This document shows, piece after piece, positions 1 to 64,000 of a stretch of DNA of 64,000 nt. The translations under genes and the position numbers were made by a program. The stretch's first letter is position 1. Each line of letters opens with the position of its first letter. The notes under the pieces are model-generated. The model was not told where the DNA came from. It saw only the letters and a list, made by a program, of their open reading frames with translations, and did not search any database. Source of the DNA: Adhaeribacter swui. Its GTDB lineage: Bacteria > Bacteroidota > Bacteroidia > Cytophagales > Hymenobacteraceae. The stretch covers positions 3,540,585 to 3,604,584 of the forward strand of contig NZ_CP055156.1 in assembly GCF_014217805.1 (NCBI RefSeq), given 5' to 3'.

Positions 1-786
1 GTATTTGCTAGCAATTTATTAAAGCCCTACAAAAAAATTGTGCGCATGCACTTCGGCGATTTTTACCTGGACCGGTTTAACGGCTACATGCCGGTGCGGT
101 CTAACATCTACAGTTCCGCTGATTTGTTGCTGCCTATTTCCAACAACATCTCTTCTATTTTGCAGGATTTTTACAAAATAGACAAAAGCAAAATATTTGT
201 TAACCACTTAGGTATTGATAACACCGCGGAATACTGCACGGTTAAAGATAGCGAGGTGGTGCGCATTGTTTCCTGTAGCCATTTAGAGCCGCGCAAACGC
301 GTGCATTTAATTGCCGAAGCGCTTACTAAATACCAGGGCACTAAAGCGATAGAATGGCACCACTTTGGGGGCGGTACCGAAATGGGTAAAATTCAGGATA
401 TTGTAAAAAAAGTAGGCAAAAACGTGACGGTAAACCTGCACGGACCGGTATCGCAAGCGCAGTTATACCAGTTTTACCAGGATAATTACGTAGATTGGTT
501 TATTAACGTAAGTACCGGCGAAGGTATTCCGGTAAGTATCATGGAAGCGTTTTCGTTTGGCATACCGGCTATTGCTACCGATGGGGGAGCAACTTACGAA
601 ATTGTAAATGCCACCAACGGCCATTTAATTCCGAAAGATTTCGACACCCAGATTATTGCGGATTTACTGGCCAAACCCGATCCGGATTATTTGCGCAAAC
701 GCAACGAAGCTTTAAATACCTGGTCCGAGAAATTTAATGCGGCTTCTAATTATACCCAGTTGGTAAAGAAAATGCAGTCGCTGTAA
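1..786 (+). CDS. GT4-type glycosyltransferase, 3' part
   Basis: The reading frame is open from the first base, so the gene begins upstream of the window and only its last 261 codons are visible. This is the C-terminal half of a GT-B fold transferase. The nucleotide-sugar site is recognisable: EGIPVSIME (an E-x7-E motif, bases 520-546) followed by AFSFGIPAIATDGG and a GHLIP turn. SCSHLEPRKRVHLI is the usual start of the donor domain. Such enzymes add sugars to lipopolysaccharide, capsule or other glycans in the cytoplasm. The acceptor cannot be told. An internal ATG at base 40 is only a residue of the truncated frame. A hairpin terminator follows. Confidence 0.88.
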   Translation, partial: VFASNLLKPYKKIVRMHFGDFYLDRFNGYMPVRSNIYSSADLLLPISNNISSILQDFYKIDKSKIFVNHLGIDNTAEYCTVKDSEVVRIVSCSHLEPRKRVHLIAEALTKYQGTKAIEWHHFGGGTEMGKIQDIVKKVGKNVTVNLHGPVSQAQLYQFYQDNYVDWFINVSTGEGIPVSIMEAFSFGIPAIATDGGATYEIVNATNGHLIPKDFDTQIIADLLAKPDPDYLRKRNEALNTWSEKFNAASNYTQLVKKMQSL

Positions 787-809
787 AATATAAATTTTTA
801 AAAATTTAG

Positions 810-845
810 AAGTGGTGTTGGTTTTTTTCTGGCACCACTTTTTTT
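810..845 (+). terminator. Intrinsic terminator after the glycosyltransferase
   Basis: AAGTGGTG (810-817) pairs with CACCACTT (833-840) and a T run follows. It lies 24 bases after the stop codon. Confidence 0.7.
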
Positions 846-886
846 ATGTCTATTTTCGAATAAAGTAGTTGGGCTGGCAAATTATC

Positions 887-1034
887 TATCGCGAACGTCT
901 TCGCTCGTGATGCCCATCGTCCGGCCTCTGGCCGGTAGTGCCTTGTTGCTGATTGGCTTCTAATGAAAGTATATCCGCTCGCCCGGCCAGAGGGCTACCA
1001 GATAGTAGGCACGAACGTGGACACTCGCGCCAGC
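887..1034. repeat. Dispersed palindromic repeat, family A, copy 1
   Basis: A 148-bp REP-like element. An outer arm close to GCGAGCGTCCACGCTCGTG pairs with a right arm close to CACGAGCGTGGACGCTCGC, and an inner pair TCCGGCCTCTGGCCGG / CCCGGCCAGAGGGC lies inside. Copies 2 and 3 are at 48433-48574 and 61914-62064. All three lie between convergent gene ends. No transposase is near. Together with the terminator it fills the gap 787-1120. Confidence 0.85.
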
Positions 1035-1120
1035 TTTGTGATGGTCATTAATTAATTTTTGATGAAGCAGCCCTATTTTACTATTCCCATGCAACAATCG
1101 GGACTTAGCTTTACAGGCAA

Positions 1121-1582
1121 TTAAATAAAATCAGTTTCGAGGCGACCGGTAATTTTGGTAAACCGGATGCGGTAAAATACCTGGTCGGATTGGACTAACT
1201 TTATATCCTGAAGGTTGTTTGCGTCTTGTGCCTGGCCGGATGAAGCAAGAGAAGTTCTTTTCCGGAGAAAATATTCGTTGTAGCGGGGTCGCAATAAATC
1301 CAATTCGGCTTTATCGGTAATTTCTTCAAAGCGGCCGTTAATAACCACACTTTTCCAGTTGTTAGAATCAATAACTTCATCTACCTCAAAACATACCGTA
1401 GGGTGTTTGCGCATAATGTCTATTTTTAAGCCCTCCAGCGAATAGCACACAATACTGTTGTCTTCGTACTGATAATTCAGGGGCACGATGTAAACATTAT
1501 CGCCATCGGTACAACCAATCCGGCCAAACGATTTTTTTCTAAGAAATTCAATGTTTTCTTTTTCGTCTAGTTCTCGCAGCAT
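1121..1582 (-). CDS. Pyridoxamine 5'-phosphate oxidase-like flavin-binding protein
   Basis: A 153-residue single-domain split-barrel protein of the PNPOx-like group. The N-terminus has the typical helix and first strands (LRKKSFGRIGCTDGDNVYIVPLNY), then the LEGLKIDIMRKHPTVCFEVDE stretch in which substrate and FMN contacts usually sit, then VVINGRFEEI. Relatives bind FMN, F420 or heme; which one is used here cannot be read from sequence. Cytoplasmic, no signal peptide. It stands alone, convergent with the glycosyltransferase. Starts at an ATG; nothing unusual. Confidence 0.82.
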   Translation of the reverse strand: MLRELDEKENIEFLRKKSFGRIGCTDGDNVYIVPLNYQYEDNSIVCYSLEGLKIDIMRKHPTVCFEVDEVIDSNNWKSVVINGRFEEITDKAELDLLRPRYNEYFLRKRTSLASSGQAQDANNLQDIKLVQSDQVFYRIRFTKITGRLETDFI

Positions 1583-1724
1583 AGGATATTTATTTGGTTA
1601 GTTAATCCAATGAAAACTTCTTATACGCAACAAAACAAGTTAAGGAGGATTTAAAATCAGTAAGTTACGGCCCTGGAGGTGTTTCTAAGTAAAGCAATTT
1701 TTTAAAAATTTAAAATTTGGATGC

Positions 1725-3899
1725 TTACTCGCCGGGGTGGTACGTTTTCTCGGCGTGTTTTTCTACGTCTTCCCGGTAAAATAGCACCTCTTTAAATTGA
1801 CCTTTGGTGTACATTTCCGCCTGATCGTTAAAGTGTTTGGAAGCAGGGTCGCCGCTGTTGCCACCAGCCAGTAAAGATTTGGCTTTTATTCTTTGGCCAA
1901 ATTCTACGGCACACACAAAACTGTTGCCGTTGTAACCGTACCGTTTATTAGTTCCCGGGTAAGTGCGGCTCACAAACGAGGGCAAGCAGCCCCAGGCAGA
2001 ATGCGCAAAGCCACTCGGTAAGCTAGGCTCCGTGTCACTGTATTGCAGGTCCAGATCGCCGGAAAGGCGTTGGTAGCGGTTAATGTCGCCCCAGGGTACT
2101 TCCCACTTCCCGAATTTTGTTTGCAGTTCTTGTTTTACCTCTAACAAGGGCGTTAGTAATTGTTCGGCCGTAGCGGTTTGGGCAAAGCCTTGGGTTTTCT
2201 GCACCTGGTCGGCTTCGCCCTGATCGATGTACACCTGCCGGATGGCCGGACTCAGTTTCTGAGCCCATTCAATAGCCAGCGTAGTCGCCACCGAAGTTTC
2301 CGAAGAATTGCGGTCCCAGGCAGCGAGGAGTTTCATGGGTTCCGCCAAAGGTTGGTAAGTGGCATTAGCTTTATTGGCTTCGTAGGCCTTCAGCAAAGCG
2401 GGTAGCAGCACATCAAAAGCGGAGAGGTGGGTGTTATATGCGTCGACAATGACTTTATCCAGGGTGTATTTGCCACTATTTTTAAAAATATTTACCGCGT
2501 TAATGCCCCGGAAGTTTTCGCCATCCGGAGCCATGTAGGCCGGGTAGTTTTCTTTTTTGGGGCTGCTGGAACCAGCGGCTGTAAAAGGCGTGGAGTTGCA
2601 ATTCTGAATCCAGCCGCTAGTTGGGTTATAGAGGTGTACCGTTTCATCTACTTTATGTAATCCTTTGTATTCGGTAGCGGCGATACTGCCATCCACAGGT
2701 TTCGACCAATCGAGCTTAGTATCCCGGACTGGAATGTAGTTGCCGTGCCAGTACGCAATGTTGCCTTCGGCGTCGGCGTACACGGTGTTGTTGGAGGTAT
2801 TGGCTTTTAAATCCATGGCTTTTTTGTAGTCGGCAAAACTTTTAGCTTTGGTGCGTTGCCAGCTTTGAATTAAACTCGTCATGGATCGATTATAGGATTT
2901 TAAACTGAGCCATTTGCCGTTGCGTTGCGCCATTATTGGACCGTGGTGGGTGTAATACGCATTAATTATTTTGGTTTTCAGCGCATCGCCGTCGCGGTAA
3001 CGCAAAGTAATTTTTTTCTGGGTAACTGGCTTTAAGGTGTTATTGTATTGATAAAATAAGCCATTATTTTTCTTTACAATTTTTTCTTCGTACAAATCAG
3101 CCACGTCGGTATTACCGGAAGTGTGCATCCAGCCGCAGTTGTCGTTAAAGCCCTGGTACACAAAAAACTGACCCCAGGTAACGGCCCCATACGCGTTTAA
3201 ACCTTCTTTACTTTGCACCTGCACTTCAGGCCGGAAGTAGAAGGTAACGTGCGGGTTAATGTACAAAATAGCATTGCCCGATTCGGTTTTGGTGGGGGCA
3301 AAGGCAAACCCGTTGGAGCCACTGGGTAATTCCGGTTTTTTTAAAGTAGCGCTCGAAAAATCCTGGGAGCCGGTGTAAAAGTTTTTTAGTTCGGTTACAG
3401 TAACATCGGCGGTATTTATGGCCCCAATGCTGCCGTCGGTCCAGAGCAGGGGGTACCAGGGTTTAAAACGGTGCAGCAAAGTAGGTTTTACCTGCGGATT
3501 TTGGTGCAAGTAATAATTAATGCCATCGGCGTAAGCATTCATTAATTTCTTCAGCCAGGGTTCGGCTTTGTTATAATCGTTAATGGCATCAGTAGAATCG
3601 ATAAGTAAACGGATGAGTAAATCGTTGTACAATTCAGCTTCGCCTTTTACTTCGGCTAAACGACCCAGTTTTTCGATGTAATTCATCTCTACCCGCTTAA
3701 AATCGTCTTCGCACTGCGCATACATTAACCCGAATACGGCATCAGCATCTGTGTTGCCGTAGATGTGCGGAATGCCAAAATGATCGCGAATAATGGTAAC
3801 TTGTTTGGCCTGCTGTTGCCAGCGGCTCACTTCGGAAGGAGTAAATTTTTGCGCCAGTAGTTGCAGCGGGAGAAGTAAAAGCAAAATTACTTTTTTCAT
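1725..3899 (-). CDS. Penicillin acylase-family (Ntn) amidohydrolase
   Basis: A 724-residue exported Ntn hydrolase of the penicillin/aculeacin/acyl-homoserine-lactone acylase family. ATG at 3899 is preferred because it opens directly on a signal peptide (MKKVILLLLLPLQLLAQ); a TTG at 3938 would put 13 residues before it. The alpha-subunit part carries RDHFGIPHIYG and YAQCEDDF. The autocatalytic nucleophile should be Ser195 in PSGSNGFAFAP, with a His exactly 22 residues later in INPHV, matching the family Ser1/His23 spacing. The substrate (beta-lactam side chain, AHL, N-acyl peptide or other amide) is not predictable. Monocistronic. Confidence 0.9.
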   Translation of the reverse strand: MKKVILLLLLPLQLLAQKFTPSEVSRWQQQAKQVTIIRDHFGIPHIYGNTDADAVFGLMYAQCEDDFKRVEMNYIEKLGRLAEVKGEAELYNDLLIRLLIDSTDAINDYNKAEPWLKKLMNAYADGINYYLHQNPQVKPTLLHRFKPWYPLLWTDGSIGAINTADVTVTELKNFYTGSQDFSSATLKKPELPSGSNGFAFAPTKTESGNAILYINPHVTFYFRPEVQVQSKEGLNAYGAVTWGQFFVYQGFNDNCGWMHTSGNTDVADLYEEKIVKKNNGLFYQYNNTLKPVTQKKITLRYRDGDALKTKIINAYYTHHGPIMAQRNGKWLSLKSYNRSMTSLIQSWQRTKAKSFADYKKAMDLKANTSNNTVYADAEGNIAYWHGNYIPVRDTKLDWSKPVDGSIAATEYKGLHKVDETVHLYNPTSGWIQNCNSTPFTAAGSSSPKKENYPAYMAPDGENFRGINAVNIFKNSGKYTLDKVIVDAYNTHLSAFDVLLPALLKAYEANKANATYQPLAEPMKLLAAWDRNSSETSVATTLAIEWAQKLSPAIRQVYIDQGEADQVQKTQGFAQTATAEQLLTPLLEVKQELQTKFGKWEVPWGDINRYQRLSGDLDLQYSDTEPSLPSGFAHSAWGCLPSFVSRTYPGTNKRYGYNGNSFVCAVEFGQRIKAKSLLAGGNSGDPASKHFNDQAEMYTKGQFKEVLFYREDVEKHAEKTYHPGE

Positions 3900-4153
3900 A
3901 AACAATCGCGGCTTTGGGGTAAACAAACGGGTATGCAACCAGGGCTCAGGCTGCCCTGCATATTAAAACATCGGCTTTAAGAAACCTACGGGTTTACAGC
4001 GCCTGCTTAAAATTTAGTTTAATTTCAGAATTTACTGCCTCGTACCGGAATAAAAAAGAGAATTTTTAAAAATTGGTAAGTCGCATGGGGGATAGGATAA
4101 GCAACATTCGTTATTTTTTTAATAAAAGCTACAGGTAAGCAATCCATCCATTT

Positions 4154-4300
4154 AGAAGCTGTTTCGTATTTTAAAGTTTATCAATTAAAATAGCCCAAAA
4201 GGTTCTTACCACCTGTATTTTGGTGCGATATTCGGTAATTGGTGGTGAAGACACCACCAATGGCGACGGTTTTCGATGTTATTTAAAATGCTACACAGCC
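4154..4300 (-). repeat. Dispersed repeat, family C, copy 1 (inverted half)
   Basis: Begins with AGAAGCTGTTTCGTATT, which is the inverted end of copy 2 (AATACTAAACAGCTTCT at 4446-4462, one mismatch). The interior (TTGGTGGTGAAGACACC and neighbours) is the diverged reverse complement of copy 2. The two copies make a fold-back structure of about 310 bp. Flanks 3900-4153 and 4463-4740 hold no supportable gene; they are A+T-rich spacer. Confidence 0.75.
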
Positions 4301-4312
4301 TTTTTTATTTGT

Positions 4313-4462
4313 AAGCTGTTCTGTATTTATAAAAATAGAAACAACATTCGCCTTTGGGGGTGTCTCCACCACCAAAACGGGATAGCTCCACAAAATACTT
4401 CTCCTAAATGCTTCTGATTAGTACTTTTCGTTATTAAATTTTTAGAATACTAAACAGCTTCT
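4313..4462 (+). repeat. Dispersed repeat, family C, copy 2
   Basis: About 150 bp with the core TTCGCCTTTGGGGGTGTCTC then CACCACCAAAACGGGATAGC, ending in AATACTAAACAGCTTCT. Nearly the same core and end recur at 59606-59743 (family copy 3). With copy 1 it forms an inverted pair with terminal inverted repeats, like a MITE or REP doublet. No coding capacity. Confidence 0.8.
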
Positions 4463-4740
4463 TAATATTATTTCGTAATCGTAATCTGCCAGGCAAATTG
4501 CCCGTGAAAACGTTATTCCTTAAACCTGGGAATTGCTTTGATTAAGAAATGCCGCCTGCCTGAAGGGTTTTCTGCTGCCCATAGCCATTGCCGTAATAAC
4601 TTCTTTGTGGCTTTTTGTATGATGGAGGGAAGTTTAAATTTTATAATAAGGACATCGTTGGGCTGGTATTTACGCGGTAAATCTGGCTTTTACAAACGCC
4701 TGATAGGTGCCTGCTCCAAAAGTAAAAATTTTAAAAAATG

Positions 4741-5496
4741 CTATTCCGGGCTTTTCGGGTTTGTAGCTGACAGGTGTTTTTTGCGCTCTAACGGCGCTAC
4801 GGTTTGCAGCAGTTCCTGAATTTCTGGGTGCGTTAAAGGCCGCCATTCACCTGGTTGTAATCTGCCCAGTTGAATGTTAATAATTCGGGTGCGGATAAGT
4901 TGCTGCACCTGGTAGCCCAACTTATAACACATGCGCCGGATCTGGCGGTTTAAACCCTGCGTTAGCGTGATAGAAAACGTATGCAAGTTTATCGGCTGCA
5001 CCCGGGCCGGACGCGTTTTTTTGCCCATAATTGTAATGCCGCTGGCTAACTGCTGCAAGGCTTCCGGGGTTAAGGGTTTATCTACGGTTACCTGGTATTC
5101 TTTTTCCTGGTGGCTATCGGCGTGAATAATTTTATCGTAAACCGTACCGTGGTCGGTGAGCAGCAGTAAACCTTCAGAGTCTTTATCTAAGCGCCCTACC
5201 GGGAAAACCTTTTGGTCAACGGTTAAAATAGCCGCCAGGTTATCGGTTATATTCTGGTTCAGGGTGGTTTCTATGCCCCGGGGTTTATAATAGGCCAGGT
5301 AGGTCCAGATTTTTGGGGTTTGTAATATTTGGGCTTTAAAACTTACTTCATCTTCGGGCTGAATGGCTTGCCGGAGTTGGCCTTTTTGGCCGTTAACCCG
5401 CACCTGCCCATCCAGAATAAAGGCTACAGCTTGCTGATTCGAAATTTGTAATTTCTGTACGATAAAATGCTGCAGCGAAGCCGTTAAAACTTTCAT
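4741..5496 (-). CDS. 23S rRNA pseudouridine synthase, RsuA/RluB/RluF type
   Basis: A 251-residue two-domain pseudouridine synthase. ATG at 5496 is used; the frame can extend to a TTG at 5529 but the S4 RNA-binding domain starts right after the ATG (LQHFIVQKLQISNQQAVAFI, QVRVNG). The catalytic domain follows: YYKPRG, then GRLDKDSEGLLLLTDHG with catalytic Asp104, KEYQVTV, and LNRQIRRMCYKLGYQVQQL. The RQIRRM signature and the short C-terminus fit RluF-like enzymes, which modify helix 69-74 region uridines of 23S rRNA, but RluB/RsuA specificity cannot be excluded. Monocistronic. Confidence 0.9.
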   Translation of the reverse strand: MKVLTASLQHFIVQKLQISNQQAVAFILDGQVRVNGQKGQLRQAIQPEDEVSFKAQILQTPKIWTYLAYYKPRGIETTLNQNITDNLAAILTVDQKVFPVGRLDKDSEGLLLLTDHGTVYDKIIHADSHQEKEYQVTVDKPLTPEALQQLASGITIMGKKTRPARVQPINLHTFSITLTQGLNRQIRRMCYKLGYQVQQLIRTRIINIQLGRLQPGEWRPLTHPEIQELLQTVAPLERKKHLSATNPKSPE

Positions 5497-5622
5497 GCGG
5501 TTAAGGCGAGGGAATATAATTTGGGGCAAAAATAAGGCAATAAAACGGAGAAGTTGATAAATTATCCGGAGAGTTTTCTGGTTTAGCGCAACACCTCAGA
5601 CACCGGCAAAAATCAAGGAAAT

Positions 5623-5650
5623 AAAAAAGGCCTGTGCAGACACAGACCTT
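5623..5650 (-). terminator. Intrinsic terminator for the 5685-6236 gene
   Basis: On the minus strand AAGGTCTGTG pairs with CACAGGCCTT (one mismatch) and is followed by a T run; 35 bases after the stop of the flavin-binding protein. Confidence 0.65.
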
Positions 5651-5684
5651 GGCCATGGCGGAATCATTTAAATTTTTAAAATTC

Positions 5685-6236
5685 TTACACGCTCAGTTTG
5701 CCTTCAATGGAGTCGTCGAGGGTTTGGCCGATGATGGAACCTACCAGGATTTTGGCAAAGGCTACGGTATTGCCGTGTTTGTTGTCCCAGTAATAGCCCT
5801 CGGTGGGCGTAATGCGCAATACCGTAATTCTGGGATCGTCTACGCCTTCGGTAAACCAGGTTTTTGCAATGGGGTTCCACAATTCTTTAATTTGTTCCGG
5901 GTCGCGGCCAATGGTTGCGGTGCCAAAAACACTCAGGAAATCGCTGTGCTCTGAACCTTGGAACAATAAATGTACGTTCGGGTCAGCCTGAATGTCGGCG
6001 TTTTTGTGGCTGTCCGAAGCGCTTAAAAAGTATAAAGTACCGTCTTCGTCTACTTTTCTTACAGACATCGGGCGTACTTTGAGTGGTTGGTCCGTGGTTA
6101 TTTTGGTACAGAAAAAGCAAGTATCCGCTTTCTCGGCTAATTCTTTAATCTTTAAACCGGCCTGGCTGCCGTGCAAATTCTGGTGGTTTTTTTCGGGTTG
6201 TTGTTGGTTGATGCTATCCATTTCGTTGATTTTCAT
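5685..6236 (-). CDS. General stress protein 26-like flavin-binding protein
   Basis: A 183-residue member of the pyridoxamine-phosphate-oxidase-like group related to general stress protein 26 (COG3871). Residues 1-30 are a polar leader; the split barrel follows with CFFCTKITTDQPLKVRPMSV, GTLYFLSASDSHK, VHLLFQGSEHSDFLSVFGTA and the end motif GYYWDNKHG. Members bind FMN or FAD and are linked to stress response; the reaction is unknown. Unlike the 153-residue paralogue at 1.1 kb it has a C-terminal extension. Starts at ATG 6236, 185 bases from the divergently read SGNH hydrolase gene. Confidence 0.87.
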   Translation of the reverse strand: MKINEMDSINQQQPEKNHQNLHGSQAGLKIKELAEKADTCFFCTKITTDQPLKVRPMSVRKVDEDGTLYFLSASDSHKNADIQADPNVHLLFQGSEHSDFLSVFGTATIGRDPEQIKELWNPIAKTWFTEGVDDPRITVLRITPTEGYYWDNKHGNTVAFAKILVGSIIGQTLDDSIEGKLSV

Positions 6237-6366
6237 AGTTTATCTTGTTTCTAACCCGTGCCTGCGCTAAAAGGTTATTAATAAATTTTTAAATATTCCT
6301 GGATTTGCTTCGGGCCAGATAATAAAATATTTAAAAATTGAGTCAATTGGTGGTTCACTCCCGGTC

Positions 6367-6397
6367 TTGTGATTGCTCAGCTTATCGTGTATCTTTA
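6367..6397 (+). promoter_or_regulatory. Bacteroidota-type promoter of the SGNH hydrolase
   Basis: TTG at 6367-6369, a 20-base spacer and TATCTTTA at 6390-6397 match the TTTG / TAnnTTTG pattern with the last base changed. It lies 25 bases before the ATG. Confidence 0.5.
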
Positions 6398-6421
6398 ACC
6401 ACCTGCTTTCTTCAAAACCCT

Positions 6422-7270
6422 ATGAAAAAATTATCCCTGCTTGTTGTTGTACTTTTATTAGTAAGCGCTTTTGCTGCAAAACCTCTTACCTGGGTAGCTA
6501 TTGGCGATTCTATTACCTACCTGAACGACCATCCTAATGAAACGGGTAACCGCATTACTAAAGGTTACCTAACCCTGGTAAAAGAGCAAATTCCGGGTTT
6601 GGAGTACATTAACAAAGGCTATAATGGCTGGACGGCCGCCGGTATCGCCAAAGAAATCGAGAATTTAAATTTAACGGAAGCCCAGGTTTATTCTGTTTTT
6701 CTGGGAACGAATGATTGGTGGCAGGGCCGGCCGATTGGTACTTTTCTGGATTATAAAAATAACACCGGCAACAACACATTTTTCGGCTCTTACCGCATCA
6801 TTATTGATAAGCTACGCAGCTTAAACAAAAAAGCACCCATTATTTTAATTACGCCCATGCAGCGCGTAGATTTTGTGTACATCGGCAACCTGCAAAATAA
6901 CGCTTACGGTTCTTATAAAGACAAAAACGGCCAATCTTTAGCTGCTTTTGCCGAAGCGATTCACGTAATTGGCAATCACGAAAAATTACCCGTGGTAGAT
7001 TTATACAACGATAGCGGCATGACGCTGGATAACCTCGTAAAGTTTAAACGCCTGAAAGACCCCACTACCGGCCAATACAAAAATTACCCGTACCCCAGTT
7101 TCATCGACGTGCCTTTCAATCCCGAAACCGATGAATATCCTTACCCACCGGAAGCGATTGACATGACCTACGACGGCTTGCACCCTTCGGATAAAGGCTA
7201 CCAAGTAATAGCGCCCATGGTAGCCGAGGCCATGAAAAAAGAGCTGAAACTTACCAAAACCAGCAAGTAG
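6422..7270 (+). CDS. Secreted SGNH/GDSL-type hydrolase
   Basis: A 282-residue exported esterase-like enzyme. ATG at 6422 is chosen because it begins a clear signal peptide (MKKLSLLVVVLLLVSAFA); a longer frame from 6338 would bury it and include the promoter. Catalytic blocks are present: GDS with Ser30, the block II Gly in NKGYNGW, GTND with Asn97, and DGLHPSDKGY with Asp251 and His254. The family deacylates sugars, lipids or xylan side chains; the acceptor is unknown. The PYPYPPEAIDM insert near residue 235 is unusual. Monocistronic. Confidence 0.9.
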   Translation: MKKLSLLVVVLLLVSAFAAKPLTWVAIGDSITYLNDHPNETGNRITKGYLTLVKEQIPGLEYINKGYNGWTAAGIAKEIENLNLTEAQVYSVFLGTNDWWQGRPIGTFLDYKNNTGNNTFFGSYRIIIDKLRSLNKKAPIILITPMQRVDFVYIGNLQNNAYGSYKDKNGQSLAAFAEAIHVIGNHEKLPVVDLYNDSGMTLDNLVKFKRLKDPTTGQYKNYPYPSFIDVPFNPETDEYPYPPEAIDMTYDGLHPSDKGYQVIAPMVAEAMKKELKLTKTSK

Positions 7271-7462
7271 TAAATTTTAAAAAATTTCGCTTAAAACCAC
7301 AACAGAAAAAAACAATTACTAAATGAAACGCCATTGCTGCGTAGCTAAAAAGATTCCTGCTGAATGACAAGACTTATTCACTGCGAACACCTTTTAAAAT
7401 TATAAATTTTAAAATTCTGCTAACCAACAATGCAAAAAGTAGCCGTTCCAGGTGCAAAAATT

Positions 7463-7542
7463 GACGCTAAACTGTTCGAGCGTTCAGCGAGTTTTTAGCG
7501 TCTTGATTTTTTTGGTTCTTTTTGTATCAAGACAAAAAGAAC
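7463..7542. repeat. Double-hairpin intergenic element
   Basis: GACGCTAAA (7463-7471) pairs with TTTAGCGTC (7494-7502). Then GTTCTTTTTGT (7515-7525) pairs with ACAAAAAGAAC (7532-7542), and TCTTGAT/ATCAAGA pair inside. It lies 85 bases before the VTT protein gene and ends in a hairpin without a strong T tail. Similar elements are, from memory, common in related genomes. The rest of 7271-7627 shows nothing else. Confidence 0.55.
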
Positions 7543-7627
7543 AGAACCTGAGCAATGAAACAACTTCAATATGAAATCACAGCTATAAAGTGGCTATGCG
7601 AGAAAGCTGCATTGTTAAAGAAATTAA

Positions 7628-8263
7628 ATGAAACGACTGCTTTATATATTCTTATGCTGCTGTATCCTTATAATAATAACCTTTCTGTTGTTCGGAGACC
7701 TGGAAAACAGGATAACCACCTACGTTCATTCGGAGCAATCGGTGGTTACTTTTACTTTTTTAAGTTTAGGCTTTTTAGCTTTCGATACGTTGTTGCCGGT
7801 GCCCTCCAGTCTGCTTATGATTTTAAATGGCAAAGTATTAGGTTTTCTGGGAGGTAGCTTGGTTTCCTGGGCGGGTTCATTGGTTTCATCGGTGTTGGGG
7901 TTTTATTTGGGCCGGAGCGCTAATCCGTTATTCGATAAGTTTTTCTCGGCCCAGGACAAAACCTTCAGCAATAATTTTTTTCGGAAGTATGGGAATATGG
8001 CCCTGCTGGTTTCCAAAGCCTTGCCTATTTTATCTGAAGCGGTATCGTTTGTGGCCGGTACTACGGCCATGTCTTTTAAAACTTTTTTGCTGTATTCGGC
8101 CCTTGGGCATTTAATTATTTCCTTGGTCTATGGCTATCTGGGCAGCTTTTCTAATTCGCTGCATTCGGGTTTAATAACCGTAATTATAATATTAAGCACC
8201 GTGTTTTTGGGCTGGCTGGTGCAGTATTTTTTAAAAAATAAGCAAGAATCGGAAAATAAATAG
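7628..8263 (+). CDS. TVP38/TMEM64 (VTT domain) membrane protein
   Basis: A 211-residue inner-membrane protein with about six hydrophobic segments. The VTT core shows the re-entrant pattern LPVPSSLLMILNGKVLGF, GSLVSSVLGFYLGR, then the cytosolic stretch ending in the second half RKYGNMALLVSKALPILSEAVSFVAGT with the expected small-residue-rich helix. Members act in lipid scrambling or small-molecule membrane transport; the substrate is unknown here. ATG at 7628 gives a first membrane helix right away (LYIFLCCCILIIITFLLFG). Stands alone. Confidence 0.85.
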   Translation: MKRLLYIFLCCCILIIITFLLFGDLENRITTYVHSEQSVVTFTFLSLGFLAFDTLLPVPSSLLMILNGKVLGFLGGSLVSWAGSLVSSVLGFYLGRSANPLFDKFFSAQDKTFSNNFFRKYGNMALLVSKALPILSEAVSFVAGTTAMSFKTFLLYSALGHLIISLVYGYLGSFSNSLHSGLITVIIILSTVFLGWLVQYFLKNKQESENK

Positions 8264-8532
8264 CCATAAGAAGCCTATTGAAAACACTGTAAATGTATTT
8301 TTTTGAAAGAAGTAAAACGCAAATAAAAGCTGCTTGGTATTGGCTACTGTACTGGTAAAATGTTTGGCGCCTCCTACTGGTAAGCGCCAAACTAGCTGTT
8401 TTCACAAATTAAATTGCGGGGGTAAAACGTAGAGCATAAGTAAAATTAGTTTTATTTAAAAAATGCTAGCCGCCGAATTCCAATTTTGGAGTTAAGCTAA
8501 TGTGCTATCCATTTTAATGGTTAATACTTCTG

Positions 8533-9558
8533 CTATTCGTTGGTTACTTTAAAGATTTTGCCGTCGGGTAAGCTATTTACGTAATAAGTTAAAGGGCCGC
8601 TGCGCACAATGGCGGTGGGTTGGTTTAAGGCCGAGCCAAAATTTGCTTTTCCGTTATCTGCCGCTACTACTATTTTGCCGGTATTAGGCGTAAATCCTTG
8701 TGCGCCAAACTGGGCATGTTCCACTACTACTGGGTTATAAGTAGGGTCTAAGGTCATGTCGGTAATGGTAGTAAATCCATCCTGGTAAACCGAAACTTTG
8801 CCTGAGCGGTCGACGGAAAAAATACGGGCTTTTCCGGTCGGGAAAGGAAAGCCGGTTAAAGTAGAAACATAAAAGCGTTGTTGGTTAAAGGCTATACCGG
8901 TAGGTACGGCATCAATAGTGGGCGGGCCAACTGAGGTCGGGTTTTTAATATCGGCAAAGGTGGTAAATACGTGTAATTTGCCGGCCGGAGTGCGGCGGAT
9001 AACCGCATTGGCACCCGCATCGGTAATGTAAATGTTATCTTCCGGGCCTACTGTTAAGTTATACGGATTAGATTCTTCGGGCTTTTCTTTAAAGGGATAA
9101 GTCATTACAAAAGTACCGATATCTTCTTTTTTGAGGGTGCTCGCTGCTACCGGTTTGGCGCCCATTTTATAAGAGCTTATGTCGGCAATGTAGAGCATGC
9201 CATTGGTGTGTAAAATATAAGCTTTTCCATCTTTTACTAACAAATGGTTCAGGCCAACAATCTCTTCGGGGCCACCCGGGCCAAAAAATGAAGGAAACTT
9301 CTCAATAACCACGTGTTTTTTTCCATAAGAATCAAAGACCGATACTTTCCCGTCGTCTTTCCCGGTTCCAATTTCTGTTACCCATAGCTGTTGGTTTGCA
9401 TCCAGCGCCAAGCCGATAGGGCCATTTAGCTTAGAGGCGTACTCTTTGGTAGTTACGGGTTTGGGGTCCACTGCATTCAGGTAATCATAAAATTCGCGGC
9501 AGCCGGTTAGTACTAGTAAACCAAGGCTGAAAAGCAATGTTGTTACTTTAAATTTCAT
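8533..9558 (-). CDS. ScyD/ScyE-like beta-propeller lipoprotein
   Basis: A 341-residue lipoprotein. The signal peptide ends in the lipobox LTGC with Cys20, so it should be lipidated. The rest is a six-bladed propeller of the SMP-30/NHL kind: NGPIGLALDANQQLWVTEIG, GLNHLLVKDGKAYILH, NLTVGPEDNIYITDAGANAV, VPTGIAFNQQRFYVSTLTG, ending PDGKIFKV. This layout matches ScyD/ScyE family proteins. The name comes from cyanobacterial scytonemin clusters, but no scytonemin genes are near, so the function is unknown. The 8264-8532 spacer is empty. Confidence 0.82.
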   Translation of the reverse strand: MKFKVTTLLFSLGLLVLTGCREFYDYLNAVDPKPVTTKEYASKLNGPIGLALDANQQLWVTEIGTGKDDGKVSVFDSYGKKHVVIEKFPSFFGPGGPEEIVGLNHLLVKDGKAYILHTNGMLYIADISSYKMGAKPVAASTLKKEDIGTFVMTYPFKEKPEESNPYNLTVGPEDNIYITDAGANAVIRRTPAGKLHVFTTFADIKNPTSVGPPTIDAVPTGIAFNQQRFYVSTLTGFPFPTGKARIFSVDRSGKVSVYQDGFTTITDMTLDPTYNPVVVEHAQFGAQGFTPNTGKIVVAADNGKANFGSALNQPTAIVRSGPLTYYVNSLPDGKIFKVTNE

Positions 9559-9945
9559 GGTGATAGTGGTTTTGGTTAGAAGATAATTTTCATTAACAAT
9601 GTATAGAAATTTTTGTACTATTATAATATAAATAAAAAATAATTTTACTTTATGCGTTTATTATCACTGTTATAGCTTAAATTTTAAATATTGATTTATA
9701 TAGATATTGGATAGCTGCTAACTTGGTGTCTGGTTTTGATCCTGAGCCGGGTTACGGGAATTTAAACCGGGAAAATTTGAGTACGTGCCTTTAGGTATTT
9801 TTTGCAATAAGCGCTATGCACGCCAGGGCTGGTTTTTATTTCGTTAAATTAAATTTTTTTAAAAAACAGCCATTCCATCTAATTCACTAACCGCTTCCCT
9901 ATAAAAAGCATTATTTCCCGTATCTTTAGCCAGAATAAACGCAAG
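9559..9945. other. Divergent intergenic region
   Basis: 387 bases between the lipoprotein and helicase start codons. Very A+T-rich near 9590-9700. It contains TATCTTTA at 9921-9928, a -7-like element 17 bases before the helicase ATG, without a clear TTTG at -33. No other feature seen. Confidence 0.4.
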
Positions 9946-11247
9946 ATGATGCTCGAACCTGTACTGGAAAAATTAAATATTACGGCTTTAAACCCCATGC
10001 AGGAAGCGGCTTTAGCTACCTCGGAACAACAGGATATGGTGTTGCTGGCGCCAACGGGTTCGGGTAAAACTTTAGGGTTTTTATTGCCCGTGTTAAAGCG
10101 GTTGCAACCCAATACCCTGGGTATCCAGGCTTTGGTGCTGGTGCCTACCCGCGAACTGGCCTTGCAAATAGAGCAGGTTTTCCGGCAAATGGGTACCGGC
10201 TTTAGCGTGAAATGCTTTTATGGCGGCCATGCCACACGTTCCGAACGCAGCAGTTTAACGCACCCGCCCACTTTACTAATCGGTACTCCGGGCCGCATTG
10301 CTTTTCATCTGCGGGAAAAAAACATAACAAGCTCTACGGTGCATACATTGGTGCTCGACGAATTCGATAAATCTTTGGAATACGGGTTTGAAGTCGATAT
10401 GCAGTTTATTATTAGTCAATTGCCCAACATTACTAGAAGGCTATTGACTTCTGCCACAGCTATGGCCCAGATACCGCGGTTTACCGGTATGCAAAATGCC
10501 CAAACCATAAACTTTCTGCAGGATACCCCCAGTGCACCGGATTTAGAAGTAAAAGCAGTGCTGGTTACGGATAGCGATAAACCCGGTACTTTACTTCGGT
10601 TGCTCTGCAAAATTAGCAATAAACCAACCATTGTTTTTTGTAACCAGCGCGATGCCGTTGAGGAACTGAGTCAATTTTTAACTCAAAAGCAATTAGCCCA
10701 CGGTATATTTCACGGCGGCCTGGAGCAACCCGACCGGGAACGCGCTTTACTTAAATTTAGGAACGGCACGTACCATTTATTGCTCAGCACCGATTTAGCC
10801 GCCCGCGGACTAGATATTCCCGAAATAGAAAACGTAATCCATTACGAGTTAACCAACGCCGAAACGTATTTGCACCGCAATGGCCGCACGGCCCGCATGC
10901 AGGCCAAAGGCGTGGCTTATTTATTGTTGCAACCCCACGAGAAACCGTCTTATCTGCCCGCTAACTTACCCGCTGAATCGTTGCCTGTAAAGTTGGTGTT
11001 ACCGCCACCCAGCCCCTGGGAAACCTTGTATTTAAATGCCGGCAAAAAAGATAAAATCAGCAAAGGCGATGTAGCGGGTTTTCTGTTGCAAAAAGGTTAT
11101 CTGCAAAAAGACGAACTAGGTTTAATTTACCTGCAAGATTACGTAACCTTCGCCGCCGTAAGCCGCAAGAAAGCTGCTGATCTGATTATAAAACTGCAAA
11201 ACGAAAAAATTAAAAATAAGAAGGTAAAACTCGGGATAGCCAAGTAA
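9946..11247 (+). CDS. DEAD-box ATP-dependent RNA helicase with DbpA-type C-terminus
   Basis: A 433-residue helicase. Motifs in order: Q motif ITALNPMQ, Walker A APTGSGKT (35-42), PTRELALQ, TPGR, motif II DEFD (138-141) in place of DEAD, SAT (169-171), IVFCNQR, STDLAARGLDIP, and HRNGRTAR (310-317). The C-terminus (about 358-425: SKGDVAGFLLQKGYLQKDELG) looks like the DbpA RNA-binding RRM, which in DbpA recognises 23S rRNA helix 92. Hence a ribosome-assembly role is likely. The DEFD box keeps both acidic residues; it also occurs in other Bacteroidota helicases as far as I recall. Ends with a Lys-rich tail. Confidence 0.92.
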   Translation: MMLEPVLEKLNITALNPMQEAALATSEQQDMVLLAPTGSGKTLGFLLPVLKRLQPNTLGIQALVLVPTRELALQIEQVFRQMGTGFSVKCFYGGHATRSERSSLTHPPTLLIGTPGRIAFHLREKNITSSTVHTLVLDEFDKSLEYGFEVDMQFIISQLPNITRRLLTSATAMAQIPRFTGMQNAQTINFLQDTPSAPDLEVKAVLVTDSDKPGTLLRLLCKISNKPTIVFCNQRDAVEELSQFLTQKQLAHGIFHGGLEQPDRERALLKFRNGTYHLLLSTDLAARGLDIPEIENVIHYELTNAETYLHRNGRTARMQAKGVAYLLLQPHEKPSYLPANLPAESLPVKLVLPPPSPWETLYLNAGKKDKISKGDVAGFLLQKGYLQKDELGLIYLQDYVTFAAVSRKKAADLIIKLQNEKIKNKKVKLGIAK

Positions 11248-11358
11248 ATTCTTATTTGCTGGCTCAGAACGCTTTTGCTGTTTAGTTAAATTCGGTTGGC
11301 TGTTGGCGAAATACAAAAGTGTTAAAAACTGTTGTTCCAAAGATAAAATTTTAAAAAA

Positions 11359-11745
11359 TCAGGAATGGCTGTTTGCTTCCACGTTACTAATCTGCTGCAT
11401 CAGCGAATTGGCATCGGCGTGCATCCAATGGTTGATGATTTGGTTATTTTCAACTTCGTAAATGATAATCCCCTCTATGTTTACTTTACGGCCAGTCGCA
11501 GCAATTCCAAAAAGATCGCCTTTGTGTTCGCCTTCTAATAAAAACCGGATCGTTACTTTATTGCCATCCGCAATAATATCTTGTGGAATAAGCTGATAGT
11601 TCGGCAAACCAGATTCAAAGAATAATACATGGCCTTTTAATTCTGGGTCAGCTATATACTTATCCAGTACAGCTTCGGATTTATCTTTACTGATGGCACC
11701 AATGTATTCTAAAATAAATTGGCGGCTTTGTTCGGTTGTCATCAT
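11359..11745 (-). CDS. SnoaL/ester cyclase-like NTF2-fold protein
   Basis: A 128-residue NTF2-fold protein. FILEYIGAISKDKSEAVLDKYIAD is the helical start and the paired strands NKVTIRFLLEGEHKGD, GRKVNIEGIIIYEVENNQIINHWMHAD are typical of the SnoaL-like ester cyclase group. The HWMHAD stretch carries the His/Asp often near the cavity. Reaction unknown. The frame begins with two adjacent ATGs (11745 and 11742), either usable. Convergent with the helicase. Confidence 0.75.
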   Translation of the reverse strand: MMTTEQSRQFILEYIGAISKDKSEAVLDKYIADPELKGHVLFFESGLPNYQLIPQDIIADGNKVTIRFLLEGEHKGDLFGIAATGRKVNIEGIIIYEVENNQIINHWMHADANSLMQQISNVEANSHS

Positions 11746-12137
11746 AGTAGTTTTTTTGATTTAAGTTAAACAGGATTATAGAAGATATTCCCAGAAATCG
11801 GGTAAAAGAATGCAGCAGGCAACCAGTTAAAAATAAAAGCTTACCTAAAAAGTTGTGCCGGGCAATTCTATGAACGAGGGGTCTAAATGCAGCAAAGTAA
11901 ACATTCAACTGCAAAGCTCACTAAGCTATAATTGCTTCTCAGGCCTTGTTGGTATATGTCTTTGAGATATATAGAATGTTAAAATAAATATAAATAAAAT
12001 ATAAATAAATTGCTTGCTGAGCTGTGTTTATTTTTACATTATACTTAATAGCATAGATTAGCAATTTTGTCTTTTACTAAATCTATCCCAGCAATAACTT
12101 TTATTTGAGCGGGAGCAAAAATTAAAATAACTGGTTT
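11746..12137. other. Intergenic region upstream of small unknowns
   Basis: 392 bases, strongly A+T-rich around 11970-12070 (runs such as AAATATAAATAAAT). Probably holds promoters of both flanking units; no consensus could be fixed. Confidence 0.35.
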
Positions 12138-12281
12138 ATGAAATATTTGATCTGTAAAGCTACCAGAAACCACCACTATACATTATTAACTTCGGATTAT
12201 TGGTTAAGCAAAGATGATTTAATTGCAGCGGAATTTGAAGCCGAACTAACGAAAGAACTTAAAACCGAGGAAATAATTTAA
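12138..12281 (+). CDS. Small unknown protein (47 aa)
   Basis: An ATG frame of 47 codons beginning MKYLICKATRNHHYTLLTSD and ending KTEEII. It has a basic, His-containing N-terminal half and an acidic C-terminal half (AEFEAELTKELKTEE) that should be helical. It uses codons like its neighbours and sits 72 bases upstream of the acidic protein at 12354, in the same direction. No family recognised. It could be a conserved small protein or chance. Confidence 0.45.
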   Translation: MKYLICKATRNHHYTLLTSDYWLSKDDLIAAEFEAELTKELKTEEII

Positions 12282-12353
12282 AAATTTAGTTTTCCGGATT
12301 AGTAAAAAAGTAGAAAGCTATTAAAATTTGTTGGCTTAAAGCATACCCATTAA

Positions 12354-12692
12354 ATGGAATTACAAGGTACCTGGATTAAAGACGAAGATGGCTATTTAAC
12401 TTTTAGCGAATCTACCCTGGAGCGTTACTACGAAATGGTTACAACGAAATACCACCAGGTTTATAATCAGTTTCTGGAAGAGTTAGACGATGAGGAAGAA
12501 GCTCACGAGCAAACCTTAAGCGCCGGTTACGAAATGGTGACAGATTATAAATTAATTAACGACCAGGAAGAATTTGCTACGTCTTACTATACGCCATCCT
12601 ACGTGCTGGATATCTGGTACGAAACAGATGATTATACCCAAAAAAGAATTTATGATTGGGGTTTTATAAGAATCAGCAGCAAAGCCGGGTAA
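12354..12692 (+). CDS. Acidic protein of unknown function
   Basis: 112 residues, strongly acidic, with a run LEELDDEEEAHEQ near residue 45 and many Tyr and Trp residues in the C-terminal half (SYYTPSYVLDIWYETDDYTQKRIYDWG). No signal peptide or membrane segment. Starts at ATG 12354. A perfect palindromic terminator follows 49 bases after the stop. I do not recognise a family. May form a unit with the small protein at 12138. Confidence 0.6.
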   Translation: MELQGTWIKDEDGYLTFSESTLERYYEMVTTKYHQVYNQFLEELDDEEEAHEQTLSAGYEMVTDYKLINDQEEFATSYYTPSYVLDIWYETDDYTQKRIYDWGFIRISSKAG

Positions 12693-12740
12693 AGGCGGGC
12701 CCATTTTTTTTATTACAGAAGAACAAATTTCTAAAAAACA

Positions 12741-12766
12741 AAAGCCCTTTGGTACCAAAGGGCTTT
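12741..12766. terminator. Bidirectional terminator
   Basis: AAAGCCCTTTGG, TA, CCAAAGGGCTTT: perfect 12-bp stem between the convergent acidic-protein gene and the DoxX gene. Confidence 0.75.
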
Positions 12767-12800
12767 GGGGTAAGTAAGCGCAGTGAATGGTAGCCAATTA

Positions 12801-13217
12801 TTATAAAGCAAAGCGCGAACCGGAAGTTGTTTTGTTGGCAGCGAATGGAGTTTGGCCAATTTTTAACAAACGGTGATACATAAAATAAGAAACCAATAAC
12901 AAGCCCAGAAATAATAAAGGAGCTACGCAGTTTGCTAACGGGTCGCCGGAAGCCACGTGCGCGATAAACGCCGAAATAAAGTTTATTACAAATCCGGCGT
13001 AAGCCCATTCTTTCAGGCGGGCGGGTACCGGTGCCAGTAGGGTTATGGCCCCAATCAATTTGGCTATCGCTAACTCCACCCGGAAGTAATCCGGAAAGCC
13101 TAAATGCACAAAGCCTTGTTTTACGGTAGCATCGGTTAAATACGCGTAAGCCGAGAAGGTCATCATCAAGGCCACCAGCCCGGTAGTAGCCCAGTAAGTA
13201 ATTTTTTGTGTTTTCAT
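12801..13217 (-). CDS. DoxX family membrane protein (paralogue 1)
   Basis: A 138-residue four-helix membrane protein of the DoxX/DoxD group. Signature stretches are YWATTGLVALMMTFSAYAYL, VELAIAKLIGAITLLAPVP, RLKEWAYAGFVINFISAFIAH and PLLFLGLLLVSYFMYHR. A second DoxX (36226-36633) shares the RLKEWAYAG signature. Family members are small quinone- or redox-linked membrane proteins, exact role unknown. It is read divergently from an HxlR regulator with a 95-base spacer carrying a palindromic operator, so the regulator probably controls this gene. Confidence 0.85.
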   Translation of the reverse strand: MKTQKITYWATTGLVALMMTFSAYAYLTDATVKQGFVHLGFPDYFRVELAIAKLIGAITLLAPVPARLKEWAYAGFVINFISAFIAHVASGDPLANCVAPLLFLGLLLVSYFMYHRLLKIGQTPFAANKTTSGSRFAL

Positions 13218-13265
13218 GATCTTTTTTTTACAAAACTACTTACCTTTACTATGTAAAAGATACTA

Positions 13266-13299
13266 CTATCCTGAAGGATACCAGTATCCTTCAGGATAG
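13266..13299. promoter_or_regulatory. Perfect 34-bp palindromic operator between DoxX and HxlR genes
   Basis: CTATCCTGAAGGATAC (13266-13281), CA, GTATCCTTCAGGATAG (13284-13299): 16-bp arms with no mismatch. Each arm is itself an ATCCT/AGGAT inverted repeat. It ends 13 bases before the HxlR ATG. For the DoxX gene TATCTTTT (minus strand, 13255-13262) is a possible -7 element just next to it. A TTTAC-TAT-GTAAA palindrome lies at 13245-13257. Confidence 0.8.
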
Positions 13300-13312
13300 T
13301 TTCTCGTTAATT

Positions 13313-13675
13313 ATGGAACCAGAAAAGCAACCCATTGTCCAAAGTAGCCACGCTTGTAAAATAAGCGTAATGGCCGTAAAAGATGCCCTGTACGTTTTAT
13401 CGGGCAAATGGAAACTGCCTTTAATCTTAACGTTATCGGAAGGGCCGCAACGGTTTAATGAAATTCAACGGACTCTGGGCGATATTACCCCTAAGATTTT
13501 ATCGAAAGAGCTACGGGAACTAGAAATGAATGAGTTTGTAACCCGCCGGGTTTATCCCACTACGCCTGTTACAGTCACTTATGAGCTTACGCCTTACAGC
13601 CGCTCCCTTGATAAAGTACTTGATGAATTACGCAATTGGGGCTTGCAGCACCGCGAACGCATCATGAAAAAGTAA
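13313..13675 (+). CDS. HxlR family transcriptional regulator
   Basis: A 120-residue winged-helix protein of the HxlR/YodB type. The conserved N-terminal Cys is present (SSHACKIS, Cys15), followed by ALYVLSGKWKLPLILTLSEGPQRFNEIQRTLGDITPKILSKELRELE (the HTH and recognition helix) and the wing TYELTPYSRSLDKVLDELRNWG. Cys-containing relatives sense quinones, diamide or aldehydes through thiol chemistry. Divergent from DoxX; the strong palindrome in front of both is its likely target. Paralogue at 49622. Confidence 0.93.
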   Translation: MEPEKQPIVQSSHACKISVMAVKDALYVLSGKWKLPLILTLSEGPQRFNEIQRTLGDITPKILSKELRELEMNEFVTRRVYPTTPVTVTYELTPYSRSLDKVLDELRNWGLQHRERIMKK

Positions 13676-13803
13676 ACTTTACCTGTTCCGGGTAAATCGT
13701 AGAAAAGGAAAGTAGGTTTCTGTAAAGAATAAAATAAAGCGAAAGTGTATATTTTAAATGGCGTTTCCGTATTAGAGTATTCCAGGAACTAGTTTGATAT
13801 TTT

Positions 13804-14085
13804 ATGCGGGATATCTCAGAATTTATTTACGGCGACGAATACACCCAAAAAAACAAAGCTTTTGAAGCAGCTATGGCGGCAATTGAAGAAAAGCACCAGG
13901 ATTATTTCCAAAGCCGGCCAGCCCAAAACGAAACCGAACCGCACGACCGGTTGCACAATCATTATGCGCTGAGCACCGCTTCCGGTCAGGTATCGTTCCG
14001 GTTTAACGAAGGCTCCGACTTACCGGCCAGCCTGAAACAAGAATGCTTAGATGCTTTTCACGAAATCTGGAAAGAATGGGAATAA
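13804..14085 (+). CDS. Unknown 93-aa acidic protein
   Basis: Begins MRDISEFIYGDEYTQKNKAF. Helical, acidic, with a Trp-rich end (FHEIWKEWE). The middle GQVSFRFNEGSDLPASLKQEC looks like a short beta-helix element. No signal peptide. No family recognised. Composition and codon use fit the neighbours, which argues for a real gene. The downstream gap is 95 bases to the convergent 14181 gene. Confidence 0.55.
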   Translation: MRDISEFIYGDEYTQKNKAFEAAMAAIEEKHQDYFQSRPAQNETEPHDRLHNHYALSTASGQVSFRFNEGSDLPASLKQECLDAFHEIWKEWE

Positions 14086-14180
14086 GAAAAATTTAAAAAT
14101 TTGCCTGCCTGGCTCTATATAAACCAGCCAGTACCGCCGAATTTTTAAATTTTAGCTTTTTTACAAACGCCTTCGCCAGC

Positions 14181-14861
14181 CTATAAATGGTTAAAGTATT
14201 GCACCACGTGCGTAAGCGCTACCGGGTTTTTGTAAGATAAATTACGTCGACGGATAAATGCTTTCATGGAAGCCGATTTATCCTGGTACAAATTTTCGAG
14301 GTTTTTCTTGGGGTGGCGCAACGGAATGAGCTGTTCGTCGGGGGTAAGTAAATAAAAAACGTTTAGTTGGGCTAACTGGTAATTGTTTAAGCCAGCTTTT
14401 TGGGGCAATACCGGGCAAGGCTCGTAAAATCTACCCCGCGACGTGTAAGTAGCAATCGGGTCCAGGTTCCGGACTACGAAGTTACTACGCTTTACTAAAG
14501 TATACTTGCCTTCTGTTACTACTTCAAAAAAAGTGGGTGTTTTAAAATAAGGTTCCTCCGGATTGGGGGCGTATTGAAAAGGCCGGAACGTTTGAAATTC
14601 TTGTCGCTGTTCGTTTAAAACCCGGAAGTAGACCACGTTTACCGGCGAGAATGTTTTTATTAAACCATCGCGGCCGGTTACCTGAATCAGTTCTTTAGAT
14701 AAATAATAACTTACTGCGCCGGTTAAAGTATCGCCATTAACTAAAACTACTTCGCCCGAAGGCCAATCCTGCTTGGTTAAATTTTGCCCGATAACCCGGG
14801 AGCTTAAGGTAAAGCTAAATACAACTAAAAGAACAATCCGAAAAAATATATGCCGATACAT
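14181..14861 (-). CDS. Exported protein of unknown function
   Basis: 226 residues with a signal peptide (HIFFRIVLLVVFSFTLSSRVIGQ). The mature start GEVVLVNGDTLTGAVSYYL, followed by IQVTGRDGLIKTFSPVNVVYFRV, is a beta-rich pattern seen in several uncharacterised Cytophagales proteins, where a 'NGDTL..G' turn introduces a strand repeat. A conserved-looking C-terminal part follows (FYLLTPDEQLIPLRHPKKNLENLY, a helix pair). Function unknown. Monocistronic. Confidence 0.65.
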   Translation of the reverse strand: MYRHIFFRIVLLVVFSFTLSSRVIGQNLTKQDWPSGEVVLVNGDTLTGAVSYYLSKELIQVTGRDGLIKTFSPVNVVYFRVLNEQRQEFQTFRPFQYAPNPEEPYFKTPTFFEVVTEGKYTLVKRSNFVVRNLDPIATYTSRGRFYEPCPVLPQKAGLNNYQLAQLNVFYLLTPDEQLIPLRHPKKNLENLYQDKSASMKAFIRRRNLSYKNPVALTHVVQYFNHL

Positions 14862-15516
14862 GGCTCAAGAAGTAAAAGGTAGAAATAAGACTATCTAAAC
14901 TTAGGTAACTGCTTTAGGAATATAAATTATCTTATACATGCAAATTAGTATTTTTTCTGCATAAATTTAAATAGTGCTTAAGGGGGTTAGAAGGTTAATT
15001 TAAAATTATCCAATAAAATGGCTTGCAAAACATTGTTTTTCAAAGATTAAGGCAGTTGTTTAAACTGGATAGTCTATTTTATTTAGAAAATTTTTAAAAA
15101 TTTTAATTGGATTAAACCCTATAAAATCAACTTTGAGTTAAGGTTATAATTTGAGGTGTAATTGTATTATTTGTTTAATATTGGACTTAGTTGAGCTTTG
15201 TTTATCGAAGCATTTTTTTAAAATTTTATTGTTTTTAAAGAACTCACGTTTAACTTTTAACCTGTTTTTCTAAAAACCAGATTTAAACTCATGTTATCTG
15301 CATAGATTTTCTATGAAAATGTTTTACTTTGATTTACCACTTTAAGCACCAGCACAAAGATTTAAAAGGAGAGAAAAAAGCAAAATTAAGGGCAGTGTTT
15401 AGCAACTTAATTGTAGTCGGTGGTTTAAAATAAGTTATTAGCCGGGCTATGATTTTAGTTCTGCTAAGAGTTAATCAGTAGCTTTATTTGGAGTAGGTAT
15501 TTGTAGTTATTAGCTT
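14862..15516. other. 655-base A+T-rich intergenic region, divergent
   Basis: No frame with gene character on either strand. Many short A/T palindromes including AAAATTTTTAAAAATTTT near 15089. It separates the divergent 14181 and 15517 genes. TAGCTTTA near 15480 resembles a -7 element for the acyltransferase gene but has no clear -33 partner. Confidence 0.4.
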
Positions 15517-17397
15517 ATGAAAAACATAGTGTTGTTGTTGCTGCTCGTGGGTAGTGTGTTGCCCACGCAAGCCCAAAGAATTCAAAAGCCGGTACTCCAC
15601 GGTAAAAACTGGATGGCCATTACGGGTAAACCGCTAGCCGCTACGGCGGGCGCCATGACTTTCCAAAGAGGAGGTAACGCTGTAGATGCGGCTTGCGCCA
15701 TGCTGGCGGCTACCTGCACGATGTGGGATGTCTTAAGTTGGGGCGGCGAAACCCAGGCGCTAATTTATAACCCGAAAACTAAAAAAGTACTCGCCATTAA
15801 TGCCATGGGCGTGGCTCCTACCGGCGCTACAGCCAGTTTTTTTAAAAAGAAAGGCTACAACTTTCCGCCGGAATATGGCCCCTTAGCGGCTACTACGCCC
15901 GGTACGCCCGGTGGTTTGCTGTACATGCTGGCAAATTACGGCACCTTAAGTCTGGAACAAGTTTTAGCACCGGCCATGCAAATGGCCGCGGGTTATCCCA
16001 TCGATGGGCAAACGGCAAACAGCATCGAACGCGGTAAAGACCACATTAAGCAATGGCCTTACAGCAAAAAAGTGTTTCTCACGCATCCCGGCGAAAAAAG
16101 AGAAGCCCCCGAAGCTGGTGAAATTTTCGTGCAAAAAGATTTATTGGCTACGCTTACCAAACTGGTAGAAGCTGAAAAAACGGCTTTGCAGCAAGGCAAA
16201 AACCGCAAAGACGCCATTATGGCGGCTTACGACCGCTTCTACACCGGCGATATTGCCAAAGAGTTTGTGCGCGGCAGCCAGGAGCAAGGCGGCTTAATTA
16301 CCCTGCAGGATTTAGCCCGTTGGAAGCCCCTGGAAGAAGAACCTTTACAGGTAAATTACAAAGGCATCGACGTGTACAAGTTAAAGCAGTGGACCCAAGG
16401 CCCGGTGTTGCTGCAAGCCTTAAACATTCTGGAAAACTTCGATTTGAAAAAGATGGGCTATAACAGCCCGCAGTATATCCATACCTTGTACCAGAGCATG
16501 AACCTGGCTTTTGCCGATCGCGATTTTTATTACGGCGATTCGTATTTTCCACCGCAAGAGCCCATGCAGGGCTTACTCAGTAAGGCTTATGCCAAGCAAC
16601 GGGCCGCTTTAATTCAACCAAATAAAAACAACCCTTATATCGGTCCCGGCGATCCGTATCCATTCGAAGGGAAAAAGCACCCATATTTAAAAATTTTAAA
16701 AAACCGGGGTTTCGAGCTGGATACCTCTAAACGCAATTTTGCTCCCAAACACGATGTGCAAAACAGCTCCTCCACGGCCGATTATCAGGATTGGCTTTGG
16801 AAAGGTACTACCAGCGTAGAAGCTGCGGATAAGGAAGGTTGGGTAGTGTCGATTACGCCCAGTGGGGGCTGGTTACCGGCCTGTATTGCAGGTAATACTG
16901 GTGTAGGTATGAGCCAGCGCATGCAAAGTTTCGTGTTGGATCCGGTCTTAAATCCTTTTAACGTAGTGGAGCCCGGCAAGCGTCCTCGGGTAACGCTTAC
17001 GCCCTCCATGGCCTTAAAAGATGGCAAGCCGTTTTTGTCTTTTGCGGTGCAGGGCGGCGACACGCAAGACCAAAATCTATTGCAGTTCTTTTTAAACGTA
17101 GTAGAATTTAACATGAACGTGCAGCAAGCCGCCGAAGCCGCGAACATCAATTCCAACCAGTTATGGCTGTCGTTGGGAGGCACCAAAACCGCCGACCGGG
17201 AACCTAAACCGGGTCAGTTGCTCCTCTCCGAAAGTACTCCGGATTCTGTACGCCAGGAACTGAAAAAAATGGGTTATAACCTGAGCTTCGACGCCCGAAC
17301 CAGCGGCCCTATTAACGCTATTTACTTCGACTGGAAACACGGCAGTTTCTGGGGTGGCTCCAGCAACCACGGCGAAGATTATGGCATTGGATGGTAG
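15517..17397 (+). CDS. Gamma-glutamyltransferase family protein
   Basis: A 626-residue exported Ntn hydrolase. Signal peptide MKNIVLLLLLVGSVLPTQAQ. The large subunit shows the family hallmarks MTFQRGGNAVDAACAM and GGETQALIYNP; the autoprocessing nucleophile should be Thr431 in KGTTSVEAADKEGWVVS, so the small subunit would begin there. The small subunit has IAGNTGVGMSQRM, GKRPRVTLTPSM and the QGGDTQDQ loop, and ends in a GGSSNHGEDYGIG. The usual TTH-S-V is TTS-V here, a divergent nucleophile start seen in GGT-like hydrolases of other substrates. It may cleave glutathione, or act on other gamma-amides. Monocistronic. Confidence 0.88.
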   Translation: MKNIVLLLLLVGSVLPTQAQRIQKPVLHGKNWMAITGKPLAATAGAMTFQRGGNAVDAACAMLAATCTMWDVLSWGGETQALIYNPKTKKVLAINAMGVAPTGATASFFKKKGYNFPPEYGPLAATTPGTPGGLLYMLANYGTLSLEQVLAPAMQMAAGYPIDGQTANSIERGKDHIKQWPYSKKVFLTHPGEKREAPEAGEIFVQKDLLATLTKLVEAEKTALQQGKNRKDAIMAAYDRFYTGDIAKEFVRGSQEQGGLITLQDLARWKPLEEEPLQVNYKGIDVYKLKQWTQGPVLLQALNILENFDLKKMGYNSPQYIHTLYQSMNLAFADRDFYYGDSYFPPQEPMQGLLSKAYAKQRAALIQPNKNNPYIGPGDPYPFEGKKHPYLKILKNRGFELDTSKRNFAPKHDVQNSSSTADYQDWLWKGTTSVEAADKEGWVVSITPSGGWLPACIAGNTGVGMSQRMQSFVLDPVLNPFNVVEPGKRPRVTLTPSMALKDGKPFLSFAVQGGDTQDQNLLQFFLNVVEFNMNVQQAAEAANINSNQLWLSLGGTKTADREPKPGQLLLSESTPDSVRQELKKMGYNLSFDARTSGPINAIYFDWKHGSFWGGSSNHGEDYGIGW

Positions 17398-17534
17398 GAG
17401 AGGAGAGACATAGATTTAAAAATATTAGATAATGGACTTTTTCTCGTTTATTACGATCCTACTATAACATGTTACTTTAGATTCATTAACTATAAATTTC
17501 GGGAAACGATTGAACCTTAGTCTTAACGTTTGTA

Positions 17535-17730
17535 CTTTGGAGTCTGTTCCAGCCTCCAGGTACAGGTGCTATCTAATTTGAGATTTCAAGTTTTGCCTCA
17601 TGGCCGACGGGCCTCGTTTAGCTGTTTTGGGCGGTTTAGCGAATCTTTCCTCGCTCCGCTGCGGAATGTGGCTCCGCCACACCGAATCGCTAAAAGGCCC
17701 GCAACAGCCAAACTGGTATCTTTGCGCTTA
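17535..17730 (+). repeat. Dispersed repeat, family B, copy 1
   Basis: About 195 bp: starts TTTGGAGTCT, has GTTTTGCCTCATGGCC then a long hairpin whose arms carry GGCGGTTTAGCGA and TCGCTAAAAGGCCC, closing with AACAGCCAAACTGG. Copy 2 (17852-18045) is its inverse; copy 3 (57205-57403) is in the same orientation. The gap 17398-18158 is otherwise empty. Confidence 0.8.
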
Positions 17731-17851
17731 GCTAAGGCTTTAAGAATTTTTCGGCTTTAGGAAAGGTGTGAATAATAAAAACTTACTACTTGTGAGCTAC
17801 TACCAGATGAAATCTCCTGATTCTTTACTCTCTTCCTGATAAAACAGTAAC

Positions 17852-18045
17852 TAAAAGCAACCGACACCAGTTTGGCTATTGAGGGCCTTCTAAGGTTCTG
17901 GTTTTGCACAGCAAAATTCCGGAGCGGAGCGAGGAAAGGAAGCTTAGACCCGCCCGAAAGAGCCAAACGAGGCCCGCCGGCCATGAGGCAAAACTTGAAA
18001 TCTCAAACTAGATAGCACCAAAGTTTGGAGTCTTGCAAAGACTCC
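17852..18045 (-). repeat. Dispersed repeat, family B, copy 2 (inverted)
   Basis: Reverse-complement copy of 17535-17730 with a 121-base centre, so the locus is a large inverted pair lying between convergent genes. The outer end holds the hairpin TTTGGAGTCTTGCAAAGACTCC. Confidence 0.8.
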
Positions 18046-18158
18046 ACAGAATAACCGGTGAGTTTTATGGATGCCTCTTAAAAAAATCTGCTATTCCATA
18101 ACCAATGCTTCAATAAAAGACATTATTGGAAGAAAATTAAGTTAAAATACCAATCCAT

Positions 18159-19454
18159 TTAATTATCTACTTCCCGCACAACCGGGCGCGTATCATGCGG
18201 ATCACGCTTCTCGTAAGAAATTTTAAATTTTGTTAAATCAGGTACGTTCGGGCGCTTCCGTTTCAATTCATATTGGTAGATAGCCTGACCCAGGTGGTAC
18301 ATAAACGGATAACCCACCGTTTCGTACTCGTATTGATTATCGTTTACCACGCCATCCTGGTTAACATATAAGGTAGCGGCCAGCATGTATTCTACTTTAT
18401 TTTTAAAATCTACCACATACGATACGTCCGTCATAAAGCCGTAGGCCCAACCCACTTTATTAAAAACCCGCACGTGCTGCGGCATGGAATGCTTCGAACC
18501 GTGAAAAAAGAATTTCACGTAGCTGTCGTAAAAAGCGGCGGTGTCGTATTTGGGGTAGGGGGTTTCGGAAGGATACTGCGATAAATAACGGTACAAAAAT
18601 GCGTAATCCTGCGGGGTTAAACCAAACCGTTGTTTTTTGGGAACCGATTCCGGGAACATCACCGATTGCAGCATTTTTTGAAAATCCTGCAAGGGCAGGT
18701 TGTTGTGCTCGGTAAAATCAAATGGGGCTTGTATGAGGCTATCCTGACGGTTGTGGTGTGCGGTGCCTACCAGAATCTTACGGCTAAAATCAAACGGATC
18801 GGGATTGTAGGCGGGTGGTTGGTAATAGCGGGTGCTGCCATCGGGGTTTAAAAAGCGAATACCGTTGGTATGCCGGTTTTTCTCGGCGGTAAAACCCATA
18901 AACTGCCGCGTAATACGGGAATTAGGGTAGCCTTTAGCGTGCAGTTGCTGATTAATGGTTTGCTGCCCCACAAACTGGTACAAGCGGTTATACGGGTCGT
19001 TCTCGCTGATTAAGAAAGCTCTTTTGATAAAATGCGCGATACTGGGCAAGCCGGTTTCTGAAGTAAGATCCTGCGAAAGCGGCTTCTGCCCCAAGTAACT
19101 GCTATCGAAAACCAGAGGTGTGTTTTTATCAATTTTTTTGCTTTGAAGGGTATTTAATTTTTCTAGTGCCAGAAAAGCCAAGGGCATTTTCACCATGGAG
19201 GCCGGATTGTAATACAACTGCGGATCGTAGTTATAATAGTAGTTTTGAAAGGAGGGATGGTTCTTTTTATCGCGGTTGATTTGGGTATAAATAATCTGTA
19301 GGCGGTACGCGTCGGGGTTGCTTAAAATCTTTTGTAAACTGTCGTTGCTGGCTCGGGTGAGAATATTTTTTAAAAATTCATCGGTTTTCGGTTGTGCCAT
19401 GGCGGTCTTCCCCGAAAAAAGCACCAGTAAGAATAAAAACAAACGGCAAATCAT
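18159..19454 (-). CDS. Beta-lactamase-fold serine hydrolase, exported
   Basis: A 431-residue exported hydrolase of the class A beta-lactamase / PBP-like superfamily. Signal peptide up to AMA (residue 20). Active-site blocks: S86-M-V-K89 in YYNPASMVKMP, S150-E-N152 in LISENDPYN (the SxN position), K333-V-G335 in FNKVGWAYGF for the KTG box. The order matches class A type (Beta-lactamase2). The long linker rich in Tyr, and ~430 residues, are longer than a true beta-lactamase, so peptidase or unknown substrate is more likely than antibiotic resistance. Adjacent downstream of the PIG-L gene in the same direction (gap 114 bases). Confidence 0.85.
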   Translation of the reverse strand: MICRLFLFLLVLFSGKTAMAQPKTDEFLKNILTRASNDSLQKILSNPDAYRLQIIYTQINRDKKNHPSFQNYYYNYDPQLYYNPASMVKMPLAFLALEKLNTLQSKKIDKNTPLVFDSSYLGQKPLSQDLTSETGLPSIAHFIKRAFLISENDPYNRLYQFVGQQTINQQLHAKGYPNSRITRQFMGFTAEKNRHTNGIRFLNPDGSTRYYQPPAYNPDPFDFSRKILVGTAHHNRQDSLIQAPFDFTEHNNLPLQDFQKMLQSVMFPESVPKKQRFGLTPQDYAFLYRYLSQYPSETPYPKYDTAAFYDSYVKFFFHGSKHSMPQHVRVFNKVGWAYGFMTDVSYVVDFKNKVEYMLAATLYVNQDGVVNDNQYEYETVGYPFMYHLGQAIYQYELKRKRPNVPDLTKFKISYEKRDPHDTRPVVREVDN

Positions 19455-19568
19455 ACGCGGTAAAAAGAAATTTTTAAAAATTTTTAAAATCTGAATTAAA
19501 ATCAGGTTTATACCCGAAAAGTATTTACTACTGTAAGCAGCTAACCGTTTTTACCCGAAAAATCACGG

Positions 19569-20453
19569 TTATGGCTTGGCCGGTAACATTGGAAACAAAC
19601 GCCGGATATCGGCTTCGGTAGGTTTTTTGCCGTACTCGCAAATCTCAAAAGCTTCGGCTTGCTTTACTTGGGCAGCTCGTTCTTTACCGTACCATTTTTC
19701 TAAAGTTTGTCTTATGTCGGAGTTGGGTTGCGAGCGGGTTAACCAGCGGTTAGCCAGCCATTTTTTGCGGTCGGCGGTGTTGGTGGGCACCGAGGTGTCG
19801 TGGTCAATCCAGGGTAGCCACTCGTATACCTGCGACACGTGCGCATCCAGGGCATCTAACTTTTTCGGGAAAACGCTGGAAATATCCACGGCAATGTCAG
19901 GTCGGAAAGGATTGGGTCTTTGAAAATTATCGCGGGTATACAAAAATACTGGGTTGTTGGGCAATGCCGGTACGCCGCTCAGAATGTTGGGTACAATTAC
20001 CAGAAAAGAGGCATCTTGTACCAAAACACCGGTATAGCGGTGGTCGGGGTGGTAATCATTGGGGCGCGGTGCAATCACTACGTCGGCTTTCCACTCCCGG
20101 ATGCGCCGGATTACTTCCAGGCGGTTTTCCAGGGTGGGCAGCAATTCTCCGTCGTGGTTTTCTAGCACTTCGTATTCTACGCCTAAGCGCCGCGCTACTT
20201 CCTGGGTTTCCTGGTAGCGCCTTTTGGCCAGCTCGCCGCCGCCCATTTGCTGGTGGCCTTTATCGCCGTTGGTGAGCGAAACAAACTTTACCGCGTGCCC
20301 GCCGGCCACGTACAAAGCCGCCAAACCTCCACTCGAAATATCACAATCGTCGGGGTGCGCGCCAAATACCAACACCCGGATTTTAGCGTTTTGCGCCGTT
20401 CCTGGCAACGTAAAATTTAAAAAAAGCAGAATTCCCAGTAAATATTTTATCAT
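19569..20453 (-). CDS. PIG-L family deacetylase, exported
   Basis: A 294-residue LmbE-type N-acetyl-sugar deacetylase. The signal peptide ends around GTAQ (residue 21). The zinc and catalytic motif AHPDD has His33, Asp35 and Asp36, and the third ligand region is DYHPDHRYTG with His135 and His138. Typical members deacetylate N-acetylglucosaminyl compounds. Tail PTEADIRRLFPMLP is family-like. Starts at ATG 20453. It may be co-transcribed with the serine hydrolase 114 bases downstream. The 246-base region to the divergent 20700 gene is A+T-rich with no more features. Confidence 0.9.
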   Translation of the reverse strand: MIKYLLGILLFLNFTLPGTAQNAKIRVLVFGAHPDDCDISSGGLAALYVAGGHAVKFVSLTNGDKGHQQMGGGELAKRRYQETQEVARRLGVEYEVLENHDGELLPTLENRLEVIRRIREWKADVVIAPRPNDYHPDHRYTGVLVQDASFLVIVPNILSGVPALPNNPVFLYTRDNFQRPNPFRPDIAVDISSVFPKKLDALDAHVSQVYEWLPWIDHDTSVPTNTADRKKWLANRWLTRSQPNSDIRQTLEKWYGKERAAQVKQAEAFEICEYGKKPTEADIRRLFPMLPAKP

Positions 20454-20699
20454 AGCAGCAGCATTTAAAAAATAAGGATAGTTCTTAATCGTGTTTTAAT
20501 CAAATCAAACAACAAGTCTCCCGAAAAGTAAGAAAAAGTAAGTTCTTTTGATAACTTGTTCGCTTTATTCGTTGGGCTGTAAATGTGAATTATTATACTG
20601 TTGATTTTTTAATTTTTTCAATTTCTACCACCATATAGCTTGGGTTAGCCGGAGATTTATTACATTTCTTTTATCAGAAAAGCTTATCTAAACTGCTGT

Positions 20700-21722
20700 A
20701 TGCTAAAGCCGCTTGTTCTTTGGGCAATTTGTATTTTTAATGCCATTTCGGTAAACTCTGTATTTGCCTTAGCGCCTGTTTTTATGTCCCAAAACGTTGT
20801 TTCTAACCAAACGCCCCCAAGTAAAGCCGAACAACGGAAAGTCTTGTACCAATTGCTGGGCCGCTTACCCGACCGGCAACGGCCCATTACGGTGAAGCAA
20901 ATATCCCGGGAAGAAACCGACGAATTGATTATTGAAAAGTTATTGCTGGATATTAATGGCCAGGAGTTGGTGCCGGCGTATTTTACTTTACCTAAAAAAG
21001 CCAAAGGCAAAGTGCCGGTGGTGTTATTTAACCATTCGCACTTTGGGCAGTATGCCGTGGGTAAAAACGAGTTTATAAAAGGGCGACCCGAAATGCAAAA
21101 TCCGCCGTATGCTTTGGCTTTGGCCCGGGCGGGTTACGCGGGTTTGTGCCTCGATAGCTGGGGTTTTGGCGAACGCAGCGGCCGCCCGGAACTGGAAATT
21201 TTTAAAGAAATGCTCTGGAAAGGCCAGGTAATGTGGGGCATGATGGTGTACGATAATTTACGCGCCCTGGACTACCTCGAAACCCGCCCCGAAATAGATA
21301 ACAAACGAATAGCTACCATGGGCATGTCGATGGGCAGCACCATGGCCTGGTGGCTGGCCGCCCTGGACGAACGCATTAAAGTTACCGTGGATTTAAACTG
21401 CCTCACCGATTTTCAGGCTTTGCTGGAAGATAAGGGCCTGGACCGCCACGGCATTTACTACTACGTACCCGATTTACTCAACCATTTTACTACCTCGCAA
21501 ATAAACGCGCTTATTGCTCCCCGGCCGCACTTGGGCTTAGCCGGCAGCCTCGACCCGCTAACGCCCTTGAAAGGGCTGCATAAAATTGACGAAAATTTAA
21601 AAAAAGTGTATGCGAGCGAAGGCGCACCGCAAGCCTGGCAATTAAAGATTTACCCCGTCGGCCACCTAGAAACGGCCGAAATGCGCCAAGATATTCTGGC
21701 TTTTTTAAAAAAATGGCTTTAA
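20700..21722 (+). CDS. Exported alpha/beta hydrolase (esterase-like)
   Basis: A 340-residue alpha/beta hydrolase with a signal peptide ([20 protein letters not shown]). Triad: Ser210 in GMSMGST, Asp285 in GSLDPLTP, His322 in GHLE. An N-terminal cap precedes [22 protein letters not shown] and [14 protein letters not shown] are the acetyl-xylan-esterase / dienelactone hydrolase layout (DUF1749/AXE1-like). Substrate unknown; likely an O-acyl sugar ester. A bidirectional 22-bp hairpin terminator follows. Confidence 0.87.
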
Positions 21723-21782
21723 TTAAAACTACTCAGTTATTCTGGTTTTATGATTTAAGAAAACCAATATTGATATAAAACA

Positions 21783-21830
21783 AAAAGGTGGCGTAAAAAT
21801 GGGGCTACCCCCATTTTTACGCCACCTTTT
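21783..21830. terminator. Long perfect hairpin terminator, bidirectional
   Basis: A 22-bp perfect stem (21783-21804 and 21809-21830) with a CTAC loop. Ends in AAAA/TTTT on both strands. Lies between the convergent esterase and CotH genes. Confidence 0.8.
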
Positions 21831-21940
21831 GTGTAGCAAAGCCTCTTTACTGTTGCTTATATAATGCAGTTTAAAAACCAATGAATCTCTGACAGATGCC
21901 TTACTCCAATACCCGCAGCAAGGAGGAAATAAGTTGGCTT

Positions 21941-23494
21941 CTATTGCCAGGTATTCATTTCCGTATCCATCCAATTAATTCGGTTTTGCAGCCAGTCTTT
22001 TAAGTATTGCACCTCATTTTCGTAAGAGCCCATTACCACACTATTGGGCCAGGTGTAATTATCCAGGATGTTCCATTTTTCAAAATTCTCTTTTTGAGAA
22101 TATTTAAGCTGAACGGCCGTGCTATTAATGTAAGTAAAAATCGAGTTTATTTCTGTTTGTTTTAACGCGTTCCACCGTTCTCTAACTTTATTGCGGAAAG
22201 CTGGGTCTTGCAATAATTGATGCATCCAGGGCGAGTTTCCTACCCACCATCCCTCAGGATTGTCATTACCGTTGTAGTTTACATTGCCCAGCGCAATATC
22301 AAAATCCCAAACCGGACCCAAAGTCAGTTTTCCGCCGCGGTCTTTGTACATGTAAACGCTGGAATGGAAAACGGCATCATTGTTTTTCAGAAGCTCATTC
22401 ACTAAATACCAGTTTATAAAGCTTTCAACGTTTATGTATTGCTCGTAGTCTTTTGAGCCCTCGCCGCTAACAATGGAGTAAATGGCGTTTTCTGCCTCCT
22501 GCACGTAATTCTTAATGTAACTTAATTGTTGCGGCGAAATATTACCGGGCGATTTAATTGTTACGGGTATTTTGTTTTTTGTATGAAACCAATAATCTTC
22601 ATCTAAGCGGATATCTACTTCCAGGAAATATCCGCCCGTAATTACATCTTCGCCATTATCTTCGGGTTTTAACTCCTGGATATTTACCCGGTCCTGGGCT
22701 ACTTTCAGGTGCTCGGTAAGTAAGTAATTGCCCCGGTACTCGCCATTAATAAATACTTCTACAAAACGGGAGCGTGGCGTATAGGATAAACCAAAGCGCT
22801 TGCTAAATTCAAAAGCTACGGCATTGCGCATCAGGGTTTTGTCGGTGAAATTAGCTAACAAAGACCATTCTTTATCGGCTGGCATTCCTAGTAAAGAAGC
22901 TTTTTGGGCTAGTTTTATCTTATACGGTTTTTTTGGCATTTGCCAGGTAGAGTTGCCCCGGCCCCTGATTTCAATGGCACTCTGGAATACGCCGGCGTTA
23001 TTGGCAAGATCGCCTTCCAGCCGCATGTGCGCATTAATGTAATCGTCTTTCGAAACAATACCGGCTTTGTTTTCGGTGTTAATGTATATTACAGGTAAGC
23101 CAGTAAAAGAATGAACCTCAACGGTATATTCTTTCTGTGAGCCATCTTGTGCCTCTACCACGTATTTTAGAGCGGTACTGAAATCGTTAGCGGTTACGCC
23201 GCTTTCCTGTACTACATCTGCTACCTTTACGGTTTTGCCGGAGATAGTAAAGGTGGCAATCAGATTTTTCTGGCTACTAGTATACGGAATGGTAGCTATA
23301 ATTTTATCTTCATAAACCTGGCAAACAACATCTTCCAGGAGCTGGGAAGGATTATTTTTTTCTTCAAACTTAAACGAAATTATATCCTTCGACGCCTTAC
23401 TCTGCGGATTTTGATCTGAAGGCGATTCTTCTTCTTTCTGACAACCAATTAAAATAAGTAATACCCAAATAAATGCTCGAAACTGTTTTTCCAT
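21941..23494 (-). CDS. CotH-kinase family lipoprotein with DUF5018-like domain
   Basis: A 517-residue lipoprotein, lipobox LIGC with Cys18, followed by a low-complexity acidic/Ser linker. Residues 38-130 resemble the DUF5018 Ig-like domain (FTISGKTVKVADVVQESGVTA...EYTVEVHS). The CotH core starts at RGRGNSTW (177-184) and continues PKKPYKIKL, GMPADKEWSLLANFTDKTLMRNAVAF, FVEVFINGEYRGNYLLTEHLKV, and the WDFDIALGN metal-binding motif. CotH family proteins are atypical kinases of spore coat or cell-surface proteins; in Bacteroidota their substrate is unknown. Starts at ATG 23494. Confidence 0.88.
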   Translation of the reverse strand: MEKQFRAFIWVLLILIGCQKEEESPSDQNPQSKASKDIISFKFEEKNNPSQLLEDVVCQVYEDKIIATIPYTSSQKNLIATFTISGKTVKVADVVQESGVTANDFSTALKYVVEAQDGSQKEYTVEVHSFTGLPVIYINTENKAGIVSKDDYINAHMRLEGDLANNAGVFQSAIEIRGRGNSTWQMPKKPYKIKLAQKASLLGMPADKEWSLLANFTDKTLMRNAVAFEFSKRFGLSYTPRSRFVEVFINGEYRGNYLLTEHLKVAQDRVNIQELKPEDNGEDVITGGYFLEVDIRLDEDYWFHTKNKIPVTIKSPGNISPQQLSYIKNYVQEAENAIYSIVSGEGSKDYEQYINVESFINWYLVNELLKNNDAVFHSSVYMYKDRGGKLTLGPVWDFDIALGNVNYNGNDNPEGWWVGNSPWMHQLLQDPAFRNKVRERWNALKQTEINSIFTYINSTAVQLKYSQKENFEKWNILDNYTWPNSVVMGSYENEVQYLKDWLQNRINWMDTEMNTWQ

Positions 23495-24029
23495 TAATCC
23501 TCTTAAGCTTGTAAACTGCCCAAATTAAAGAATACTTTTAAAAAAGAGATAGCTTAATCCGTTAAATGTTAAATTGTATTATAATAATACTATAATATAT
23601 TACTATGATTAAAAATTGCATAACAAAGCTAAGCAGGTAACTCTTACGGGCAGGAAAATTAATTTTACTACCAATATAGTTTTATAAGTATTGTGGTAAA
23701 TGGCTTAAAACCTTTATTGGTTTAATAATGAGGATACTAAACCATTCGGCAGGTGGGATAGCAAAACTAGGCTTTAATGAAAGTGAAAGTATTACTAGTC
23801 ATAAGACAACTTTGGTTACCTTTTCTTATCTGATAAAAACTTTGGGGCAGATTAGCCAAAAATTTAAAAATTTTACTTTTCCCAGCCGAAGTTTGGGCTT
23901 AAATTAACCTGGTTAACCACCTAACTAAGCTTTTTGAGTTTCTAAACTGCTAAAAATCAAAAAATCCCCTTCCGAAAATATACCTGAATTGGTAGCGTAT
24001 TTTCAGAAGGGGATTTTACTTTTCTGGTA
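23495..24029. other. Intergenic region between CotH and the cytochrome gene
   Basis: 535 bases. Terminator hairpin AAAATCCCCTTC (23961-23972) with GAAGGGGATTTT (24006-24017), for the minus-strand cytochrome gene ending at 24030. The rest is A+T-rich with the promoter of the CotH gene presumably at its left end. No gene seen. Confidence 0.55.
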
Positions 24030-26345
24030 TTATATTTTGCTTAATTCTTCTACGGTAAAGGCCTTTTGCCGGGTTTTCAATTCCTGGCGTACTTTACCTA
24101 CTTCCTCGGCGCTTACTTTTTCGGCGTTGTTTTGCCACGACCGCCGGATAAAACTGAGAACCTGGGCTACGTCTTCATTGGGTAAATCTTTGTCGTAGCC
24201 AATGCCGGGCATGTCGCCATTAATTTCGGGGGCTTTGTATAAGTGGCCTTTTACTTTTACCGGACCAGTTAAGCCAAATAGTACAATCGAAATTAGCTTG
24301 TTTTTATCGCCGGTTACCCATTCCGAGCCATTTAACGGGGGCGCTAGGCCCGCTACGCCGTTGCCATCCGGGCCATGGCAGGTTTGGCAACTGGTGGCAA
24401 ATAGGGCGGCTCCTTTCGGGAATTCTTTTAACAATACCTTGGGGTCTTTGTTGGCATGAGTGCTTCTGATATTGGCAATAACGCCTTGCAGCTTTTTATT
24501 AATGGCCAAACTGCTATCGGGGGCTAAAGCGCGTAGTTCTTTTTGAAATGTTTCTTCGTGGTCTTGCAAAGAACTGATAATGGCATCGGTTACGTAGGGG
24601 TTGTTGGGGTAGTTTTTAACTAATTGTTGCCGTAATTGGTTGGTAGCTTTCTGGTCCAGGGGTTGCAAGGTGGGCAGCAAAAAGGCAACGTAAGGAGCCG
24701 CTATAGAATCTTTACCGGCAACCAGTTGCTGCAATACGGGCAAGTAGCTTTTGTAGGTGGTTTTAGTTAATACCGAAGGCAATACACTTAAGGCCTGGGT
24801 GCGCAGTTGCCAGGTGGGCTCTTTTAACAAAGCTATTACTTCCGCAGTTTGCAATTGGCCTAAACCTTCCAAGGTCCAGAGAGCGTGCATTACCAACAAA
24901 GGGTTATTTTTATCTTTCACGGCCTGGCGCAAAGCAGGTACGGCTGCCATGTATTTGCCGTCAATCAGCATTTGTTGGGCTTTGTCGCGCACCCAGCCAT
25001 TGGTGTGGCCGAGCAAGGTTACGAGTTGGGCCGGATCTTCGGGTAAGGTTACGGCTTTGGCATTTTTGCCCGTAGGTACAATTTTATAAATCCGGCCGCA
25101 GTTTAAAGGTTGGGTTAACTCGCGTTTCCCGATTTCTTTTTTCAGGTAAGTAGTCAGGTAGGTTTTGTGCTGAATAATGCCACGGTACATATCTACCACG
25201 TATAGGGCACCATCCGGACCATCGTGCAAGTTTACCGGCCGGAAACGCTCGTCGGTGCTGCTCAAGAATTCCCGTCCCTGGTAGGCTTGCTTACCGTTGC
25301 TAACAAGTTCCTGGTCTTTAATAATGTTCCGCTTAATCAGGTTAGCCGATGGTTCAGCTACAAAAACGTTGGAAGTATACGAGGCATCAAACAAATCGCC
25401 GCGGTAAACCAATGGGCCGCACGCCGCAGTAAAATCTACTAAACGCTTATCGGTGGTTAAAATGCCTTTCATGTAGCCCCGGTTTACGCCGGGAGTGGGG
25501 TGGCTGGGATATACTTTATTATCGGCCACTACTTTTTGCACGTAACCCGCCACGCGCCGTTGGTTTTTATTGGTAGCGCCTAAACCCGGCGAAAAGTAAT
25601 CGCCCAGCAAGTTTTCGGAATTGGTGTTGTAATACAAACGGCCGTAATTATCCTGGCTAATACCCCACTGACCGCGGAAGTGCGTGCGCTCAATCAGCCA
25701 GGTATCGCCTTTTTTGCGGTAACGTTTACTCGATTTGGCATTGTAAATCCAATTATCCAGGGCCCGATATAAACCGTTGGGCTGGTGCTCTACGTTCCCG
25801 CCTTCAGCGTAAGCGGCATCTACTAAAATTTTCTTGCCGGGCTTAGCGTTTTTAATTTCATAATAGTAAAGACTAGGCGGTTCGGCCACCAGAATGCCAT
25901 TTTCAATCAGGCAAATGGCCCGGGGCAATACCAGCGAATCCAGGAAAACCTGGCGGGTGTTTGCCGCCCCATCGTTATCGGTATCTTCCAGAATTACAAT
26001 TTTACCAGTCGGAATATCTTCGCCGGTACCCACGGTATCGGGCATATAGTTTTCCATTTCCACTACCCACATCCGCGCTTTGTTATCAAAAGTAACAGCC
26101 ACCGGTGTACTTACTAAAGGCTCCGAAGCCACTAATTTTACCTCAAACCCGGACTCTAGCTGCATTTTGGCAATTGCTTCCTGGGCCGGTATAACGGGAG
26201 AAGTACTAAAATCTACTTTTTCGGTTTCGGTCTGGGGAGTGGCCGCCGGCGTAGCTGTACCGGTTACCTGAAGCGGTTTATTAGTGTGGCAGTAAACTAA
26301 AAAACAAGTAAGAAAAACTAAAAAAAACGGCTTGAATTTAAACAT
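24030..26345 (-). CDS. PVC-type heme-binding CxxCH protein with HEAT-like repeats
   Basis: A 771-residue exported protein. N-terminal beta-propeller 'membrane-bound dehydrogenase' domain (FEVKLVASEPLVSTPVAVTFDNKARMWVVEMENYMPD... NGLYRALDNWIYNAKSS... HDGPDGALYVVDMYRGIIQHKTYL). Residues about 450-590 are HEAT-like helix pairs. The C-terminal cytochrome c has C653-Q-T-C-H657 as heme site and Met712 in GDMPG as likely axial ligand. Such proteins are the redox partner or catalytic unit of sugar or polyalcohol dehydrogenation in Planctomycetes and Bacteroidetes. The signal peptide ends LVYC; Tyr before Cys19 is not a standard lipobox, so lipidation is uncertain. Monocistronic. Confidence 0.9.
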   Translation of the reverse strand: MFKFKPFFLVFLTCFLVYCHTNKPLQVTGTATPAATPQTETEKVDFSTSPVIPAQEAIAKMQLESGFEVKLVASEPLVSTPVAVTFDNKARMWVVEMENYMPDTVGTGEDIPTGKIVILEDTDNDGAANTRQVFLDSLVLPRAICLIENGILVAEPPSLYYYEIKNAKPGKKILVDAAYAEGGNVEHQPNGLYRALDNWIYNAKSSKRYRKKGDTWLIERTHFRGQWGISQDNYGRLYYNTNSENLLGDYFSPGLGATNKNQRRVAGYVQKVVADNKVYPSHPTPGVNRGYMKGILTTDKRLVDFTAACGPLVYRGDLFDASYTSNVFVAEPSANLIKRNIIKDQELVSNGKQAYQGREFLSSTDERFRPVNLHDGPDGALYVVDMYRGIIQHKTYLTTYLKKEIGKRELTQPLNCGRIYKIVPTGKNAKAVTLPEDPAQLVTLLGHTNGWVRDKAQQMLIDGKYMAAVPALRQAVKDKNNPLLVMHALWTLEGLGQLQTAEVIALLKEPTWQLRTQALSVLPSVLTKTTYKSYLPVLQQLVAGKDSIAAPYVAFLLPTLQPLDQKATNQLRQQLVKNYPNNPYVTDAIISSLQDHEETFQKELRALAPDSSLAINKKLQGVIANIRSTHANKDPKVLLKEFPKGAALFATSCQTCHGPDGNGVAGLAPPLNGSEWVTGDKNKLISIVLFGLTGPVKVKGHLYKAPEINGDMPGIGYDKDLPNEDVAQVLSFIRRSWQNNAEKVSAEEVGKVRQELKTRQKAFTVEELSKI

Positions 26346-26496
26346 ACTAATTTTAGACTTCCGGTTTAAAAGTGCAGTACCCCGTTAAACCAAATAAAAT
26401 TTAAAAAATGATTAATTCTCTTTAATAAATTAGAATACAATATTTTAACTCCTGCTGCAGACGGTTAGTTCCGGGCAAGGGTTCGTGACCAGAAGA

Positions 26497-27783
26497 TTAC
26501 AAATCTACGGGTTTTAGGCGCGAAGTCAGAAAATGAACGATAAACCAGGCTACAAAGTAGGCCAGCCCGCAGATTATAAACAAAATATTATACCCGGCAC
26601 TAATGTTGCCGGCGGCTTTGTACGAATCCAGCAATGTGCCCACTAACAAAGGAAACAACGCCGAAGCAATAGAGCCGGCCATGCCGCCAATACCCACCAC
26701 CGAGCTTACCGCTTTTTTAGGTACAATATCCGAAACAATGGTAAAAATGTTGGCGCTCCAGGCCTGGTGCGCGGCGGCTGCTAAACTTATAATACCTACC
26801 GCCGCCCAAATATTGGGTGCATAACGGGCGCCAATAATGGGCAATACGGTAAATGCTACCACCAGTAAAGTAGCTTTACGGGCTTTCAAAACGGGCCACC
26901 CGCGTTTAATTAAGTAAGATGACAAATAACCGCCCCCGATACTGCCAAAAGTGGTAGCGGTATACACAATGGCTAAATGCAGGCTCGGTTTTTTTAAATC
27001 GAGGTTAAAGGTGGTGGCAAAGTAGGAGGGAAGCCAGAATAAGAAAAACCACCACACCGGGTCAGTGAGCACTTTGCCCAGAATAAATACCCAGGTTTGT
27101 TTAATGCCCAGCAAACGGCTCCATTTAATTTGCTTTGAATTTTCGGCCGGAGCCGGTTCGTTATCGCTGTGAATGTAGTCGAACTCCGCGGGGGTGATTT
27201 TTTTGTGCCGCGAGGGAATTTCGTAAAAAAACCACCAGAAAATAAGCCAGATAAAACCAATGGCGCCTGTAATTAAAAAAGCTTCCTGCCAGCCGTAAAC
27301 GCCCAAAATCCAGGGGACCAGAATCGGGGCCACCACCGCACCAATGCTGGTGCCGGAATTAAAAATACCGGTGGCTAGGGCGCGTTCTTTTTTCGGGAAC
27401 CACTCGGCCACGGCTTTAACCGCCGCCGGAAAGTTGCCGGCCTCCCCTAAACCCAATAATCCGCGCACTACGCTAAAGCCAAAAGTGCTTTTTACCAAAG
27501 CGTGCAACATGGCCGCAATACTCCAAACTACAATAGAAATGGTATAACCCAGCTTCGTGCCTATTTTATCGATAAAATTGCCGAAGATAATATACCCCAA
27601 GGCATAACACGACGCAAACACCATTACAATATTACCGTAGTCGGATTCGGTCCAGCTAAATTCTTTTTCCAGGGTGGGTTTTAATAAACCAATAACTTGC
27701 CGGTCGATGTAATTAATGGTAGTGGCAAAGAATAAAAGGGCGCAGACTACCCAGCGGTAATTTCCAGTTTTAGCGTTCGTCAT
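26497..27783 (-). CDS. MFS transporter, hexuronate (ExuT)-like
   Basis: A 428-residue, 12-helix major-facilitator transporter of the anion:cation symporter (phthalate permease) group. Signatures are WVVCALLFFATTINYIDRQVIGLLKP in helix 1, the RGLLGLGEAGNFPAAVKAVAEWFPKKERALATGI stretch, and GTSIGAVVAPILVPWI. It resembles ExuT/hexuronate and related sugar acid transporters. Starts at ATG 27783. The previous unit, a DUF5060 glycosidase (28065-31196), is in the same direction 281 bases away, so joint use in glycan breakdown is plausible but not shown. Confidence 0.88.
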   Translation of the reverse strand: MTNAKTGNYRWVVCALLFFATTINYIDRQVIGLLKPTLEKEFSWTESDYGNIVMVFASCYALGYIIFGNFIDKIGTKLGYTISIVVWSIAAMLHALVKSTFGFSVVRGLLGLGEAGNFPAAVKAVAEWFPKKERALATGIFNSGTSIGAVVAPILVPWILGVYGWQEAFLITGAIGFIWLIFWWFFYEIPSRHKKITPAEFDYIHSDNEPAPAENSKQIKWSRLLGIKQTWVFILGKVLTDPVWWFFLFWLPSYFATTFNLDLKKPSLHLAIVYTATTFGSIGGGYLSSYLIKRGWPVLKARKATLLVVAFTVLPIIGARYAPNIWAAVGIISLAAAAHQAWSANIFTIVSDIVPKKAVSSVVGIGGMAGSIASALFPLLVGTLLDSYKAAGNISAGYNILFIICGLAYFVAWFIVHFLTSRLKPVDL

Positions 27784-28064
27784 GGTAAGCTTTTAATCAC
27801 GGAATAGCTTCTGGCGTTTGAAGCGGGCTATAAATTAGTAAGAAAGATTCATTCTTCCCTAAATTTTAGATTTAGATGTTTGATGTTAGATATCAGATAG
27901 TAGACTTTTGTGTAAGTATGTAGTTGAAAGACAATGTTATAAAATGGTAGTTGCTGCTTGGTATATAGTAAATTAATTTTAATAATGCTCGCCAGTTTAA
28001 GCTGGCGGCAATGCAGGGCAGGTAAGTAAACTAAAATTATGACGGTTTATAAAAGTTAAAAATT

Positions 28065-31000
28065 TTAGTATTTCAGCACTTTTTGCTCCAGGTAAGTAGA
28101 GCCTTGTTTAATTTGTAGTAAATAAATTCCAGGGGTTAAAAAATCTGTTTTCAATTGAAAAGTTTGGTCGGAATTAGGAGAGGCAGTGGTTTGTAGTACC
28201 TGTTTTCCGGTAACATCCCGTACAGTTATCTCTAAAGGTAACCCGGATTTATTATTCGGGGCAATGGTAACAAAATCCTGCATGGGATTAGGATACGCGG
28301 TTATAGCACTTGCGTTTTCCGGTTTTTGCAATTGAGCCCCGTTGTGGTAGGTAGGTGTGCGGGTTCGGGTAAAATTTACGGGTATCTGGTTTACTAAACA
28401 CACCCAATCTTGCGTATCGTTTTTAGGAGGGAAGCCTATGGAATTTATCCCAGATCCGGTTATTTGCGGAACAGTACCATTTTGTAAGGCTCCACCAGTT
28501 TGGGGGTTGTACCATTGCACCAAATAATTACCAGAATTAGTACCTAAATCTAAAGTAGTAGTGCCTCCTTGAGGCAGGTAAATTGCATAAATTTTGCCAG
28601 GTAAAGCCAGGCAATAATCATTGGTTACGGCCGTAAGGTTGTCGGCATTCAGCATTTGCCAAAACGGAAGATATTGATTAAAAAATTGGAGCGCATAATT
28701 GGTTAAATCCCACATGTGGTCGCGGGAACGCCAGTCTTGGGCAGTTAAATCGGAATTTAGAAATTGATAACCAAAGTACCACTCCACGCCGCCGCCACCG
28801 GCCATTAAATTCCCCCATAAAGCTAACTTTCTCGGCAAATCATGTGCATAATCATCGGCATCCGGCTTTACTCCGGTATTAGAAGGCCCAATTTCATCTA
28901 AATTAACGACCCATTTGCGTCCGCTCGCTGCCGATTGATTGAGCCAATAAAGCGTTTCTGAGTGCGTATCCGCCGGGTTATCTACCTGCAAAGAAGGTCC
29001 TTCAAAAGTGCTATAACCTAAAAGTGGATTATAAATGGTTGCTCGCTGGGTAGGATATGTGTGTACATCTATGGGGCTTTTATAGGGATCTAATTGCCGG
29101 ATGTAATTGCAGAAAGCTTTGCGCTGGGCATCGGTATTGGTGCTTTCTTCCCCCAAGTTCCAGTTAATAGCTAGATGATGACCAAAGCGGGCAATTAATT
29201 CGCGGTAGTATAATTTGCGTTGAGTACCCAAATCACCGTTATCTAATAATTGGTCGTTCTCCTGTTCTTGAGTAACCACATGAAGCATTACACCAAGCTT
29301 ATCCATGTGTGAGAAAACAATTTCCCATTGATCCAGCTTAGAAACATCATACCGGATCTTGTCAGTAGGTGAGATCCAGGGCCATACATCTTTCCCATCG
29401 CCATTTACATTTAAGGTTAAAAAGTAAACCGCATTCATGCCTTTTTGCGCCAGATAATTAAGTGCGCCAATTATCCCTTTTCCTTTTCCGCCTTTCCAGA
29501 CCGGATCCCCGGGTTGCCAATCGCCTAAATGCGGAGCATAGGTTTTTGTATAATCGGCCTGCGGATTTTGACTGTACGTACCATCAAATTCTTTGTAAGC
29601 TAAAAAGTTCTCCGGGCTATCTGCCCCACCTTTTAAAAAGTATTTTCCGGTTTCTGTAAATTGTAAGTAGTGCTGTCCAACGTAACGCAATCGCCCTTGC
29701 GCCCGAAAATCAGACCCAGTTTTATCAGTAGCAGCAACAGAAAAGGTGCCCGACATTCCATCAAAAACAGCTGGACTGCCCGTATTTTCTAAATTGCTAA
29801 CGGCCACATCCGTTCCTGTCCGGAATGAAGCCCGGTACGACCATTCCCCGGCTTCATCCGGAGAAAAATGCACCCGCCATTTTGTGCCAGTTGTGGCATC
29901 GCTTTCGCCGGCATTTCCGTCGGCCGCGTAATACCCCGGAACGATTAGTTGGCGGCTGCCTTTACTAAATACAACATTTAAACGATAATTTAAAAAAGGA
30001 TTATTAGCATCTGTTTCACTGGTAAATGGGCCGGTAAAGGTGAGGGTAACTTTGTGCCATTTTTTTAATTCTCCCGAAATATCAACCGGTACCGGTTTCT
30101 GAACTGAAATCTTAAAACTGGTAGTTACCGAAGCTTGTGCTTGATCGGTAACCGTTACTTGCACATCTAAAGTGGTTTCTGAGGCAGGTGCGGTACCGCT
30201 AAAAGAAAGAGTACTGGCATTAAATTGTAGCCAAGTTGGTAAATTACTGTTATTTGCCAGCGTTGCTTTATAGGTTAGCACATCTCCCGCATTTGGGTCG
30301 GAGTATTGTCCCGCCGAGAAGAAATAAGGTTTTTCTGTTATTAAGGTTTGGTCTGTAGGCTTTTGAACGACTACGGGCGGCGAATTGCTGGTTGTTTTTT
30401 GAACGGTAATGGTAACATTATCGGCCACGCTCCACATATTCAAATTATCCTTTACCTGAAGGTTAAAGATGTAGCTGCCCTGAATTAAATTACTGATGGT
30501 GGGAGTAGCAATGGTTTTACTACTGAAAGTGGCGGTATTAGGGCCGCTAACCTGGCTCCAGCTAAAGCCGCTTATAGTACCATCAGCGTCGGTGCCCGAA
30601 CCGTTTAGAACAATAGTAGTTGTGGGTAAAGTTATTGTTTTATCGGCGCCAGCATTGGCTTTGGGTAGCTGGTTAGAAATAACCGTAAAAGAAACAGTAA
30701 GTGCAATACCTGCTACACCAGTACCACCTGGTCCGGAATAAGGAATAGCTTTTAAGGTATAATTACCCAGAGCAGGCACCCAGGCATTGTAGTTACCTTT
30801 TGTATCACCGAACAAGGCATAAGGCAACTCTGATTCGGTTTTGTTTGTGGTTTGTTTACCGCTTAAAGCAAACTTAATGCTTCCTATAATGCCGGGCGAG
30901 GTGTTCGCCCGAATATTCAAATTTTTAGTAGGTAAAGTTGCTAAGTTAAGGGTAGTTCCTCCGGTAAGGGTTTGAATAGGTTGCTCGTTATCGGCATTTA

Positions 31001-31196
31001 TTAAAGTAAAACTAACTACCTGCTGACTAGCAAAAACTGCTGATTTAGTAACTGTATTATGATGAGTTAGCTCAGTGTTTTTTCGTGGAAAGTTGTTAGC
31101 CAAGCTTTTAGGGGAAGATATTCCGAAGCAGAAAAGTAAAAACAACCATTTAGAAATAAAGGATTGGAATAAAGAATAGTGAATAGTTTGTTTCAT
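28065..31196 (-). CDS. DUF5060 glycoside hydrolase with PKD/Ig domains and T9SS tail
   Basis: 1043 residues; ATG at 31196 (a TTG upstream at 31226 would add ten residues). Signal-like hydrophobic stretch at the start, then an Ig-like region, a PKD domain (KANAGADKTITLP... NGSGTDADGTISGFSWSQVSGP), an Ig/cadherin-like domain (TYKATLANNSNLPTWLQFNASTLSFSGT), and DUF5060 (GELKKWHKVTLTFTGPF). The (beta/alpha)8 domain has candidate acid/base Glu683/684 in NWNLGEES and nucleophile Glu768 in NLDEIGPS. A Por-type T9SS sorting domain closes it (YPNPMQDFVTI... GIYLLQIKQGS). Hence secreted to the cell surface. Substrate unknown, perhaps apiose- or arabinose-containing glycan. Confidence 0.9.
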   Translation of the reverse strand: MKQTIHYSLFQSFISKWLFLLFCFGISSPKSLANNFPRKNTELTHHNTVTKSAVFASQQVVSFTLINADNEQPIQTLTGGTTLNLATLPTKNLNIRANTSPGIIGSIKFALSGKQTTNKTESELPYALFGDTKGNYNAWVPALGNYTLKAIPYSGPGGTGVAGIALTVSFTVISNQLPKANAGADKTITLPTTTIVLNGSGTDADGTISGFSWSQVSGPNTATFSSKTIATPTISNLIQGSYIFNLQVKDNLNMWSVADNVTITVQKTTSNSPPVVVQKPTDQTLITEKPYFFSAGQYSDPNAGDVLTYKATLANNSNLPTWLQFNASTLSFSGTAPASETTLDVQVTVTDQAQASVTTSFKISVQKPVPVDISGELKKWHKVTLTFTGPFTSETDANNPFLNYRLNVVFSKGSRQLIVPGYYAADGNAGESDATTGTKWRVHFSPDEAGEWSYRASFRTGTDVAVSNLENTGSPAVFDGMSGTFSVAATDKTGSDFRAQGRLRYVGQHYLQFTETGKYFLKGGADSPENFLAYKEFDGTYSQNPQADYTKTYAPHLGDWQPGDPVWKGGKGKGIIGALNYLAQKGMNAVYFLTLNVNGDGKDVWPWISPTDKIRYDVSKLDQWEIVFSHMDKLGVMLHVVTQEQENDQLLDNGDLGTQRKLYYRELIARFGHHLAINWNLGEESTNTDAQRKAFCNYIRQLDPYKSPIDVHTYPTQRATIYNPLLGYSTFEGPSLQVDNPADTHSETLYWLNQSAASGRKWVVNLDEIGPSNTGVKPDADDYAHDLPRKLALWGNLMAGGGGVEWYFGYQFLNSDLTAQDWRSRDHMWDLTNYALQFFNQYLPFWQMLNADNLTAVTNDYCLALPGKIYAIYLPQGGTTTLDLGTNSGNYLVQWYNPQTGGALQNGTVPQITGSGINSIGFPPKNDTQDWVCLVNQIPVNFTRTRTPTYHNGAQLQKPENASAITAYPNPMQDFVTIAPNNKSGLPLEITVRDVTGKQVLQTTASPNSDQTFQLKTDFLTPGIYLLQIKQGSTYLEQKVLKY

Positions 31197-31668
31197 GCAG
31201 AGAAATTTTAAACTTAAAAAGGCCAATAGGTGATCTTTTAATTCTACATTCAGCTATAGAGTAAAGAATTAAGATTTTTATCGCACTTTTTAACCCCCCT
31301 ATCTCTAAACTTCACTCGCTAATGTGAAACTCCGCTTGCGTATAATAAATATAAGGATAATATCCTGTATGTAACAACAATGTTTTGATTAATTTAAAAG
31401 TATATAATCTAATGAGTAAGGTGCTTAGGTTGCTAAATTTCTTTGAGCCTGCTCCTTAATTGTCCTACCAGGTTTACTAATTCCGGATAAAAAATCCGGT
31501 CGGTTTATAAGGCTTTTCTGTTGCGGGAAGTTAATTTTTTAAAATTTTCATTTTCCGGAATAATCGTGGCACTATAATCCAGAATATAATTTTTCGCGTA
31601 AATCACGTCTTATAGCCAACAATAAATTAGATTATTTCTTTACTTTGGGCCGACGCTAGCAAAAATGC
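31197..31668. other. Divergent intergenic region
   Basis: 472 bases between the glycosidase and GH63-like start codons. A+T-rich, with TTACTTTG at 31640-31647, a -7-like element 22 bases before the second start. No further feature. Confidence 0.4.
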
Positions 31669-34296
31669 ATGGAAACTAACGAATACGAACGGTTAGAACA
31701 ATCGTCGAATAATAGAAACTGGAAAAGCTGGGGACCGTACCTATCCGAGCGGCAATGGGGCACTGTTCGCGAAGATTATAGCCCTAACGGCGATGCCTGG
31801 AATTTTGTGTCGCATGATTTAGCCCGCAGCAATGCCTACCGCTGGGGCGAAGAAGGAATTGCCGGTTTTTGCGACCATAAGCAGATTTTATGTTTAGCCC
31901 CAGCCTTCTGGAACGGGCAAGACCCGATTTTAAAAGAACGCCTGTTTGGTCTGACTAACGGCCAGGGCAACCACGGCGAAGACGTAAAAGAAATTTACTT
32001 CCACCTGGATTCGTCGCCGACGCATTCGTACTGCAAGTATTTATATAAATACCCGCAAACCGCTTTTCCTTACGACGATTTAGTTGAAAAAAATAAACGC
32101 GACCGCTGGCAACCCGAATTTGAACTACTGGACACTGATGCTTTTAAAGATAACCGGTATTTTGATATTGTAATTGAATACGCCAAAGCCGATACGCACG
32201 ATATTTTAATGCAGATAACGGTGCACAACCGGAGCAAAGAAGCCGCTCCCATTCACGTGTTGCCGCATCTGTGGTTCCGGAATTACTGGAAACACAGCCC
32301 CGAATATCCCCGGCCAACAATCACAGCCTTATCGCCGGATTGTTTAAAAGCTACTTCCAGCCGCAACGGCGCTTATTTTTTATACCACGAGCTGGAAAGC
32401 GAACAACTTTTCTGTGAAAACGAAACCAACAACGAGCGCATTTACCGGTCGGGCAACCCTACGCCATTCGTAAAAGATGGCATCAACGATTACATCGTTA
32501 AACAAAAAGCGAGCGTAAACCCCGAAAAGCAAGGTACCAAGGCCGCCATTTGGCTGCAGGCTGTAATCCCGGGCGAATCTTTTAAAATTTTTAAAATCAG
32601 GCTGGTTCGAAATCGGGTAATTGACCCCTGGACCAACTTTAACCGCTTGTTTGAGCGCCGGCGCGCCGAAACGGATACGTTTTACCGCGAATTTATATTG
32701 CCCGAAAAAATGCCGACCGAACAGCAGAATATCGTCCGGAAGGCTTTTGGCGGCTTACTCTGGACCAAGCAGTTTTATTATTTTGATGTTTACCGCTGGC
32801 TCAATGGCGAGTTAAAAGATAAAGCCCCCTTCCGCACCGATAAAAGAAATTCCGGTTGGCAACATTTAACCAACCGCAACATTATTTCGATGCCCGATAA
32901 ATGGGAATACCCGTGGTACGCCGCCTGGGATTTAGCATTTCATGCTACTACGTTTGCGCACATCGATCCTAACTTTGCCAAGCACCAGTTACTGCTGATG
33001 CTCCGGGAATATTATATGCACCCCAATGGCCAGATTCCATCTTACGAATGGAATTTTAGCGATGTAAATCCGCCGGTGCATGCCTGGGGCGTGTGGCAGG
33101 TGTACGATATCGATCAGAAAAAAACGGGGGTGCCGGATTTAGATTTCCTGGAACGGGCTTTTCAAAAATTGCTGATGAACTTTACGTGGTGGGTAAACCG
33201 CAAAGACGTGAACGGCAACGATGTTTTTGAAGGTGGTTTCCTGGGCCTGGATAATATTGGAGTGTTTGACCGTAACAGTTTGCCCCCGGGCATTAAAAGT
33301 TTAGAACAAGCCGATGCTACCAGTTGGATGGCCATGTTTTCGCTGAATATGTTGCGCATGTCGCTGGAGTTGGCCAAACGCAACCCGGCCTATGAAGAAT
33401 CGGCGGCCAAGTTTTTCCGGCATTTTTTAAGTATTGGTTGGGCCATGGATAATATTGGCGAACGCAATATTTCGCTCTGGGACGACGAAGATAATTTTTA
33501 CTACGATGCCGTGCAGTTAGATAACGGCAAAAGCGAGCGTTTAAAAATCCGTTCTTTGGTGGGGGTAATTCCGTTGCTGGCCGTGGAGGTTATTAACAGC
33601 AAAATCTTTAACCAAATGACCGAGTTTAAGCGCCGGGCGGTAGGCATTATCCGAACCCGCCCGGACCTGGCGCAACTGATTTCGCACATCGAAGTGCAAA
33701 ATGGCAATGGGTATCATTTGTTCTCGATCATGCGGGGCTTCCGGTTAGAAAACGTTTTAAAACGGCTGTTGGACGAGGCCGAGTTTTTGTCGAACTACGG
33801 TATCCGCTCTTTATCAAAATACCACGAGCAAAATCCGTATATGTTTAATTCGCAAGGGCGCCAGCATTCCATTCAGTACGAGCCCGGCGAAAGTACCAGT
33901 TCCATGTTCGGGGGTAATTCTAACTGGCGGGGCCCTATCTGGTTTCCTTTAAATTATTTGATTATTCAGAGTTTGCGAAAGTATTATAAATACTACGGCA
34001 AAGAATATATTTATGAATTCCCGACAGGTTCCGGCAACAAATTAAATTTACAGCAAATTGCCCGCGAATTAACTAATCGCTTGCTGCACCTTTTCGAGAA
34101 AGATGCGAACGGCAAGGTGCATTACCACTCTAACCACGAAGTGTACACCAGCGACCCTCATTTTAAAGATCACCACTTTTTTTATGAGTTTTTCAACGGC
34201 GATACCGGGCAAGGCTTAGGCGCCTCGCACCAAACCGGCTGGACTGCGGCCATAGCCAACCTGCTCCTGGAAATGGCCGAAGATGAGGAAGATTAA
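31669..34296 (+). CDS. GH63/MGH1-like glucosidase
   Basis: An 875-residue cytoplasmic enzyme (no signal peptide) of the MGH1-like/GH63 (mannosyl-oligosaccharide glucosidase) type. N-terminal beta-sandwich with WGPYLSERQWGTVREDYSPNGDAW, KEIYFHLDSSPTHSYCKYLYKYPQ and VLPHLWFRNYW. The (alpha/alpha)6 domain has WEYPWYAAWDLAFHATTFAHID, HPNGQIPSYEWNFSDVNPP, EGGFLGLDNIGVFDR and NWRGPIWFPLNYL, with acidic residues in DLAF and ENGFLGLD-like motifs as usual for GH63. The family hydrolyses alpha-glucosidic bonds of oligosaccharides or glucosylglycerate. A strong terminator follows. Confidence 0.9.
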   Translation: METNEYERLEQSSNNRNWKSWGPYLSERQWGTVREDYSPNGDAWNFVSHDLARSNAYRWGEEGIAGFCDHKQILCLAPAFWNGQDPILKERLFGLTNGQGNHGEDVKEIYFHLDSSPTHSYCKYLYKYPQTAFPYDDLVEKNKRDRWQPEFELLDTDAFKDNRYFDIVIEYAKADTHDILMQITVHNRSKEAAPIHVLPHLWFRNYWKHSPEYPRPTITALSPDCLKATSSRNGAYFLYHELESEQLFCENETNNERIYRSGNPTPFVKDGINDYIVKQKASVNPEKQGTKAAIWLQAVIPGESFKIFKIRLVRNRVIDPWTNFNRLFERRRAETDTFYREFILPEKMPTEQQNIVRKAFGGLLWTKQFYYFDVYRWLNGELKDKAPFRTDKRNSGWQHLTNRNIISMPDKWEYPWYAAWDLAFHATTFAHIDPNFAKHQLLLMLREYYMHPNGQIPSYEWNFSDVNPPVHAWGVWQVYDIDQKKTGVPDLDFLERAFQKLLMNFTWWVNRKDVNGNDVFEGGFLGLDNIGVFDRNSLPPGIKSLEQADATSWMAMFSLNMLRMSLELAKRNPAYEESAAKFFRHFLSIGWAMDNIGERNISLWDDEDNFYYDAVQLDNGKSERLKIRSLVGVIPLLAVEVINSKIFNQMTEFKRRAVGIIRTRPDLAQLISHIEVQNGNGYHLFSIMRGFRLENVLKRLLDEAEFLSNYGIRSLSKYHEQNPYMFNSQGRQHSIQYEPGESTSSMFGGNSNWRGPIWFPLNYLIIQSLRKYYKYYGKEYIYEFPTGSGNKLNLQQIARELTNRLLHLFEKDANGKVHYHSNHEVYTSDPHFKDHHFFYEFFNGDTGQGLGASHQTGWTAAIANLLLEMAEDEED

Positions 34297-34310
34297 ATTA
34301 CAAAAATTTT

Positions 34311-34351
34311 AAAAAGCCGGCTGCGAGTAGATTACGTGCAGCCGGCTTTTT
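34311..34351 (+). terminator. Intrinsic terminator after the GH63-like gene
   Basis: AAAAAGCCGGCTGC (34311-34324) pairs with GCAGCCGGCTTTTT (34338-34351), then T. Confidence 0.8.
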
Positions 34352-34506
34352 GTTATCTGCGTAAAGTAGCTGGGCTTGCTAAAAGCGAATCTTATAAAAT
34401 GGGGGTTTATTTTAAATCATTAATAAATTAAATACCCAAATGGCAGTTGTTTATGCTTCGGTAAGGTTAATAGTGGGCAATAACTTATGGGGATGTAACG
34501 GGCTGG

Positions 34507-35451
34507 TTAAACAGGTTCTTTGGCCAAAGCCCAGTGGATTTTTTTCAGTTGGTTAATGTGCCGCTGGGTATGGTAAATAACAAAGTAAACTGCTTCGAGG
34601 CGGGTTAAATAGCCGTAAACCGGTATTTTAAAGGCCAGACAAGTTTTACTTAAATCTAAGGATACAATGGCTTTGCTGATTAATTGCTGAACTTCCTGAA
34701 ATGACTGGAGCAATTCTTCTTTCTGGAAAACGCGGTTTTGGGGCCACACCGAATCAGCCGCTTCTATTTTTAGGTTAACATTTAAAAAATCAGCTTTCAT
34801 TCGGTTAATAAGTTCATCGGGTGGGCGGTTGGTTTCGGTTGCGGGGCCGGTAAGTATTTCTACAAAACCCATGTTCGAGATAATTAAATGCTCAGCTACC
34901 TGGCCGGCAGTCCAGCTACTGGTAAAAGGCACCTGGTTTATTACATCATCTTCAAAAGCGGCGAATTGCTGCTGTAGCGTTAAAGCCGTTTCGTTAAAAG
35001 TACTGATAGCTTCCTGAGCAACGGCATGGGCAGAGCTTTCGGGATTAAACTTGGTTTTTACCAGGCAAAGCATTTCATCGTCGTTCAAGTAAATTTCTAC
35101 GCAGGGTTTGTTTGTATCGCACCGCGGGTCGGCTACCAAATTTTCAAAAATACTTTTTATGGTGTGGGTTTTGGTGCGCCACTCTGATACCCTTATGGCC
35201 AGGTAATCGCCTTGCTCCATCAGGTATTTGTTTAAGCCATATGGTTCCGGATTATCTTGGGGTTGCAGGGGGGCGGCTGCCACGTATACCATACCCGCCG
35301 GCGTGCATTGGCTGATGCCGTAATATGGCCTGCTAGGATCAACGGGTAACATACTGATTAATTTATCGAAAGCGGCTTCGATGTGGTTCGGAAAAGTTTC
35401 TACCGGAAAGCCGTACAATGTTAAGTTCTGGTCTAATTTATAAATTTCCAT
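34507..35451 (-). CDS. GyrI-like ligand-binding + DinB fusion protein
   Basis: A 314-residue two-domain protein. Residues 1-150 look like the GyrI/SOUL-type effector-binding fold found in AraC/MerR regulators (FPNHIEAAFDKLISMLP, YGLNKYLMEQGDYLAIRVSEW, CVEIYLND). Residues 155-310 are DinB: four-helix bundle with metal-binding His in VAEHLIISN and YHTQRHINQLKKI. DinB proteins often act as thiol-dependent enzymes (mycothiol/bacillithiol transfer). Last gene in the minus-strand unit that begins with DoxX at 36633, 39 bases after the VOC gene. A fusion of these two domains is unusual. Confidence 0.82.
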   Translation of the reverse strand: MEIYKLDQNLTLYGFPVETFPNHIEAAFDKLISMLPVDPSRPYYGISQCTPAGMVYVAAAPLQPQDNPEPYGLNKYLMEQGDYLAIRVSEWRTKTHTIKSIFENLVADPRCDTNKPCVEIYLNDDEMLCLVKTKFNPESSAHAVAQEAISTFNETALTLQQQFAAFEDDVINQVPFTSSWTAGQVAEHLIISNMGFVEILTGPATETNRPPDELINRMKADFLNVNLKIEAADSVWPQNRVFQKEELLQSFQEVQQLISKAIVSLDLSKTCLAFKIPVYGYLTRLEAVYFVIYHTQRHINQLKKIHWALAKEPV

Positions 35452-35490
35452 TTTTTAAATTTTTTGTCTATCAAATAGCTTTAGCTATAG

Positions 35491-35880
35491 TTAAGCTTGC
35501 TTCTCTTGTAATACCGACAATATATTGCTCGCCGGATCTTTAAACCAGGCCACATCTACCTGAGGGTTGCGTGAGATGTGGTTTTCATCTGTACCATAGG
35601 CGGGATTCTGGTAGTTTTCAAAAATTACGTTCCGGCTTTTTAGCTCCCGCACAGCTTCATCGATGTTATTTACCCGAAAGTTAAGAATGGTAAAAGTGGC
35701 GGGTTCGTGGTTAGGCTTCGGGTAAATTAAAACCGAGGTGCTTTCGGCGAGGTGCAGGTGTAACAAGCCCATAACCTTATCTTCGGTAACTTCTAATTGT
35801 AAAACCTGGCTGTAAAACTGTTTGGCTTTTTCCAGATCGTCCACGGAAAAACTGCTGAATGCTGGCGTGTTTTTAAACAT
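35491..35880 (-). CDS. VOC family (glyoxalase/bleomycin-resistance fold) protein
   Basis: 129 residues. ATG at 35880 is used; a TTG 90 bases upstream would overlap the next gene and lacks family similarity. Begins FSSFSVDDLEKAKQFYSQVLQLEV, the standard beta-alpha-beta-beta-beta start, and ends with VDVAWFKDPASNILSVLQE. Members chelate a divalent metal and act on aldehydes, glutathione adducts, antibiotics or aromatics. Part of the 36633-34507 unit, downstream of the 74-aa protein (gap 52 bases). Confidence 0.85.
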   Translation of the reverse strand: MFKNTPAFSSFSVDDLEKAKQFYSQVLQLEVTEDKVMGLLHLHLAESTSVLIYPKPNHEPATFTILNFRVNNIDEAVRELKSRNVIFENYQNPAYGTDENHISRNPQVDVAWFKDPASNILSVLQEKQA

Positions 35881-35932
35881 AGAAATTGCTTTAATCACAA
35901 AGGTTATAATAGGATGTAAGTCATCGAAATTT

Positions 35933-36157
35933 TTAAAAATCGTCGGGCAACACCTCGGCTTCGTAGCCAAATTCGCCTAAAAGTTTTATCAGGCAGCTAG
36001 CCCGGATAAACTCGTGGGTGCTGGCTACCCGCAAAATTTTGTCGCAATCTTCCAGGTCGAAGTTAGCCCGGTAGCCTTGGAAAGCCTGGTGAATGTGATC
36101 AACCAGAATAACCGCATGATCCCGGTCTTGCACGTTGGTTTTAAACACTTCTACCAT
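35933..36157 (-). CDS. Small conserved-looking protein, 74 aa
   Basis: ATG 36157 begins MVEVFKTNVQDRDHAVILVDH. The fold pattern V-E-V-F-K-T-N ... I-L-R-V-A-S-T-H is that of a small ferredoxin-like alpha/beta protein (heavy-metal-associated/ACT-like). A GYRANFDLEDCDKILRV stretch contains a Cys. No metal-binding CXXC. Function unknown. It lies between DoxX (68 bases upstream) and VOC in one minus-strand unit. Confidence 0.7.
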   Translation of the reverse strand: MVEVFKTNVQDRDHAVILVDHIHQAFQGYRANFDLEDCDKILRVASTHEFIRASCLIKLLGEFGYEAEVLPDDF

Positions 36158-36225
36158 ACACAATGCTTTGCTGCTGTTGATTAATTAGTTTAGTAGCGAA
36201 ATAGAAATAAAAGCAAAAAGATAAA

Positions 36226-36633
36226 TTAGTTGCCAGATAAACTCATTTGCGGAAGGTTTTCGGAATCGCGGGCTTTTTGCAGCTTGTGGTAATACCCATA
36301 GGAGCCGGCTACCAACAAAATAGGAAGCAGAATGGGTAACCAGTTGGCGGGGGCGTCGCCGCGGCTGAAATGCGAATACATGGCTCCCACTAAATCGAAT
36401 ATTAAGCCGGCGTAGGCCCATTCTTTCAGGCGCGGGTAGCCCGGAATAAGAATCGCAAAAATGCCCAGCAACTTCGCTACGCCCAAAAAAGGAACCAAGT
36501 AAGCCGGATAACCCAAACGGGTAACGTAATCAACGGCTTCCTGCGCCGAGATGGCATCGAAAATAGAACCAAAGCCCAACAGGGCGGCTACCAAACCGGT
36601 AAAAATCCAGTAAATTATTTTAGTCTTTTTCAT
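36226..36633 (-). CDS. DoxX family membrane protein (paralogue 2)
   Basis: 135 residues with four membrane segments: IIYWIFTGLVAALLGFGSIF, LVPFLGVAKLLGIFAILIPGYP, RLKEWAYAGLIFDLVGAMYSH, WLPILLPILLVAGSYGYY. Very similar in layout to the DoxX at 12801-13217 (shared RLKEWAYAG), which is under an HxlR regulator. This copy instead follows tandem-repeat operator site 1 (36841-36877) and heads a four-gene unit (DoxX, 74-aa protein, VOC, GyrI/DinB). Starts at ATG 36633. Confidence 0.88.
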   Translation of the reverse strand: MKKTKIIYWIFTGLVAALLGFGSIFDAISAQEAVDYVTRLGYPAYLVPFLGVAKLLGIFAILIPGYPRLKEWAYAGLIFDLVGAMYSHFSRGDAPANWLPILLPILLVAGSYGYYHKLQKARDSENLPQMSLSGN

Positions 36634-36810
36634 GAGTTTTAAAATTTTTGGATGATTTATGTTTAATAAGTTAATAGCGGGAAATACCCCCCGAATGAGT
36701 GCAGCCGGAATGGTTATTTTTTAAATTTTTAAATTTTAACTGGTTTATTTTGGCCCTAAGCGTTTGATAAATAAGGTTTATTGCTGCTTGTATTTGCTGA
36801 AAACCTAAGG

Positions 36811-36877
36811 TAAAGATAGGCCAAACCTGGTGCTGGAACGGGGGTAAATTACGACAGAAAAAGGGGATTTTACGACA
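36811..36877 (-). promoter_or_regulatory. Tandem-repeat operator and -7 element, site 1
   Basis: Reading toward DoxX: TGTCGTAAAATCCCC, TTTTTC (6 bases), TGTCGTAATTTACCCC (36877-36841), then 22 bases to TATCTTTA (36818-36811), a -7-like element. The TGTCG starts are 21 bp apart. Sites 2 and 3 have the same architecture. The rest of the 36634-37038 gap is A+T-rich 5' leader. Confidence 0.75.
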
Positions 36878-37038
36878 ATCATTAGCCTGGCTCTACAACC
36901 AAGTATAAGTCATTTGGTGGGGTCAGTCGGGCTTTGTTTTGCCTGAGAAATAAAATAATTCTTAAAGGATAAGCTGCGTGGCGGCAATTTTAATTAGCGG
37001 CGGCAACTCAGGAATTTTAAAATTAAAAAATGGCTGCC

Positions 37039-37470
37039 TTAAGCCGGAATGTTAGGGTCGTAGCTAATCATCCATTGTACGCCATACGGATCGGTGAGCA
37101 TGCCAAAATAGGCGCCCCAAAACTCTTTGTGCATCGGCATGGTTGCTTGTCCGCCCGCCGAAAGGGCTTGAAACAAGCGATCGGCTTCGGCTTCGCTGTC
37201 CGGACTAAGCGATAACTGAAAATTAGTGCCGGGTTTAAATGAGTGGCCCATAGCTTCCAGGGCATCGGTCGCCATTAAAATATTATTTGGCCCGATGGGC
37301 AAAGCAATGTGCATGATTTTTTCCTGGTCTTCGGCTGAAAGGTGGGTGCCCTGACCGGTGTCTTTAAACCGGATTAAGTTAGCAAACTCGCCACCAAATA
37401 CCGATTTGTAAAAGTTAAAAGCCGCTTCGGCGGTACCGTTAAAGTTGAGATACGGATTTAGTTTTACCAT
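37039..37470 (-). CDS. PhnB-type VOC protein (paralogue 1)
   Basis: 143 residues of the PhnB/UbiG-like VOC group. Begins VKLNPYLNFNGTAEAAFNFYKSVFGGEF and has MHIALPIGPNNILMATDALEAMGH, NFQLSLSPDSEAEADRLFQALSAGGQATMPMHKEFWGAYFGMLTDPYGVQWMISYD, which is the full family pattern. Paralogue at 46272. Function of the group is not defined (detoxification or sugar ester candidates). It is the third gene behind site 2 on the minus strand (241 bases after the SRPBCC gene, so perhaps with its own promoter). Confidence 0.9.
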   Translation of the reverse strand: MVKLNPYLNFNGTAEAAFNFYKSVFGGEFANLIRFKDTGQGTHLSAEDQEKIMHIALPIGPNNILMATDALEAMGHSFKPGTNFQLSLSPDSEAEADRLFQALSAGGQATMPMHKEFWGAYFGMLTDPYGVQWMISYDPNIPA

Positions 37471-37711
37471 AAACCAAAAATTAAAAATTTTAAAAAATAG
37501 TCAGTTAAATAGTTTAAACCGAAGGTGTAGAATGGCTGCCAACGCCGATTTGGGTTTTTGAATGGCCTTATGTTACCGGAAGATACGCGCAAACTTTGTA
37601 ATTATCGGTAACCGGCTACGGGTATTGTTGCTTGTATTAAAAACTGTAAAGTTTCTGAGGATATAAATTTAGTTAAGCTTTTGCTTTAAAAGCCAGGTAA
37701 ATACGCAATCT

Positions 37712-38254
37712 TTAGTTTTTAGAAACGGGAGTTTGTTCCAGTACGCTTTTCAGGGCGTTTAAACTAACTTCTAAATCTTTACCCAGCAGGCCATCCATAA
37801 ATAAATGCATTAAATTAAACGGGTACGGATTGCCGCCGGCCATGCCCCAGGTAACTTTGGTTTGGTTTGGCGAGAGCGCTTCGGTGGTAAAGGGGGCTTG
37901 CGCCACGCTTGCAAACGGCCGGATAAAGCGCACTTCTACTTCCAACTTTTCGCCTTCGGTAATGGCTTTAATTTCCTGCTCGCCTTCACCGGCTTTGTCG
38001 TTGCCGTTCCAGGCGTAAACAAAGCCTACGGTGCCATCGGTACCGCGGTAGTCTTTTTGCATGTTGGGGTCAGCCCGTACCCATTTACTGTAGTTTTCCT
38101 GATTTTTTAAATGTTTAATGTACCCGAATACTTCTGCTTTGGGTTTGTTAATGGTTATTTCGCGTTTAATAAAATATTGCTTTCGCACAAACAAAGCCGC
38201 TATTAACAAAAACACAACCACCGCTACTATTCCGGTTAAGATATTTACCAGCAT
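37712..38254 (-). CDS. Membrane-anchored SRPBCC (polyketide cyclase-like) protein
   Basis: 180 residues. An N-terminal membrane anchor (ILTGIVAVVVFLLIAALFV) is followed by the START-like SRPBCC fold: REITINKPKAEVFGYIKHLKNQENYSKWVRADPNM, GTDGTVGFVYAWNGNDKAGEGEQEI, EVRFIRPFASVAQAPFTTEALSPNQTKVTWGMAGGNPYPF. Members bind hydrophobic ligands; function unknown. Second gene behind site 2, 166 bases after the AHSA1 gene. Confidence 0.88.
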   Translation of the reverse strand: MLVNILTGIVAVVVFLLIAALFVRKQYFIKREITINKPKAEVFGYIKHLKNQENYSKWVRADPNMQKDYRGTDGTVGFVYAWNGNDKAGEGEQEIKAITEGEKLEVEVRFIRPFASVAQAPFTTEALSPNQTKVTWGMAGGNPYPFNLMHLFMDGLLGKDLEVSLNALKSVLEQTPVSKN

Positions 38255-38420
38255 TTTTATTTTAGTTTGGGATAGATAAATCGGTTAAATTTAAAAATTT
38301 CTGCATTTACTTTTCTAAAATTCAGGAAGTAAGCGCCAGCCGCAAGGCAGTTGTTTTTACTACCGGTTTAATGAAAAAAACACTTTAAATAAACTGGTAG
38401 AATATACCAGATCCGTAGGT

Positions 38421-38864
38421 TTAGTTTTCAGCTAATTCTTTAATTTTTTGAAAAGCCCGGTTCCAGGAGGCCTGCATCATTTCTAAATATTCTGCGCCCA
38501 TATCGGCTTCTACCTCTAAGCGGGTGCGGCCATTCAAATCCACGAGACGGTATATTTCGCGGCCACCTTTTACCGCTTCAGCTTCCGGACTAGAATAATC
38601 TTCCTGGCCGTTGTTTACAATGCCCTGGTACACCAGCGAGAGCAGTTGATGGGGTTGGTTGGCAATTATTTTGGCGACAATGCCGCACTCCGTTTTATCT
38701 TTAAATAAGGCTTTGCTTCCTTCCTGCCAATCGGTTTCGGCGTAAGTGCCTTCCATAAATTCGGCGTACCACTGGCGGTTATATTCGTCCTGGGTTAATA
38801 CTTGCCATACTTTTTCGGTAGGGGCGTTTAATTCAATAACATCTTTTAATACTTGCGTTTCCAT
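38421..38864 (-). CDS. AHSA1-type SRPBCC protein
   Basis: 147 residues: LKDVIELNAPTEKVWQVLTQDEYNRQWYAEFMEGTYAETDWQEGSKALFKD, GIVAKIIANQPHQLLSLVYQGI and the C-terminal helix WNRAFQKIKELAEN. Matches the activator of Hsp90 ATPase homologue 1 (AHSA1)-like group, small cytoplasmic proteins with a hydrophobic cavity. First gene behind tandem-repeat site 2 (39034-39073) and read divergently from the GlxA-type regulator. A TAAGTTTG -7 element (minus strand, 39013-39006) sits 21 bases from the operator. Confidence 0.88.
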   Translation of the reverse strand: METQVLKDVIELNAPTEKVWQVLTQDEYNRQWYAEFMEGTYAETDWQEGSKALFKDKTECGIVAKIIANQPHQLLSLVYQGIVNNGQEDYSSPEAEAVKGGREIYRLVDLNGRTRLEVEADMGAEYLEMMQASWNRAFQKIKELAEN

Positions 38865-39005
38865 CGTTTTTAGTTTTTAGTTTATAAATAGATTAGGAAT
38901 AAATTTAAAAATCAGGTAGTTATATTGGTAGATGTAAAATAAACTATCGGCATCACTAAGACTAAAATTTAAAAATTTTAAATTTTTACTGCTTTCTTGT
39001 TATTA

Positions 39006-39073
39006 CAAACTTACAGCGAAGTTTTGCCAAATAGGGGGTACATTTCCGACATAAAACAGGGTAAATTGCGACA
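39006..39073. promoter_or_regulatory. Tandem-repeat operator and -7 element, site 2
   Basis: Toward the AHSA1 gene: TGTCGCAATTTACCCT (39073-39058), 6 bases, TGTCGGAAATGTACCCCC (39051-39034), then 20 bases to a perfect TAAGTTTG (39013-39006). TGTCG starts are 22 bp apart. The operator starts 66 bases from the GlxA-type regulator ATG, so it could also serve autoregulation. Confidence 0.8.
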
Positions 39074-39138
39074 ATTTTCTTTTGCTTTACTAATTTCTTT
39101 AGTAAATTCGGGCTGCACCTAATTACCTGTTTACCACT

Positions 39139-40119
39139 ATGAAACACATATCTATCCTGGTTCCCAAAGGCGCTATTCTGGGCAGCATCGAAGGCCCGCG
39201 CCAAGTATTTACCGAAGTAAATAAGCTATTAAAGAGTATGGGCAAACCGGCCTTATTTCAGGTGCAATTAGTGGGTTTGGTAAAGGAAGTTCCGGCGGCC
39301 GGCGGCATCTACACGGTTTATACCGATGTATTGGCTCCCGATGTTAAAAAGACTGATTTAATAATTATTCCGGCGCTGGATGGCGATATGGTAAAAACAC
39401 TGGAAACTAACCGGGAATTTATACCTTGGGTGGTGCAGCAATACCAAAATGGGGCCGAAGTAGGTAGTTTATGCGTGGGCGCGTTTTTGCTGGCTTCTAC
39501 GGGTTTGGTAAACGGCCGGAAATGCGCCACGCACTGGATGGCGGCCAAAGATTTCCGGAAAATGTTTCCGGAAGTAAACCTGGTAGAAGATAAAATTATT
39601 ACCGACGAGCAAGGCATTTACTCTAGCGGCGGCGCTTTTTCTTACCTGAATCTAATTTTATACCTTATCGAAAAATACGTGGGCCGCGACATTGCCGTAT
39701 TTATGTCCAAAGCCTTCCAGATTGATATTGAACGGAAAAGCCAATCGCCGTTTGTGATTTTTAACGGCCAAAAAGACCACGAAGACGAGGTAATTAAAAA
39801 AGCTCAGGAAATTATCGAAAACAGCGTAACCGAAAAAATTACCGTAGACCAGCTCGCCGATACCCTGGCCCTGAGCCGCCGCAACCTGGAACGCCGGTTT
39901 AAAAAAGCGACTGCCAACACCGTAGTAGAATACATCCAGCGGGTAAAAATGGAAGCCGCCAAAATGAGCTTAGAAACCTCGCGCGAAAACGTAAACGAAG
40001 TAATGTACAACGTAGGCTACTCCGACCCCAAAGCTTTCCGGGATACTTTTAAAAAAATCACCGGCCTCTCACCGGTACAATACCGCAGCAAATACAACCG
40101 GGAGTTGGTGGCGGCTTAA
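39139..40119 (+). CDS. GlxA-type AraC family regulator
   Basis: A 326-residue regulator. N-terminal DJ-1/PfpI-like (class I glutamine amidotransferase-like) domain, residues 1-190: ISILVPKGAILGSIEGP, DLIIIPALDGDMV, EVGSLCVGAFLLASTGLVNGRKCATHWM with the nucleophile-elbow Cys112. C-terminal AraC/XylS double helix-turn-helix about 225-320: ITVDQLADTLALSRRNLERRFKKATANTVVEYIQRVKMEAA, and VNEVMYNVGYSDPKAFRDTFKKITGLSPVQYR. Ligand unknown. AraC proteins commonly bind direct repeats with 21-bp period, which fits site 2 right upstream. The best candidate controller of the 34-47 kb regulon. Confidence 0.93.
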   Translation: MKHISILVPKGAILGSIEGPRQVFTEVNKLLKSMGKPALFQVQLVGLVKEVPAAGGIYTVYTDVLAPDVKKTDLIIIPALDGDMVKTLETNREFIPWVVQQYQNGAEVGSLCVGAFLLASTGLVNGRKCATHWMAAKDFRKMFPEVNLVEDKIITDEQGIYSSGGAFSYLNLILYLIEKYVGRDIAVFMSKAFQIDIERKSQSPFVIFNGQKDHEDEVIKKAQEIIENSVTEKITVDQLADTLALSRRNLERRFKKATANTVVEYIQRVKMEAAKMSLETSRENVNEVMYNVGYSDPKAFRDTFKKITGLSPVQYRSKYNRELVAA

Positions 40120-40258
40120 GGTTAATCAGGTTTCTTGTTTAATAAGTTAAATAATAGAAGCCGGAAATGTAAAACACTGAAAAGCAAATGGCCGGATTTT
40201 TAAAATTATGGCTCATTTGTTTTTAGTACCTTGACGTTATAAGAGAAAAATTTAAAAA

Positions 40259-41341
40259 ATGACTGAACATAAAGCTTTACAGGTTTTAGTTGTGGGTTGC
40301 GGCAACATGGGCACCTCGCACGCTTTTGCTTACCACATGCTGGATGGTTTCGAAATTTGCGGCATTGTTTCTACGGGCAAGAGCAAAGAAGTTTTAAATC
40401 AAAAACTAGGAGGCGGTTATCCTTTATTCTCGGATTACCCCCAAGCCTTAGCCGCTACCCAACCGGACGCAGTTTGCATTTCTACTTACCCCGATACCCA
40501 CGAACAATTTGCTATTCAGGCATTGGAACAAGGCTGCCACGTGTTCCTGGAGAAACCCATTGCCGATTCGGTAGCGGGAGCGGAACGCGTAGCGGCCGCC
40601 GCCGAAAAAGCCGGTAAAAAAGTAGTGGTAGGTTATATTCTGCGGCACCATCCGTCCTGGATTCAGTTTGTAGCGCTAGCGGGGCAGTTAGGAAAACCTT
40701 TGGTAATGCGCATGAATTTAAATCAGCAAAGCCACGGTGCCGCCTGGGCCGTTCACCGTAACTTAATGAAAAGCTTAAGCCCTATCGTGGATTGCGGCGT
40801 GCATTACATTGACGTGATGTGCCAGATGACCCGTTCGAAACCGGTGCAAGTAAGCGCCATTGGCGCCCGCTTAACCGAGGATATACCCGTAGGAAATTAC
40901 AATTACGGCCAGTTACAGATTCGTTTTGAAGATGGTTCGGTAGGTTGGTACGAAGCCGGTTGGGGACCTATGATCAGCGAAACGGCATTTTTTGTGAAAG
41001 ACGTAATTGGGCCCAAAGGGGCTGTATCCATTGTAGCCAAAGATGCCGGCAGTACTGGCAAGTCCGACTCGGTGGAGGCGCACACCAAAACCGAATGGCT
41101 GCGGTTTCACCGCGCCGAGTTAAACGCGAACGAAGAACTGGCGCGGGAAGACGAATGGATTAGCATGGAAGACGAACCCGACCACCAGGAATTGTGTAAC
41201 CGTGAGCAATTGTATTTTCTAAAAGCCATCCGCGAAAACCTGGATTTAACCGACCACGTGGCTGACGCGGTAAACAGCCTGCGCATTGCCTTTGCCTGCG
41301 ACGAGTCGGTGCGGACGGGCCAGGTAGTGTCTTTACAATAA
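40259..41341 (+). CDS. Gfo/Idh/MocA family oxidoreductase
   Basis: 360 residues, cytoplasmic NAD(P)-dependent dehydrogenase. Rossmann start VLVVGCGNMGTSHAFAY, then DAVCISTYPDTHEQFAIQALEQGCHVFLEKPIADS with the family EKP triplet, and KVVVGYILRHHP. C-terminal sheet ends in PIVDCGVHYIDVMCQM, with the conserved D-x-G-x-H-x-x-D catalytic pattern (DCGVHYID). Members oxidise sugars, inositol or pseudo-sugars, often at C3. No signal peptide. ATG 40259 follows an A/T palindrome (AAATTTAAAAAATG). Runs alone; the next plus gene is 741 bases away. Confidence 0.9.
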   Translation: MTEHKALQVLVVGCGNMGTSHAFAYHMLDGFEICGIVSTGKSKEVLNQKLGGGYPLFSDYPQALAATQPDAVCISTYPDTHEQFAIQALEQGCHVFLEKPIADSVAGAERVAAAAEKAGKKVVVGYILRHHPSWIQFVALAGQLGKPLVMRMNLNQQSHGAAWAVHRNLMKSLSPIVDCGVHYIDVMCQMTRSKPVQVSAIGARLTEDIPVGNYNYGQLQIRFEDGSVGWYEAGWGPMISETAFFVKDVIGPKGAVSIVAKDAGSTGKSDSVEAHTKTEWLRFHRAELNANEELAREDEWISMEDEPDHQELCNREQLYFLKAIRENLDLTDHVADAVNSLRIAFACDESVRTGQVVSLQ

Positions 41342-42082
41342 GGCAAATTAAACCGGGCAAAAATTTAAAAAATGGCGAGATGGGAATGTGGTTTTGCTCG
41401 CAACGAGTATCAGAAATCGTAAAATTTTAAAAATTCCTGTTTCTATATTGGTGTAAGCTGGCATTGAAAATTAATAAAAGTTCGAGATAAGTATTTACTA
41501 ATTCAAACAGCCAATACAAGTACTTATAATAGCCTGAAAACCTCGTTTTACGTCAATTCCCCATTCTATTCTTGTCATCCCGGAGGGATCTAACCAGTAG
41601 GTAATTGATTAGATTCCTTCGGAATGACAAAAATGGAAATAGATAGCTTTCTTCTTTGCGTTATTCCTTAGCGTAAACTCCCGTTAAACTTAGCCAAAAG
41701 TATTTCCCGGAATTTCTACATTCCAGAAATGCCTCTTCTTATCAAATCTCCAGGAAAAAGAACCAATGTAATTTTTCCGGTAACCCATTGTTTTTAAAAA
41801 TGCTATATGCATTGAGTTCGGCAAATAGTTTTACAAAAGATTTTGCAGTTAAAATAACTCCCACGGAACTCATATTTTCAGAATATTAGGTATTCAAAAT
41901 AAGAAATTTTAAAAACAATAGGTATAAATACGTATTTCGGAAGGATTGAAGCACCGGCTGAAACTTTAAAAACCAAGACTAGTACTGTATAAAACTGTTC
42001 CGCAACCAGGAACAATTTCAGAGTTTATCTGAATGTTTGAAGTTGTACGATAAGTATTAGTTAACCAGAAAAACGAAGTTTT
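41342..42082. other. 741-base intergenic region upstream of the zinc ADH
   Basis: Holds repeat D (41572-41630) and an inverted repeat TGTTCC (41996-42001), 7 bases, GGAACA (42009-42014), 68 bases before the zinc ADH start, perhaps an operator. No gene could be supported; frames are short and A+T-rich. Confidence 0.4.
41572..41630 (+). repeat. Dispersed repeat, family D, copy 1
   Basis: 59-nt palindrome-like element: TTGTCATCCCGGAGGGATCT at the left pairs imperfectly with AGATTCCTTCGGAATGACAA at the right, with AACCAGTAGGTAATTGATT in the loop. Copy 2 at 59809-59863 shares the loop ACCAGTAAGTGATGGATT and the right arm. Confidence 0.8.
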
Positions 42083-43237
42083 ATGCTAGCAATGGATTAT
42101 CGCGGACCCAAAAGGGTTCGTGTCACTCAAAAGCCCATGCCCGAAATAAAGCATCCCGAAGATGCCATTATTCGGGTTACCCGTTCTTGTATTTGCGGGT
42201 CGGATTTGCATTTATATAACGGCAACGTGCCGGATACCCGCGTAGGCACTACCTTCGGCCACGAATTTGTGGGAATAGTAGAAGAAATTGGGTCGGAAGT
42301 AACTAAGTTAAAAGTAGGGGACCACGTGCTGGTGCCGTTTAACATTGCCTGCGGTCGTTGTCATTTCTGTAAGCAAGGTTTATTTGGTAATTGCCACGAG
42401 TCTAACCCCATGGCTACAGCCGTTGGCGGTATTTTTGGTTATTCGCATACGGCCGGTGGTTTCAACGGGGGCCAGGCCGAATACGTGCGCGTTCCTTACG
42501 CCAACGTGAGTCCTACGGTTATACCCGAAGGCATGCATATTGAAGATGCTGTGATGCTTACCGACGTAGTACCCACTGGTTACCAGGCCGCCGAAATGGG
42601 CGGTATTCAGCCGGGCGATACGGTAGTGGTGTTCGGGGCCGGACCGGTGGGCATTATGGCGGCAAAATGTTCCTGGCTGTTTGGGGCGGGTCGTGTTATT
42701 ATCATCGACCACGTAGAATACCGGCTGGAGTTTGCCCGCAATTACGCGCAGTGCGAAGCTTATAATTTCCGGGAAATGGAAGACCCCGTGGTATTTATTA
42801 AAAAAACCACCGATTGGATGGGAGCCGACGTGGTAATTGATGCCGTAGGGGCCGAAGCTGCCGGTAATACCATGCAAACCATTACGGGGCGTAAAACCTT
42901 ATTGCAGGCCGGTTCGGCTACAGCTTTACACTGGGCTATTAACTCAGTTAAAAAAGGCGGTATTGTTTCGATTGTGGGAGTTTACGGACCTACCGATAAC
43001 CTGGTGCCGATTGGTAACGTGCTGAATAAAGGGCTAACCATCCGGGCGAACCAGGCTTCGGTAAAACGGTTGCTACCGCGCTTAATCGAGCACGTGCAAA
43101 ACGGCATTATCAACCCGAAAGCTTTAATTACGCACCGCATTCCGCTGGAAGAAGTGGCCGATGGCTACCGTTTATTCTCGGCTAAACTGGATAATTGCAT
43201 TAAACCGGTTCTTATTCCCCCATCTGCCCGTATGTAA
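42083..43237 (+). CDS. Zinc-dependent alcohol dehydrogenase (formaldehyde dehydrogenase-like)
   Basis: A 384-residue medium-chain dehydrogenase. Catalytic zinc ligands Cys38 (CGSD), His60 and Glu61 (GHE); structural zinc Cys90, Cys93, Cys96 and Cys104. NAD(P) motif VVVFGAGPVGIMAA. The VVPTGYQAAEMGGIQPGD, DAVGAEAAGNTMQTIT and CKQGLFGNCHESNPMATAVGGIFGYSHTAGGFNGGQAEYVRVP stretches resemble the glutathione-independent formaldehyde dehydrogenase group. Substrate not known. First gene of a two-gene unit with 43249, only 11 bases apart. Confidence 0.9.
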   Translation: MLAMDYRGPKRVRVTQKPMPEIKHPEDAIIRVTRSCICGSDLHLYNGNVPDTRVGTTFGHEFVGIVEEIGSEVTKLKVGDHVLVPFNIACGRCHFCKQGLFGNCHESNPMATAVGGIFGYSHTAGGFNGGQAEYVRVPYANVSPTVIPEGMHIEDAVMLTDVVPTGYQAAEMGGIQPGDTVVVFGAGPVGIMAAKCSWLFGAGRVIIIDHVEYRLEFARNYAQCEAYNFREMEDPVVFIKKTTDWMGADVVIDAVGAEAAGNTMQTITGRKTLLQAGSATALHWAINSVKKGGIVSIVGVYGPTDNLVPIGNVLNKGLTIRANQASVKRLLPRLIEHVQNGIINPKALITHRIPLEEVADGYRLFSAKLDNCIKPVLIPPSARM

Positions 43238-43248
43238 ATTTTAAAATT

Positions 43249-43809
43249 ATGGAAAATTTAAAAAAAGATTACTCGCATATAAAAGGTTGGGGCATTGATG
43301 CCGATCCGCAAAACGACCCCACTTACCCCATGAAACCGCACCGCACCGATGCAGAACAAGCGGGCTATAGCTGGGAACGCCCCACCCAACAACCCGTAGA
43401 CGTAGAAGTGCTGCATTCCATTGAACGCCCGAACGTATCAGCGGTATTTGGTACTGCTTCGCCACCTTCGGGTTTAAGCGGTATGATTCGTCGATTTGCC
43501 TTTCGTTACAGCGAAAACAGCTACCTGCATTGGTTGCCGCTTATCTTGGCCGATCGGGTAAACGTAGTAGAAGGCGTAATTGATGATTTTAAAAATGGCC
43601 ACGTACCCAATATTTTCGTCGAAAAAGGCTACAAAGCCGAATGGAAACACGATAAAGTTGGCTTGATCACTAAATTTGCCGTAGCCGCCGCCGTAGTAGC
43701 GGGCGTAGTAGTTTTACTCAGAGGCAAAGACGACGACCATGACTACGATGATTACGATCAATTAACGCCGTATAATGATCGCGATGATTATGATACCTAC
43801 GATTCGTAA
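43249..43809 (+). CDS. Conserved-looking protein with membrane segment and Asp/Tyr tail
   Basis: 186 residues, start 11 bases after the dehydrogenase stop. N-terminal cytosolic half: KGWGIDADPQNDPTYPMKPHRTDAEQAGYSW, then SGLSGMIRRFAFRYSENSYLHWLPLILADRVNVVEGVIDDF with a weak hydrophobic patch; one membrane segment (KFAVAAAVVAGVVVLLRG, about residue 145); then an acidic, Tyr-rich tail (DDDHDYDDYDQLTPYNDRDDYDTY). I do not know a function. From memory a similar protein commonly sits next to such a dehydrogenase in Bacteroidota (not checked). Probable membrane-anchored partner. Confidence 0.75.
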   Translation: MENLKKDYSHIKGWGIDADPQNDPTYPMKPHRTDAEQAGYSWERPTQQPVDVEVLHSIERPNVSAVFGTASPPSGLSGMIRRFAFRYSENSYLHWLPLILADRVNVVEGVIDDFKNGHVPNIFVEKGYKAEWKHDKVGLITKFAVAAAVVAGVVVLLRGKDDDHDYDDYDQLTPYNDRDDYDTYDS

Positions 43810-43830
43810 ATAATAACATAGAGGTATAAA

Positions 43831-43869
43831 CTAAAAAAACCGACGGAGCTTAATCCGTCGGTTTTTTAG
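43831..43869 (+). terminator. Intrinsic terminator of the ADH operon
   Basis: CTAAAAAAACCGACGGA pairs with TCCGTCGGTTTTTTAG (43831-43847 and 43854-43869). 22 bases after the stop. Confidence 0.8.
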
Positions 43870-43943
43870 TTTATAGCTGGTAATTAATTTATTTAAAAAA
43901 AAAACATTATTCTGCAATCAACCCGAAATTTTAAAAATTCAAA

Positions 43944-44819
43944 TTAAACCCCGTAGTGCTCCCGCAGAATATTAACAAAAACTTCCATGTTATGCGACCA
44001 CGGAATATGCCCGCTACCCGGAATAAAAATAATGGGAATGGTGGGATAACGCCGCATTACGCATCTTTTACTTTTGCCATAAATATCGCGGGCGCCGTAG
44101 GCAATGGTTAACTTATATTCCGGAATAATTTTTTCGGGCAGCAAAGGATATTTTAAAATAGCTTTAACAGTTTGGTTAATGGCTTTGGCTTTAATGCAAT
44201 CCAAGGCAAACTTTTCGGTGTAGGCTTCGGTAAAGCCCCGGCTAAAATTACGCAGCGCCTGGCTGTAAAACTTCTGGTACGCTTTATCGCTACCCAACAA
44301 GCCCAGCCCCGACTCTGCTTGCATGGCTACCCATTCGGTATAGCTGCTTTTATTTTTGTTGTAATCGGCAATTTCCAGCATGGTGTCTTTCCACTGTTTG
44401 CCGGTACCGGTAGCGGGACTGCATAAAAACATACTTAACAACCGTTCCGGGTGCTGTTGGGCATAAACCTGGGCGTACAAGCCGCCCCACGAATGCCCAA
44501 ATAAATGAAATTGCTCTAGTTTAAAATAATCGGCCAAACAATTAACATCCGACACGTAACTTTCCAGCGAAAAATCGTTTGATTTGGTGGGTGATTGGCG
44601 TGTGCCCCGCTGGTGAAAGTCGATGATTTGGTAATGCGCTTGTAAATATTTCGTGATAAAGCTTAAGCCTTCGGGCACGCCGGGGCCCCCGTGCAATAAA
44701 ATAATGGTTTCTTTGTCTTTATTCGGGTAAAAACGAGTAAATAAAGTAGTATCCTTATTCTGAATCAGCAATTCTCTGGAGCGTTCTTGTTCTACCACGG
44801 GCGTTTCTATTCTATTCAA
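43944..44819 (-). CDS. Alpha/beta hydrolase, proline iminopeptidase-like
   Basis: A 291-residue alpha/beta hydrolase with the HGGPG oxyanion motif (43-47) and GHSWGG with nucleophile Ser110; His in GSGHIPWS closes the triad. RGTRQSPTKSNDFSLESYVSDVNCLADYF and the loop between are as in prolyl iminopeptidase/epoxide hydrolase-type enzymes. There is no in-frame ATG before residue 130, so the start is an in-frame TTG (44819) or an internal GTG. That makes the true N-terminus uncertain. Convergent with the ADH operon. Confidence 0.8.
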   Translation of the reverse strand: MNRIETPVVEQERSRELLIQNKDTTLFTRFYPNKDKETIILLHGGPGVPEGLSFITKYLQAHYQIIDFHQRGTRQSPTKSNDFSLESYVSDVNCLADYFKLEQFHLFGHSWGGLYAQVYAQQHPERLLSMFLCSPATGTGKQWKDTMLEIADYNKNKSSYTEWVAMQAESGLGLLGSDKAYQKFYSQALRNFSRGFTEAYTEKFALDCIKAKAINQTVKAILKYPLLPEKIIPEYKLTIAYGARDIYGKSKRCVMRRYPTIPIIFIPGSGHIPWSHNMEVFVNILREHYGV

Positions 44820-45018
44820 ATTTCGGAGCTTTTAACCTTCGGTTCAATTTGGAAAATTTTAAAATTAAATGATTCATACGAATCTTAGTTTTCCGGGATT
44901 AATAAATAAAACGTAATTGAAAAATAAAGATTTTATAGGCTCTATTTAATAGCGGAATATACTTTAACCAAGAAATATAAAAGAATATGAAAGTGCTTAA
45001 AAGCCAGGCTAGAAGAGC

Positions 45019-45048
45019 TTGGATAAGAGAAAACTACCGCTTAATTTG
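45019..45048 (+). promoter_or_regulatory. Bacteroidota-type promoter of the 45068 lipoprotein
   Basis: TTG (45019-45021), 19-base spacer, TTAATTTG (45041-45048), then 19 bases to ATG 45068. Confidence 0.5.
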
Positions 45049-45067
45049 AGTCAAATTTAAAAAATAC

Positions 45068-45676
45068 ATGCATCGACTGAAAATTTACTTTATCTGGTGC
45101 TGCCTGGCGGCCGCTTTTATAGCTTGTGATAAAAAAGAAAATGCGTCACCCACCGCTAACCAGGATTACATTCCTACCACAGCCGGCTCTACGTGGTCGT
45201 ACGGAGGCAGTATGCCGTACATCTTATCGGCTACCGGCCAAACCAAAGAAATTAATGGTAAAACTTATTTCGAGCTGGAAACCAAACAAGGCACTAATAT
45301 TAGTAAGTCGTACATTAACCATGAAAAAAGCGTGTATACGGCCGTGGGCCTGGTACCTAACCTGGGCGACGTAGAAGTAATGTTGTTAAAAGAAGAAACA
45401 CCCGTTGGCAAACCCTGGGAGCAAACTACCAATTTTAACGGCGTTGATACTAAATTAACTTTTACCATTCTGGAGAAAGATGTAAGTAAAGTAGTAGAAG
45501 GTAAAACCTACCAGAAAGTAATCCACGTGAAAATGACCGTGAATTACACCTTTATGGGAGTAGATTTAGGTTCTAACTTAGCTTCGGAGTTGTATTTTGC
45601 TAAAGGGGTTGGGCTTATTTTATCTGATTTAGGTACTTACGGGCAATCGGCTTTGCTGAACTACGACGTAAAATAA
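45068..45676 (+). CDS. Lipoprotein of unknown function
   Basis: 202 residues; lipobox FIAC with Cys20 marks a lipoprotein, followed by a short acidic linker (DKKENASPTANQDYIPTTAGSTWSYGG). The body is beta-strand-rich: LSATGQTKEINGKTYFELETKQG, VVEGKTYQKVIHVKMTVNYTFMGVDLGSNLASELYFAKGVGLILSDLGTYGQSALL. This 'KEVGLVKS'-type end is common in Bacteroidota lipoproteins. No known function. Terminator follows. Confidence 0.75.
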   Translation: MHRLKIYFIWCCLAAAFIACDKKENASPTANQDYIPTTAGSTWSYGGSMPYILSATGQTKEINGKTYFELETKQGTNISKSYINHEKSVYTAVGLVPNLGDVEVMLLKEETPVGKPWEQTTNFNGVDTKLTFTILEKDVSKVVEGKTYQKVIHVKMTVNYTFMGVDLGSNLASELYFAKGVGLILSDLGTYGQSALLNYDVK

Positions 45677-45729
45677 GTATTTCGCCAGCTAGGGGAGCTA
45701 GTACTAGTTGTAGCTGGATAACGTAAAAC

Positions 45730-45764
45730 AAAAAGCAGCGGCTGTAAATAGCTGCTGCTTTTTT
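45730..45764 (+). terminator. Intrinsic terminator after the lipoprotein
   Basis: AAAAAGCAGC (45730-45739) pairs with GCTGCTTTTT (45754-45763), then T. Confidence 0.75.
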
Positions 45765-45807
45765 GTTTTATAACTAACCATCGTCATTCTATAACTTCAG
45801 CCTCAGC

Positions 45808-46230
45808 CTAAATCGAAGCTTTCCTGATTTTATTCTTTGCTGTTAGCTTTTTTAAAGCATCCAGTTCTTCGTTTTCCTGCAAGCGTAATTGCACAATTCG
45901 CCGGATCAGATCGTTGGGTAAAGGTTTTTGAAAAGTAAAATGAATGGTAGCACCCGCTGTTTTAAAGCCCCGTAACTCCGAAGCAAAAATTTTTAAAATT
46001 TCTTTATTTATCACGAACAATGAGCAATGATTTTTATAACCGGCAAAGTAAACGACTGGCCCCAGGTACTTATAACCAGGAACCTGGTAGCTGATTACTT
46101 CTTGGGCCAGCGGAGCCGTTGCCCGAATAACTTGCCTCACGTTTTCTAGTGTTAATTTTACCGCTTCCGGAAAAGCCTGTAAATACGCGTCTACATCGGG
46201 GGCAATGGGGGAAGTAGCAGTTGCTTTCAT
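45808..46230 (-). CDS. DUF1801 family protein
   Basis: 140 residues of the DUF1801 (YdhG-like) fold: VDAYLQAFPEAVKLTLENVRQVIRATAPLAQEVISYQVPGYKYLGPVVYFAGYKNHCSLFVINKEILKIF. The YKYLGPVVYFAGYKNHCSLF stretch is the core of the domain. A Lys/Arg-rich end. Function unknown (some relatives were proposed as iron chaperones). It is 41 bases after PhnB paralogue 2, same direction, so it belongs to the unit behind site 3. An inverted repeat CCGGTAA ... TTACCGG lies in the spacer. Confidence 0.85.
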   Translation of the reverse strand: MKATATSPIAPDVDAYLQAFPEAVKLTLENVRQVIRATAPLAQEVISYQVPGYKYLGPVVYFAGYKNHCSLFVINKEILKIFASELRGFKTAGATIHFTFQKPLPNDLIRRIVQLRLQENEELDALKKLTAKNKIRKASI

Positions 46231-46271
46231 CCGGTAATTTAATGAACAATTGGCATTTTTTACCGGAAAAT

Positions 46272-46763
46272 TTATGTTGTTTTAGCCGGTTCTGCTTCGG
46301 CGGCCCGGATTAAAGCGGGTATATCAATTTTACTCATTTGCATCATGGCTTGCATCACGCGGATCGATTTTTCCGGGTCGGGGTGCTGCAGCAGTTTGGG
46401 TAACACCGGTGGCACTACTTGCCACGATAAACCGTATTTATCTTTCAGCCAGCCGCATCTGCCGGGTTCGCCCCCAGCCGAGAGTTGCTCCCACATGCTA
46501 TCAATTTCGTCCTGGGTTTCGCAGTTCACCACAAACGATATGGCTTCCGTAAATTTGTATAGGGGGCCGCCGTTTAAAGCCACAAAGTCCTGGCCGTTTA
46601 AAGTAAAAGACGCTGTTAATACACCTCCCGCACCATTGCGCACCACACTGTTTATTTTCGAATTTTTAAAAATAGAAGTATAAAAATGCATGGCCTCTTC
46701 GGCCTGGTTATCGAACCATAAAAAAGGGGTAATTTTCTGTGGGCTGTTTGTGGCTTGTTCCAT
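46272..46763 (-). CDS. PhnB-type VOC protein (paralogue 2)
   Basis: 163 residues from ATG 46763. A longer frame to 46895 has no family similarity and crosses the operator. ITPFLWFDNQAEEAMHFYTSIFKNSKI, GPLYKFTEAISFVVNCETQDEIDSMWEQLSAGGEPGRCGWLKDKYGLSWQVVPPVLPKLL match the 3-demethylubiquinone-methyltransferase-like VOC (PhnB) group, which binds metal. Paralogue of 37039-37470. Directly downstream of site 3. Confidence 0.9.
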   Translation of the reverse strand: MEQATNSPQKITPFLWFDNQAEEAMHFYTSIFKNSKINSVVRNGAGGVLTASFTLNGQDFVALNGGPLYKFTEAISFVVNCETQDEIDSMWEQLSAGGEPGRCGWLKDKYGLSWQVVPPVLPKLLQHPDPEKSIRVMQAMMQMSKIDIPALIRAAEAEPAKTT

Positions 46764-46789
46764 GATTAAGTTTCTTTTATTTGTTTGTA

Positions 46790-46856
46790 CAAATATGAGC
46801 AAACAACAACTGATTTTAGGGGTACAAAAACGACAAAGAATGGGGTAATTGCGGCA
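46790..46856 (-). promoter_or_regulatory. Tandem-repeat operator and -7 element, site 3
   Basis: Toward the PhnB gene: TGCCGCAATTACCCC (46856-46842), 6 bases, TGTCGTTTTTGTACCCC (46835-46819), then 21 bases to CATATTTG (46797-46790), the -7 element. TGTCG starts are 21 bp apart. The operator lies 56 bases from the start codon. Confidence 0.75.
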
Positions 46857-46868
46857 GAATGAGTAAAG

Positions 46869-46917
46869 GGATATTGGATGTTGGATATTAGACACTAGAC
46901 ACTAGATATTAGATTTA
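46869..46917. repeat. Degenerate short tandem repeat
   Basis: Stretch of GATATTGGATGTTGGATATT followed by AGACACTAGACACTAGATAT: repeated TAGA/GGAT units. A similar run TTTAGATTTAGATGTTTGAT occurs at 27866. Low-complexity, no known function. The gap 46764-47156 holds this and site 3 only. Confidence 0.4.
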
Positions 46918-47156
46918 CAAACGGCCGTATGTAAGGTTTAAATTTGGTGTCCATCATATTTAATTAAAGTTGTCGAGTTTTAAAATACGCTAGGTGTAAT
47001 TTATAAAGTTTTGGTTTAAAAGCTTGCATCTGGGGCCTGGTAATTCCGGAAAGTTAAGGTGAGTGGGGGCTTAACCATATACTGTTTTCTGATTTTTAAA
47101 TTTTTTGCTTTCCTCTGATTTATTTAGTTAATTATCAGATTAAACGGTTCAAAATC

Positions 47157-48332
47157 ATGCGACTATCTGTAACTTTAAACGGGTATTGGGCTAAGCTGCC
47201 ACTAGTAATTTGGTTATGCTACGGCATAGGTTTGTTTTTCTTTTGCGGTCTGGTTCAAGCAAAGACCAAAACGGGAAGTACTACGCCCTTTGTTATTAAA
47301 CGGGGTACCAATATCAGCCATTGGCTGTCGCAAAGTACGCGGGTAGGGGCCGAACGAAAAGCTTTTTTCACGGAAAAAGACGTGGCCAATATTGCGGCTC
47401 TGGGCTTTGATCATATCCGGTTACCTATCGACGAAATGCAAATGTGGAACGAAGCCGGCCAAAAAGAGCCCGAAGCTTTTGCTTTGTTGCACGATGCCTT
47501 AAAGTGGTGCCAGAAATACAAACTTAAAACCGTAGTGGATTTGCACATTCTGCGGTCGCATTACTTTAACGCCACCGAAAAACCTCTTTTCACGCAGGTA
47601 GCGGCCCAGGAACGTTTTTACCAGTGTTGGCGCGATTTATCAGGAGAGTTAATAAAATATCCGATTACCCAGGTTGCTTACGAGCTCATGAACGAACCTG
47701 TAGCCGATGATCCGGAAGATTGGAACAAAATTGTGGATAAAGCCATTGCGGTTATCCGGGCGAAAGAACCCCGCCGGATTATTGTGGTAGGCTCTAACCG
47801 CTGGCAATCGCACGAAGAATTTGATAAATTACGTATACCCGCCAACGATAAAAATCTGTTATTAAGCTTTCATTATTACCTGCCTTTTTTGCTTACCCAC
47901 TACCAGGCCAGTTGGACTAAAATTGCTGCCTACAAAGGACCGGTGCATTATCCGGGCCGCACGGTTACCGACGAAGAACTGGCCGCGCTACCCGCCGACA
48001 TGGTTAGCCTGATTACAGATAACGAAAAGAGCCGGATTAAAACGGTATATAACGCCGCTAAATTTCAGGAAGATTTTCAAAAGCCCCTGGATTTTGCCCG
48101 TAAGCACGGTTTAAAGTTGTACTGTGGTGAATGGGGCGCGTTAAATACCGCTCCCAAAGCCGACCGGTTGCGCTGGTACCAGGACATGGTAACGGTGCTG
48201 GAAAAAAATAATATTGCCTGGGCTAACTGGGATTACAAAGGCGGCGGCTTCGGCTTCACGAATGCGCAAGGAGAAAACCACCAACCCGAAATGATTAAGA
48301 TTTTAACGGGTAAAGACGTAACAGCAAAATAA
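47157..48332 (+). CDS. Secreted GH5-type glycoside hydrolase
   Basis: 391 residues with an N-terminal hydrophobic segment (VIWLCYGIGLFFFCGLVQA) as signal peptide or anchor. Catalytic acid/base Glu180 in ELMNEP, nucleophile Glu325 in LYCGEWG; TNISHWLSQ, LGFDHIRLPID, VVDLHILR and SFHYYLPFLLTH match the endoglucanase (cellulase) layout. Probable beta-glucanase or mannanase. ANWDYKGGGFG closes the site. The start is ATG 47157. Confidence 0.9.
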   Translation: MRLSVTLNGYWAKLPLVIWLCYGIGLFFFCGLVQAKTKTGSTTPFVIKRGTNISHWLSQSTRVGAERKAFFTEKDVANIAALGFDHIRLPIDEMQMWNEAGQKEPEAFALLHDALKWCQKYKLKTVVDLHILRSHYFNATEKPLFTQVAAQERFYQCWRDLSGELIKYPITQVAYELMNEPVADDPEDWNKIVDKAIAVIRAKEPRRIIVVGSNRWQSHEEFDKLRIPANDKNLLLSFHYYLPFLLTHYQASWTKIAAYKGPVHYPGRTVTDEELAALPADMVSLITDNEKSRIKTVYNAAKFQEDFQKPLDFARKHGLKLYCGEWGALNTAPKADRLRWYQDMVTVLEKNNIAWANWDYKGGGFGFTNAQGENHQPEMIKILTGKDVTAK

Positions 48333-48432
48333 ATTAATCCCATCCGGAAGAAAAACAAGTTTTGTTACGTCCGGAAAATCAAAAATTTAAAAAAAAGGAG
48401 CTTATGCCCCTTTCTTAATTCTTATTCTAATT

Positions 48433-48574
48433 ATATGGCGAGCGTCCACGCTCGTGATGATCATCGTCCGGCCTCTGGACGGTTGGAAATTGTTGTAAAT
48501 TTAAAAAGGCTAATCTATTCGCCCGGCCGGAGGCCTACCAGATAGTAGACACGAGCGGGACGCTCGCGCCAGCA
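48433..48574. repeat. Dispersed palindromic repeat, family A, copy 2
   Basis: 142 bp between convergent GH5 and NmrA-like genes. Outer arms GGCGAGCGTCCACGCTCGTG and CACGAGCGGGACGCTCGCGC, inner TCCGGCCTCTGGACGG / GCCCGGCCGGAGGCC. Fills most of the 306-base gap 48333-48638. Confidence 0.85.
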
Positions 48575-48638
48575 GTAAATTTTTAAAAAACAATTTTAAA
48601 TCATAATACCGACCAACTTAACAGCTCTGCCTTACACA

Positions 48639-49529
48639 TTAAGCATTGTTATAAGCCTGGGCAAATGCGGGAGCAAAAGATTCAAGTTTGGTTTTGCTTA
48701 AAGTAATGGGTTTTTGTTGTTGGTATTCCGCCGCCATTTCGCCGCTGCGCAAGGCGGCGCCCATATCGGTGTAATGTTTAGCCATTTCTTCGGGTAAGCC
48801 GTTTTGGATCATGGCGGCTTTGGTGTCTTCATCCGAAAAATCGACCCAGTGCAAGTCGGGTTTACCTACCGCATTTCCCAGAACAGCGGCAATTTCGTGC
48901 GTAGTGCGTTCGTCGGACACCACGTAGCGGATGCTTTTGCCGGTAAATTTTAAATTTAACAGTTCTTCGGCAGCAGCTTCGGCAATATCGCTGGTATCTG
49001 CCAAAGCCAATTGTGTATCGGCACCAAAGTTACCGCCAATAATGCCCAGGTGCTTTACCATGCCGGCATTGTTTAAAAAGTTGTAGTAAAAATAACCGGG
49101 GCGCAAATGTATTACGTTCACGTTTTCCAGCTCATTTAAAGCTTGCTCTACGTAATAGATGCCACTTACCGGGCCACAACCTTCGGGCATGTGCGCACCA
49201 ATGCTGCTCAGGTTTACCACGTATTTTACTTCCGCTTCCCGGATGGCTTCGGCATAATTTTTACCTACCTGAACAATGTGTTCCAACCAGCCACCGTTGC
49301 TAAAAAACGGGGGCACCATGGTATAAACCGCATCGGCGTTGGTAAAGGTTTTAGTTAAAAAAGCAGTGTCATCTACGGAGCCGATAGCGGCGGTAGCGCC
49401 TAATTTTTCGATGTCAGCGGTTTTGTCGGCATTGCTGCTGATAATGGTTACCTGGTGGCCGGCCTGAATTAATTGCTGAGCCAATGGTTTGCTGATGTGT
49501 CCTAAAGAACCGGTTACAACGTATTTCAT
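48639..49529 (-). CDS. NmrA-like/NAD(P)H-binding SDR protein
   Basis: 296 residues of the atypical short-chain dehydrogenase (NmrA/TMR-like) group: YVVTGSLGHISKPLAQQLIQAGHQVTIIS is the nucleotide motif, then FTNADAVYTMVPPFF, YVVNLSSIGAHMPEGCGPVSGIYYVEQALNEL (with Tyr and the YxxxK-like position) and RYVVSDERTTHEIAAVLG. Such proteins reduce quinones or act as redox sensors; exact role unknown. Read divergently from an HxlR regulator (49622) whose operator lies between, so it is the likely target. Confidence 0.88.
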   Translation of the reverse strand: MKYVVTGSLGHISKPLAQQLIQAGHQVTIISSNADKTADIEKLGATAAIGSVDDTAFLTKTFTNADAVYTMVPPFFSNGGWLEHIVQVGKNYAEAIREAEVKYVVNLSSIGAHMPEGCGPVSGIYYVEQALNELENVNVIHLRPGYFYYNFLNNAGMVKHLGIIGGNFGADTQLALADTSDIAEAAAEELLNLKFTGKSIRYVVSDERTTHEIAAVLGNAVGKPDLHWVDFSDEDTKAAMIQNGLPEEMAKHYTDMGAALRSGEMAAEYQQQKPITLSKTKLESFAPAFAQAYNNA

Positions 49530-49542
49530 ATTTTTATATTTT

Positions 49543-49599
49543 TTTGATTTTATGATGAGCCAAAGGTATATTTGTACTTACTTTTTTACAAGTACTTAC
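49543..49599 (+). promoter_or_regulatory. Promoter and HxlR-type operator
   Basis: TTTG (49543-49546), 20 bases, TATATTTG (49567-49574): an exact consensus promoter for the HxlR gene. Over its start is the inverted repeat GTACTT (49574-49579), 10 bases, AAGTAC (49590-49595), and a direct repeat GTACTTAC (49574, 49592). This position suggests repression by its own product, and control of the divergent NmrA-like gene. Confidence 0.8.
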
Positions 49600-49621
49600 C
49601 CCAAAGTAGGTGACTCCGCAC

Positions 49622-49981
49622 ATGACGAAAATCAAAGAAGCTTCCACAAACCAGAGTAATAAAAACACGGCCTTGTTTGCCTGTCCGGTAACTTTTACGC
49701 TTACTAAAATAGGTGGGCGCTGGAAACCATTAATTATTTATAACTTACTCGATGGCCCGAAGCGCTACAGCGAATTACGAAAACAGATACCCGCTATTAC
49801 CGAGAAAATGTTGATTCAGCATTTAAAAGAATTAGAGGCAGATCAACTCATCAGCCGGCATGCTTTGGCAGTGGTGCCGCCGCACGTCGAATACCGCTTA
49901 ACTCCCGCGGGGCAGGAACTGGGACCGGCCATGAACGAAATGGCTAACTGGGGTTTTAAATACCGCGAGCCCGGTTTATAA
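49622..49981 (+). CDS. HxlR family transcriptional regulator (second)
   Basis: 119 residues from ATG 49622 (a GTG at 49610 is less likely). Family features: FACPVTFTLTKIGGRWKPLIIYNLLDGPKRYSELRKQIPAITEKMLIQHLKELEADQLISRH with the Cys of the CPV motif, then the wing YRLTPAGQELGPAMNEMANWG. Paralogue of 13313-13675. Divergent from the NmrA-like gene, as the other is from DoxX. Confidence 0.92.
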   Translation: MTKIKEASTNQSNKNTALFACPVTFTLTKIGGRWKPLIIYNLLDGPKRYSELRKQIPAITEKMLIQHLKELEADQLISRHALAVVPPHVEYRLTPAGQELGPAMNEMANWGFKYREPGL

Positions 49982-50235
49982 TTTTAAAATTTAAAAAATT
50001 TAAAATTTCAGTTTGCTTTTTGGCTTCTACCGGCAATAAGCTGCAAGTAGGTGGCACGGCGCACAATTTTACCATATAAAAATAAATTTATACCATAAAC
50101 CGGCTGGTTGATGTGCTTACTTTTGATAATAATTAACTCATTCATTACGAGGTAAATAACTCTTGATTTTTTAGTTATCAAGGGCTGCTGTTGTATTGGG
50201 TTGGGTTCCGAAATTATCTAAAAATTTTAAGGCAC

Positions 50236-51120
50236 ATGAAAAAAATAGCCGCGCTTCTATCTGCTTTTTGGCTTTGTCTCGTGGTAGGTTTAAGTTCTTT
50301 TCAGCCCAAAGAAGATTGGGAAAACTTACTCGACAAAGATTTAAGTAAGTGGGAAATGTATTTGAGTTACCGTCACAAACCGGGTTATAAAGGCGAACAG
50401 CCCAAAGATGCCGATGGCGTAGCTATTGAGCCAATTGGCTACAACAAAAACACCAGCAATGTATTTACCATGACCGAAGAAAAAGGCAAGCCGGTTTTGC
50501 GGATCAGTGGCGAAATTTATGGCTGCGTGTTTACCAAGCAAGAGTACGAAAACTACCATTTAAAACTAAAAGTAAAATGGGGAGATAAAAAGTGGGAGCC
50601 CCGCACCCAATTACTCAAAGACTCCGGGGTATTGTATCATTCTATTGGTGAAAGCGGCAAAGATTATTGGCGCTCCTGGATGCTGGGGCAGGAATTCCAG
50701 ATTATGGAAGGCCACATGGGCGATTACTGGACGATTGCTAATTCCGCCATTGATATTCGGGCCTTTATTCCGGAAGGCGACATGAACACGGTGGCAAGCG
50801 CCAAGCAGCCTTTTTTACCTTTGGGCCGGGGCACTAACCTAAGCGGTTTTTGCCTGCGCAGCGAAGATCACGAAAGCCCTAACGGCGAGTGGACCGATAT
50901 TGAATTAATTTGCTACCAGGATAAAAGTTTGCACATTGTAAACGGCCACGTGGTAATGGTGCTGCAAAATTCGCGGTACGTGGAGGATGGGAAACAAATT
51001 CCGTTAACCAAAGGCAAACTGCAACTGCAAAGCGAAGCCGCCGAAGTATTCTACAAAGACGTAAAAATTAAAAAACTGCCGGAATTGCCTAAAAAGTACG
51101 CGGCGTATTTTGCTAAGTAA
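50236..51120 (+). CDS. DUF1080 (3-keto-disaccharide hydrolase) family protein
   Basis: 294 residues from ATG 50236, with a signal peptide (KKIAALLSAFWLCLVVGLSSF). The beta-jellyroll shows LRISGEIYGCVFTKQEYENYHLKLKVKWGDK, the FQIMEGHMGDYWTIANSAIDIRAF stretch and WTDIELICYQDKSLHIVNGHVVMVLQNSRY, matching DUF1080, whose described activity is hydrolysis of 3-keto-sugar glycosides. Longer frame from 50191 would put 15 residues before the signal. Convergent with a TIM-barrel isomerase with which it shares a terminator. Confidence 0.9.
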   Translation: MKKIAALLSAFWLCLVVGLSSFQPKEDWENLLDKDLSKWEMYLSYRHKPGYKGEQPKDADGVAIEPIGYNKNTSNVFTMTEEKGKPVLRISGEIYGCVFTKQEYENYHLKLKVKWGDKKWEPRTQLLKDSGVLYHSIGESGKDYWRSWMLGQEFQIMEGHMGDYWTIANSAIDIRAFIPEGDMNTVASAKQPFLPLGRGTNLSGFCLRSEDHESPNGEWTDIELICYQDKSLHIVNGHVVMVLQNSRYVEDGKQIPLTKGKLQLQSEAAEVFYKDVKIKKLPELPKKYAAYFAK

Positions 51121-51130
51121 AAATTTTAAA

Positions 51131-51178
51131 AATAAACCCGATTCATAAACCTGCTAAAGTTTACGAATCGGGTTTATT
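51131..51178. terminator. Bidirectional terminator
   Basis: AATAAACCCGATTC (51131-51144) pairs with GAATCGGGTTTATT (51165-51178), with a further inner GTTTA-type pairing. Between convergent DUF1080 and isomerase genes. Confidence 0.75.
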
Positions 51179-51239
51179 TTTAAAATTTTTGATTGAAACA
51201 ATTTAAACTATCATCAGAAAGCCCAAATTGATAGCTTAG

Positions 51240-52223
51240 TTAAGCCTTATAAATACTGCTTTTCAGCCACTTTACGCTGCTGGCGGGGTCGTCTATGGTT
51301 TTAGCGCCATCTTGTTCAATAAAGGTGTGTTGCACACCGGATAATTTCGAATTTTCATACACCCGTTTAAAATCAAACTGGCCGGCCCCGAGCGGGCAGG
51401 GTCGTTTGGTATTCGGGTCAATGTCTTTCACGTGCCACAAGGGAAAACGGTTAGGGTATTGTTTAAACATGGCTACCGGGTCCATTTTGGCCATAAAAGC
51501 CCAGGCCAGGTCCAGTTCCATAAATACCTCGTTCTTGTTGGTTTGCGTTAAAATATAATCATACGCACTTATGCCATCTACTTTGTCGAACTCCGATTGG
51601 TGATTGTGGTAGGCAAACCGCATTTTGTTTTTGCGAGCCGCTTCGCCGGCTTTGGCAAATATTTCGGTGGTTCGTTTAATCTCGTCCATGGTAGATTCGG
51701 CGGAGCTGGAACAAACAACCCAGGAGCAACCTCCTTCGGCAGCTTCGTCTACAATTTGCTGCAGATTATCGGCCAGGTTGGTGCGCGGACCACCGGGAGG
51801 CGTTGGACGGTTGGCGTTCGTGGGTGGCGTAGCAATAGCTCCTACGGCACCATTAGCCGCTGTAGGTGGGGCAGCGGTCCGGTTGCGGGGCAAGCCGCCG
51901 TAGTGGTTGGCGATCCAGGTCATGCCGTTGTCTTTTACCATCGTACCAAATTCCTTGGCTTTGTGCCCGTAGTACAGGCCGCTAGCGGTACCGGTGGCCG
52001 TTTCCAGTTCTTTAATCCCCATGTCGGCAATTTGCTTTAATACCGCTTTGGTATCTACATCGGGGCTGTTCCACAAAAAGTTTAAGGTATAGGTTTGTAT
52101 ACCAATGGGCGGGTATTTAGCTGCCAGGTTAGCCAGCAAAGCATTGGCTTTGCCCAGGCCAGGTAGCAGGCCGGCAACGGCCAAAGCACCGGTCGTTTTT
52201 AAAAAAGTACGTCTGTTATACAT
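51240..52223 (-). CDS. Sugar phosphate isomerase/epimerase, Tat-exported
   Basis: 327 residues. Twin-arginine signal: NRRTFLKTTGALAVAGLLPG. TIM-barrel (AP endonuclease 2/xylose-isomerase-like) with PIGIQTYTLNFLW, IADMGIKELETA, FAYHNHQSEF, NEVFMELDLAWAFMAKMDPVAMFKQYPNRFPLWHVKDID, with the HNH and E/D/H metal-ligand positions of the fold. A Pro/Ala-rich insert at about 130-145 (TPPTNANRPTPPGGP) is odd. Known relatives take part in 3-keto-sugar or inositol catabolism, which fits the convergent DUF1080. Confidence 0.88.
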   Translation of the reverse strand: MYNRRTFLKTTGALAVAGLLPGLGKANALLANLAAKYPPIGIQTYTLNFLWNSPDVDTKAVLKQIADMGIKELETATGTASGLYYGHKAKEFGTMVKDNGMTWIANHYGGLPRNRTAAPPTAANGAVGAIATPPTNANRPTPPGGPRTNLADNLQQIVDEAAEGGCSWVVCSSSAESTMDEIKRTTEIFAKAGEAARKNKMRFAYHNHQSEFDKVDGISAYDYILTQTNKNEVFMELDLAWAFMAKMDPVAMFKQYPNRFPLWHVKDIDPNTKRPCPLGAGQFDFKRVYENSKLSGVQHTFIEQDGAKTIDDPASSVKWLKSSIYKA

Positions 52224-52410
52224 GCATTTTAGGTTAGAGTAAATCGAGCGATTAGGTTAAAAGTAAACAAGGCACCGGGAGTAAACCGGCGTCGGATAAG
52301 TAAGTTAAGCGATTATTTTTAAATTTTAAGAAATTTCCGGGTTAGCCATTTAATAAATCCTGAGTACTATTTTTCCGGATTATTTTTTGAATTTAGGTAG
52401 GAGCGTAGGG

Positions 52411-53355
52411 CTATAAGTACTTCCGGTAGAGGTTATACAGCACTTGTTGATCGAAGGGGGTTAAAATAGCGTTTACCTCGGTCTGGATAAAATGCAGCTT
52501 AAAAGCTTTGATGGCTGACGCCGGGTCTGTGATATCGTACCCGATAATCCGTAACGCCTCCAAGGCATTAAAATTAGCCGGAACCCCGGGAGCATTTAGC
52601 AAACTATCGGCCGGCAAAACCGGGATAGTAGTTACCGCAGTAGCACTAGCCGCTGAGTCGGGTAAAACGGGGGCAAGCAGCAGGGCCGTGGAGTCGGAAA
52701 CTGGCAATGGGAGTAAGGCATCGTACCATAAACCAAAACCATGTTGCGCCAATAATTGCCAGGGAAAAGTTGCGTTCGGGTCGTTTTTGCGGGTGGGCGC
52801 AATATCCGAGTGGCCAATGAAATTAGCCGTCGGAATGTTGTGGGTTTTCTTCAGGGTAGCTAATAATTTTATAAGACTGGTAATTTGCGGTTCGGCAAAA
52901 GGTTCGGCGCCGTTGTTATCCAGTTCAATACCCACCGACGAAGAGTTAATATCGGTGTTATTGCCCCATTTGCCGGCGCCGGCGTGCCAGGCCCGTAAAT
53001 AATCGTTGAGCATGTGGTATATCTTGCCGTTGCGATCAATGACATAGTGCGCGCTTACCTGGGTTCGGGGCTGGGTAAAGGTTTGCAGCGTTTGAGCCGC
53101 AGAACTCTGGGCCGTATGGTGAATAACCACGTAGTTGGGCTTACGGATGTTAAAGTTAGTGGTTCCGACCCACAAATCGCCCATTAGTAAGCTATCGGCA
53201 CCCGGGGTATTTACCGGCACCTGACGCAAACTGCGGGCGAATGCTTTTACTTGCTTTTTATAAGACTTATTAGTGGTAGCGTAAGGGTTGGAGGCACAAG
53301 CACCAAAACCAGCAGCCAAGAGTAAAAACCCTGCCCGGATTAATTGTTTCTTCAT
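52411..53355 (-). CDS. N-acetylmuramoyl-L-alanine amidase (AmiD-like) lipoprotein
   Basis: 314 residues. Lipobox FGAC (Cys20). Amidase_2 domain: YVVIHHTAQSS with zinc His79, GKIYHMLNDYLRAWHAG, SVGIELDNNG with a catalytic Glu, and IGHSDIAPTRKNDP with His182 and Asp192, spaced as in AmiD. The C-terminal part (LEALRIIGYDITDPASAIKAFKLHF) resembles a peptidoglycan-binding helical domain. It should cleave the amide between muramic acid and peptide in cell wall turnover. Starts at ATG 53355. Confidence 0.9.
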   Translation of the reverse strand: MKKQLIRAGFLLLAAGFGACASNPYATTNKSYKKQVKAFARSLRQVPVNTPGADSLLMGDLWVGTTNFNIRKPNYVVIHHTAQSSAAQTLQTFTQPRTQVSAHYVIDRNGKIYHMLNDYLRAWHAGAGKWGNNTDINSSSVGIELDNNGAEPFAEPQITSLIKLLATLKKTHNIPTANFIGHSDIAPTRKNDPNATFPWQLLAQHGFGLWYDALLPLPVSDSTALLLAPVLPDSAASATAVTTIPVLPADSLLNAPGVPANFNALEALRIIGYDITDPASAIKAFKLHFIQTEVNAILTPFDQQVLYNLYRKYL

Positions 53356-53659
53356 AAAACCAAAATATTGGCTTAAAGCTAACCATTCGGTTGAAGTTAC
53401 AAAACGGGAATTAGCCAGAAATTAGATTTAGACCGGCAAAGTTACTCCGGGAGCGGTTTATTCTTTCTTTACGCAAGTTGATCAGGTATTTCAAATAGTC
53501 TGAAGAATATCGCCGATAAATGTAGCATCTTCATTAATACCGGCGCTTTCCCCGAAATACTGCTGGTAAATACACCTGGCTCGTGCTTTTAATAACCCAA
53601 CCAGAATAGGCCAAACTACATCTAAAAATTTTAACCTGCTGTCTAACCCTGAACGGAGC
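53356..53659. other. 304-base intergenic region with an untracked frame
   Basis: On the minus strand a frame from about 53640 to the TGA at 53491 reads through, giving ARARCIYQQYFGESAGIN near its middle and IGDILQTI at its end, but it has no ATG/GTG start and overlaps the end of the DUF808 gene out of frame. It may be a remnant of a degraded gene or chance. Confidence 0.25.
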
Positions 53660-54580
53660 TTATTTTTTAAAAATTTTGCGTACCAGGCTCACAAATTTTT
53701 CAATGATAAAGCCCAGGATAATACCGCCAATGGCGCAGGCAAGGGCTTTTACTAACCAGGCAATAGGCGGAACACTTGCCAGCGCATGTTCGATATTTTC
53801 TACCAGGTGGTGCAGGAACGGTACCCCGTGCGTAATAATTTCAAAGCCTACCCACAACATGGCGGCGGTGCCCACATAACCTAAAATTTTTAAAAAATGG
53901 GGCATAAACTTAACAATACCGCGCCCCAAATTGCGTACCCCAGGAGAGTGGTTTTCTTTGGCCAAGTGCACCCCAAAATCATCGGCTTTTACTATAACAC
54001 CCACAAACCCATACACGGCAGCGGTAATAAAAACGGCTACGGCTAACAACACGATTATTTGGGTGGCTAAAGGCTGGTCGGCTACCTGGCTGTAGGCAAT
54101 AGCCATAATTTCGGAAGACAAAATAATGTCGGTGCGTACGGCGCTGGTAACCCTTTCTTTTTCCAGTTCTTCGGGGGTAATTACCTTGGCTGATTCAGCT
54201 TCGGTGGCGTGCGCCTCTTCGTGGGGGCTAAATATCGAATGCACTTTCTCGTAGCCTTCGAAACACAGGTAAGCGCCCCCCAGCATTAAAATAGGTTGAA
54301 TAGCCCAGGGCGCGAAAAAACCCAGCAATAAGGCTGCCGGCGCCAGGAATACCACTTTGTTAATAACCGATTTTTTAGCGATTTGCCAGATAATAGCGAT
54401 TTCCCGGGCGGGATCGAGGCCCACTACGTACTTGGGCGTAACGGCCGTATCATCAATCACGATGCCGGAAACCTTACCGGTGGTTTTTGCTACCTGTGTC
54501 GGAACATCGTCGAGGCTGGCGGCGCTAACTTTTACCAGGGCACCAATATCATCTAATAAAGCAAGTAGTCCAGAAGGCAT
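53660..54580 (-). CDS. DUF808 family inner-membrane protein
   Basis: 306 residues, several membrane segments. Signature MPSGLLALLDDIGALVKVSAASLDDVPTQ and TGKVSGIVIDDTAVTPKYVVGLDPAREIAIIWQIAKKSVINKVVFLAPAALLLGFF, ILMLGGAYLCFEGYEKVHSIF are diagnostic of DUF808 (YedI-like). Ends in a Lys-rich FVSLVRKIFKK. Function unknown; some relatives are linked to stress. ATG 54580. No close operon partner. Confidence 0.92.
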   Translation of the reverse strand: MPSGLLALLDDIGALVKVSAASLDDVPTQVAKTTGKVSGIVIDDTAVTPKYVVGLDPAREIAIIWQIAKKSVINKVVFLAPAALLLGFFAPWAIQPILMLGGAYLCFEGYEKVHSIFSPHEEAHATEAESAKVITPEELEKERVTSAVRTDIILSSEIMAIAYSQVADQPLATQIIVLLAVAVFITAAVYGFVGVIVKADDFGVHLAKENHSPGVRNLGRGIVKFMPHFLKILGYVGTAAMLWVGFEIITHGVPFLHHLVENIEHALASVPPIAWLVKALACAIGGIILGFIIEKFVSLVRKIFKK

Positions 54581-55053
54581 TTTTTAATTATGTTTTAATT
54601 GTGTACTTCAAAGGTAATTGCCTGGCTATTTAGTAGCGTATTTCCGCTAATTTTAATTTACCTGCCTGGCTAACGCAATAAGAATGATTAGTCTGGATTT
54701 TTAAATTTTCAACCCAAATTTAGATCGCATTCGTTTTACTATCCGGTGTACTGTTTCTCCTGAACCGGGTTGCCTCATTATTAACTGGAATTAACAGGAA
54801 CTGGTCGGTTACCAATATAAAGAGCCGCGGCAGCATTCCCAAATAAGACTTTTTTCGCTTAAATTCTTAACCCTGCACGGCTCGACCTGATGACGTAAGT
54901 GCTTTAGAATGAAAGATATAAAAAAGGGGGAATAGATATTCCCCCTTTTTGTAAAACTTGTATAGCACAATATCGCTTATTCTTCGGTTATAGCTCCCGC
55001 CAGAATCTTAAATTTTTAAAAATTTTTATTTTCTGTTGAGCCAAATTTTTAGC
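54581..55053. other. 473-base intergenic region with terminator
   Basis: Contains a hairpin AAAAAGGGGGAATA (54921-54934) GA TATTCCCCCTTTTT (54937-54950), a perfect 14-bp stem with T runs on both strands. It probably ends the minus-strand DUF6515 transcript. Otherwise empty; the DUF808 promoter must lie at its left edge. Confidence 0.6.
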
Positions 55054-55911
55054 TTAGTCTACTTTAAGCACTTCGTACCAGATTTCGTTGTTGTGCAAAA
55101 CCGGTTTGTACTGCACACCATCCACCAGGTAATACGTTTCGCCATCGATTACTACTTGCTCGTAGCCATCGGGTATGCTTTCGACTAAGGCGCCCACGGG
55201 CGGTTTTACCACTTCGTAGTAGCCGTTATACAGCCGGTAATACGTGCCGTAGTAATAATAATACGGTTCGTAGTTGATAAAGAACCGGGAGTGCCCGTCG
55301 GGAATAAACCGGGTGCGCAAGCCAATGGGGGCAGGCACCACCACATACCGGCCCCGATCCGGGCGGTAATAAACCCCGTTATCGTAATGAAAATAGACGC
55401 CGCCAAACGCAATGGTAACGCCGGTTCTGGGTACTACCGGTACCACGTAGCCGTAGCGGGGTAAGTTGCGGTAATACCAATTTGGGCTGCGGTAGCGATT
55501 AGGTGCGGGGTAATATACCGGCGGGTATGGCCGGGAGCTTCGGTGATTATTGTAAGCTAAATCCCGGTTCCGGTAGTAGTCCGGGTTATAAGCAGAATTG
55601 CGGTTTCTATCCGGCCGAACGTAGGTTGGGTGGTCATTCCGGTCGCGATTGTTATTCCGCGACGGGTTATTATTTCGGTTATTTTGATTATTCCGGTTAG
55701 GACTATAATCTCTATCCCGGTTCGAGTTATTGTTTCGGTTAGCTTCCCGATCCGGGCGGTAGGTATTCGGGTGATTTTGCCGGTCGGGGCGTTGCGCTAA
55801 ACCCGATTGCGGCCAGGCCACGCTGCCCAGCAAAGCCAAACCCAGCATAAAACCGGAGCTGTCTTTAAAAAAATTGTTCCAGGAAATACCTGAATGAAAT
55901 ACCTCTTTCAT
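55054..55911 (-). CDS. DUF6515-type exported protein with Asn/Arg-rich linker
   Basis: 285 residues. An uncleaved-looking N-terminus, then a secretion-like segment (SSGFMLGLALLGSVAWPQSGLAQ) and a disordered Asn/Arg/Asp-rich stretch of about residues 45-120 (repeats like NRNNNSNRDRDY), then Tyr-rich strands (DNGVYYRPDRGRYVVVPAPIG, YYYYGTYYRLYNGYYEVVKPP) and the tail YEQVVIDGETYYLVDGVQY. Similar proteins are annotated as DUF6515. Function unknown. A terminator-like hairpin lies downstream. Confidence 0.78.
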   Translation of the reverse strand: MKEVFHSGISWNNFFKDSSGFMLGLALLGSVAWPQSGLAQRPDRQNHPNTYRPDREANRNNNSNRDRDYSPNRNNQNNRNNNPSRNNNRDRNDHPTYVRPDRNRNSAYNPDYYRNRDLAYNNHRSSRPYPPVYYPAPNRYRSPNWYYRNLPRYGYVVPVVPRTGVTIAFGGVYFHYDNGVYYRPDRGRYVVVPAPIGLRTRFIPDGHSRFFINYEPYYYYYGTYYRLYNGYYEVVKPPVGALVESIPDGYEQVVIDGETYYLVDGVQYKPVLHNNEIWYEVLKVD

Positions 55912-56266
55912 GCTTTAAATAATATATAACCATTAGACTATGCTGCCCACTAAAGGTTTAACGGAAAATTTAAAAATTATTACATATTTGTAAATTTTTT
56001 ATGGTACCTAAACAGTCTATTACCTCTCTGAAATACAATTATTTGTTGCTTTAAGCTTTGTTGTAGGTTAGTAGAAATTGGCGGGATTAAAGCTTTCTTT
56101 TTAAACTTTACCAAAAGCCAGCGGTTCCTGGCTTATTGGTGCGTTTAACTAATTAAGACTCTTGCCATCTATCCAAGAAAATTACTACAGAACAAAAGCC
56201 GCCGGGGAGATTAAGGCAGCAAACAAAAAATGATTATCTTCCGCTTTTAAATAATTTAAATCCCTC
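55912..56266. other. Divergent intergenic region
   Basis: 355 bases between the DUF6515 and ThuA start codons. A+T-rich; no promoter could be fixed with confidence and no gene is seen. Confidence 0.4.
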
Positions 56267-57028
56267 ATGAACAAATTAAAACTTCTACTCTTTTTCGTAG
56301 TGCTTCAGTTAGGCATTGCTTTTAACAGCCAGGCGCAAAAACAATTTAAGGTATTACTGGTAACCACTACCAAAGGCTGGCACCACGAGTCGGTGCACGC
56401 GGGCGTATTGGCTTTGCAGCAACTGGGTGCGCGTAACTTTTTTGATGTGGTTTTGTGGGAAGACCCGAACGGATTTACGGATAAGTACCTGGAGCAATTT
56501 AAGGCCGTGGTGTTTTTAAATACCACCGGCGATATTTTCGACGAAAAGCAACAAAAAGTACTCGAGCGTTTTGTGCAATCCGGTAAAGGCTTTGTGGGCA
56601 TTCACAGTGCTTCAGACACGGAGTACGAGTGGCCTTGGTACACCAAAATGGTAGGCCGCATGTTTCATATTCACCCCACCATTCAAACGGCTAAATTAAA
56701 AATCCTCGATCCTAAATTCCCGGGTTTGCAGGGCTTTGCCGATGATAAACTCTGGACGGAAGAATACTATGAATTTGGCCCGGAAAAAACTACTGGCTTG
56801 AATTACATCTTAAGCGTTGACGAAACCTCGTATAATCCTAAAGTGGAGTGGGGCCCGCGCAAAGGCGAAGGCATGGGTAAAGTGCACCCGCTAGCCTGGT
56901 ACCACAATTACGACGGTGGCCGGGCTTTTTATACGGCTTTGGGGCACTTGCCTACTAACTTCAGCGAACCGGCTTTCTTAAACCATTTACTAGCGGGTAT
57001 TTTTTGGGCGGCTACGGGTAAGAAATAA
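56267..57028 (+). CDS. ThuA domain protein, exported
   Basis: 253 residues with a signal peptide (KLKLLLFFVVLQLGIAFNSQAQ). ThuA (class I glutamine amidotransferase-like, trehalose utilization) fold: KVLLVTTTKGWHHESVHAGVLALQQLG, LEQFKAVVFLNTTGDIFDEKQQKVLERFVQSGKGFVGIHSASDTEYEWPWYTKMVGRMFHIHP and VHPLAWYHNYDGGRAFYTALGH. Members are linked with 3-keto disaccharide formation and sugar sensing. Starts at ATG 56267. Confidence 0.9.
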   Translation: MNKLKLLLFFVVLQLGIAFNSQAQKQFKVLLVTTTKGWHHESVHAGVLALQQLGARNFFDVVLWEDPNGFTDKYLEQFKAVVFLNTTGDIFDEKQQKVLERFVQSGKGFVGIHSASDTEYEWPWYTKMVGRMFHIHPTIQTAKLKILDPKFPGLQGFADDKLWTEEYYEFGPEKTTGLNYILSVDETSYNPKVEWGPRKGEGMGKVHPLAWYHNYDGGRAFYTALGHLPTNFSEPAFLNHLLAGIFWAATGKK

Positions 57029-57204
57029 AGCAATTTTTTAAATTTTTTTATCTGGCGCAAGTTTTCAAACTCGGGCCTTCGTACCAGGTAAAGTCTGTGC
57101 CTTTACTCCGGCTTTAGCCGGAACTCTGAACTGCTTTGACAAGCTGTTAAAAAGCTGTTTTTGAGAAATTTTTAAAATGAAGATAGCTGATTCTACCTTG
57201 ATTA

Positions 57205-57403
57205 CTTGGAGACTTTGCAAGTCTCCAGGCGTAGGTGCTATCTAGCTTGCTGGCTTCAAGTTTTGCCTCGTGGCCGGCGGGCCTCGTTTGGCTGTTGAGG
57301 GCCTTCTAAGCTTCCTTTCCTCACTCCGCTGCGGAATTTTGCTTCGCAAAACCGGAACCTTAGAAGGCCCTCAACAGCCAAACTGGGGTCTTTGCTTTTA
57401 GTA
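57205..57403 (+). repeat. Dispersed repeat, family B, copy 3
   Basis: Starts with CTTGGAGACTTTGCAAGTCT, contains a perfect 25-bp inverted repeat (57286-57310 and 57359-57383) and an inner TTTTGCTTCGCAAAA hairpin. Lies between convergent ThuA and MscS genes. Copies 1 and 2 are an inverted pair at 17.5-18.0 kb. Confidence 0.85.
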
Positions 57404-57456
57404 AAAGCTAATATGTTGGTATGGCTTTTTACTAAAAATTTTAAAAAATTAGATTT

Positions 57457-57504
57457 CTAAGAACGAAAAAGGTGCCGTTAAAACGGCACCTTTTTCGTTC
57501 TTAG
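57457..57504. terminator. Long perfect hairpin terminator
   Basis: 23-bp stem (57457-57479 and 57482-57504) enclosing GGTGCCGTT / AACGGCACC with A/T runs on both sides; 28 bases from the end of the MscS gene. Confidence 0.8.
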
Positions 57505-57531
57505 GTTTTATAATCTATTTTCCATTCCTAT

Positions 57532-59322
57532 TTAACTGTTGCCATTCTCGGTGGGGTAGGGGATTTTGTTGCGCAGGCTTTGGATGCGTTCCGGACTAAA
57601 TTTGGGCAGGGGCAAATCGTTGGCGTTGCGCCATTCTTTTACTTTTTGCTCGGCGGCCTGGGCTTTTTCTTCGGATATGCCGGTGTCGCGGCCCAGGTAA
57701 ACGGTTTGCGACGGGTAGGCAAAACCTGTGCCGCTGGCTTCCACTACTTCCATCATCCGGAGCAGCAAATCTTCCTGAATTTCTAAGAACTCGTTAAAAT
57801 CGCTGGTGAGCACGTACGAGAAAACTTCCAAATTATACGAAAAATCGCCAATGCCCACAAACCGCACCCGCGCCGAGGCCGGATCTATTTTGGGATGCGA
57901 ATACAAGATGGCCCGCAATTCTACCAGCAAGTACCGTAACTGTTCGGTGCTGGTATCGCAGCGAACCGTAAACGTAGGATGAAACCAAACCCGGTCGCGG
58001 TGAGCAAAATTTTCGATGCGCTGCGACGAAAAATCGCCGTTGGGGATGGTAACTACCGTGCGGTCGTTGGTGCGGATGCGGGTAGAGCGCATGCCAATGG
58101 TTTCGACGGTGCCCACGGTATCACCTACTTTACAAAAATCGCCTACCCGAATGGGCTGGTCGGCAATTAAGGTAACGCTTCCCACAAAGTTCTCAACGGT
58201 TTTCTGGGCACCCAAAGCCAGGGCCAAACCACCTACTCCCAGGGCCGCCAAACCCGTAGTTACATCAAAGCCCAAAGTACTTAATACGCCAATTACCCCA
58301 AAAACCATCACGGCCAGTTTGGCGCCGCGACGTAAAAACAACACTGCCGATAAACCCGCCTGGTGTTGGTACCTAATCATGCGACGTTCTAAAAACCGGC
58401 CGAGCACATCAATTAAGCGCCACAACAACAGCAAAAATACCAGCAAGCCCGCAATAACTGTAATAATGCTGAACTTCTGGCGCACGATAATGGAAATACC
58501 CGCCCGCTGGCTGAACTGGAAAAACAACCACAAGGCGGTATATAACTGGAGTGGTAAGGTAAAAGCCTGAATAATGCCTGCCACGGGTTCTTCTTTGGCC
58601 CGGCGCCAGGTAACGCGCAGCAATAGTTCCAAAGTCCGGACCAGGCCCCAGGAAATAGCGTAACTCAACAAAGCCATAAGCACCATGGCCAGCCAATGCC
58701 CAACAGGTACTCCGCCCCATTTATTTTTAACCACCATAGCGGGCATTACCTTATCCACGAAGGGCGGATCGGTTTGCTCAATTTCGGCAGGGAGGCGTTT
58801 TACGGTTTGCGACGAAAACAACCAAATCGGTCCGCCGGCTTTATCGGTGGTTTTCTCGAGAAACAAGTCAAAAGATTCGCCGTTGGCTGAAACCGAACCT
58901 ACCCGTTCCAGGTCTGGTCCCAGGTTATCGTCGGTGTTGCCGTTGTATGAATCGCTGATTAAAGAATATGGCGAAATTTTACCGCCGTGGTCGAGGAGGC
59001 GTTGCAGGGTATGCGCCAGTTGCTCCCCTTTTTTGCGTTGTTTGCGGTCGAGGTTTAAATATAAAGCCGCTTTGGCGTAGTCTTCGTCGGCAATGGCTTC
59101 AATAAAACCTTGCACCGCGTAGCGGGGCGTGCGGCGGCCTAAAGTATCGACGGGCCAATCGGGTACGGCCACCGTGTCGGAACTAGCTTCGGATGTGGGT
59201 AAGGACAACTGCGCCAAAGCTGGCGTGGGCAACCAGCCGGATAACCCAAAATTTAGCACCACCAGTATTATTAAACCAGAAAAATATTTGCGTGGGCTGA
59301 TTGATTTATAAGATTGCGGCAT
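57532..59322 (-). CDS. MscS-type mechanosensitive ion channel
   Basis: 596 residues. A signal-like start and an N-terminal periplasmic domain of about 190 residues (TPRYAVQGFIEAIADEDYAKAALYLNLDRKQRKK). Membrane helices begin near residue 206 (WLAMVLMALLSYAISWGLV). The MscS pore helix and beta domain follow: DVTTGLAALGVGGLALALGAQKTVENFVGSVTLIADQPIRVGDFCKVGD, TVGTVETIGMRSTRIRTNDRTVVTIPNGDF. Osmotic release channel of the inner membrane. The long extracytoplasmic domain is typical of large MscS homologues in Bacteroidota. Confidence 0.93.
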   Translation of the reverse strand: MPQSYKSISPRKYFSGLIILVVLNFGLSGWLPTPALAQLSLPTSEASSDTVAVPDWPVDTLGRRTPRYAVQGFIEAIADEDYAKAALYLNLDRKQRKKGEQLAHTLQRLLDHGGKISPYSLISDSYNGNTDDNLGPDLERVGSVSANGESFDLFLEKTTDKAGGPIWLFSSQTVKRLPAEIEQTDPPFVDKVMPAMVVKNKWGGVPVGHWLAMVLMALLSYAISWGLVRTLELLLRVTWRRAKEEPVAGIIQAFTLPLQLYTALWLFFQFSQRAGISIIVRQKFSIITVIAGLLVFLLLLWRLIDVLGRFLERRMIRYQHQAGLSAVLFLRRGAKLAVMVFGVIGVLSTLGFDVTTGLAALGVGGLALALGAQKTVENFVGSVTLIADQPIRVGDFCKVGDTVGTVETIGMRSTRIRTNDRTVVTIPNGDFSSQRIENFAHRDRVWFHPTFTVRCDTSTEQLRYLLVELRAILYSHPKIDPASARVRFVGIGDFSYNLEVFSYVLTSDFNEFLEIQEDLLLRMMEVVEASGTGFAYPSQTVYLGRDTGISEEKAQAAEQKVKEWRNANDLPLPKFSPERIQSLRNKIPYPTENGNS

Positions 59323-59605
59323 TCGAACTTAGGTAAATGGTAAAAATTTAAAAAATAACAATAGAAGCACTATTGGACGAAATAATGCATAGTGCCCGTA
59401 CCATTTACGTAAGGAGGGGGAGCGGTGTTAAAAATTAGCTTTTGTCGGGGCAGTTGGTGTTTGGCAATAAGTTAAAATGCACTGGGTAACATTTGAAAAA
59501 CAAAGGCATTCCTTCGTAACAAAAACCTGTTTTGCTGTCGTTTCTGCCAGAATTTTAAAAATTATCCTGGTTGTTGAGTAACGTAAATGGAGTTTTAAAA
59601 TAAAT

Positions 59606-59743
59606 AGCTGCTTAGCCTATATAAAACCAGAGGCAACCTTCGCCTTTGGGGGTGTCTCCACCGCCAAAACGGGATAGCACCACAAAATGCTGCTTGCTTC
59701 TGGTTAGTGCCTTTATTCGATTTTAGAATGCGAAACAGCTTCT
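59606..59743 (+). repeat. Dispersed repeat, family C, copy 3
   Basis: Shares CTTCGCCTTTGGGGGTGTCT, GCCAAAACGGGATAGC and the end GAATGCGAAACAGCTTCT with copy 2 at 4313-4462. Its left end (AGCTGCTTAGCCTATATAAA) matches more weakly. Single, not paired. Confidence 0.8.
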
Positions 59744-59808
59744 AATTGAACTTGCGTTTGAGCTTAGAAAAGGATTATATTAAAAGAAAGGTATCTTGTT
59801 GTATTTTA

Positions 59809-59863
59809 GTCAGCCAATAGGAATCTGACCAGTAAGTGATGGATTAGATCCCTCCGGGATGAC
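59809..59863 (+). repeat. Dispersed repeat, family D, copy 2
   Basis: Loop ACCAGTAAGTGATGGATT and right arm AGATCCCTCCGGGATGAC match copy 1 (41572-41630); the left arm is degraded. The 59323-60066 gap holds copies C3 and D2 and the ClC promoter, no gene. Confidence 0.75.
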
Positions 59864-60026
59864 CATGCTAAAGAAGAATAGCTTATCTGGGAATATTTCC
59901 TATTTTTATCTTAAACTCACATTAATGAGGCAAAAACTGCTAGTTCTAGGACGGTTTAAAAGCTTGTTGCGCTAAATAAAATAGCCTCGCAAAAAACTGA
60001 TTTTTAAAAATAATAGCGTCTGGATT

Positions 60027-60034
60027 TATTTTTG
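60027..60034 (+). promoter_or_regulatory. -7 element of the ClC gene
   Basis: TATTTTTG (60027-60034), an exact TAnnTTTG, 32 bases before the ATG; no clean TTTG at -33 (an AT-rich TTTTTAAAAAT sits there). Confidence 0.5.
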
Positions 60035-60066
60035 CGTAAAACTAGCCTTATACCGAAGGCACTTAC

Positions 60067-61875
60067 ATGGCAGAACACGCTTTACCCACTACCTGGCAGA
60101 AATTTAAAAATTACGGTACTACCTGGTTTTTGCGGGGCCAAACGCGCACCCGCCGACTGTATTTGTTTAGTATTTTGGTGGGGCTGACGGCGGGTATAGC
60201 GGCTGTAATTTTAAAAACTTTGGTGCATAGCATTCGTGGTTTGTTGGTAACCAATAATTATTCCATCCTGAAGCAATACCAGATTTACATTAACTTTCCC
60301 CTGATTGGTATTCTGTTAACGGCGCTGTTTATCCGGGTATTTTTTAAAGGCAAGTTTGAGCGCGGTGTGGCCAGCGTATTAAAAGCAATCTCGCAAAAAG
60401 CGGCGCGGCTGGAGCGGCATAAAATGTTTACGCACGTAATTACCAGCGCCATTACGGTAGGCTTTGGCGGTTCGGCTGGTCTGGAGTCACCGATTGTGGT
60501 AACGGGTTCGGCGATAGGTTCTAACTACGGGCAATTGCCTTATTTTAATTACAAAGAACGCCTGGTGCTGCTGGGCTGCGGAGCGGCGGCCGGTATTGCT
60601 GCCGTGTTTAACGCACCCATTGCGGGTTTGTTATTTGCCGTAGAAGTGTTGCTTACCGATATTACCATTTCGGCCTTTATTCCTTTGATTCTGGCTTCGG
60701 TAACGGGGGTGCTTTGTTCTAAAATTATTCTCAGCGAAGCGATTTTGTTTAGTTTTCGGCAACTTCAACCTTTTAACTACTATAATTTGCTGTTTTACCT
60801 GGGCTTAGGCGGCTTATCAGGTTTAATTAGTTTGTATTACGCCTTTGTTACTTTAAAAATCGAAAAACTTTTTCACCGGTTTGGCCCTTCGCGGCAGTTA
60901 GTTAAAATATTTACGGGTGGCTTAATTTTAGGTGCCCTCATTTTTATTTTCCCGCCTTTGTTCGGCGAAGGTTACGAGAGCATTAAAGATTTATCCAGCG
61001 GCAACATGGCGGCTTTGTTTCAGCATACCTTGTACGAACAATTGCAGGACCAGGAAGTTTTTATTCTGGTATTTATCGGGGCCATTGCCCTGGTAAAAGT
61101 AGTGGCTACCTCGGTAACTTTGGCCAGCGGCGGCAACGGGGGCAACTTTGCGCCATCCTTGTTTGTGGGGGCTTACGTGGGTTTTTTCTTTTCGCGCTTG
61201 ATTAATTTAGTTTCGCCGTACCGGGTGCCCGAGGATAATTTTACGGTGGTGGGCATGGCGGGTATTTTGTCCGGGGTTATGTACGCGCCCTTAACGGCCG
61301 TGTTTTTAATTGCCGAAATTACCCAGGGCTACGATTTAATTATTCCGCTGATGGTGGTATCGGTTACGAGTTACGCTTTGGTGCGCCGGTTTGAGCAGTT
61401 CCCGATGGATACCCGGGAGCTGGCCCGCAAAGGCGAAATACCCACCCATAATCGCGACCAGAATATCTTGCAAACTTTGCAACTCCGCGAGCTGCTCGAA
61501 ACCAATTATGAGGTTATTCCCCCGGAGGCTACGTTGCGCGACATTGTAACCACTATAGCCAGTAGCAATCGTAATCTATTTCCCGTAATAAATCCCGGCA
61601 ATCAACAATTTATGGGCGTATTAATGGTAGATAAACTAAAAGATGTTTTGTTCCGGCCTGAATTATACGATAGTTTGCGGGCCAGCCAACTGGTGCAGCC
61701 GCCCCCGGCCATTATCCAGAGCAACGAAGAAATACCCCGGATTATGCACCACTTCGACCGCACCAAAACCTGGACTTTGCCGGTGGTAGAAAACGGGCGC
61801 TTTTTAGGCTTTATCTCTAAATCTAATATTTTTACCGCCTACCGCAGCTTCCTGATTATGCTCTCGGAAAAGTAG
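60067..61875 (+). CDS. ClC-type chloride channel/antiporter with CBS domains
   Basis: 602 residues. ClC membrane core with VGFGGSAGLESPIVVTGSAIGS (gating Glu140 in the GxExP motif), GCGAAAGIAAVFNAPIAGLLFAVEV, LASGGNGGNFAPSLFVGAYVGFF and ILSGVMYAPLTAVFLIAEITQGYDLIIPLMVVS. A C-terminal CBS pair follows from about residue 465 (LRDIVTTIASSNRNLFPVI, then RIMHHFDRTKTWTLPVVENGRFLGFISKSNIF). Conserved family: chloride/proton exchange or fluoride. Gating Glu and CBS suggest regulated antiport in the inner membrane. ATG 60067. Confidence 0.92.
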   Translation: MAEHALPTTWQKFKNYGTTWFLRGQTRTRRLYLFSILVGLTAGIAAVILKTLVHSIRGLLVTNNYSILKQYQIYINFPLIGILLTALFIRVFFKGKFERGVASVLKAISQKAARLERHKMFTHVITSAITVGFGGSAGLESPIVVTGSAIGSNYGQLPYFNYKERLVLLGCGAAAGIAAVFNAPIAGLLFAVEVLLTDITISAFIPLILASVTGVLCSKIILSEAILFSFRQLQPFNYYNLLFYLGLGGLSGLISLYYAFVTLKIEKLFHRFGPSRQLVKIFTGGLILGALIFIFPPLFGEGYESIKDLSSGNMAALFQHTLYEQLQDQEVFILVFIGAIALVKVVATSVTLASGGNGGNFAPSLFVGAYVGFFFSRLINLVSPYRVPEDNFTVVGMAGILSGVMYAPLTAVFLIAEITQGYDLIIPLMVVSVTSYALVRRFEQFPMDTRELARKGEIPTHNRDQNILQTLQLRELLETNYEVIPPEATLRDIVTTIASSNRNLFPVINPGNQQFMGVLMVDKLKDVLFRPELYDSLRASQLVQPPPAIIQSNEEIPRIMHHFDRTKTWTLPVVENGRFLGFISKSNIFTAYRSFLIMLSEK

Positions 61876-61913
61876 ATTTTTAAAAAAACTACCTATCAAT
61901 CCTTCTGTTAATC

Positions 61914-62064
61914 ATATCGCGAGCGTCCACGCGCGTAAGGCTTATTGTCCGGGCTATGGCCGGCTGGAACTTGTTGCTGATTAACTTTTAAATTAAGGTT
62001 TATCGGCTTGCCCGGCCAGAGGCCTACCCGATGGTTAGACACGAGGCGGGAACCTCGCCCCAGC
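61914..62064. repeat. Dispersed palindromic repeat, family A, copy 3
   Basis: About 150 bp, more diverged than copies 1 and 2: CGCGAGCGTCCACGCGCG and GACACGAGGCGGGAACCTCG outer, GTCCGGGCTATGGCCGG / CCCGGCCAGAGGCC inner. Lies between convergent ClC and GH32 genes. Confidence 0.8.
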
Positions 62065-62146
62065 TTGCATTTAGCAAAAAAGTCCCCCTTGGGAGGCGGA
62101 TTTTTACTTGCTCAATTTACAAAACTAGGGCGGCGTTAAATTAAGG

Positions 62147-63796
62147 CTATTTCCAGATGGATTCGGCGGAGTAAACTTCCAGGTTTTTAACTTCGATGTT
62201 GTTACCCTGGATAAGGAAACCTTCCTGATTCTTGGCGTCGGGATTACGGGCAAAGGAATAGGAGTAGGCGCCATTGTCGATGAATACTTCCACGGAGGTG
62301 CGATCGATGTATATATCAGCGGTAATTTCCATGCTGGTCATATCTTCGGGAGAGTAAAATACACCGTTAACGAGGTTCGAATTCATGTCATAATCTACCA
62401 GCTTTTGGCCGAACAAATTTAAGCCGGCGCTGGTGGCGTGGCTTAGTTTAAAAGTAGTTTTCAGGCGCAAACCATCGCGGTTATTAAATTCCTGCAATTT
62501 CTGGCTGGCTTCGGGGGCGCTTAGGTTTTGCCAAGATTGCATTTTTTTAAAAATTTGCCCGGTTTCTTTTACCGGTACGCTAAACAAACGCACGCCGTCT
62601 TTGGTGGTGCGCAAAGTTAATTCGGTGGGCAGCAGCATTTGGTTGTTAAAAGGCATGTTGGGCTGCGGAATGCGGCCCCAGCCCACCTGAATGCGCCGAC
62701 CATCTGGTACCGGAATGTTGGCGTAAGTTTGAGCAGCGTAAATAGAACCAGTGCTAAAATAATGCTTGCCGCTTTCGGGCGTGAACGTTTTGCCATCAAA
62801 AGAACCCAGCATGTAGGTATTAGATGCACCCAGCATTACCCACTTGGTTTTGTTTTTGTCGCCGTCAACGGGCAGTTCAAATAAATCGGGGCATTCCCAG
62901 AAACCGGTGATGTGGCTTTGGTATTGCCAATCTTTTAAGTTGGGGCTGGTGTAAATCGAGTGACCGTCGCGCTCGTTCAGGGCCATTACCCAGTGCTTGC
63001 CGGGTTGGTACCAGAAAACGCGCGGGTCTCGGGTGTCTTTGCTGTTCCATTTAGCTTTAGTGTCAATTACCGGGTTTTTGGCGTATTTCATCCAGGTACG
63101 TCCTTTATCGAGGCTGTAGGCGACGCACTGCACTTCCTTGTCGGGGTTATCGGCGGTGTAGAGGGCTACCATGGCCGGGGTGTTGCCTTTATTAAAACCG
63201 GCGGTATTTTGGTAATCTATAATGGCGGAGCCCGAAAACATGGTGCCGAGCTGGTCGGGGTATAAGGCAATGGGCAGTTCTTGCCAGTGTACCAGATCTT
63301 TACTCACGGCGTGGCCCCAGTGCATGTTTTCCCATTCGCGTTCGTAGGGGTTGTGCTGGTAAAACAGATGGTATTCGCCTTCGTAAAAAACAAGGCCGTT
63401 GGGGTCATTAATCCAGCCCCGGCGGGAAGTAAAATGAAACTGCGGCCGGTTTTTCTCCCGGTACAACGAATCTTGACCGGTAATTTTATCGTCCTGGTAA
63501 ATCTGGCGGAGCCCGGCGGCATCGCCACTGTACTGCAAGGTTATGGTTTTGCCTTTTAGGGCGCTTAAATCGCAGAATACCCAGTACTCGGGTTTATCGG
63601 TTGCCAGCCGTATTTTAAATGTGCGCTCGGTAGTTTTGTTTACGGTAAACTGCATGGTGCCCCGCTCAGCTTGCTGCGATACCGGCAGGTTTAAATACCG
63701 TTTGGTAACTTTTAAGGTAATTTCGGCGGCAAATAAACCAGCATGGCTAATAAAAAACAGCAGTGTGGTAAGTAAAACGTTAGGGTACATTTTCAT
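62147..63796 (-). CDS. GH32 family fructan hydrolase (levanase/inulinase-like)
   Basis: 549 residues with a signal peptide (MKMYPNVLLTTLLFFISHAGLFAAE). Residues 25-110 are an extra beta domain of the DUF4980 type; the GH32 propeller has nucleophile Asp131 in GWINDPNG, Asp257 in DTRDPRVFW, and acid/base Glu301 in WECPDLFEL. The C-terminal sandwich ends FARNPDAKNQEGFLIQ and EVYSAESIW. Hydrolyses beta-fructans or sucrose. Starts at ATG 63796; the region to the window end is A+T-rich and contains no supported gene (a minus-strand frame ending at 63967 may enter from outside). Confidence 0.92.
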   Translation of the reverse strand: MKMYPNVLLTTLLFFISHAGLFAAEITLKVTKRYLNLPVSQQAERGTMQFTVNKTTERTFKIRLATDKPEYWVFCDLSALKGKTITLQYSGDAAGLRQIYQDDKITGQDSLYREKNRPQFHFTSRRGWINDPNGLVFYEGEYHLFYQHNPYEREWENMHWGHAVSKDLVHWQELPIALYPDQLGTMFSGSAIIDYQNTAGFNKGNTPAMVALYTADNPDKEVQCVAYSLDKGRTWMKYAKNPVIDTKAKWNSKDTRDPRVFWYQPGKHWVMALNERDGHSIYTSPNLKDWQYQSHITGFWECPDLFELPVDGDKNKTKWVMLGASNTYMLGSFDGKTFTPESGKHYFSTGSIYAAQTYANIPVPDGRRIQVGWGRIPQPNMPFNNQMLLPTELTLRTTKDGVRLFSVPVKETGQIFKKMQSWQNLSAPEASQKLQEFNNRDGLRLKTTFKLSHATSAGLNLFGQKLVDYDMNSNLVNGVFYSPEDMTSMEITADIYIDRTSVEVFIDNGAYSYSFARNPDAKNQEGFLIQGNNIEVKNLEVYSAESIWK

Positions 63797-64000
63797 GGGG
63801 CCACAATTAAAAGAGGTAAGGTTGCGTACAGTACCAGAATTCCGAAATTTAAAAATTTACCGTGTAGTATTGTTACCACCAAAGAAATTTAAAAAACGAT
63901 CCGGGAATAAGATAGAATTACCTGCCGCAAATACACTGAGGAAAGAGGCACCTCCGAAAAATATTATTATTTTAAATAGCTCCGCCGGTATGAAGGTTGG
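63797..64000. other. Right edge, intergenic
   Basis: No gene could be supported. On the minus strand a reading frame ends at the stop codon 63969-63967 and is open to the edge (10 codons); it may be the tail of a gene in the next window. Confidence 0.3.

Follow-up and report, generated by a model that had tools for sequence, protein, structure and literature searches.

Genes and promoters at the locus

The window analysed here, a 64,000-nucleotide stretch of the Adhaeribacter swui genome, contains three minus-strand promoters carrying a two-part operator, the operons behind them and the gene of an AraC-type regulator (Table 1). The gene families named in the initial annotation were recovered by Pfam for DoxX, VOC, DinB, AHSA1, SRPBCC, PhnB and DUF1801, while the GyrI-like assignment found only a weak match. 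The 74-aa protein matched nothing in Pfam or NCBIfam at E ≤ 0.001.

Table 1 Operators and genes of the predicted regulon in the window.
Feature	Position	Strand	Details
Operator/promoter 1	36810..36877	-	half-sites start at 36877 and 36856; -7 octamer TATCTTTA at 36818-36811
DoxX_2 membrane protein, first gene behind operator 1	36226..36633	-	PF13564, E 1.3e-22
74-aa protein	35933..36157	-	relatives present in other regulon operons
VOC (glyoxalase superfamily) protein	35491..35880	-	PF00903, E 1e-7; start codon assigned in this analysis
DinB_2 protein, GyrI-like N-terminal part weakly matching	34507..35451	-	PF12867, E 9e-13; PF06445, E 0.0025
Operator/promoter 2	39005..39073	-	half-sites start at 39073 and 39051; -7 octamer TAAGTTTG at 39013-39006
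AHSA1 (SRPBCC superfamily), first gene behind operator 2	38421..38864	-	PF08327, E 6.2e-10
SRPBCC (Polyketide_cyc2)	37712..38254	-	PF10604, E 1.4e-7
PhnB-like VOC protein	37039..37470	-	PF06983 (3-dmu-9_3-mt) and PF00903; NCBIfam YjdN model below cut-off
Operator/promoter 3	46789..46856	-	half-sites TGCCG at 46856 and TGTCG at 46835; -7 octamer CATATTTG at 46797-46790
PhnB-like protein, first gene behind operator 3	46272..46763	-	PF06983 (3-dmu-9_3-mt), E 9e-44
DUF1801 protein	45808..46230	-	PF08818, E 3.2e-14
GlxA-type AraC regulator, 326 aa	39139..40119	+	PF01965, PF12833, PF00165; relatives aligned

The protein encoded at 39139 combines an N-terminal DJ-1/PfpI domain (PF01965, E 7.9e-13, residues 38-178) with a C-terminal AraC double helix-turn-helix (PF12833, the HTH_18 family, E 3.5e-20, and PF00165 in two stretches), which bears out its earlier identification as a GlxA-type AraC regulator. 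Among aligned relatives, Cys112 and His132 of the sensor domain are invariant, as are the recognition-helix arginines (27/27 relatives). The segment SRRNLERRF aligns with SRRTFDRRF of AdpA (3w6v), placing equivalents of AdpA Arg262 and Arg266, whose functional role is described in PMC8994273, in the first helix-turn-helix; their mapping to R248 and R252 is deduced from spacing. The nearest curated NCBIfam families over most of the protein were FtrA (161 bits) and GbdR (107 bits), and both names were rejected given cut-offs of 425 and 480 bits, respectively.

The three operators lie where they were originally placed, with half-sites 21, 22 and 21 bp apart at sites 1, 2 and 3. The TGTCG motif proposed as common to all three is present at sites 1 and 2, but at site 3 the first half-site reads TGCCG, and the longer pattern TGTCGnAAwTnTACCCC holds only approximately because the distance from TGTCG to the C-run varies between half-sites. 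As proposed, a -7 element of the Bacteroidota type follows the second half-site at every site, its octamer starting 38 bp downstream of the second TGTCG; the octamers of sites 3 and 1 each depart once from TAnnTTTG. The consensus of the first half-site is TGTCGCAATCAACCC and that of the second, which is looser, TGTCGnAATTnnCCC. Across 62 sites from the family, half-site spacing was 21 bp in 31 and 22 bp in 31, and the octamer lay at 37 bp in 9, 38 bp in 51 and 39 bp in 2. Conservation was limited to the half-sites and the -7 element, and the spacers were not conserved. Operator 2 is divergent from the araC gene at 39139.

Rarity of the site in the window and genome

Exact searches for TGTCG N15-18 TGTCG returned three matches in the window versus 0.14 expected from 100 shuffles, two of them being sites 1 and 2 (site 3 is not an exact fit). 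With a tandem weight matrix, the three sites were the sole matches above 15 bits in the window (site 2, 34.5 bits; site 3, 26.3; site 1, 23.4); site 2 was part of the training set and sites 1 and 3 were not. Reversed sequence gave no matches above 20 bits versus 81 in real sequence, most of which belonged to the training set.

The motif pair was also found to be rare when searched genome-wide, as the initial annotation had suggested doing. Four sites were recovered with E ≤ 3.4e-5 (site 1, 3.4e-5; site 2, 5.5e-9; site 3, 3.0e-5) and the next match had E 0.07, a count that depends on a profile (R1, built from 64 sites) trained with three of those four, the window sites. The fourth site, which was outside the profile, lies 2.1 Mb from the others and precedes a DoxX-PhnB unit. 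Sigma-70-type promoters numbered 22 compared with 23.0 in shuffles, and terminators 18 compared with 19.1, neither count being informative. An RNA element was considered and rejected: Rfam gave no match in 34000-48000, and the operator, being upstream of the -7 element, is outside the predicted target transcript.

Conservation beside the regulator and co-occurrence

The sharing of site 2 with the divergent araC gene proved to be a conserved arrangement. An operator of at least 20 bits adjoined and diverged from araC in 62/66 family loci, on which the matrix itself was fitted, and the -7 element lay at 37-39 bp in 62/62. In a scan of a genome collection, 7 of whose 80 loci repeat family loci, a divergent operator was present beside the regulator in 61/80 and absent from 19/80, and none lay on the same strand (0/80); outside the family the corresponding values were 50/69 and 0/69. 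The neighbouring target gene varied, being AHSA1, DoxX, PhnB or VOC. Pedobacter, Mucilaginibacter and Chitinophaga were among the relatives recovered, and paralogs at L125 and L126 carry TGTCAT half-sites. One locus with an 81 percent identical regulator (L074) had no operator, though other sites exist in that genome, and the missing operator at L118 may be an artefact, as its start position is unreliable (N-terminus unmatched). The search for other sites in relatives' genomes used stricter filters, so that weak matches were lost.

Site and regulator also tended to occur together. Sites were present in 61/63 family genomes having the regulator versus 3/87 lacking it, and in 24/63 versus 3/87 (p 4e-8) when only sites away from the regulator were counted. 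Among class genomes the values were 23/38 versus 1/257, with 15/38 regulator-bearing genomes showing no profile site at E ≤ 1e-3. The family genomes G130 and G112 carry sites before AHSA1-like genes with no detectable regulator, and in class genome G292 a site was found with no regulator detected at the threshold used.

Gene families behind distant sites

Listing downstream genes across related genomes, another suggested follow-up, showed the same families recurring behind sites far from the regulator. Genes of the AHSA1/SRPBCC, PhnB/VOC, DoxX, RibD_C, DUF1801 or ArsR families followed 55/56 such sites versus 15/1120 random positions, using 13 seeds of which 4 were taken from behind such sites, and in 4 of the 55 matches (L129, L064 and two window sites) the seed came from that very site. 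A stricter count, with window proteins as sole seeds, window sites excluded and denominators restricted to positions having a frame of 60 aa, gave 32/54 versus 13/1026. For the distant sites, 55 stretches were fetched (L129-L143, L186-L225); in six of these (L141, L142, L143, L212, L218 and L221) no site scored above 12 bits with the matrix, and they are outside the 56. The Pfam counts omit eight of 117 sites (4/56 distant, 4/61 scan loci) that lacked a first frame of 90 aa.

Proposed mechanism and alternatives

Conservation, rarity in the genome, co-occurrence and recurring gene families all support the original proposal of an operator shared with the neighbouring GlxA-type regulator. From the sequence-based evidence, namely the operator, its spacing, -7 phasing, conservation, co-occurrence and gene content, we infer that the 39139 protein probably regulates a small dispersed regulon by binding the predicted tandem operator and activating the target promoters. 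The protein would read two direct half-sites separated by two helical turns (21-22 bp). If the -7 element is taken as positions -12 to -5, the half-site pair would span about -72 to -34 and touch the -33 region, so that the bound protein could substitute for a weak contact at -33 and bring in RNA polymerase. This would be class II activation, and the operator does adjoin the -33/-35 region at a fixed promoter phase (37-39 bp). The regulated units would comprise each minus-strand operon that follows a window site, together with the DoxX-PhnB unit downstream of the fourth genome site. In most relatives the operator also occupies the expected place of araC's own -33 region, which suggests that the 39139 protein probably limits its own synthesis.

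The same regulator and sites could instead serve repression of the target promoters, released by a ligand. Repression is known among AraC-type proteins, and araC itself is probably limited through the same operator, but at the targets the downstream end of the operator lies upstream of the -33 region and its phase to the -7 element stays at 37-39 bp in 62/62 sites, an activator position whose fixed phase a repressor would not need; we consider this reading unlikely. Still less probable is that a different DNA-binding protein, conserved alongside the regulator, binds the sites while the AraC protein controls something else. A site with no regulator detected at the thresholds used, seen in three genomes of the family and one of the class, would fit such a protein, whereas the overall co-occurrence, the operator's place beside araC in 62/66 and 61/80 loci despite a varying neighbouring target gene, and the TGTCG direct repeat, a known site type of GlxA-type regulators, favour the AraC protein. 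Short motifs do recur in AT-rich intergenic DNA, but chance similarity or a dispersed repeat upstream of genes is ruled out for practical purposes by the reversed-sequence and random-position controls, and would not explain why the half-sites and -7 element alone are conserved.

For activation by the 39139 protein, the DJ-1/PfpI domain would be the likely sensor and dimeriser. Most of the products come from families whose members bind or modify small molecules, so the regulon most likely responds to a small molecule that is toxic or foreign. The sole pointer to a reactive small molecule as signal is the invariant Cys and His pair, and 3er6, a solved related sensor domain without the Cys, counts against Cys sensing. 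A Bacteroidota-wide chemical-defence regulon, in which an electrophile or foreign small molecule sensed via Cys112/His132 would switch on SRPBCC, VOC/Ble-like, DinB, GyrI-like, RibD_C and DoxX proteins while the regulator's own leaderless gene is restrained, is a tentative proposal. That the regulator and two-part operator travel together before similar small-molecule-handling genes suggests that these separately annotated genes may form one shared response across many Bacteroidota.

Comparison with known systems

No published report of the regulon was found in the open-licence literature searched. For the common but poorly understood families AHSA1/SRPBCC, PhnB/VOC, DoxX, DUF1801, RibD_C and the 74-aa protein, the analysis provides a named regulator, a defined predicted operator and targets listed genome by genome; the regulator's one signal, once found, would give physiological context to all of these proteins across many taxonomic families of the phylum.

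At araBAD I1-I2, Escherichia coli AraC acts by class II activation from direct repeats about 21 bp apart that end next to the -35 region, and its divergent regulator gene is self-repressing. The window operator resembles this system in its approximately 21-bp direct repeats and divergent regulator gene, but the 39139 protein has a different sensor domain and is predicted to act at a Bacteroidota promoter. Pseudomonas ArgR is a GlxA-type regulator. PMC10963909 describes its ARG boxes as tandem repeats with a period of 21 bp, in which the half-sites start with TGTCGC and the second is the weaker. The window operator shares the TGTCG(C)-type half-sites and 21-bp period, so its kind is already known, whereas the GNAA at ARG-box half-site positions 13-16 is replaced here by CnCC, and the targets are SRPBCC/VOC/DoxX rather than arginine genes. 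This likeness suggests that TGTCG-type tandem recognition may be common to GlxA-type regulators of Proteobacteria and Bacteroidota. Streptomyces AdpA likewise has DJ-1/PfpI and AraC helix-turn-helix domains, an alignable recognition helix and a TGnC core, its site being TGGCSNGWWY. A cysteine-based response of AdpA to sulfane sulfur is reported in PMC9952706, the residue being Cys62. Unlike AdpA, which controls hundreds of genes according to PMC8994273, the regulator described here has four predicted sites in its own genome.

A tandem operator accompanies the regulator gene

The GlxA-type AraC protein probably binds operators of tandem TGTCG-type half-sites and activates units of the SRPBCC, VOC and DoxX type, a reading drawn from sequence. 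Three minus-strand promoters with tandem half-sites had been proposed in the window, and all were confirmed at their coordinates. At each, the octamer TATCTTTA, TAAGTTTG or CATATTTG begins 38 bp past the second half-site, which is where the Bacteroidota -7 element lies; this element, TAnnTTTG, runs from T-12 to G-5 in the numbering of PMC6847099. The half-site spacings stood as proposed, with two corrections: site 3 opens with TGCCG, and the distance from TGTCG to the C run is variable. TGTCG N15-18 TGTCG has three matches in the window (sites 1 and 2 and one unrelated place) versus 0.14 in shuffles.

Tandem sites in the window and elsewhere in its genome
Site	Position	Strand	Second half-site	Context
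Site 1	first half-site starts at 36877	minus	21 bp later	
Site 2	first half-site starts at 39073	minus	22 bp later	divergent from araC
Site 3	first half-site starts at 46856	minus	21 bp later	PhnB-like gene
Fourth site	contig C3, 5682925-5682991			absent from R1 training; before a DoxX_2 gene and a PhnB-like gene

Among 150 genomes of the Hymenobacteraceae, 63 encode the regulator (66 matches at E <= 1e-40), and a weight matrix was fitted iteratively on the region upstream of araC in these family loci. The loci were 65 regulator genes with their surroundings, each stretch at most 11 kb long, and the window for its own regulator. In 62/66 loci, araC has beside it a divergently oriented operator scoring 20 bits or more, the matrix having been fitted on these same upstream regions. 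No divergent operator of that score was found at L074, L118 (where the araC start position is unreliable), L123 or L127, the last two being regulator paralogs (53 and 38 percent identical). Half-sites are 21 bp apart in 31 of the 62 operators and 22 bp apart in 31, and a -7 element, one departure being allowed, follows the second half-site after 38 bp in 51, 37 bp in 9 and 39 bp in 2; in aligned sites the half-sites and -7 element are conserved and the spacers are not. Across the analysed stretches and the window, the matrix gave 81 matches above 20 bits, mostly training sites or stretches picked for a site, and none above 20 bits on the reversed sequence of the same set.

Named genomes were also scanned with an alignment of the regulator. 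A divergent operator of at least 15 bits occurs in 61 of the best 80 loci and a same-strand operator in none of these; after removal of 11 loci labelled Adhaeribacter, Hymenobacter or Rufibacter (7 of which repeat family loci), the divergent operator is present in 50/69, and 39 of these operators are followed by an exact TAnnTTTG at a distance of 37 or 38 bp. Operator-bearing loci among the best 80 include Mucilaginibacter, Pedobacter, Chitinophaga, Segetibacter, Spirosoma, Dyadobacter and Emticicia, while some of the 80 that belong to Mucilaginibacter, Pedobacter or Spirosoma have none. Records labelled candidate division KSB1, BMS3Abin03 and Williamsia (L253, L265 and L291) contain both regulator and operator; we guess that the Williamsia bin has probably been misassigned.

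Genes behind the operators

Using 13 seeds (AHSA1/SRPBCC, PhnB, VOC, DoxX, RibD_C, DUF1801, ArsR and others), a matching protein was found within 700 bp of 55/56 sites away from the regulator (four of the 55 being a seed's own site) versus 15/1120 random positions on the same stretches. With the nine window proteins as sole seeds and the window sites omitted, the figures were 32/54 versus 13/1026. Pfam assignment of the longest first frame at 52 of the 56 sites (families overlap) gave PF06983 and PF00903 (17 each), Ble-like_N (12), AHSA1, DoxX_2 and Polyketide_cyc2 (7 each), RibD_C (4), ArsR HTH (3) and DUF1801 (1). For 57 of the 61 operator-bearing loci from the best 80, the matches listed (25 of 35 families) include Glyoxalase (18), PF06983 (12), AHSA1 (9), RibD_C and Ble-like_N (5 each), Polyketide_cyc2 (4), DinB_2 (3), DoxX_2, DUF1801, serine hydrolase and pentapeptide (2 each), Cass2 and an ECF sigma factor (1 each), and others. 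The site 3 gene has relatives of 73 and 74 percent identity in two congeneric genomes (L209 and L220), each with a site of its own at a distance from the regulator.

In three congeneric genomes (L064:7750, L065:8772 and L066:9469), an operator precedes an ArsR gene, and behind this gene come VOC, DoxX and (by blast) the 74-aa family; the arrangement may be a regulator cascade. The 74-aa protein of the window (35933-36157) has no Pfam or NCBIfam match; other genomes also have it in operons of the regulon.

Co-occurrence of regulator and operator

R1, a sequence-only profile from 64 sites, finds four sites in the window's genome at E <= 3.4e-5, three of which are the window sites and thus R1 training members; the next match has E 0.07. 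At E <= 3.4e-5, sites are not equally frequent within genes or in unrelated places, in agreement with the regulon proposed in the initial annotation. In the family, an R1 site (E <= 1e-3) is present in 61/63 genomes with the regulator versus 3/87 without. Because R1 was trained beside the regulator, sites away from it were counted separately: 45/48 fall in regulator-bearing family genomes, and 24/63 genomes with the regulator have one versus 3/87 without (p 4e-8). Across the class, a site occurs in 23/38 genomes with the regulator (E <= 1e-70) versus 1/257 without, or 21/36 versus 1/257 when the two regulator-bearing genomes of the training family are left out.

Counting against co-occurrence are the 15/38 class genomes with the regulator and no site at the threshold used, and one class genome (G292) with a site and no regulator at threshold. 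Operator-like sites before AHSA1-like genes in G130 (L194) and G112 (L215), family genomes with no regulator at E <= 1e-15, also argue against the pairing of regulator and operator; the site in G149 (L217) looks like a chance match.

Promoter geometry

When positions are counted so that the -7 element covers -12 to -5, the second half-site spans -50 to near -34 and the first starts near -72. Half-sites at such a position have the place of AraC-family class II activators. The constant phase between operator and -7 element argues for contact with polymerase, and the regulator bound at the tandem half-sites is predicted to make this contact as a class II activator.

At 82 of 123 loci (62 from the family and 61 from the best 80 of the scan, seven repeated), 15-30 bp separate the operator edge from the start codon of araC. 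Of these 82 loci, 54 have in this place an octamer that departs from TAnnTTTG at no more than one position (13.35 in letter shuffles), and 24 have an exact TAnnTTTG (0.8 in shuffles); 46 of the 54 octamers start 12 or 13 bp ahead of the start codon. Loci with a -7 element 12-13 bp before araC include L082, L105 and L107. The araC transcript is thus predicted to be leaderless or nearly so in many relatives. The -33 region of such a promoter would sit under the operator, so the regulator would limit its own expression; in the window this distance is 65 bp, so the argument does not carry over unchanged.

The regulator and its relation to known systems

The protein encoded at 39139-40119 combines a DJ-1/PfpI domain with an AraC double HTH; among curated families FtrA and GbdR come nearest to it, with scores far under both cut-offs. 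An alignment of 27 sequences that includes the window protein shows no variation at Cys112 and His132 of the sensor domain or at R247, R248, R252 and R253 of the first HTH. Cys112 aligns with a Cys in DJ-1 homolog D and in two other ThiJ/PfpI structures, and no Cys aligns with it in 3er6, a putative transcriptional regulator structure. Several folds in the target gene set are known for drug binding or thiol-dependent modification. The gene set suggests chemical stress as the signal, and the invariant Cys suggests that this may be an electrophile or sulfur species.

Operators at L125:5115-5183 and L126:4997-5065, with TGTCAT replacing TGTCG in one or both half-sites, belong to regulator paralogs of about 50 percent identity, which have GRRTFERRF in place of SRRNLERRF and appear to be natural specificity variants.

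Searches of open-licence papers found no account of the regulon, its spread or its gene set. Regulators and operators of this kind are already known, given the precedents of AdpA and of ArgR with its ARG box. SRRTFDRRF of the AdpA structure 3w6v aligns with SRRNLERRF of the window regulator; Arg262 and Arg266, reported in PMC8994273 as DNA-reading residues of AdpA, would by spacing correspond to R248 and R252. AdpA recognises TGGCSNGWWY and is reported to respond to sulfane sulfur via Cys62 (PMC9952706). The Pseudomonas ARG box, as described in PMC10963909, is a tandem TGTCGCN6GNAA with 5 bp between repeats and a less conserved second repeat. Although the operators described here do not match the GNAA part of the box as given there, their layout is that of its 21-bp period.
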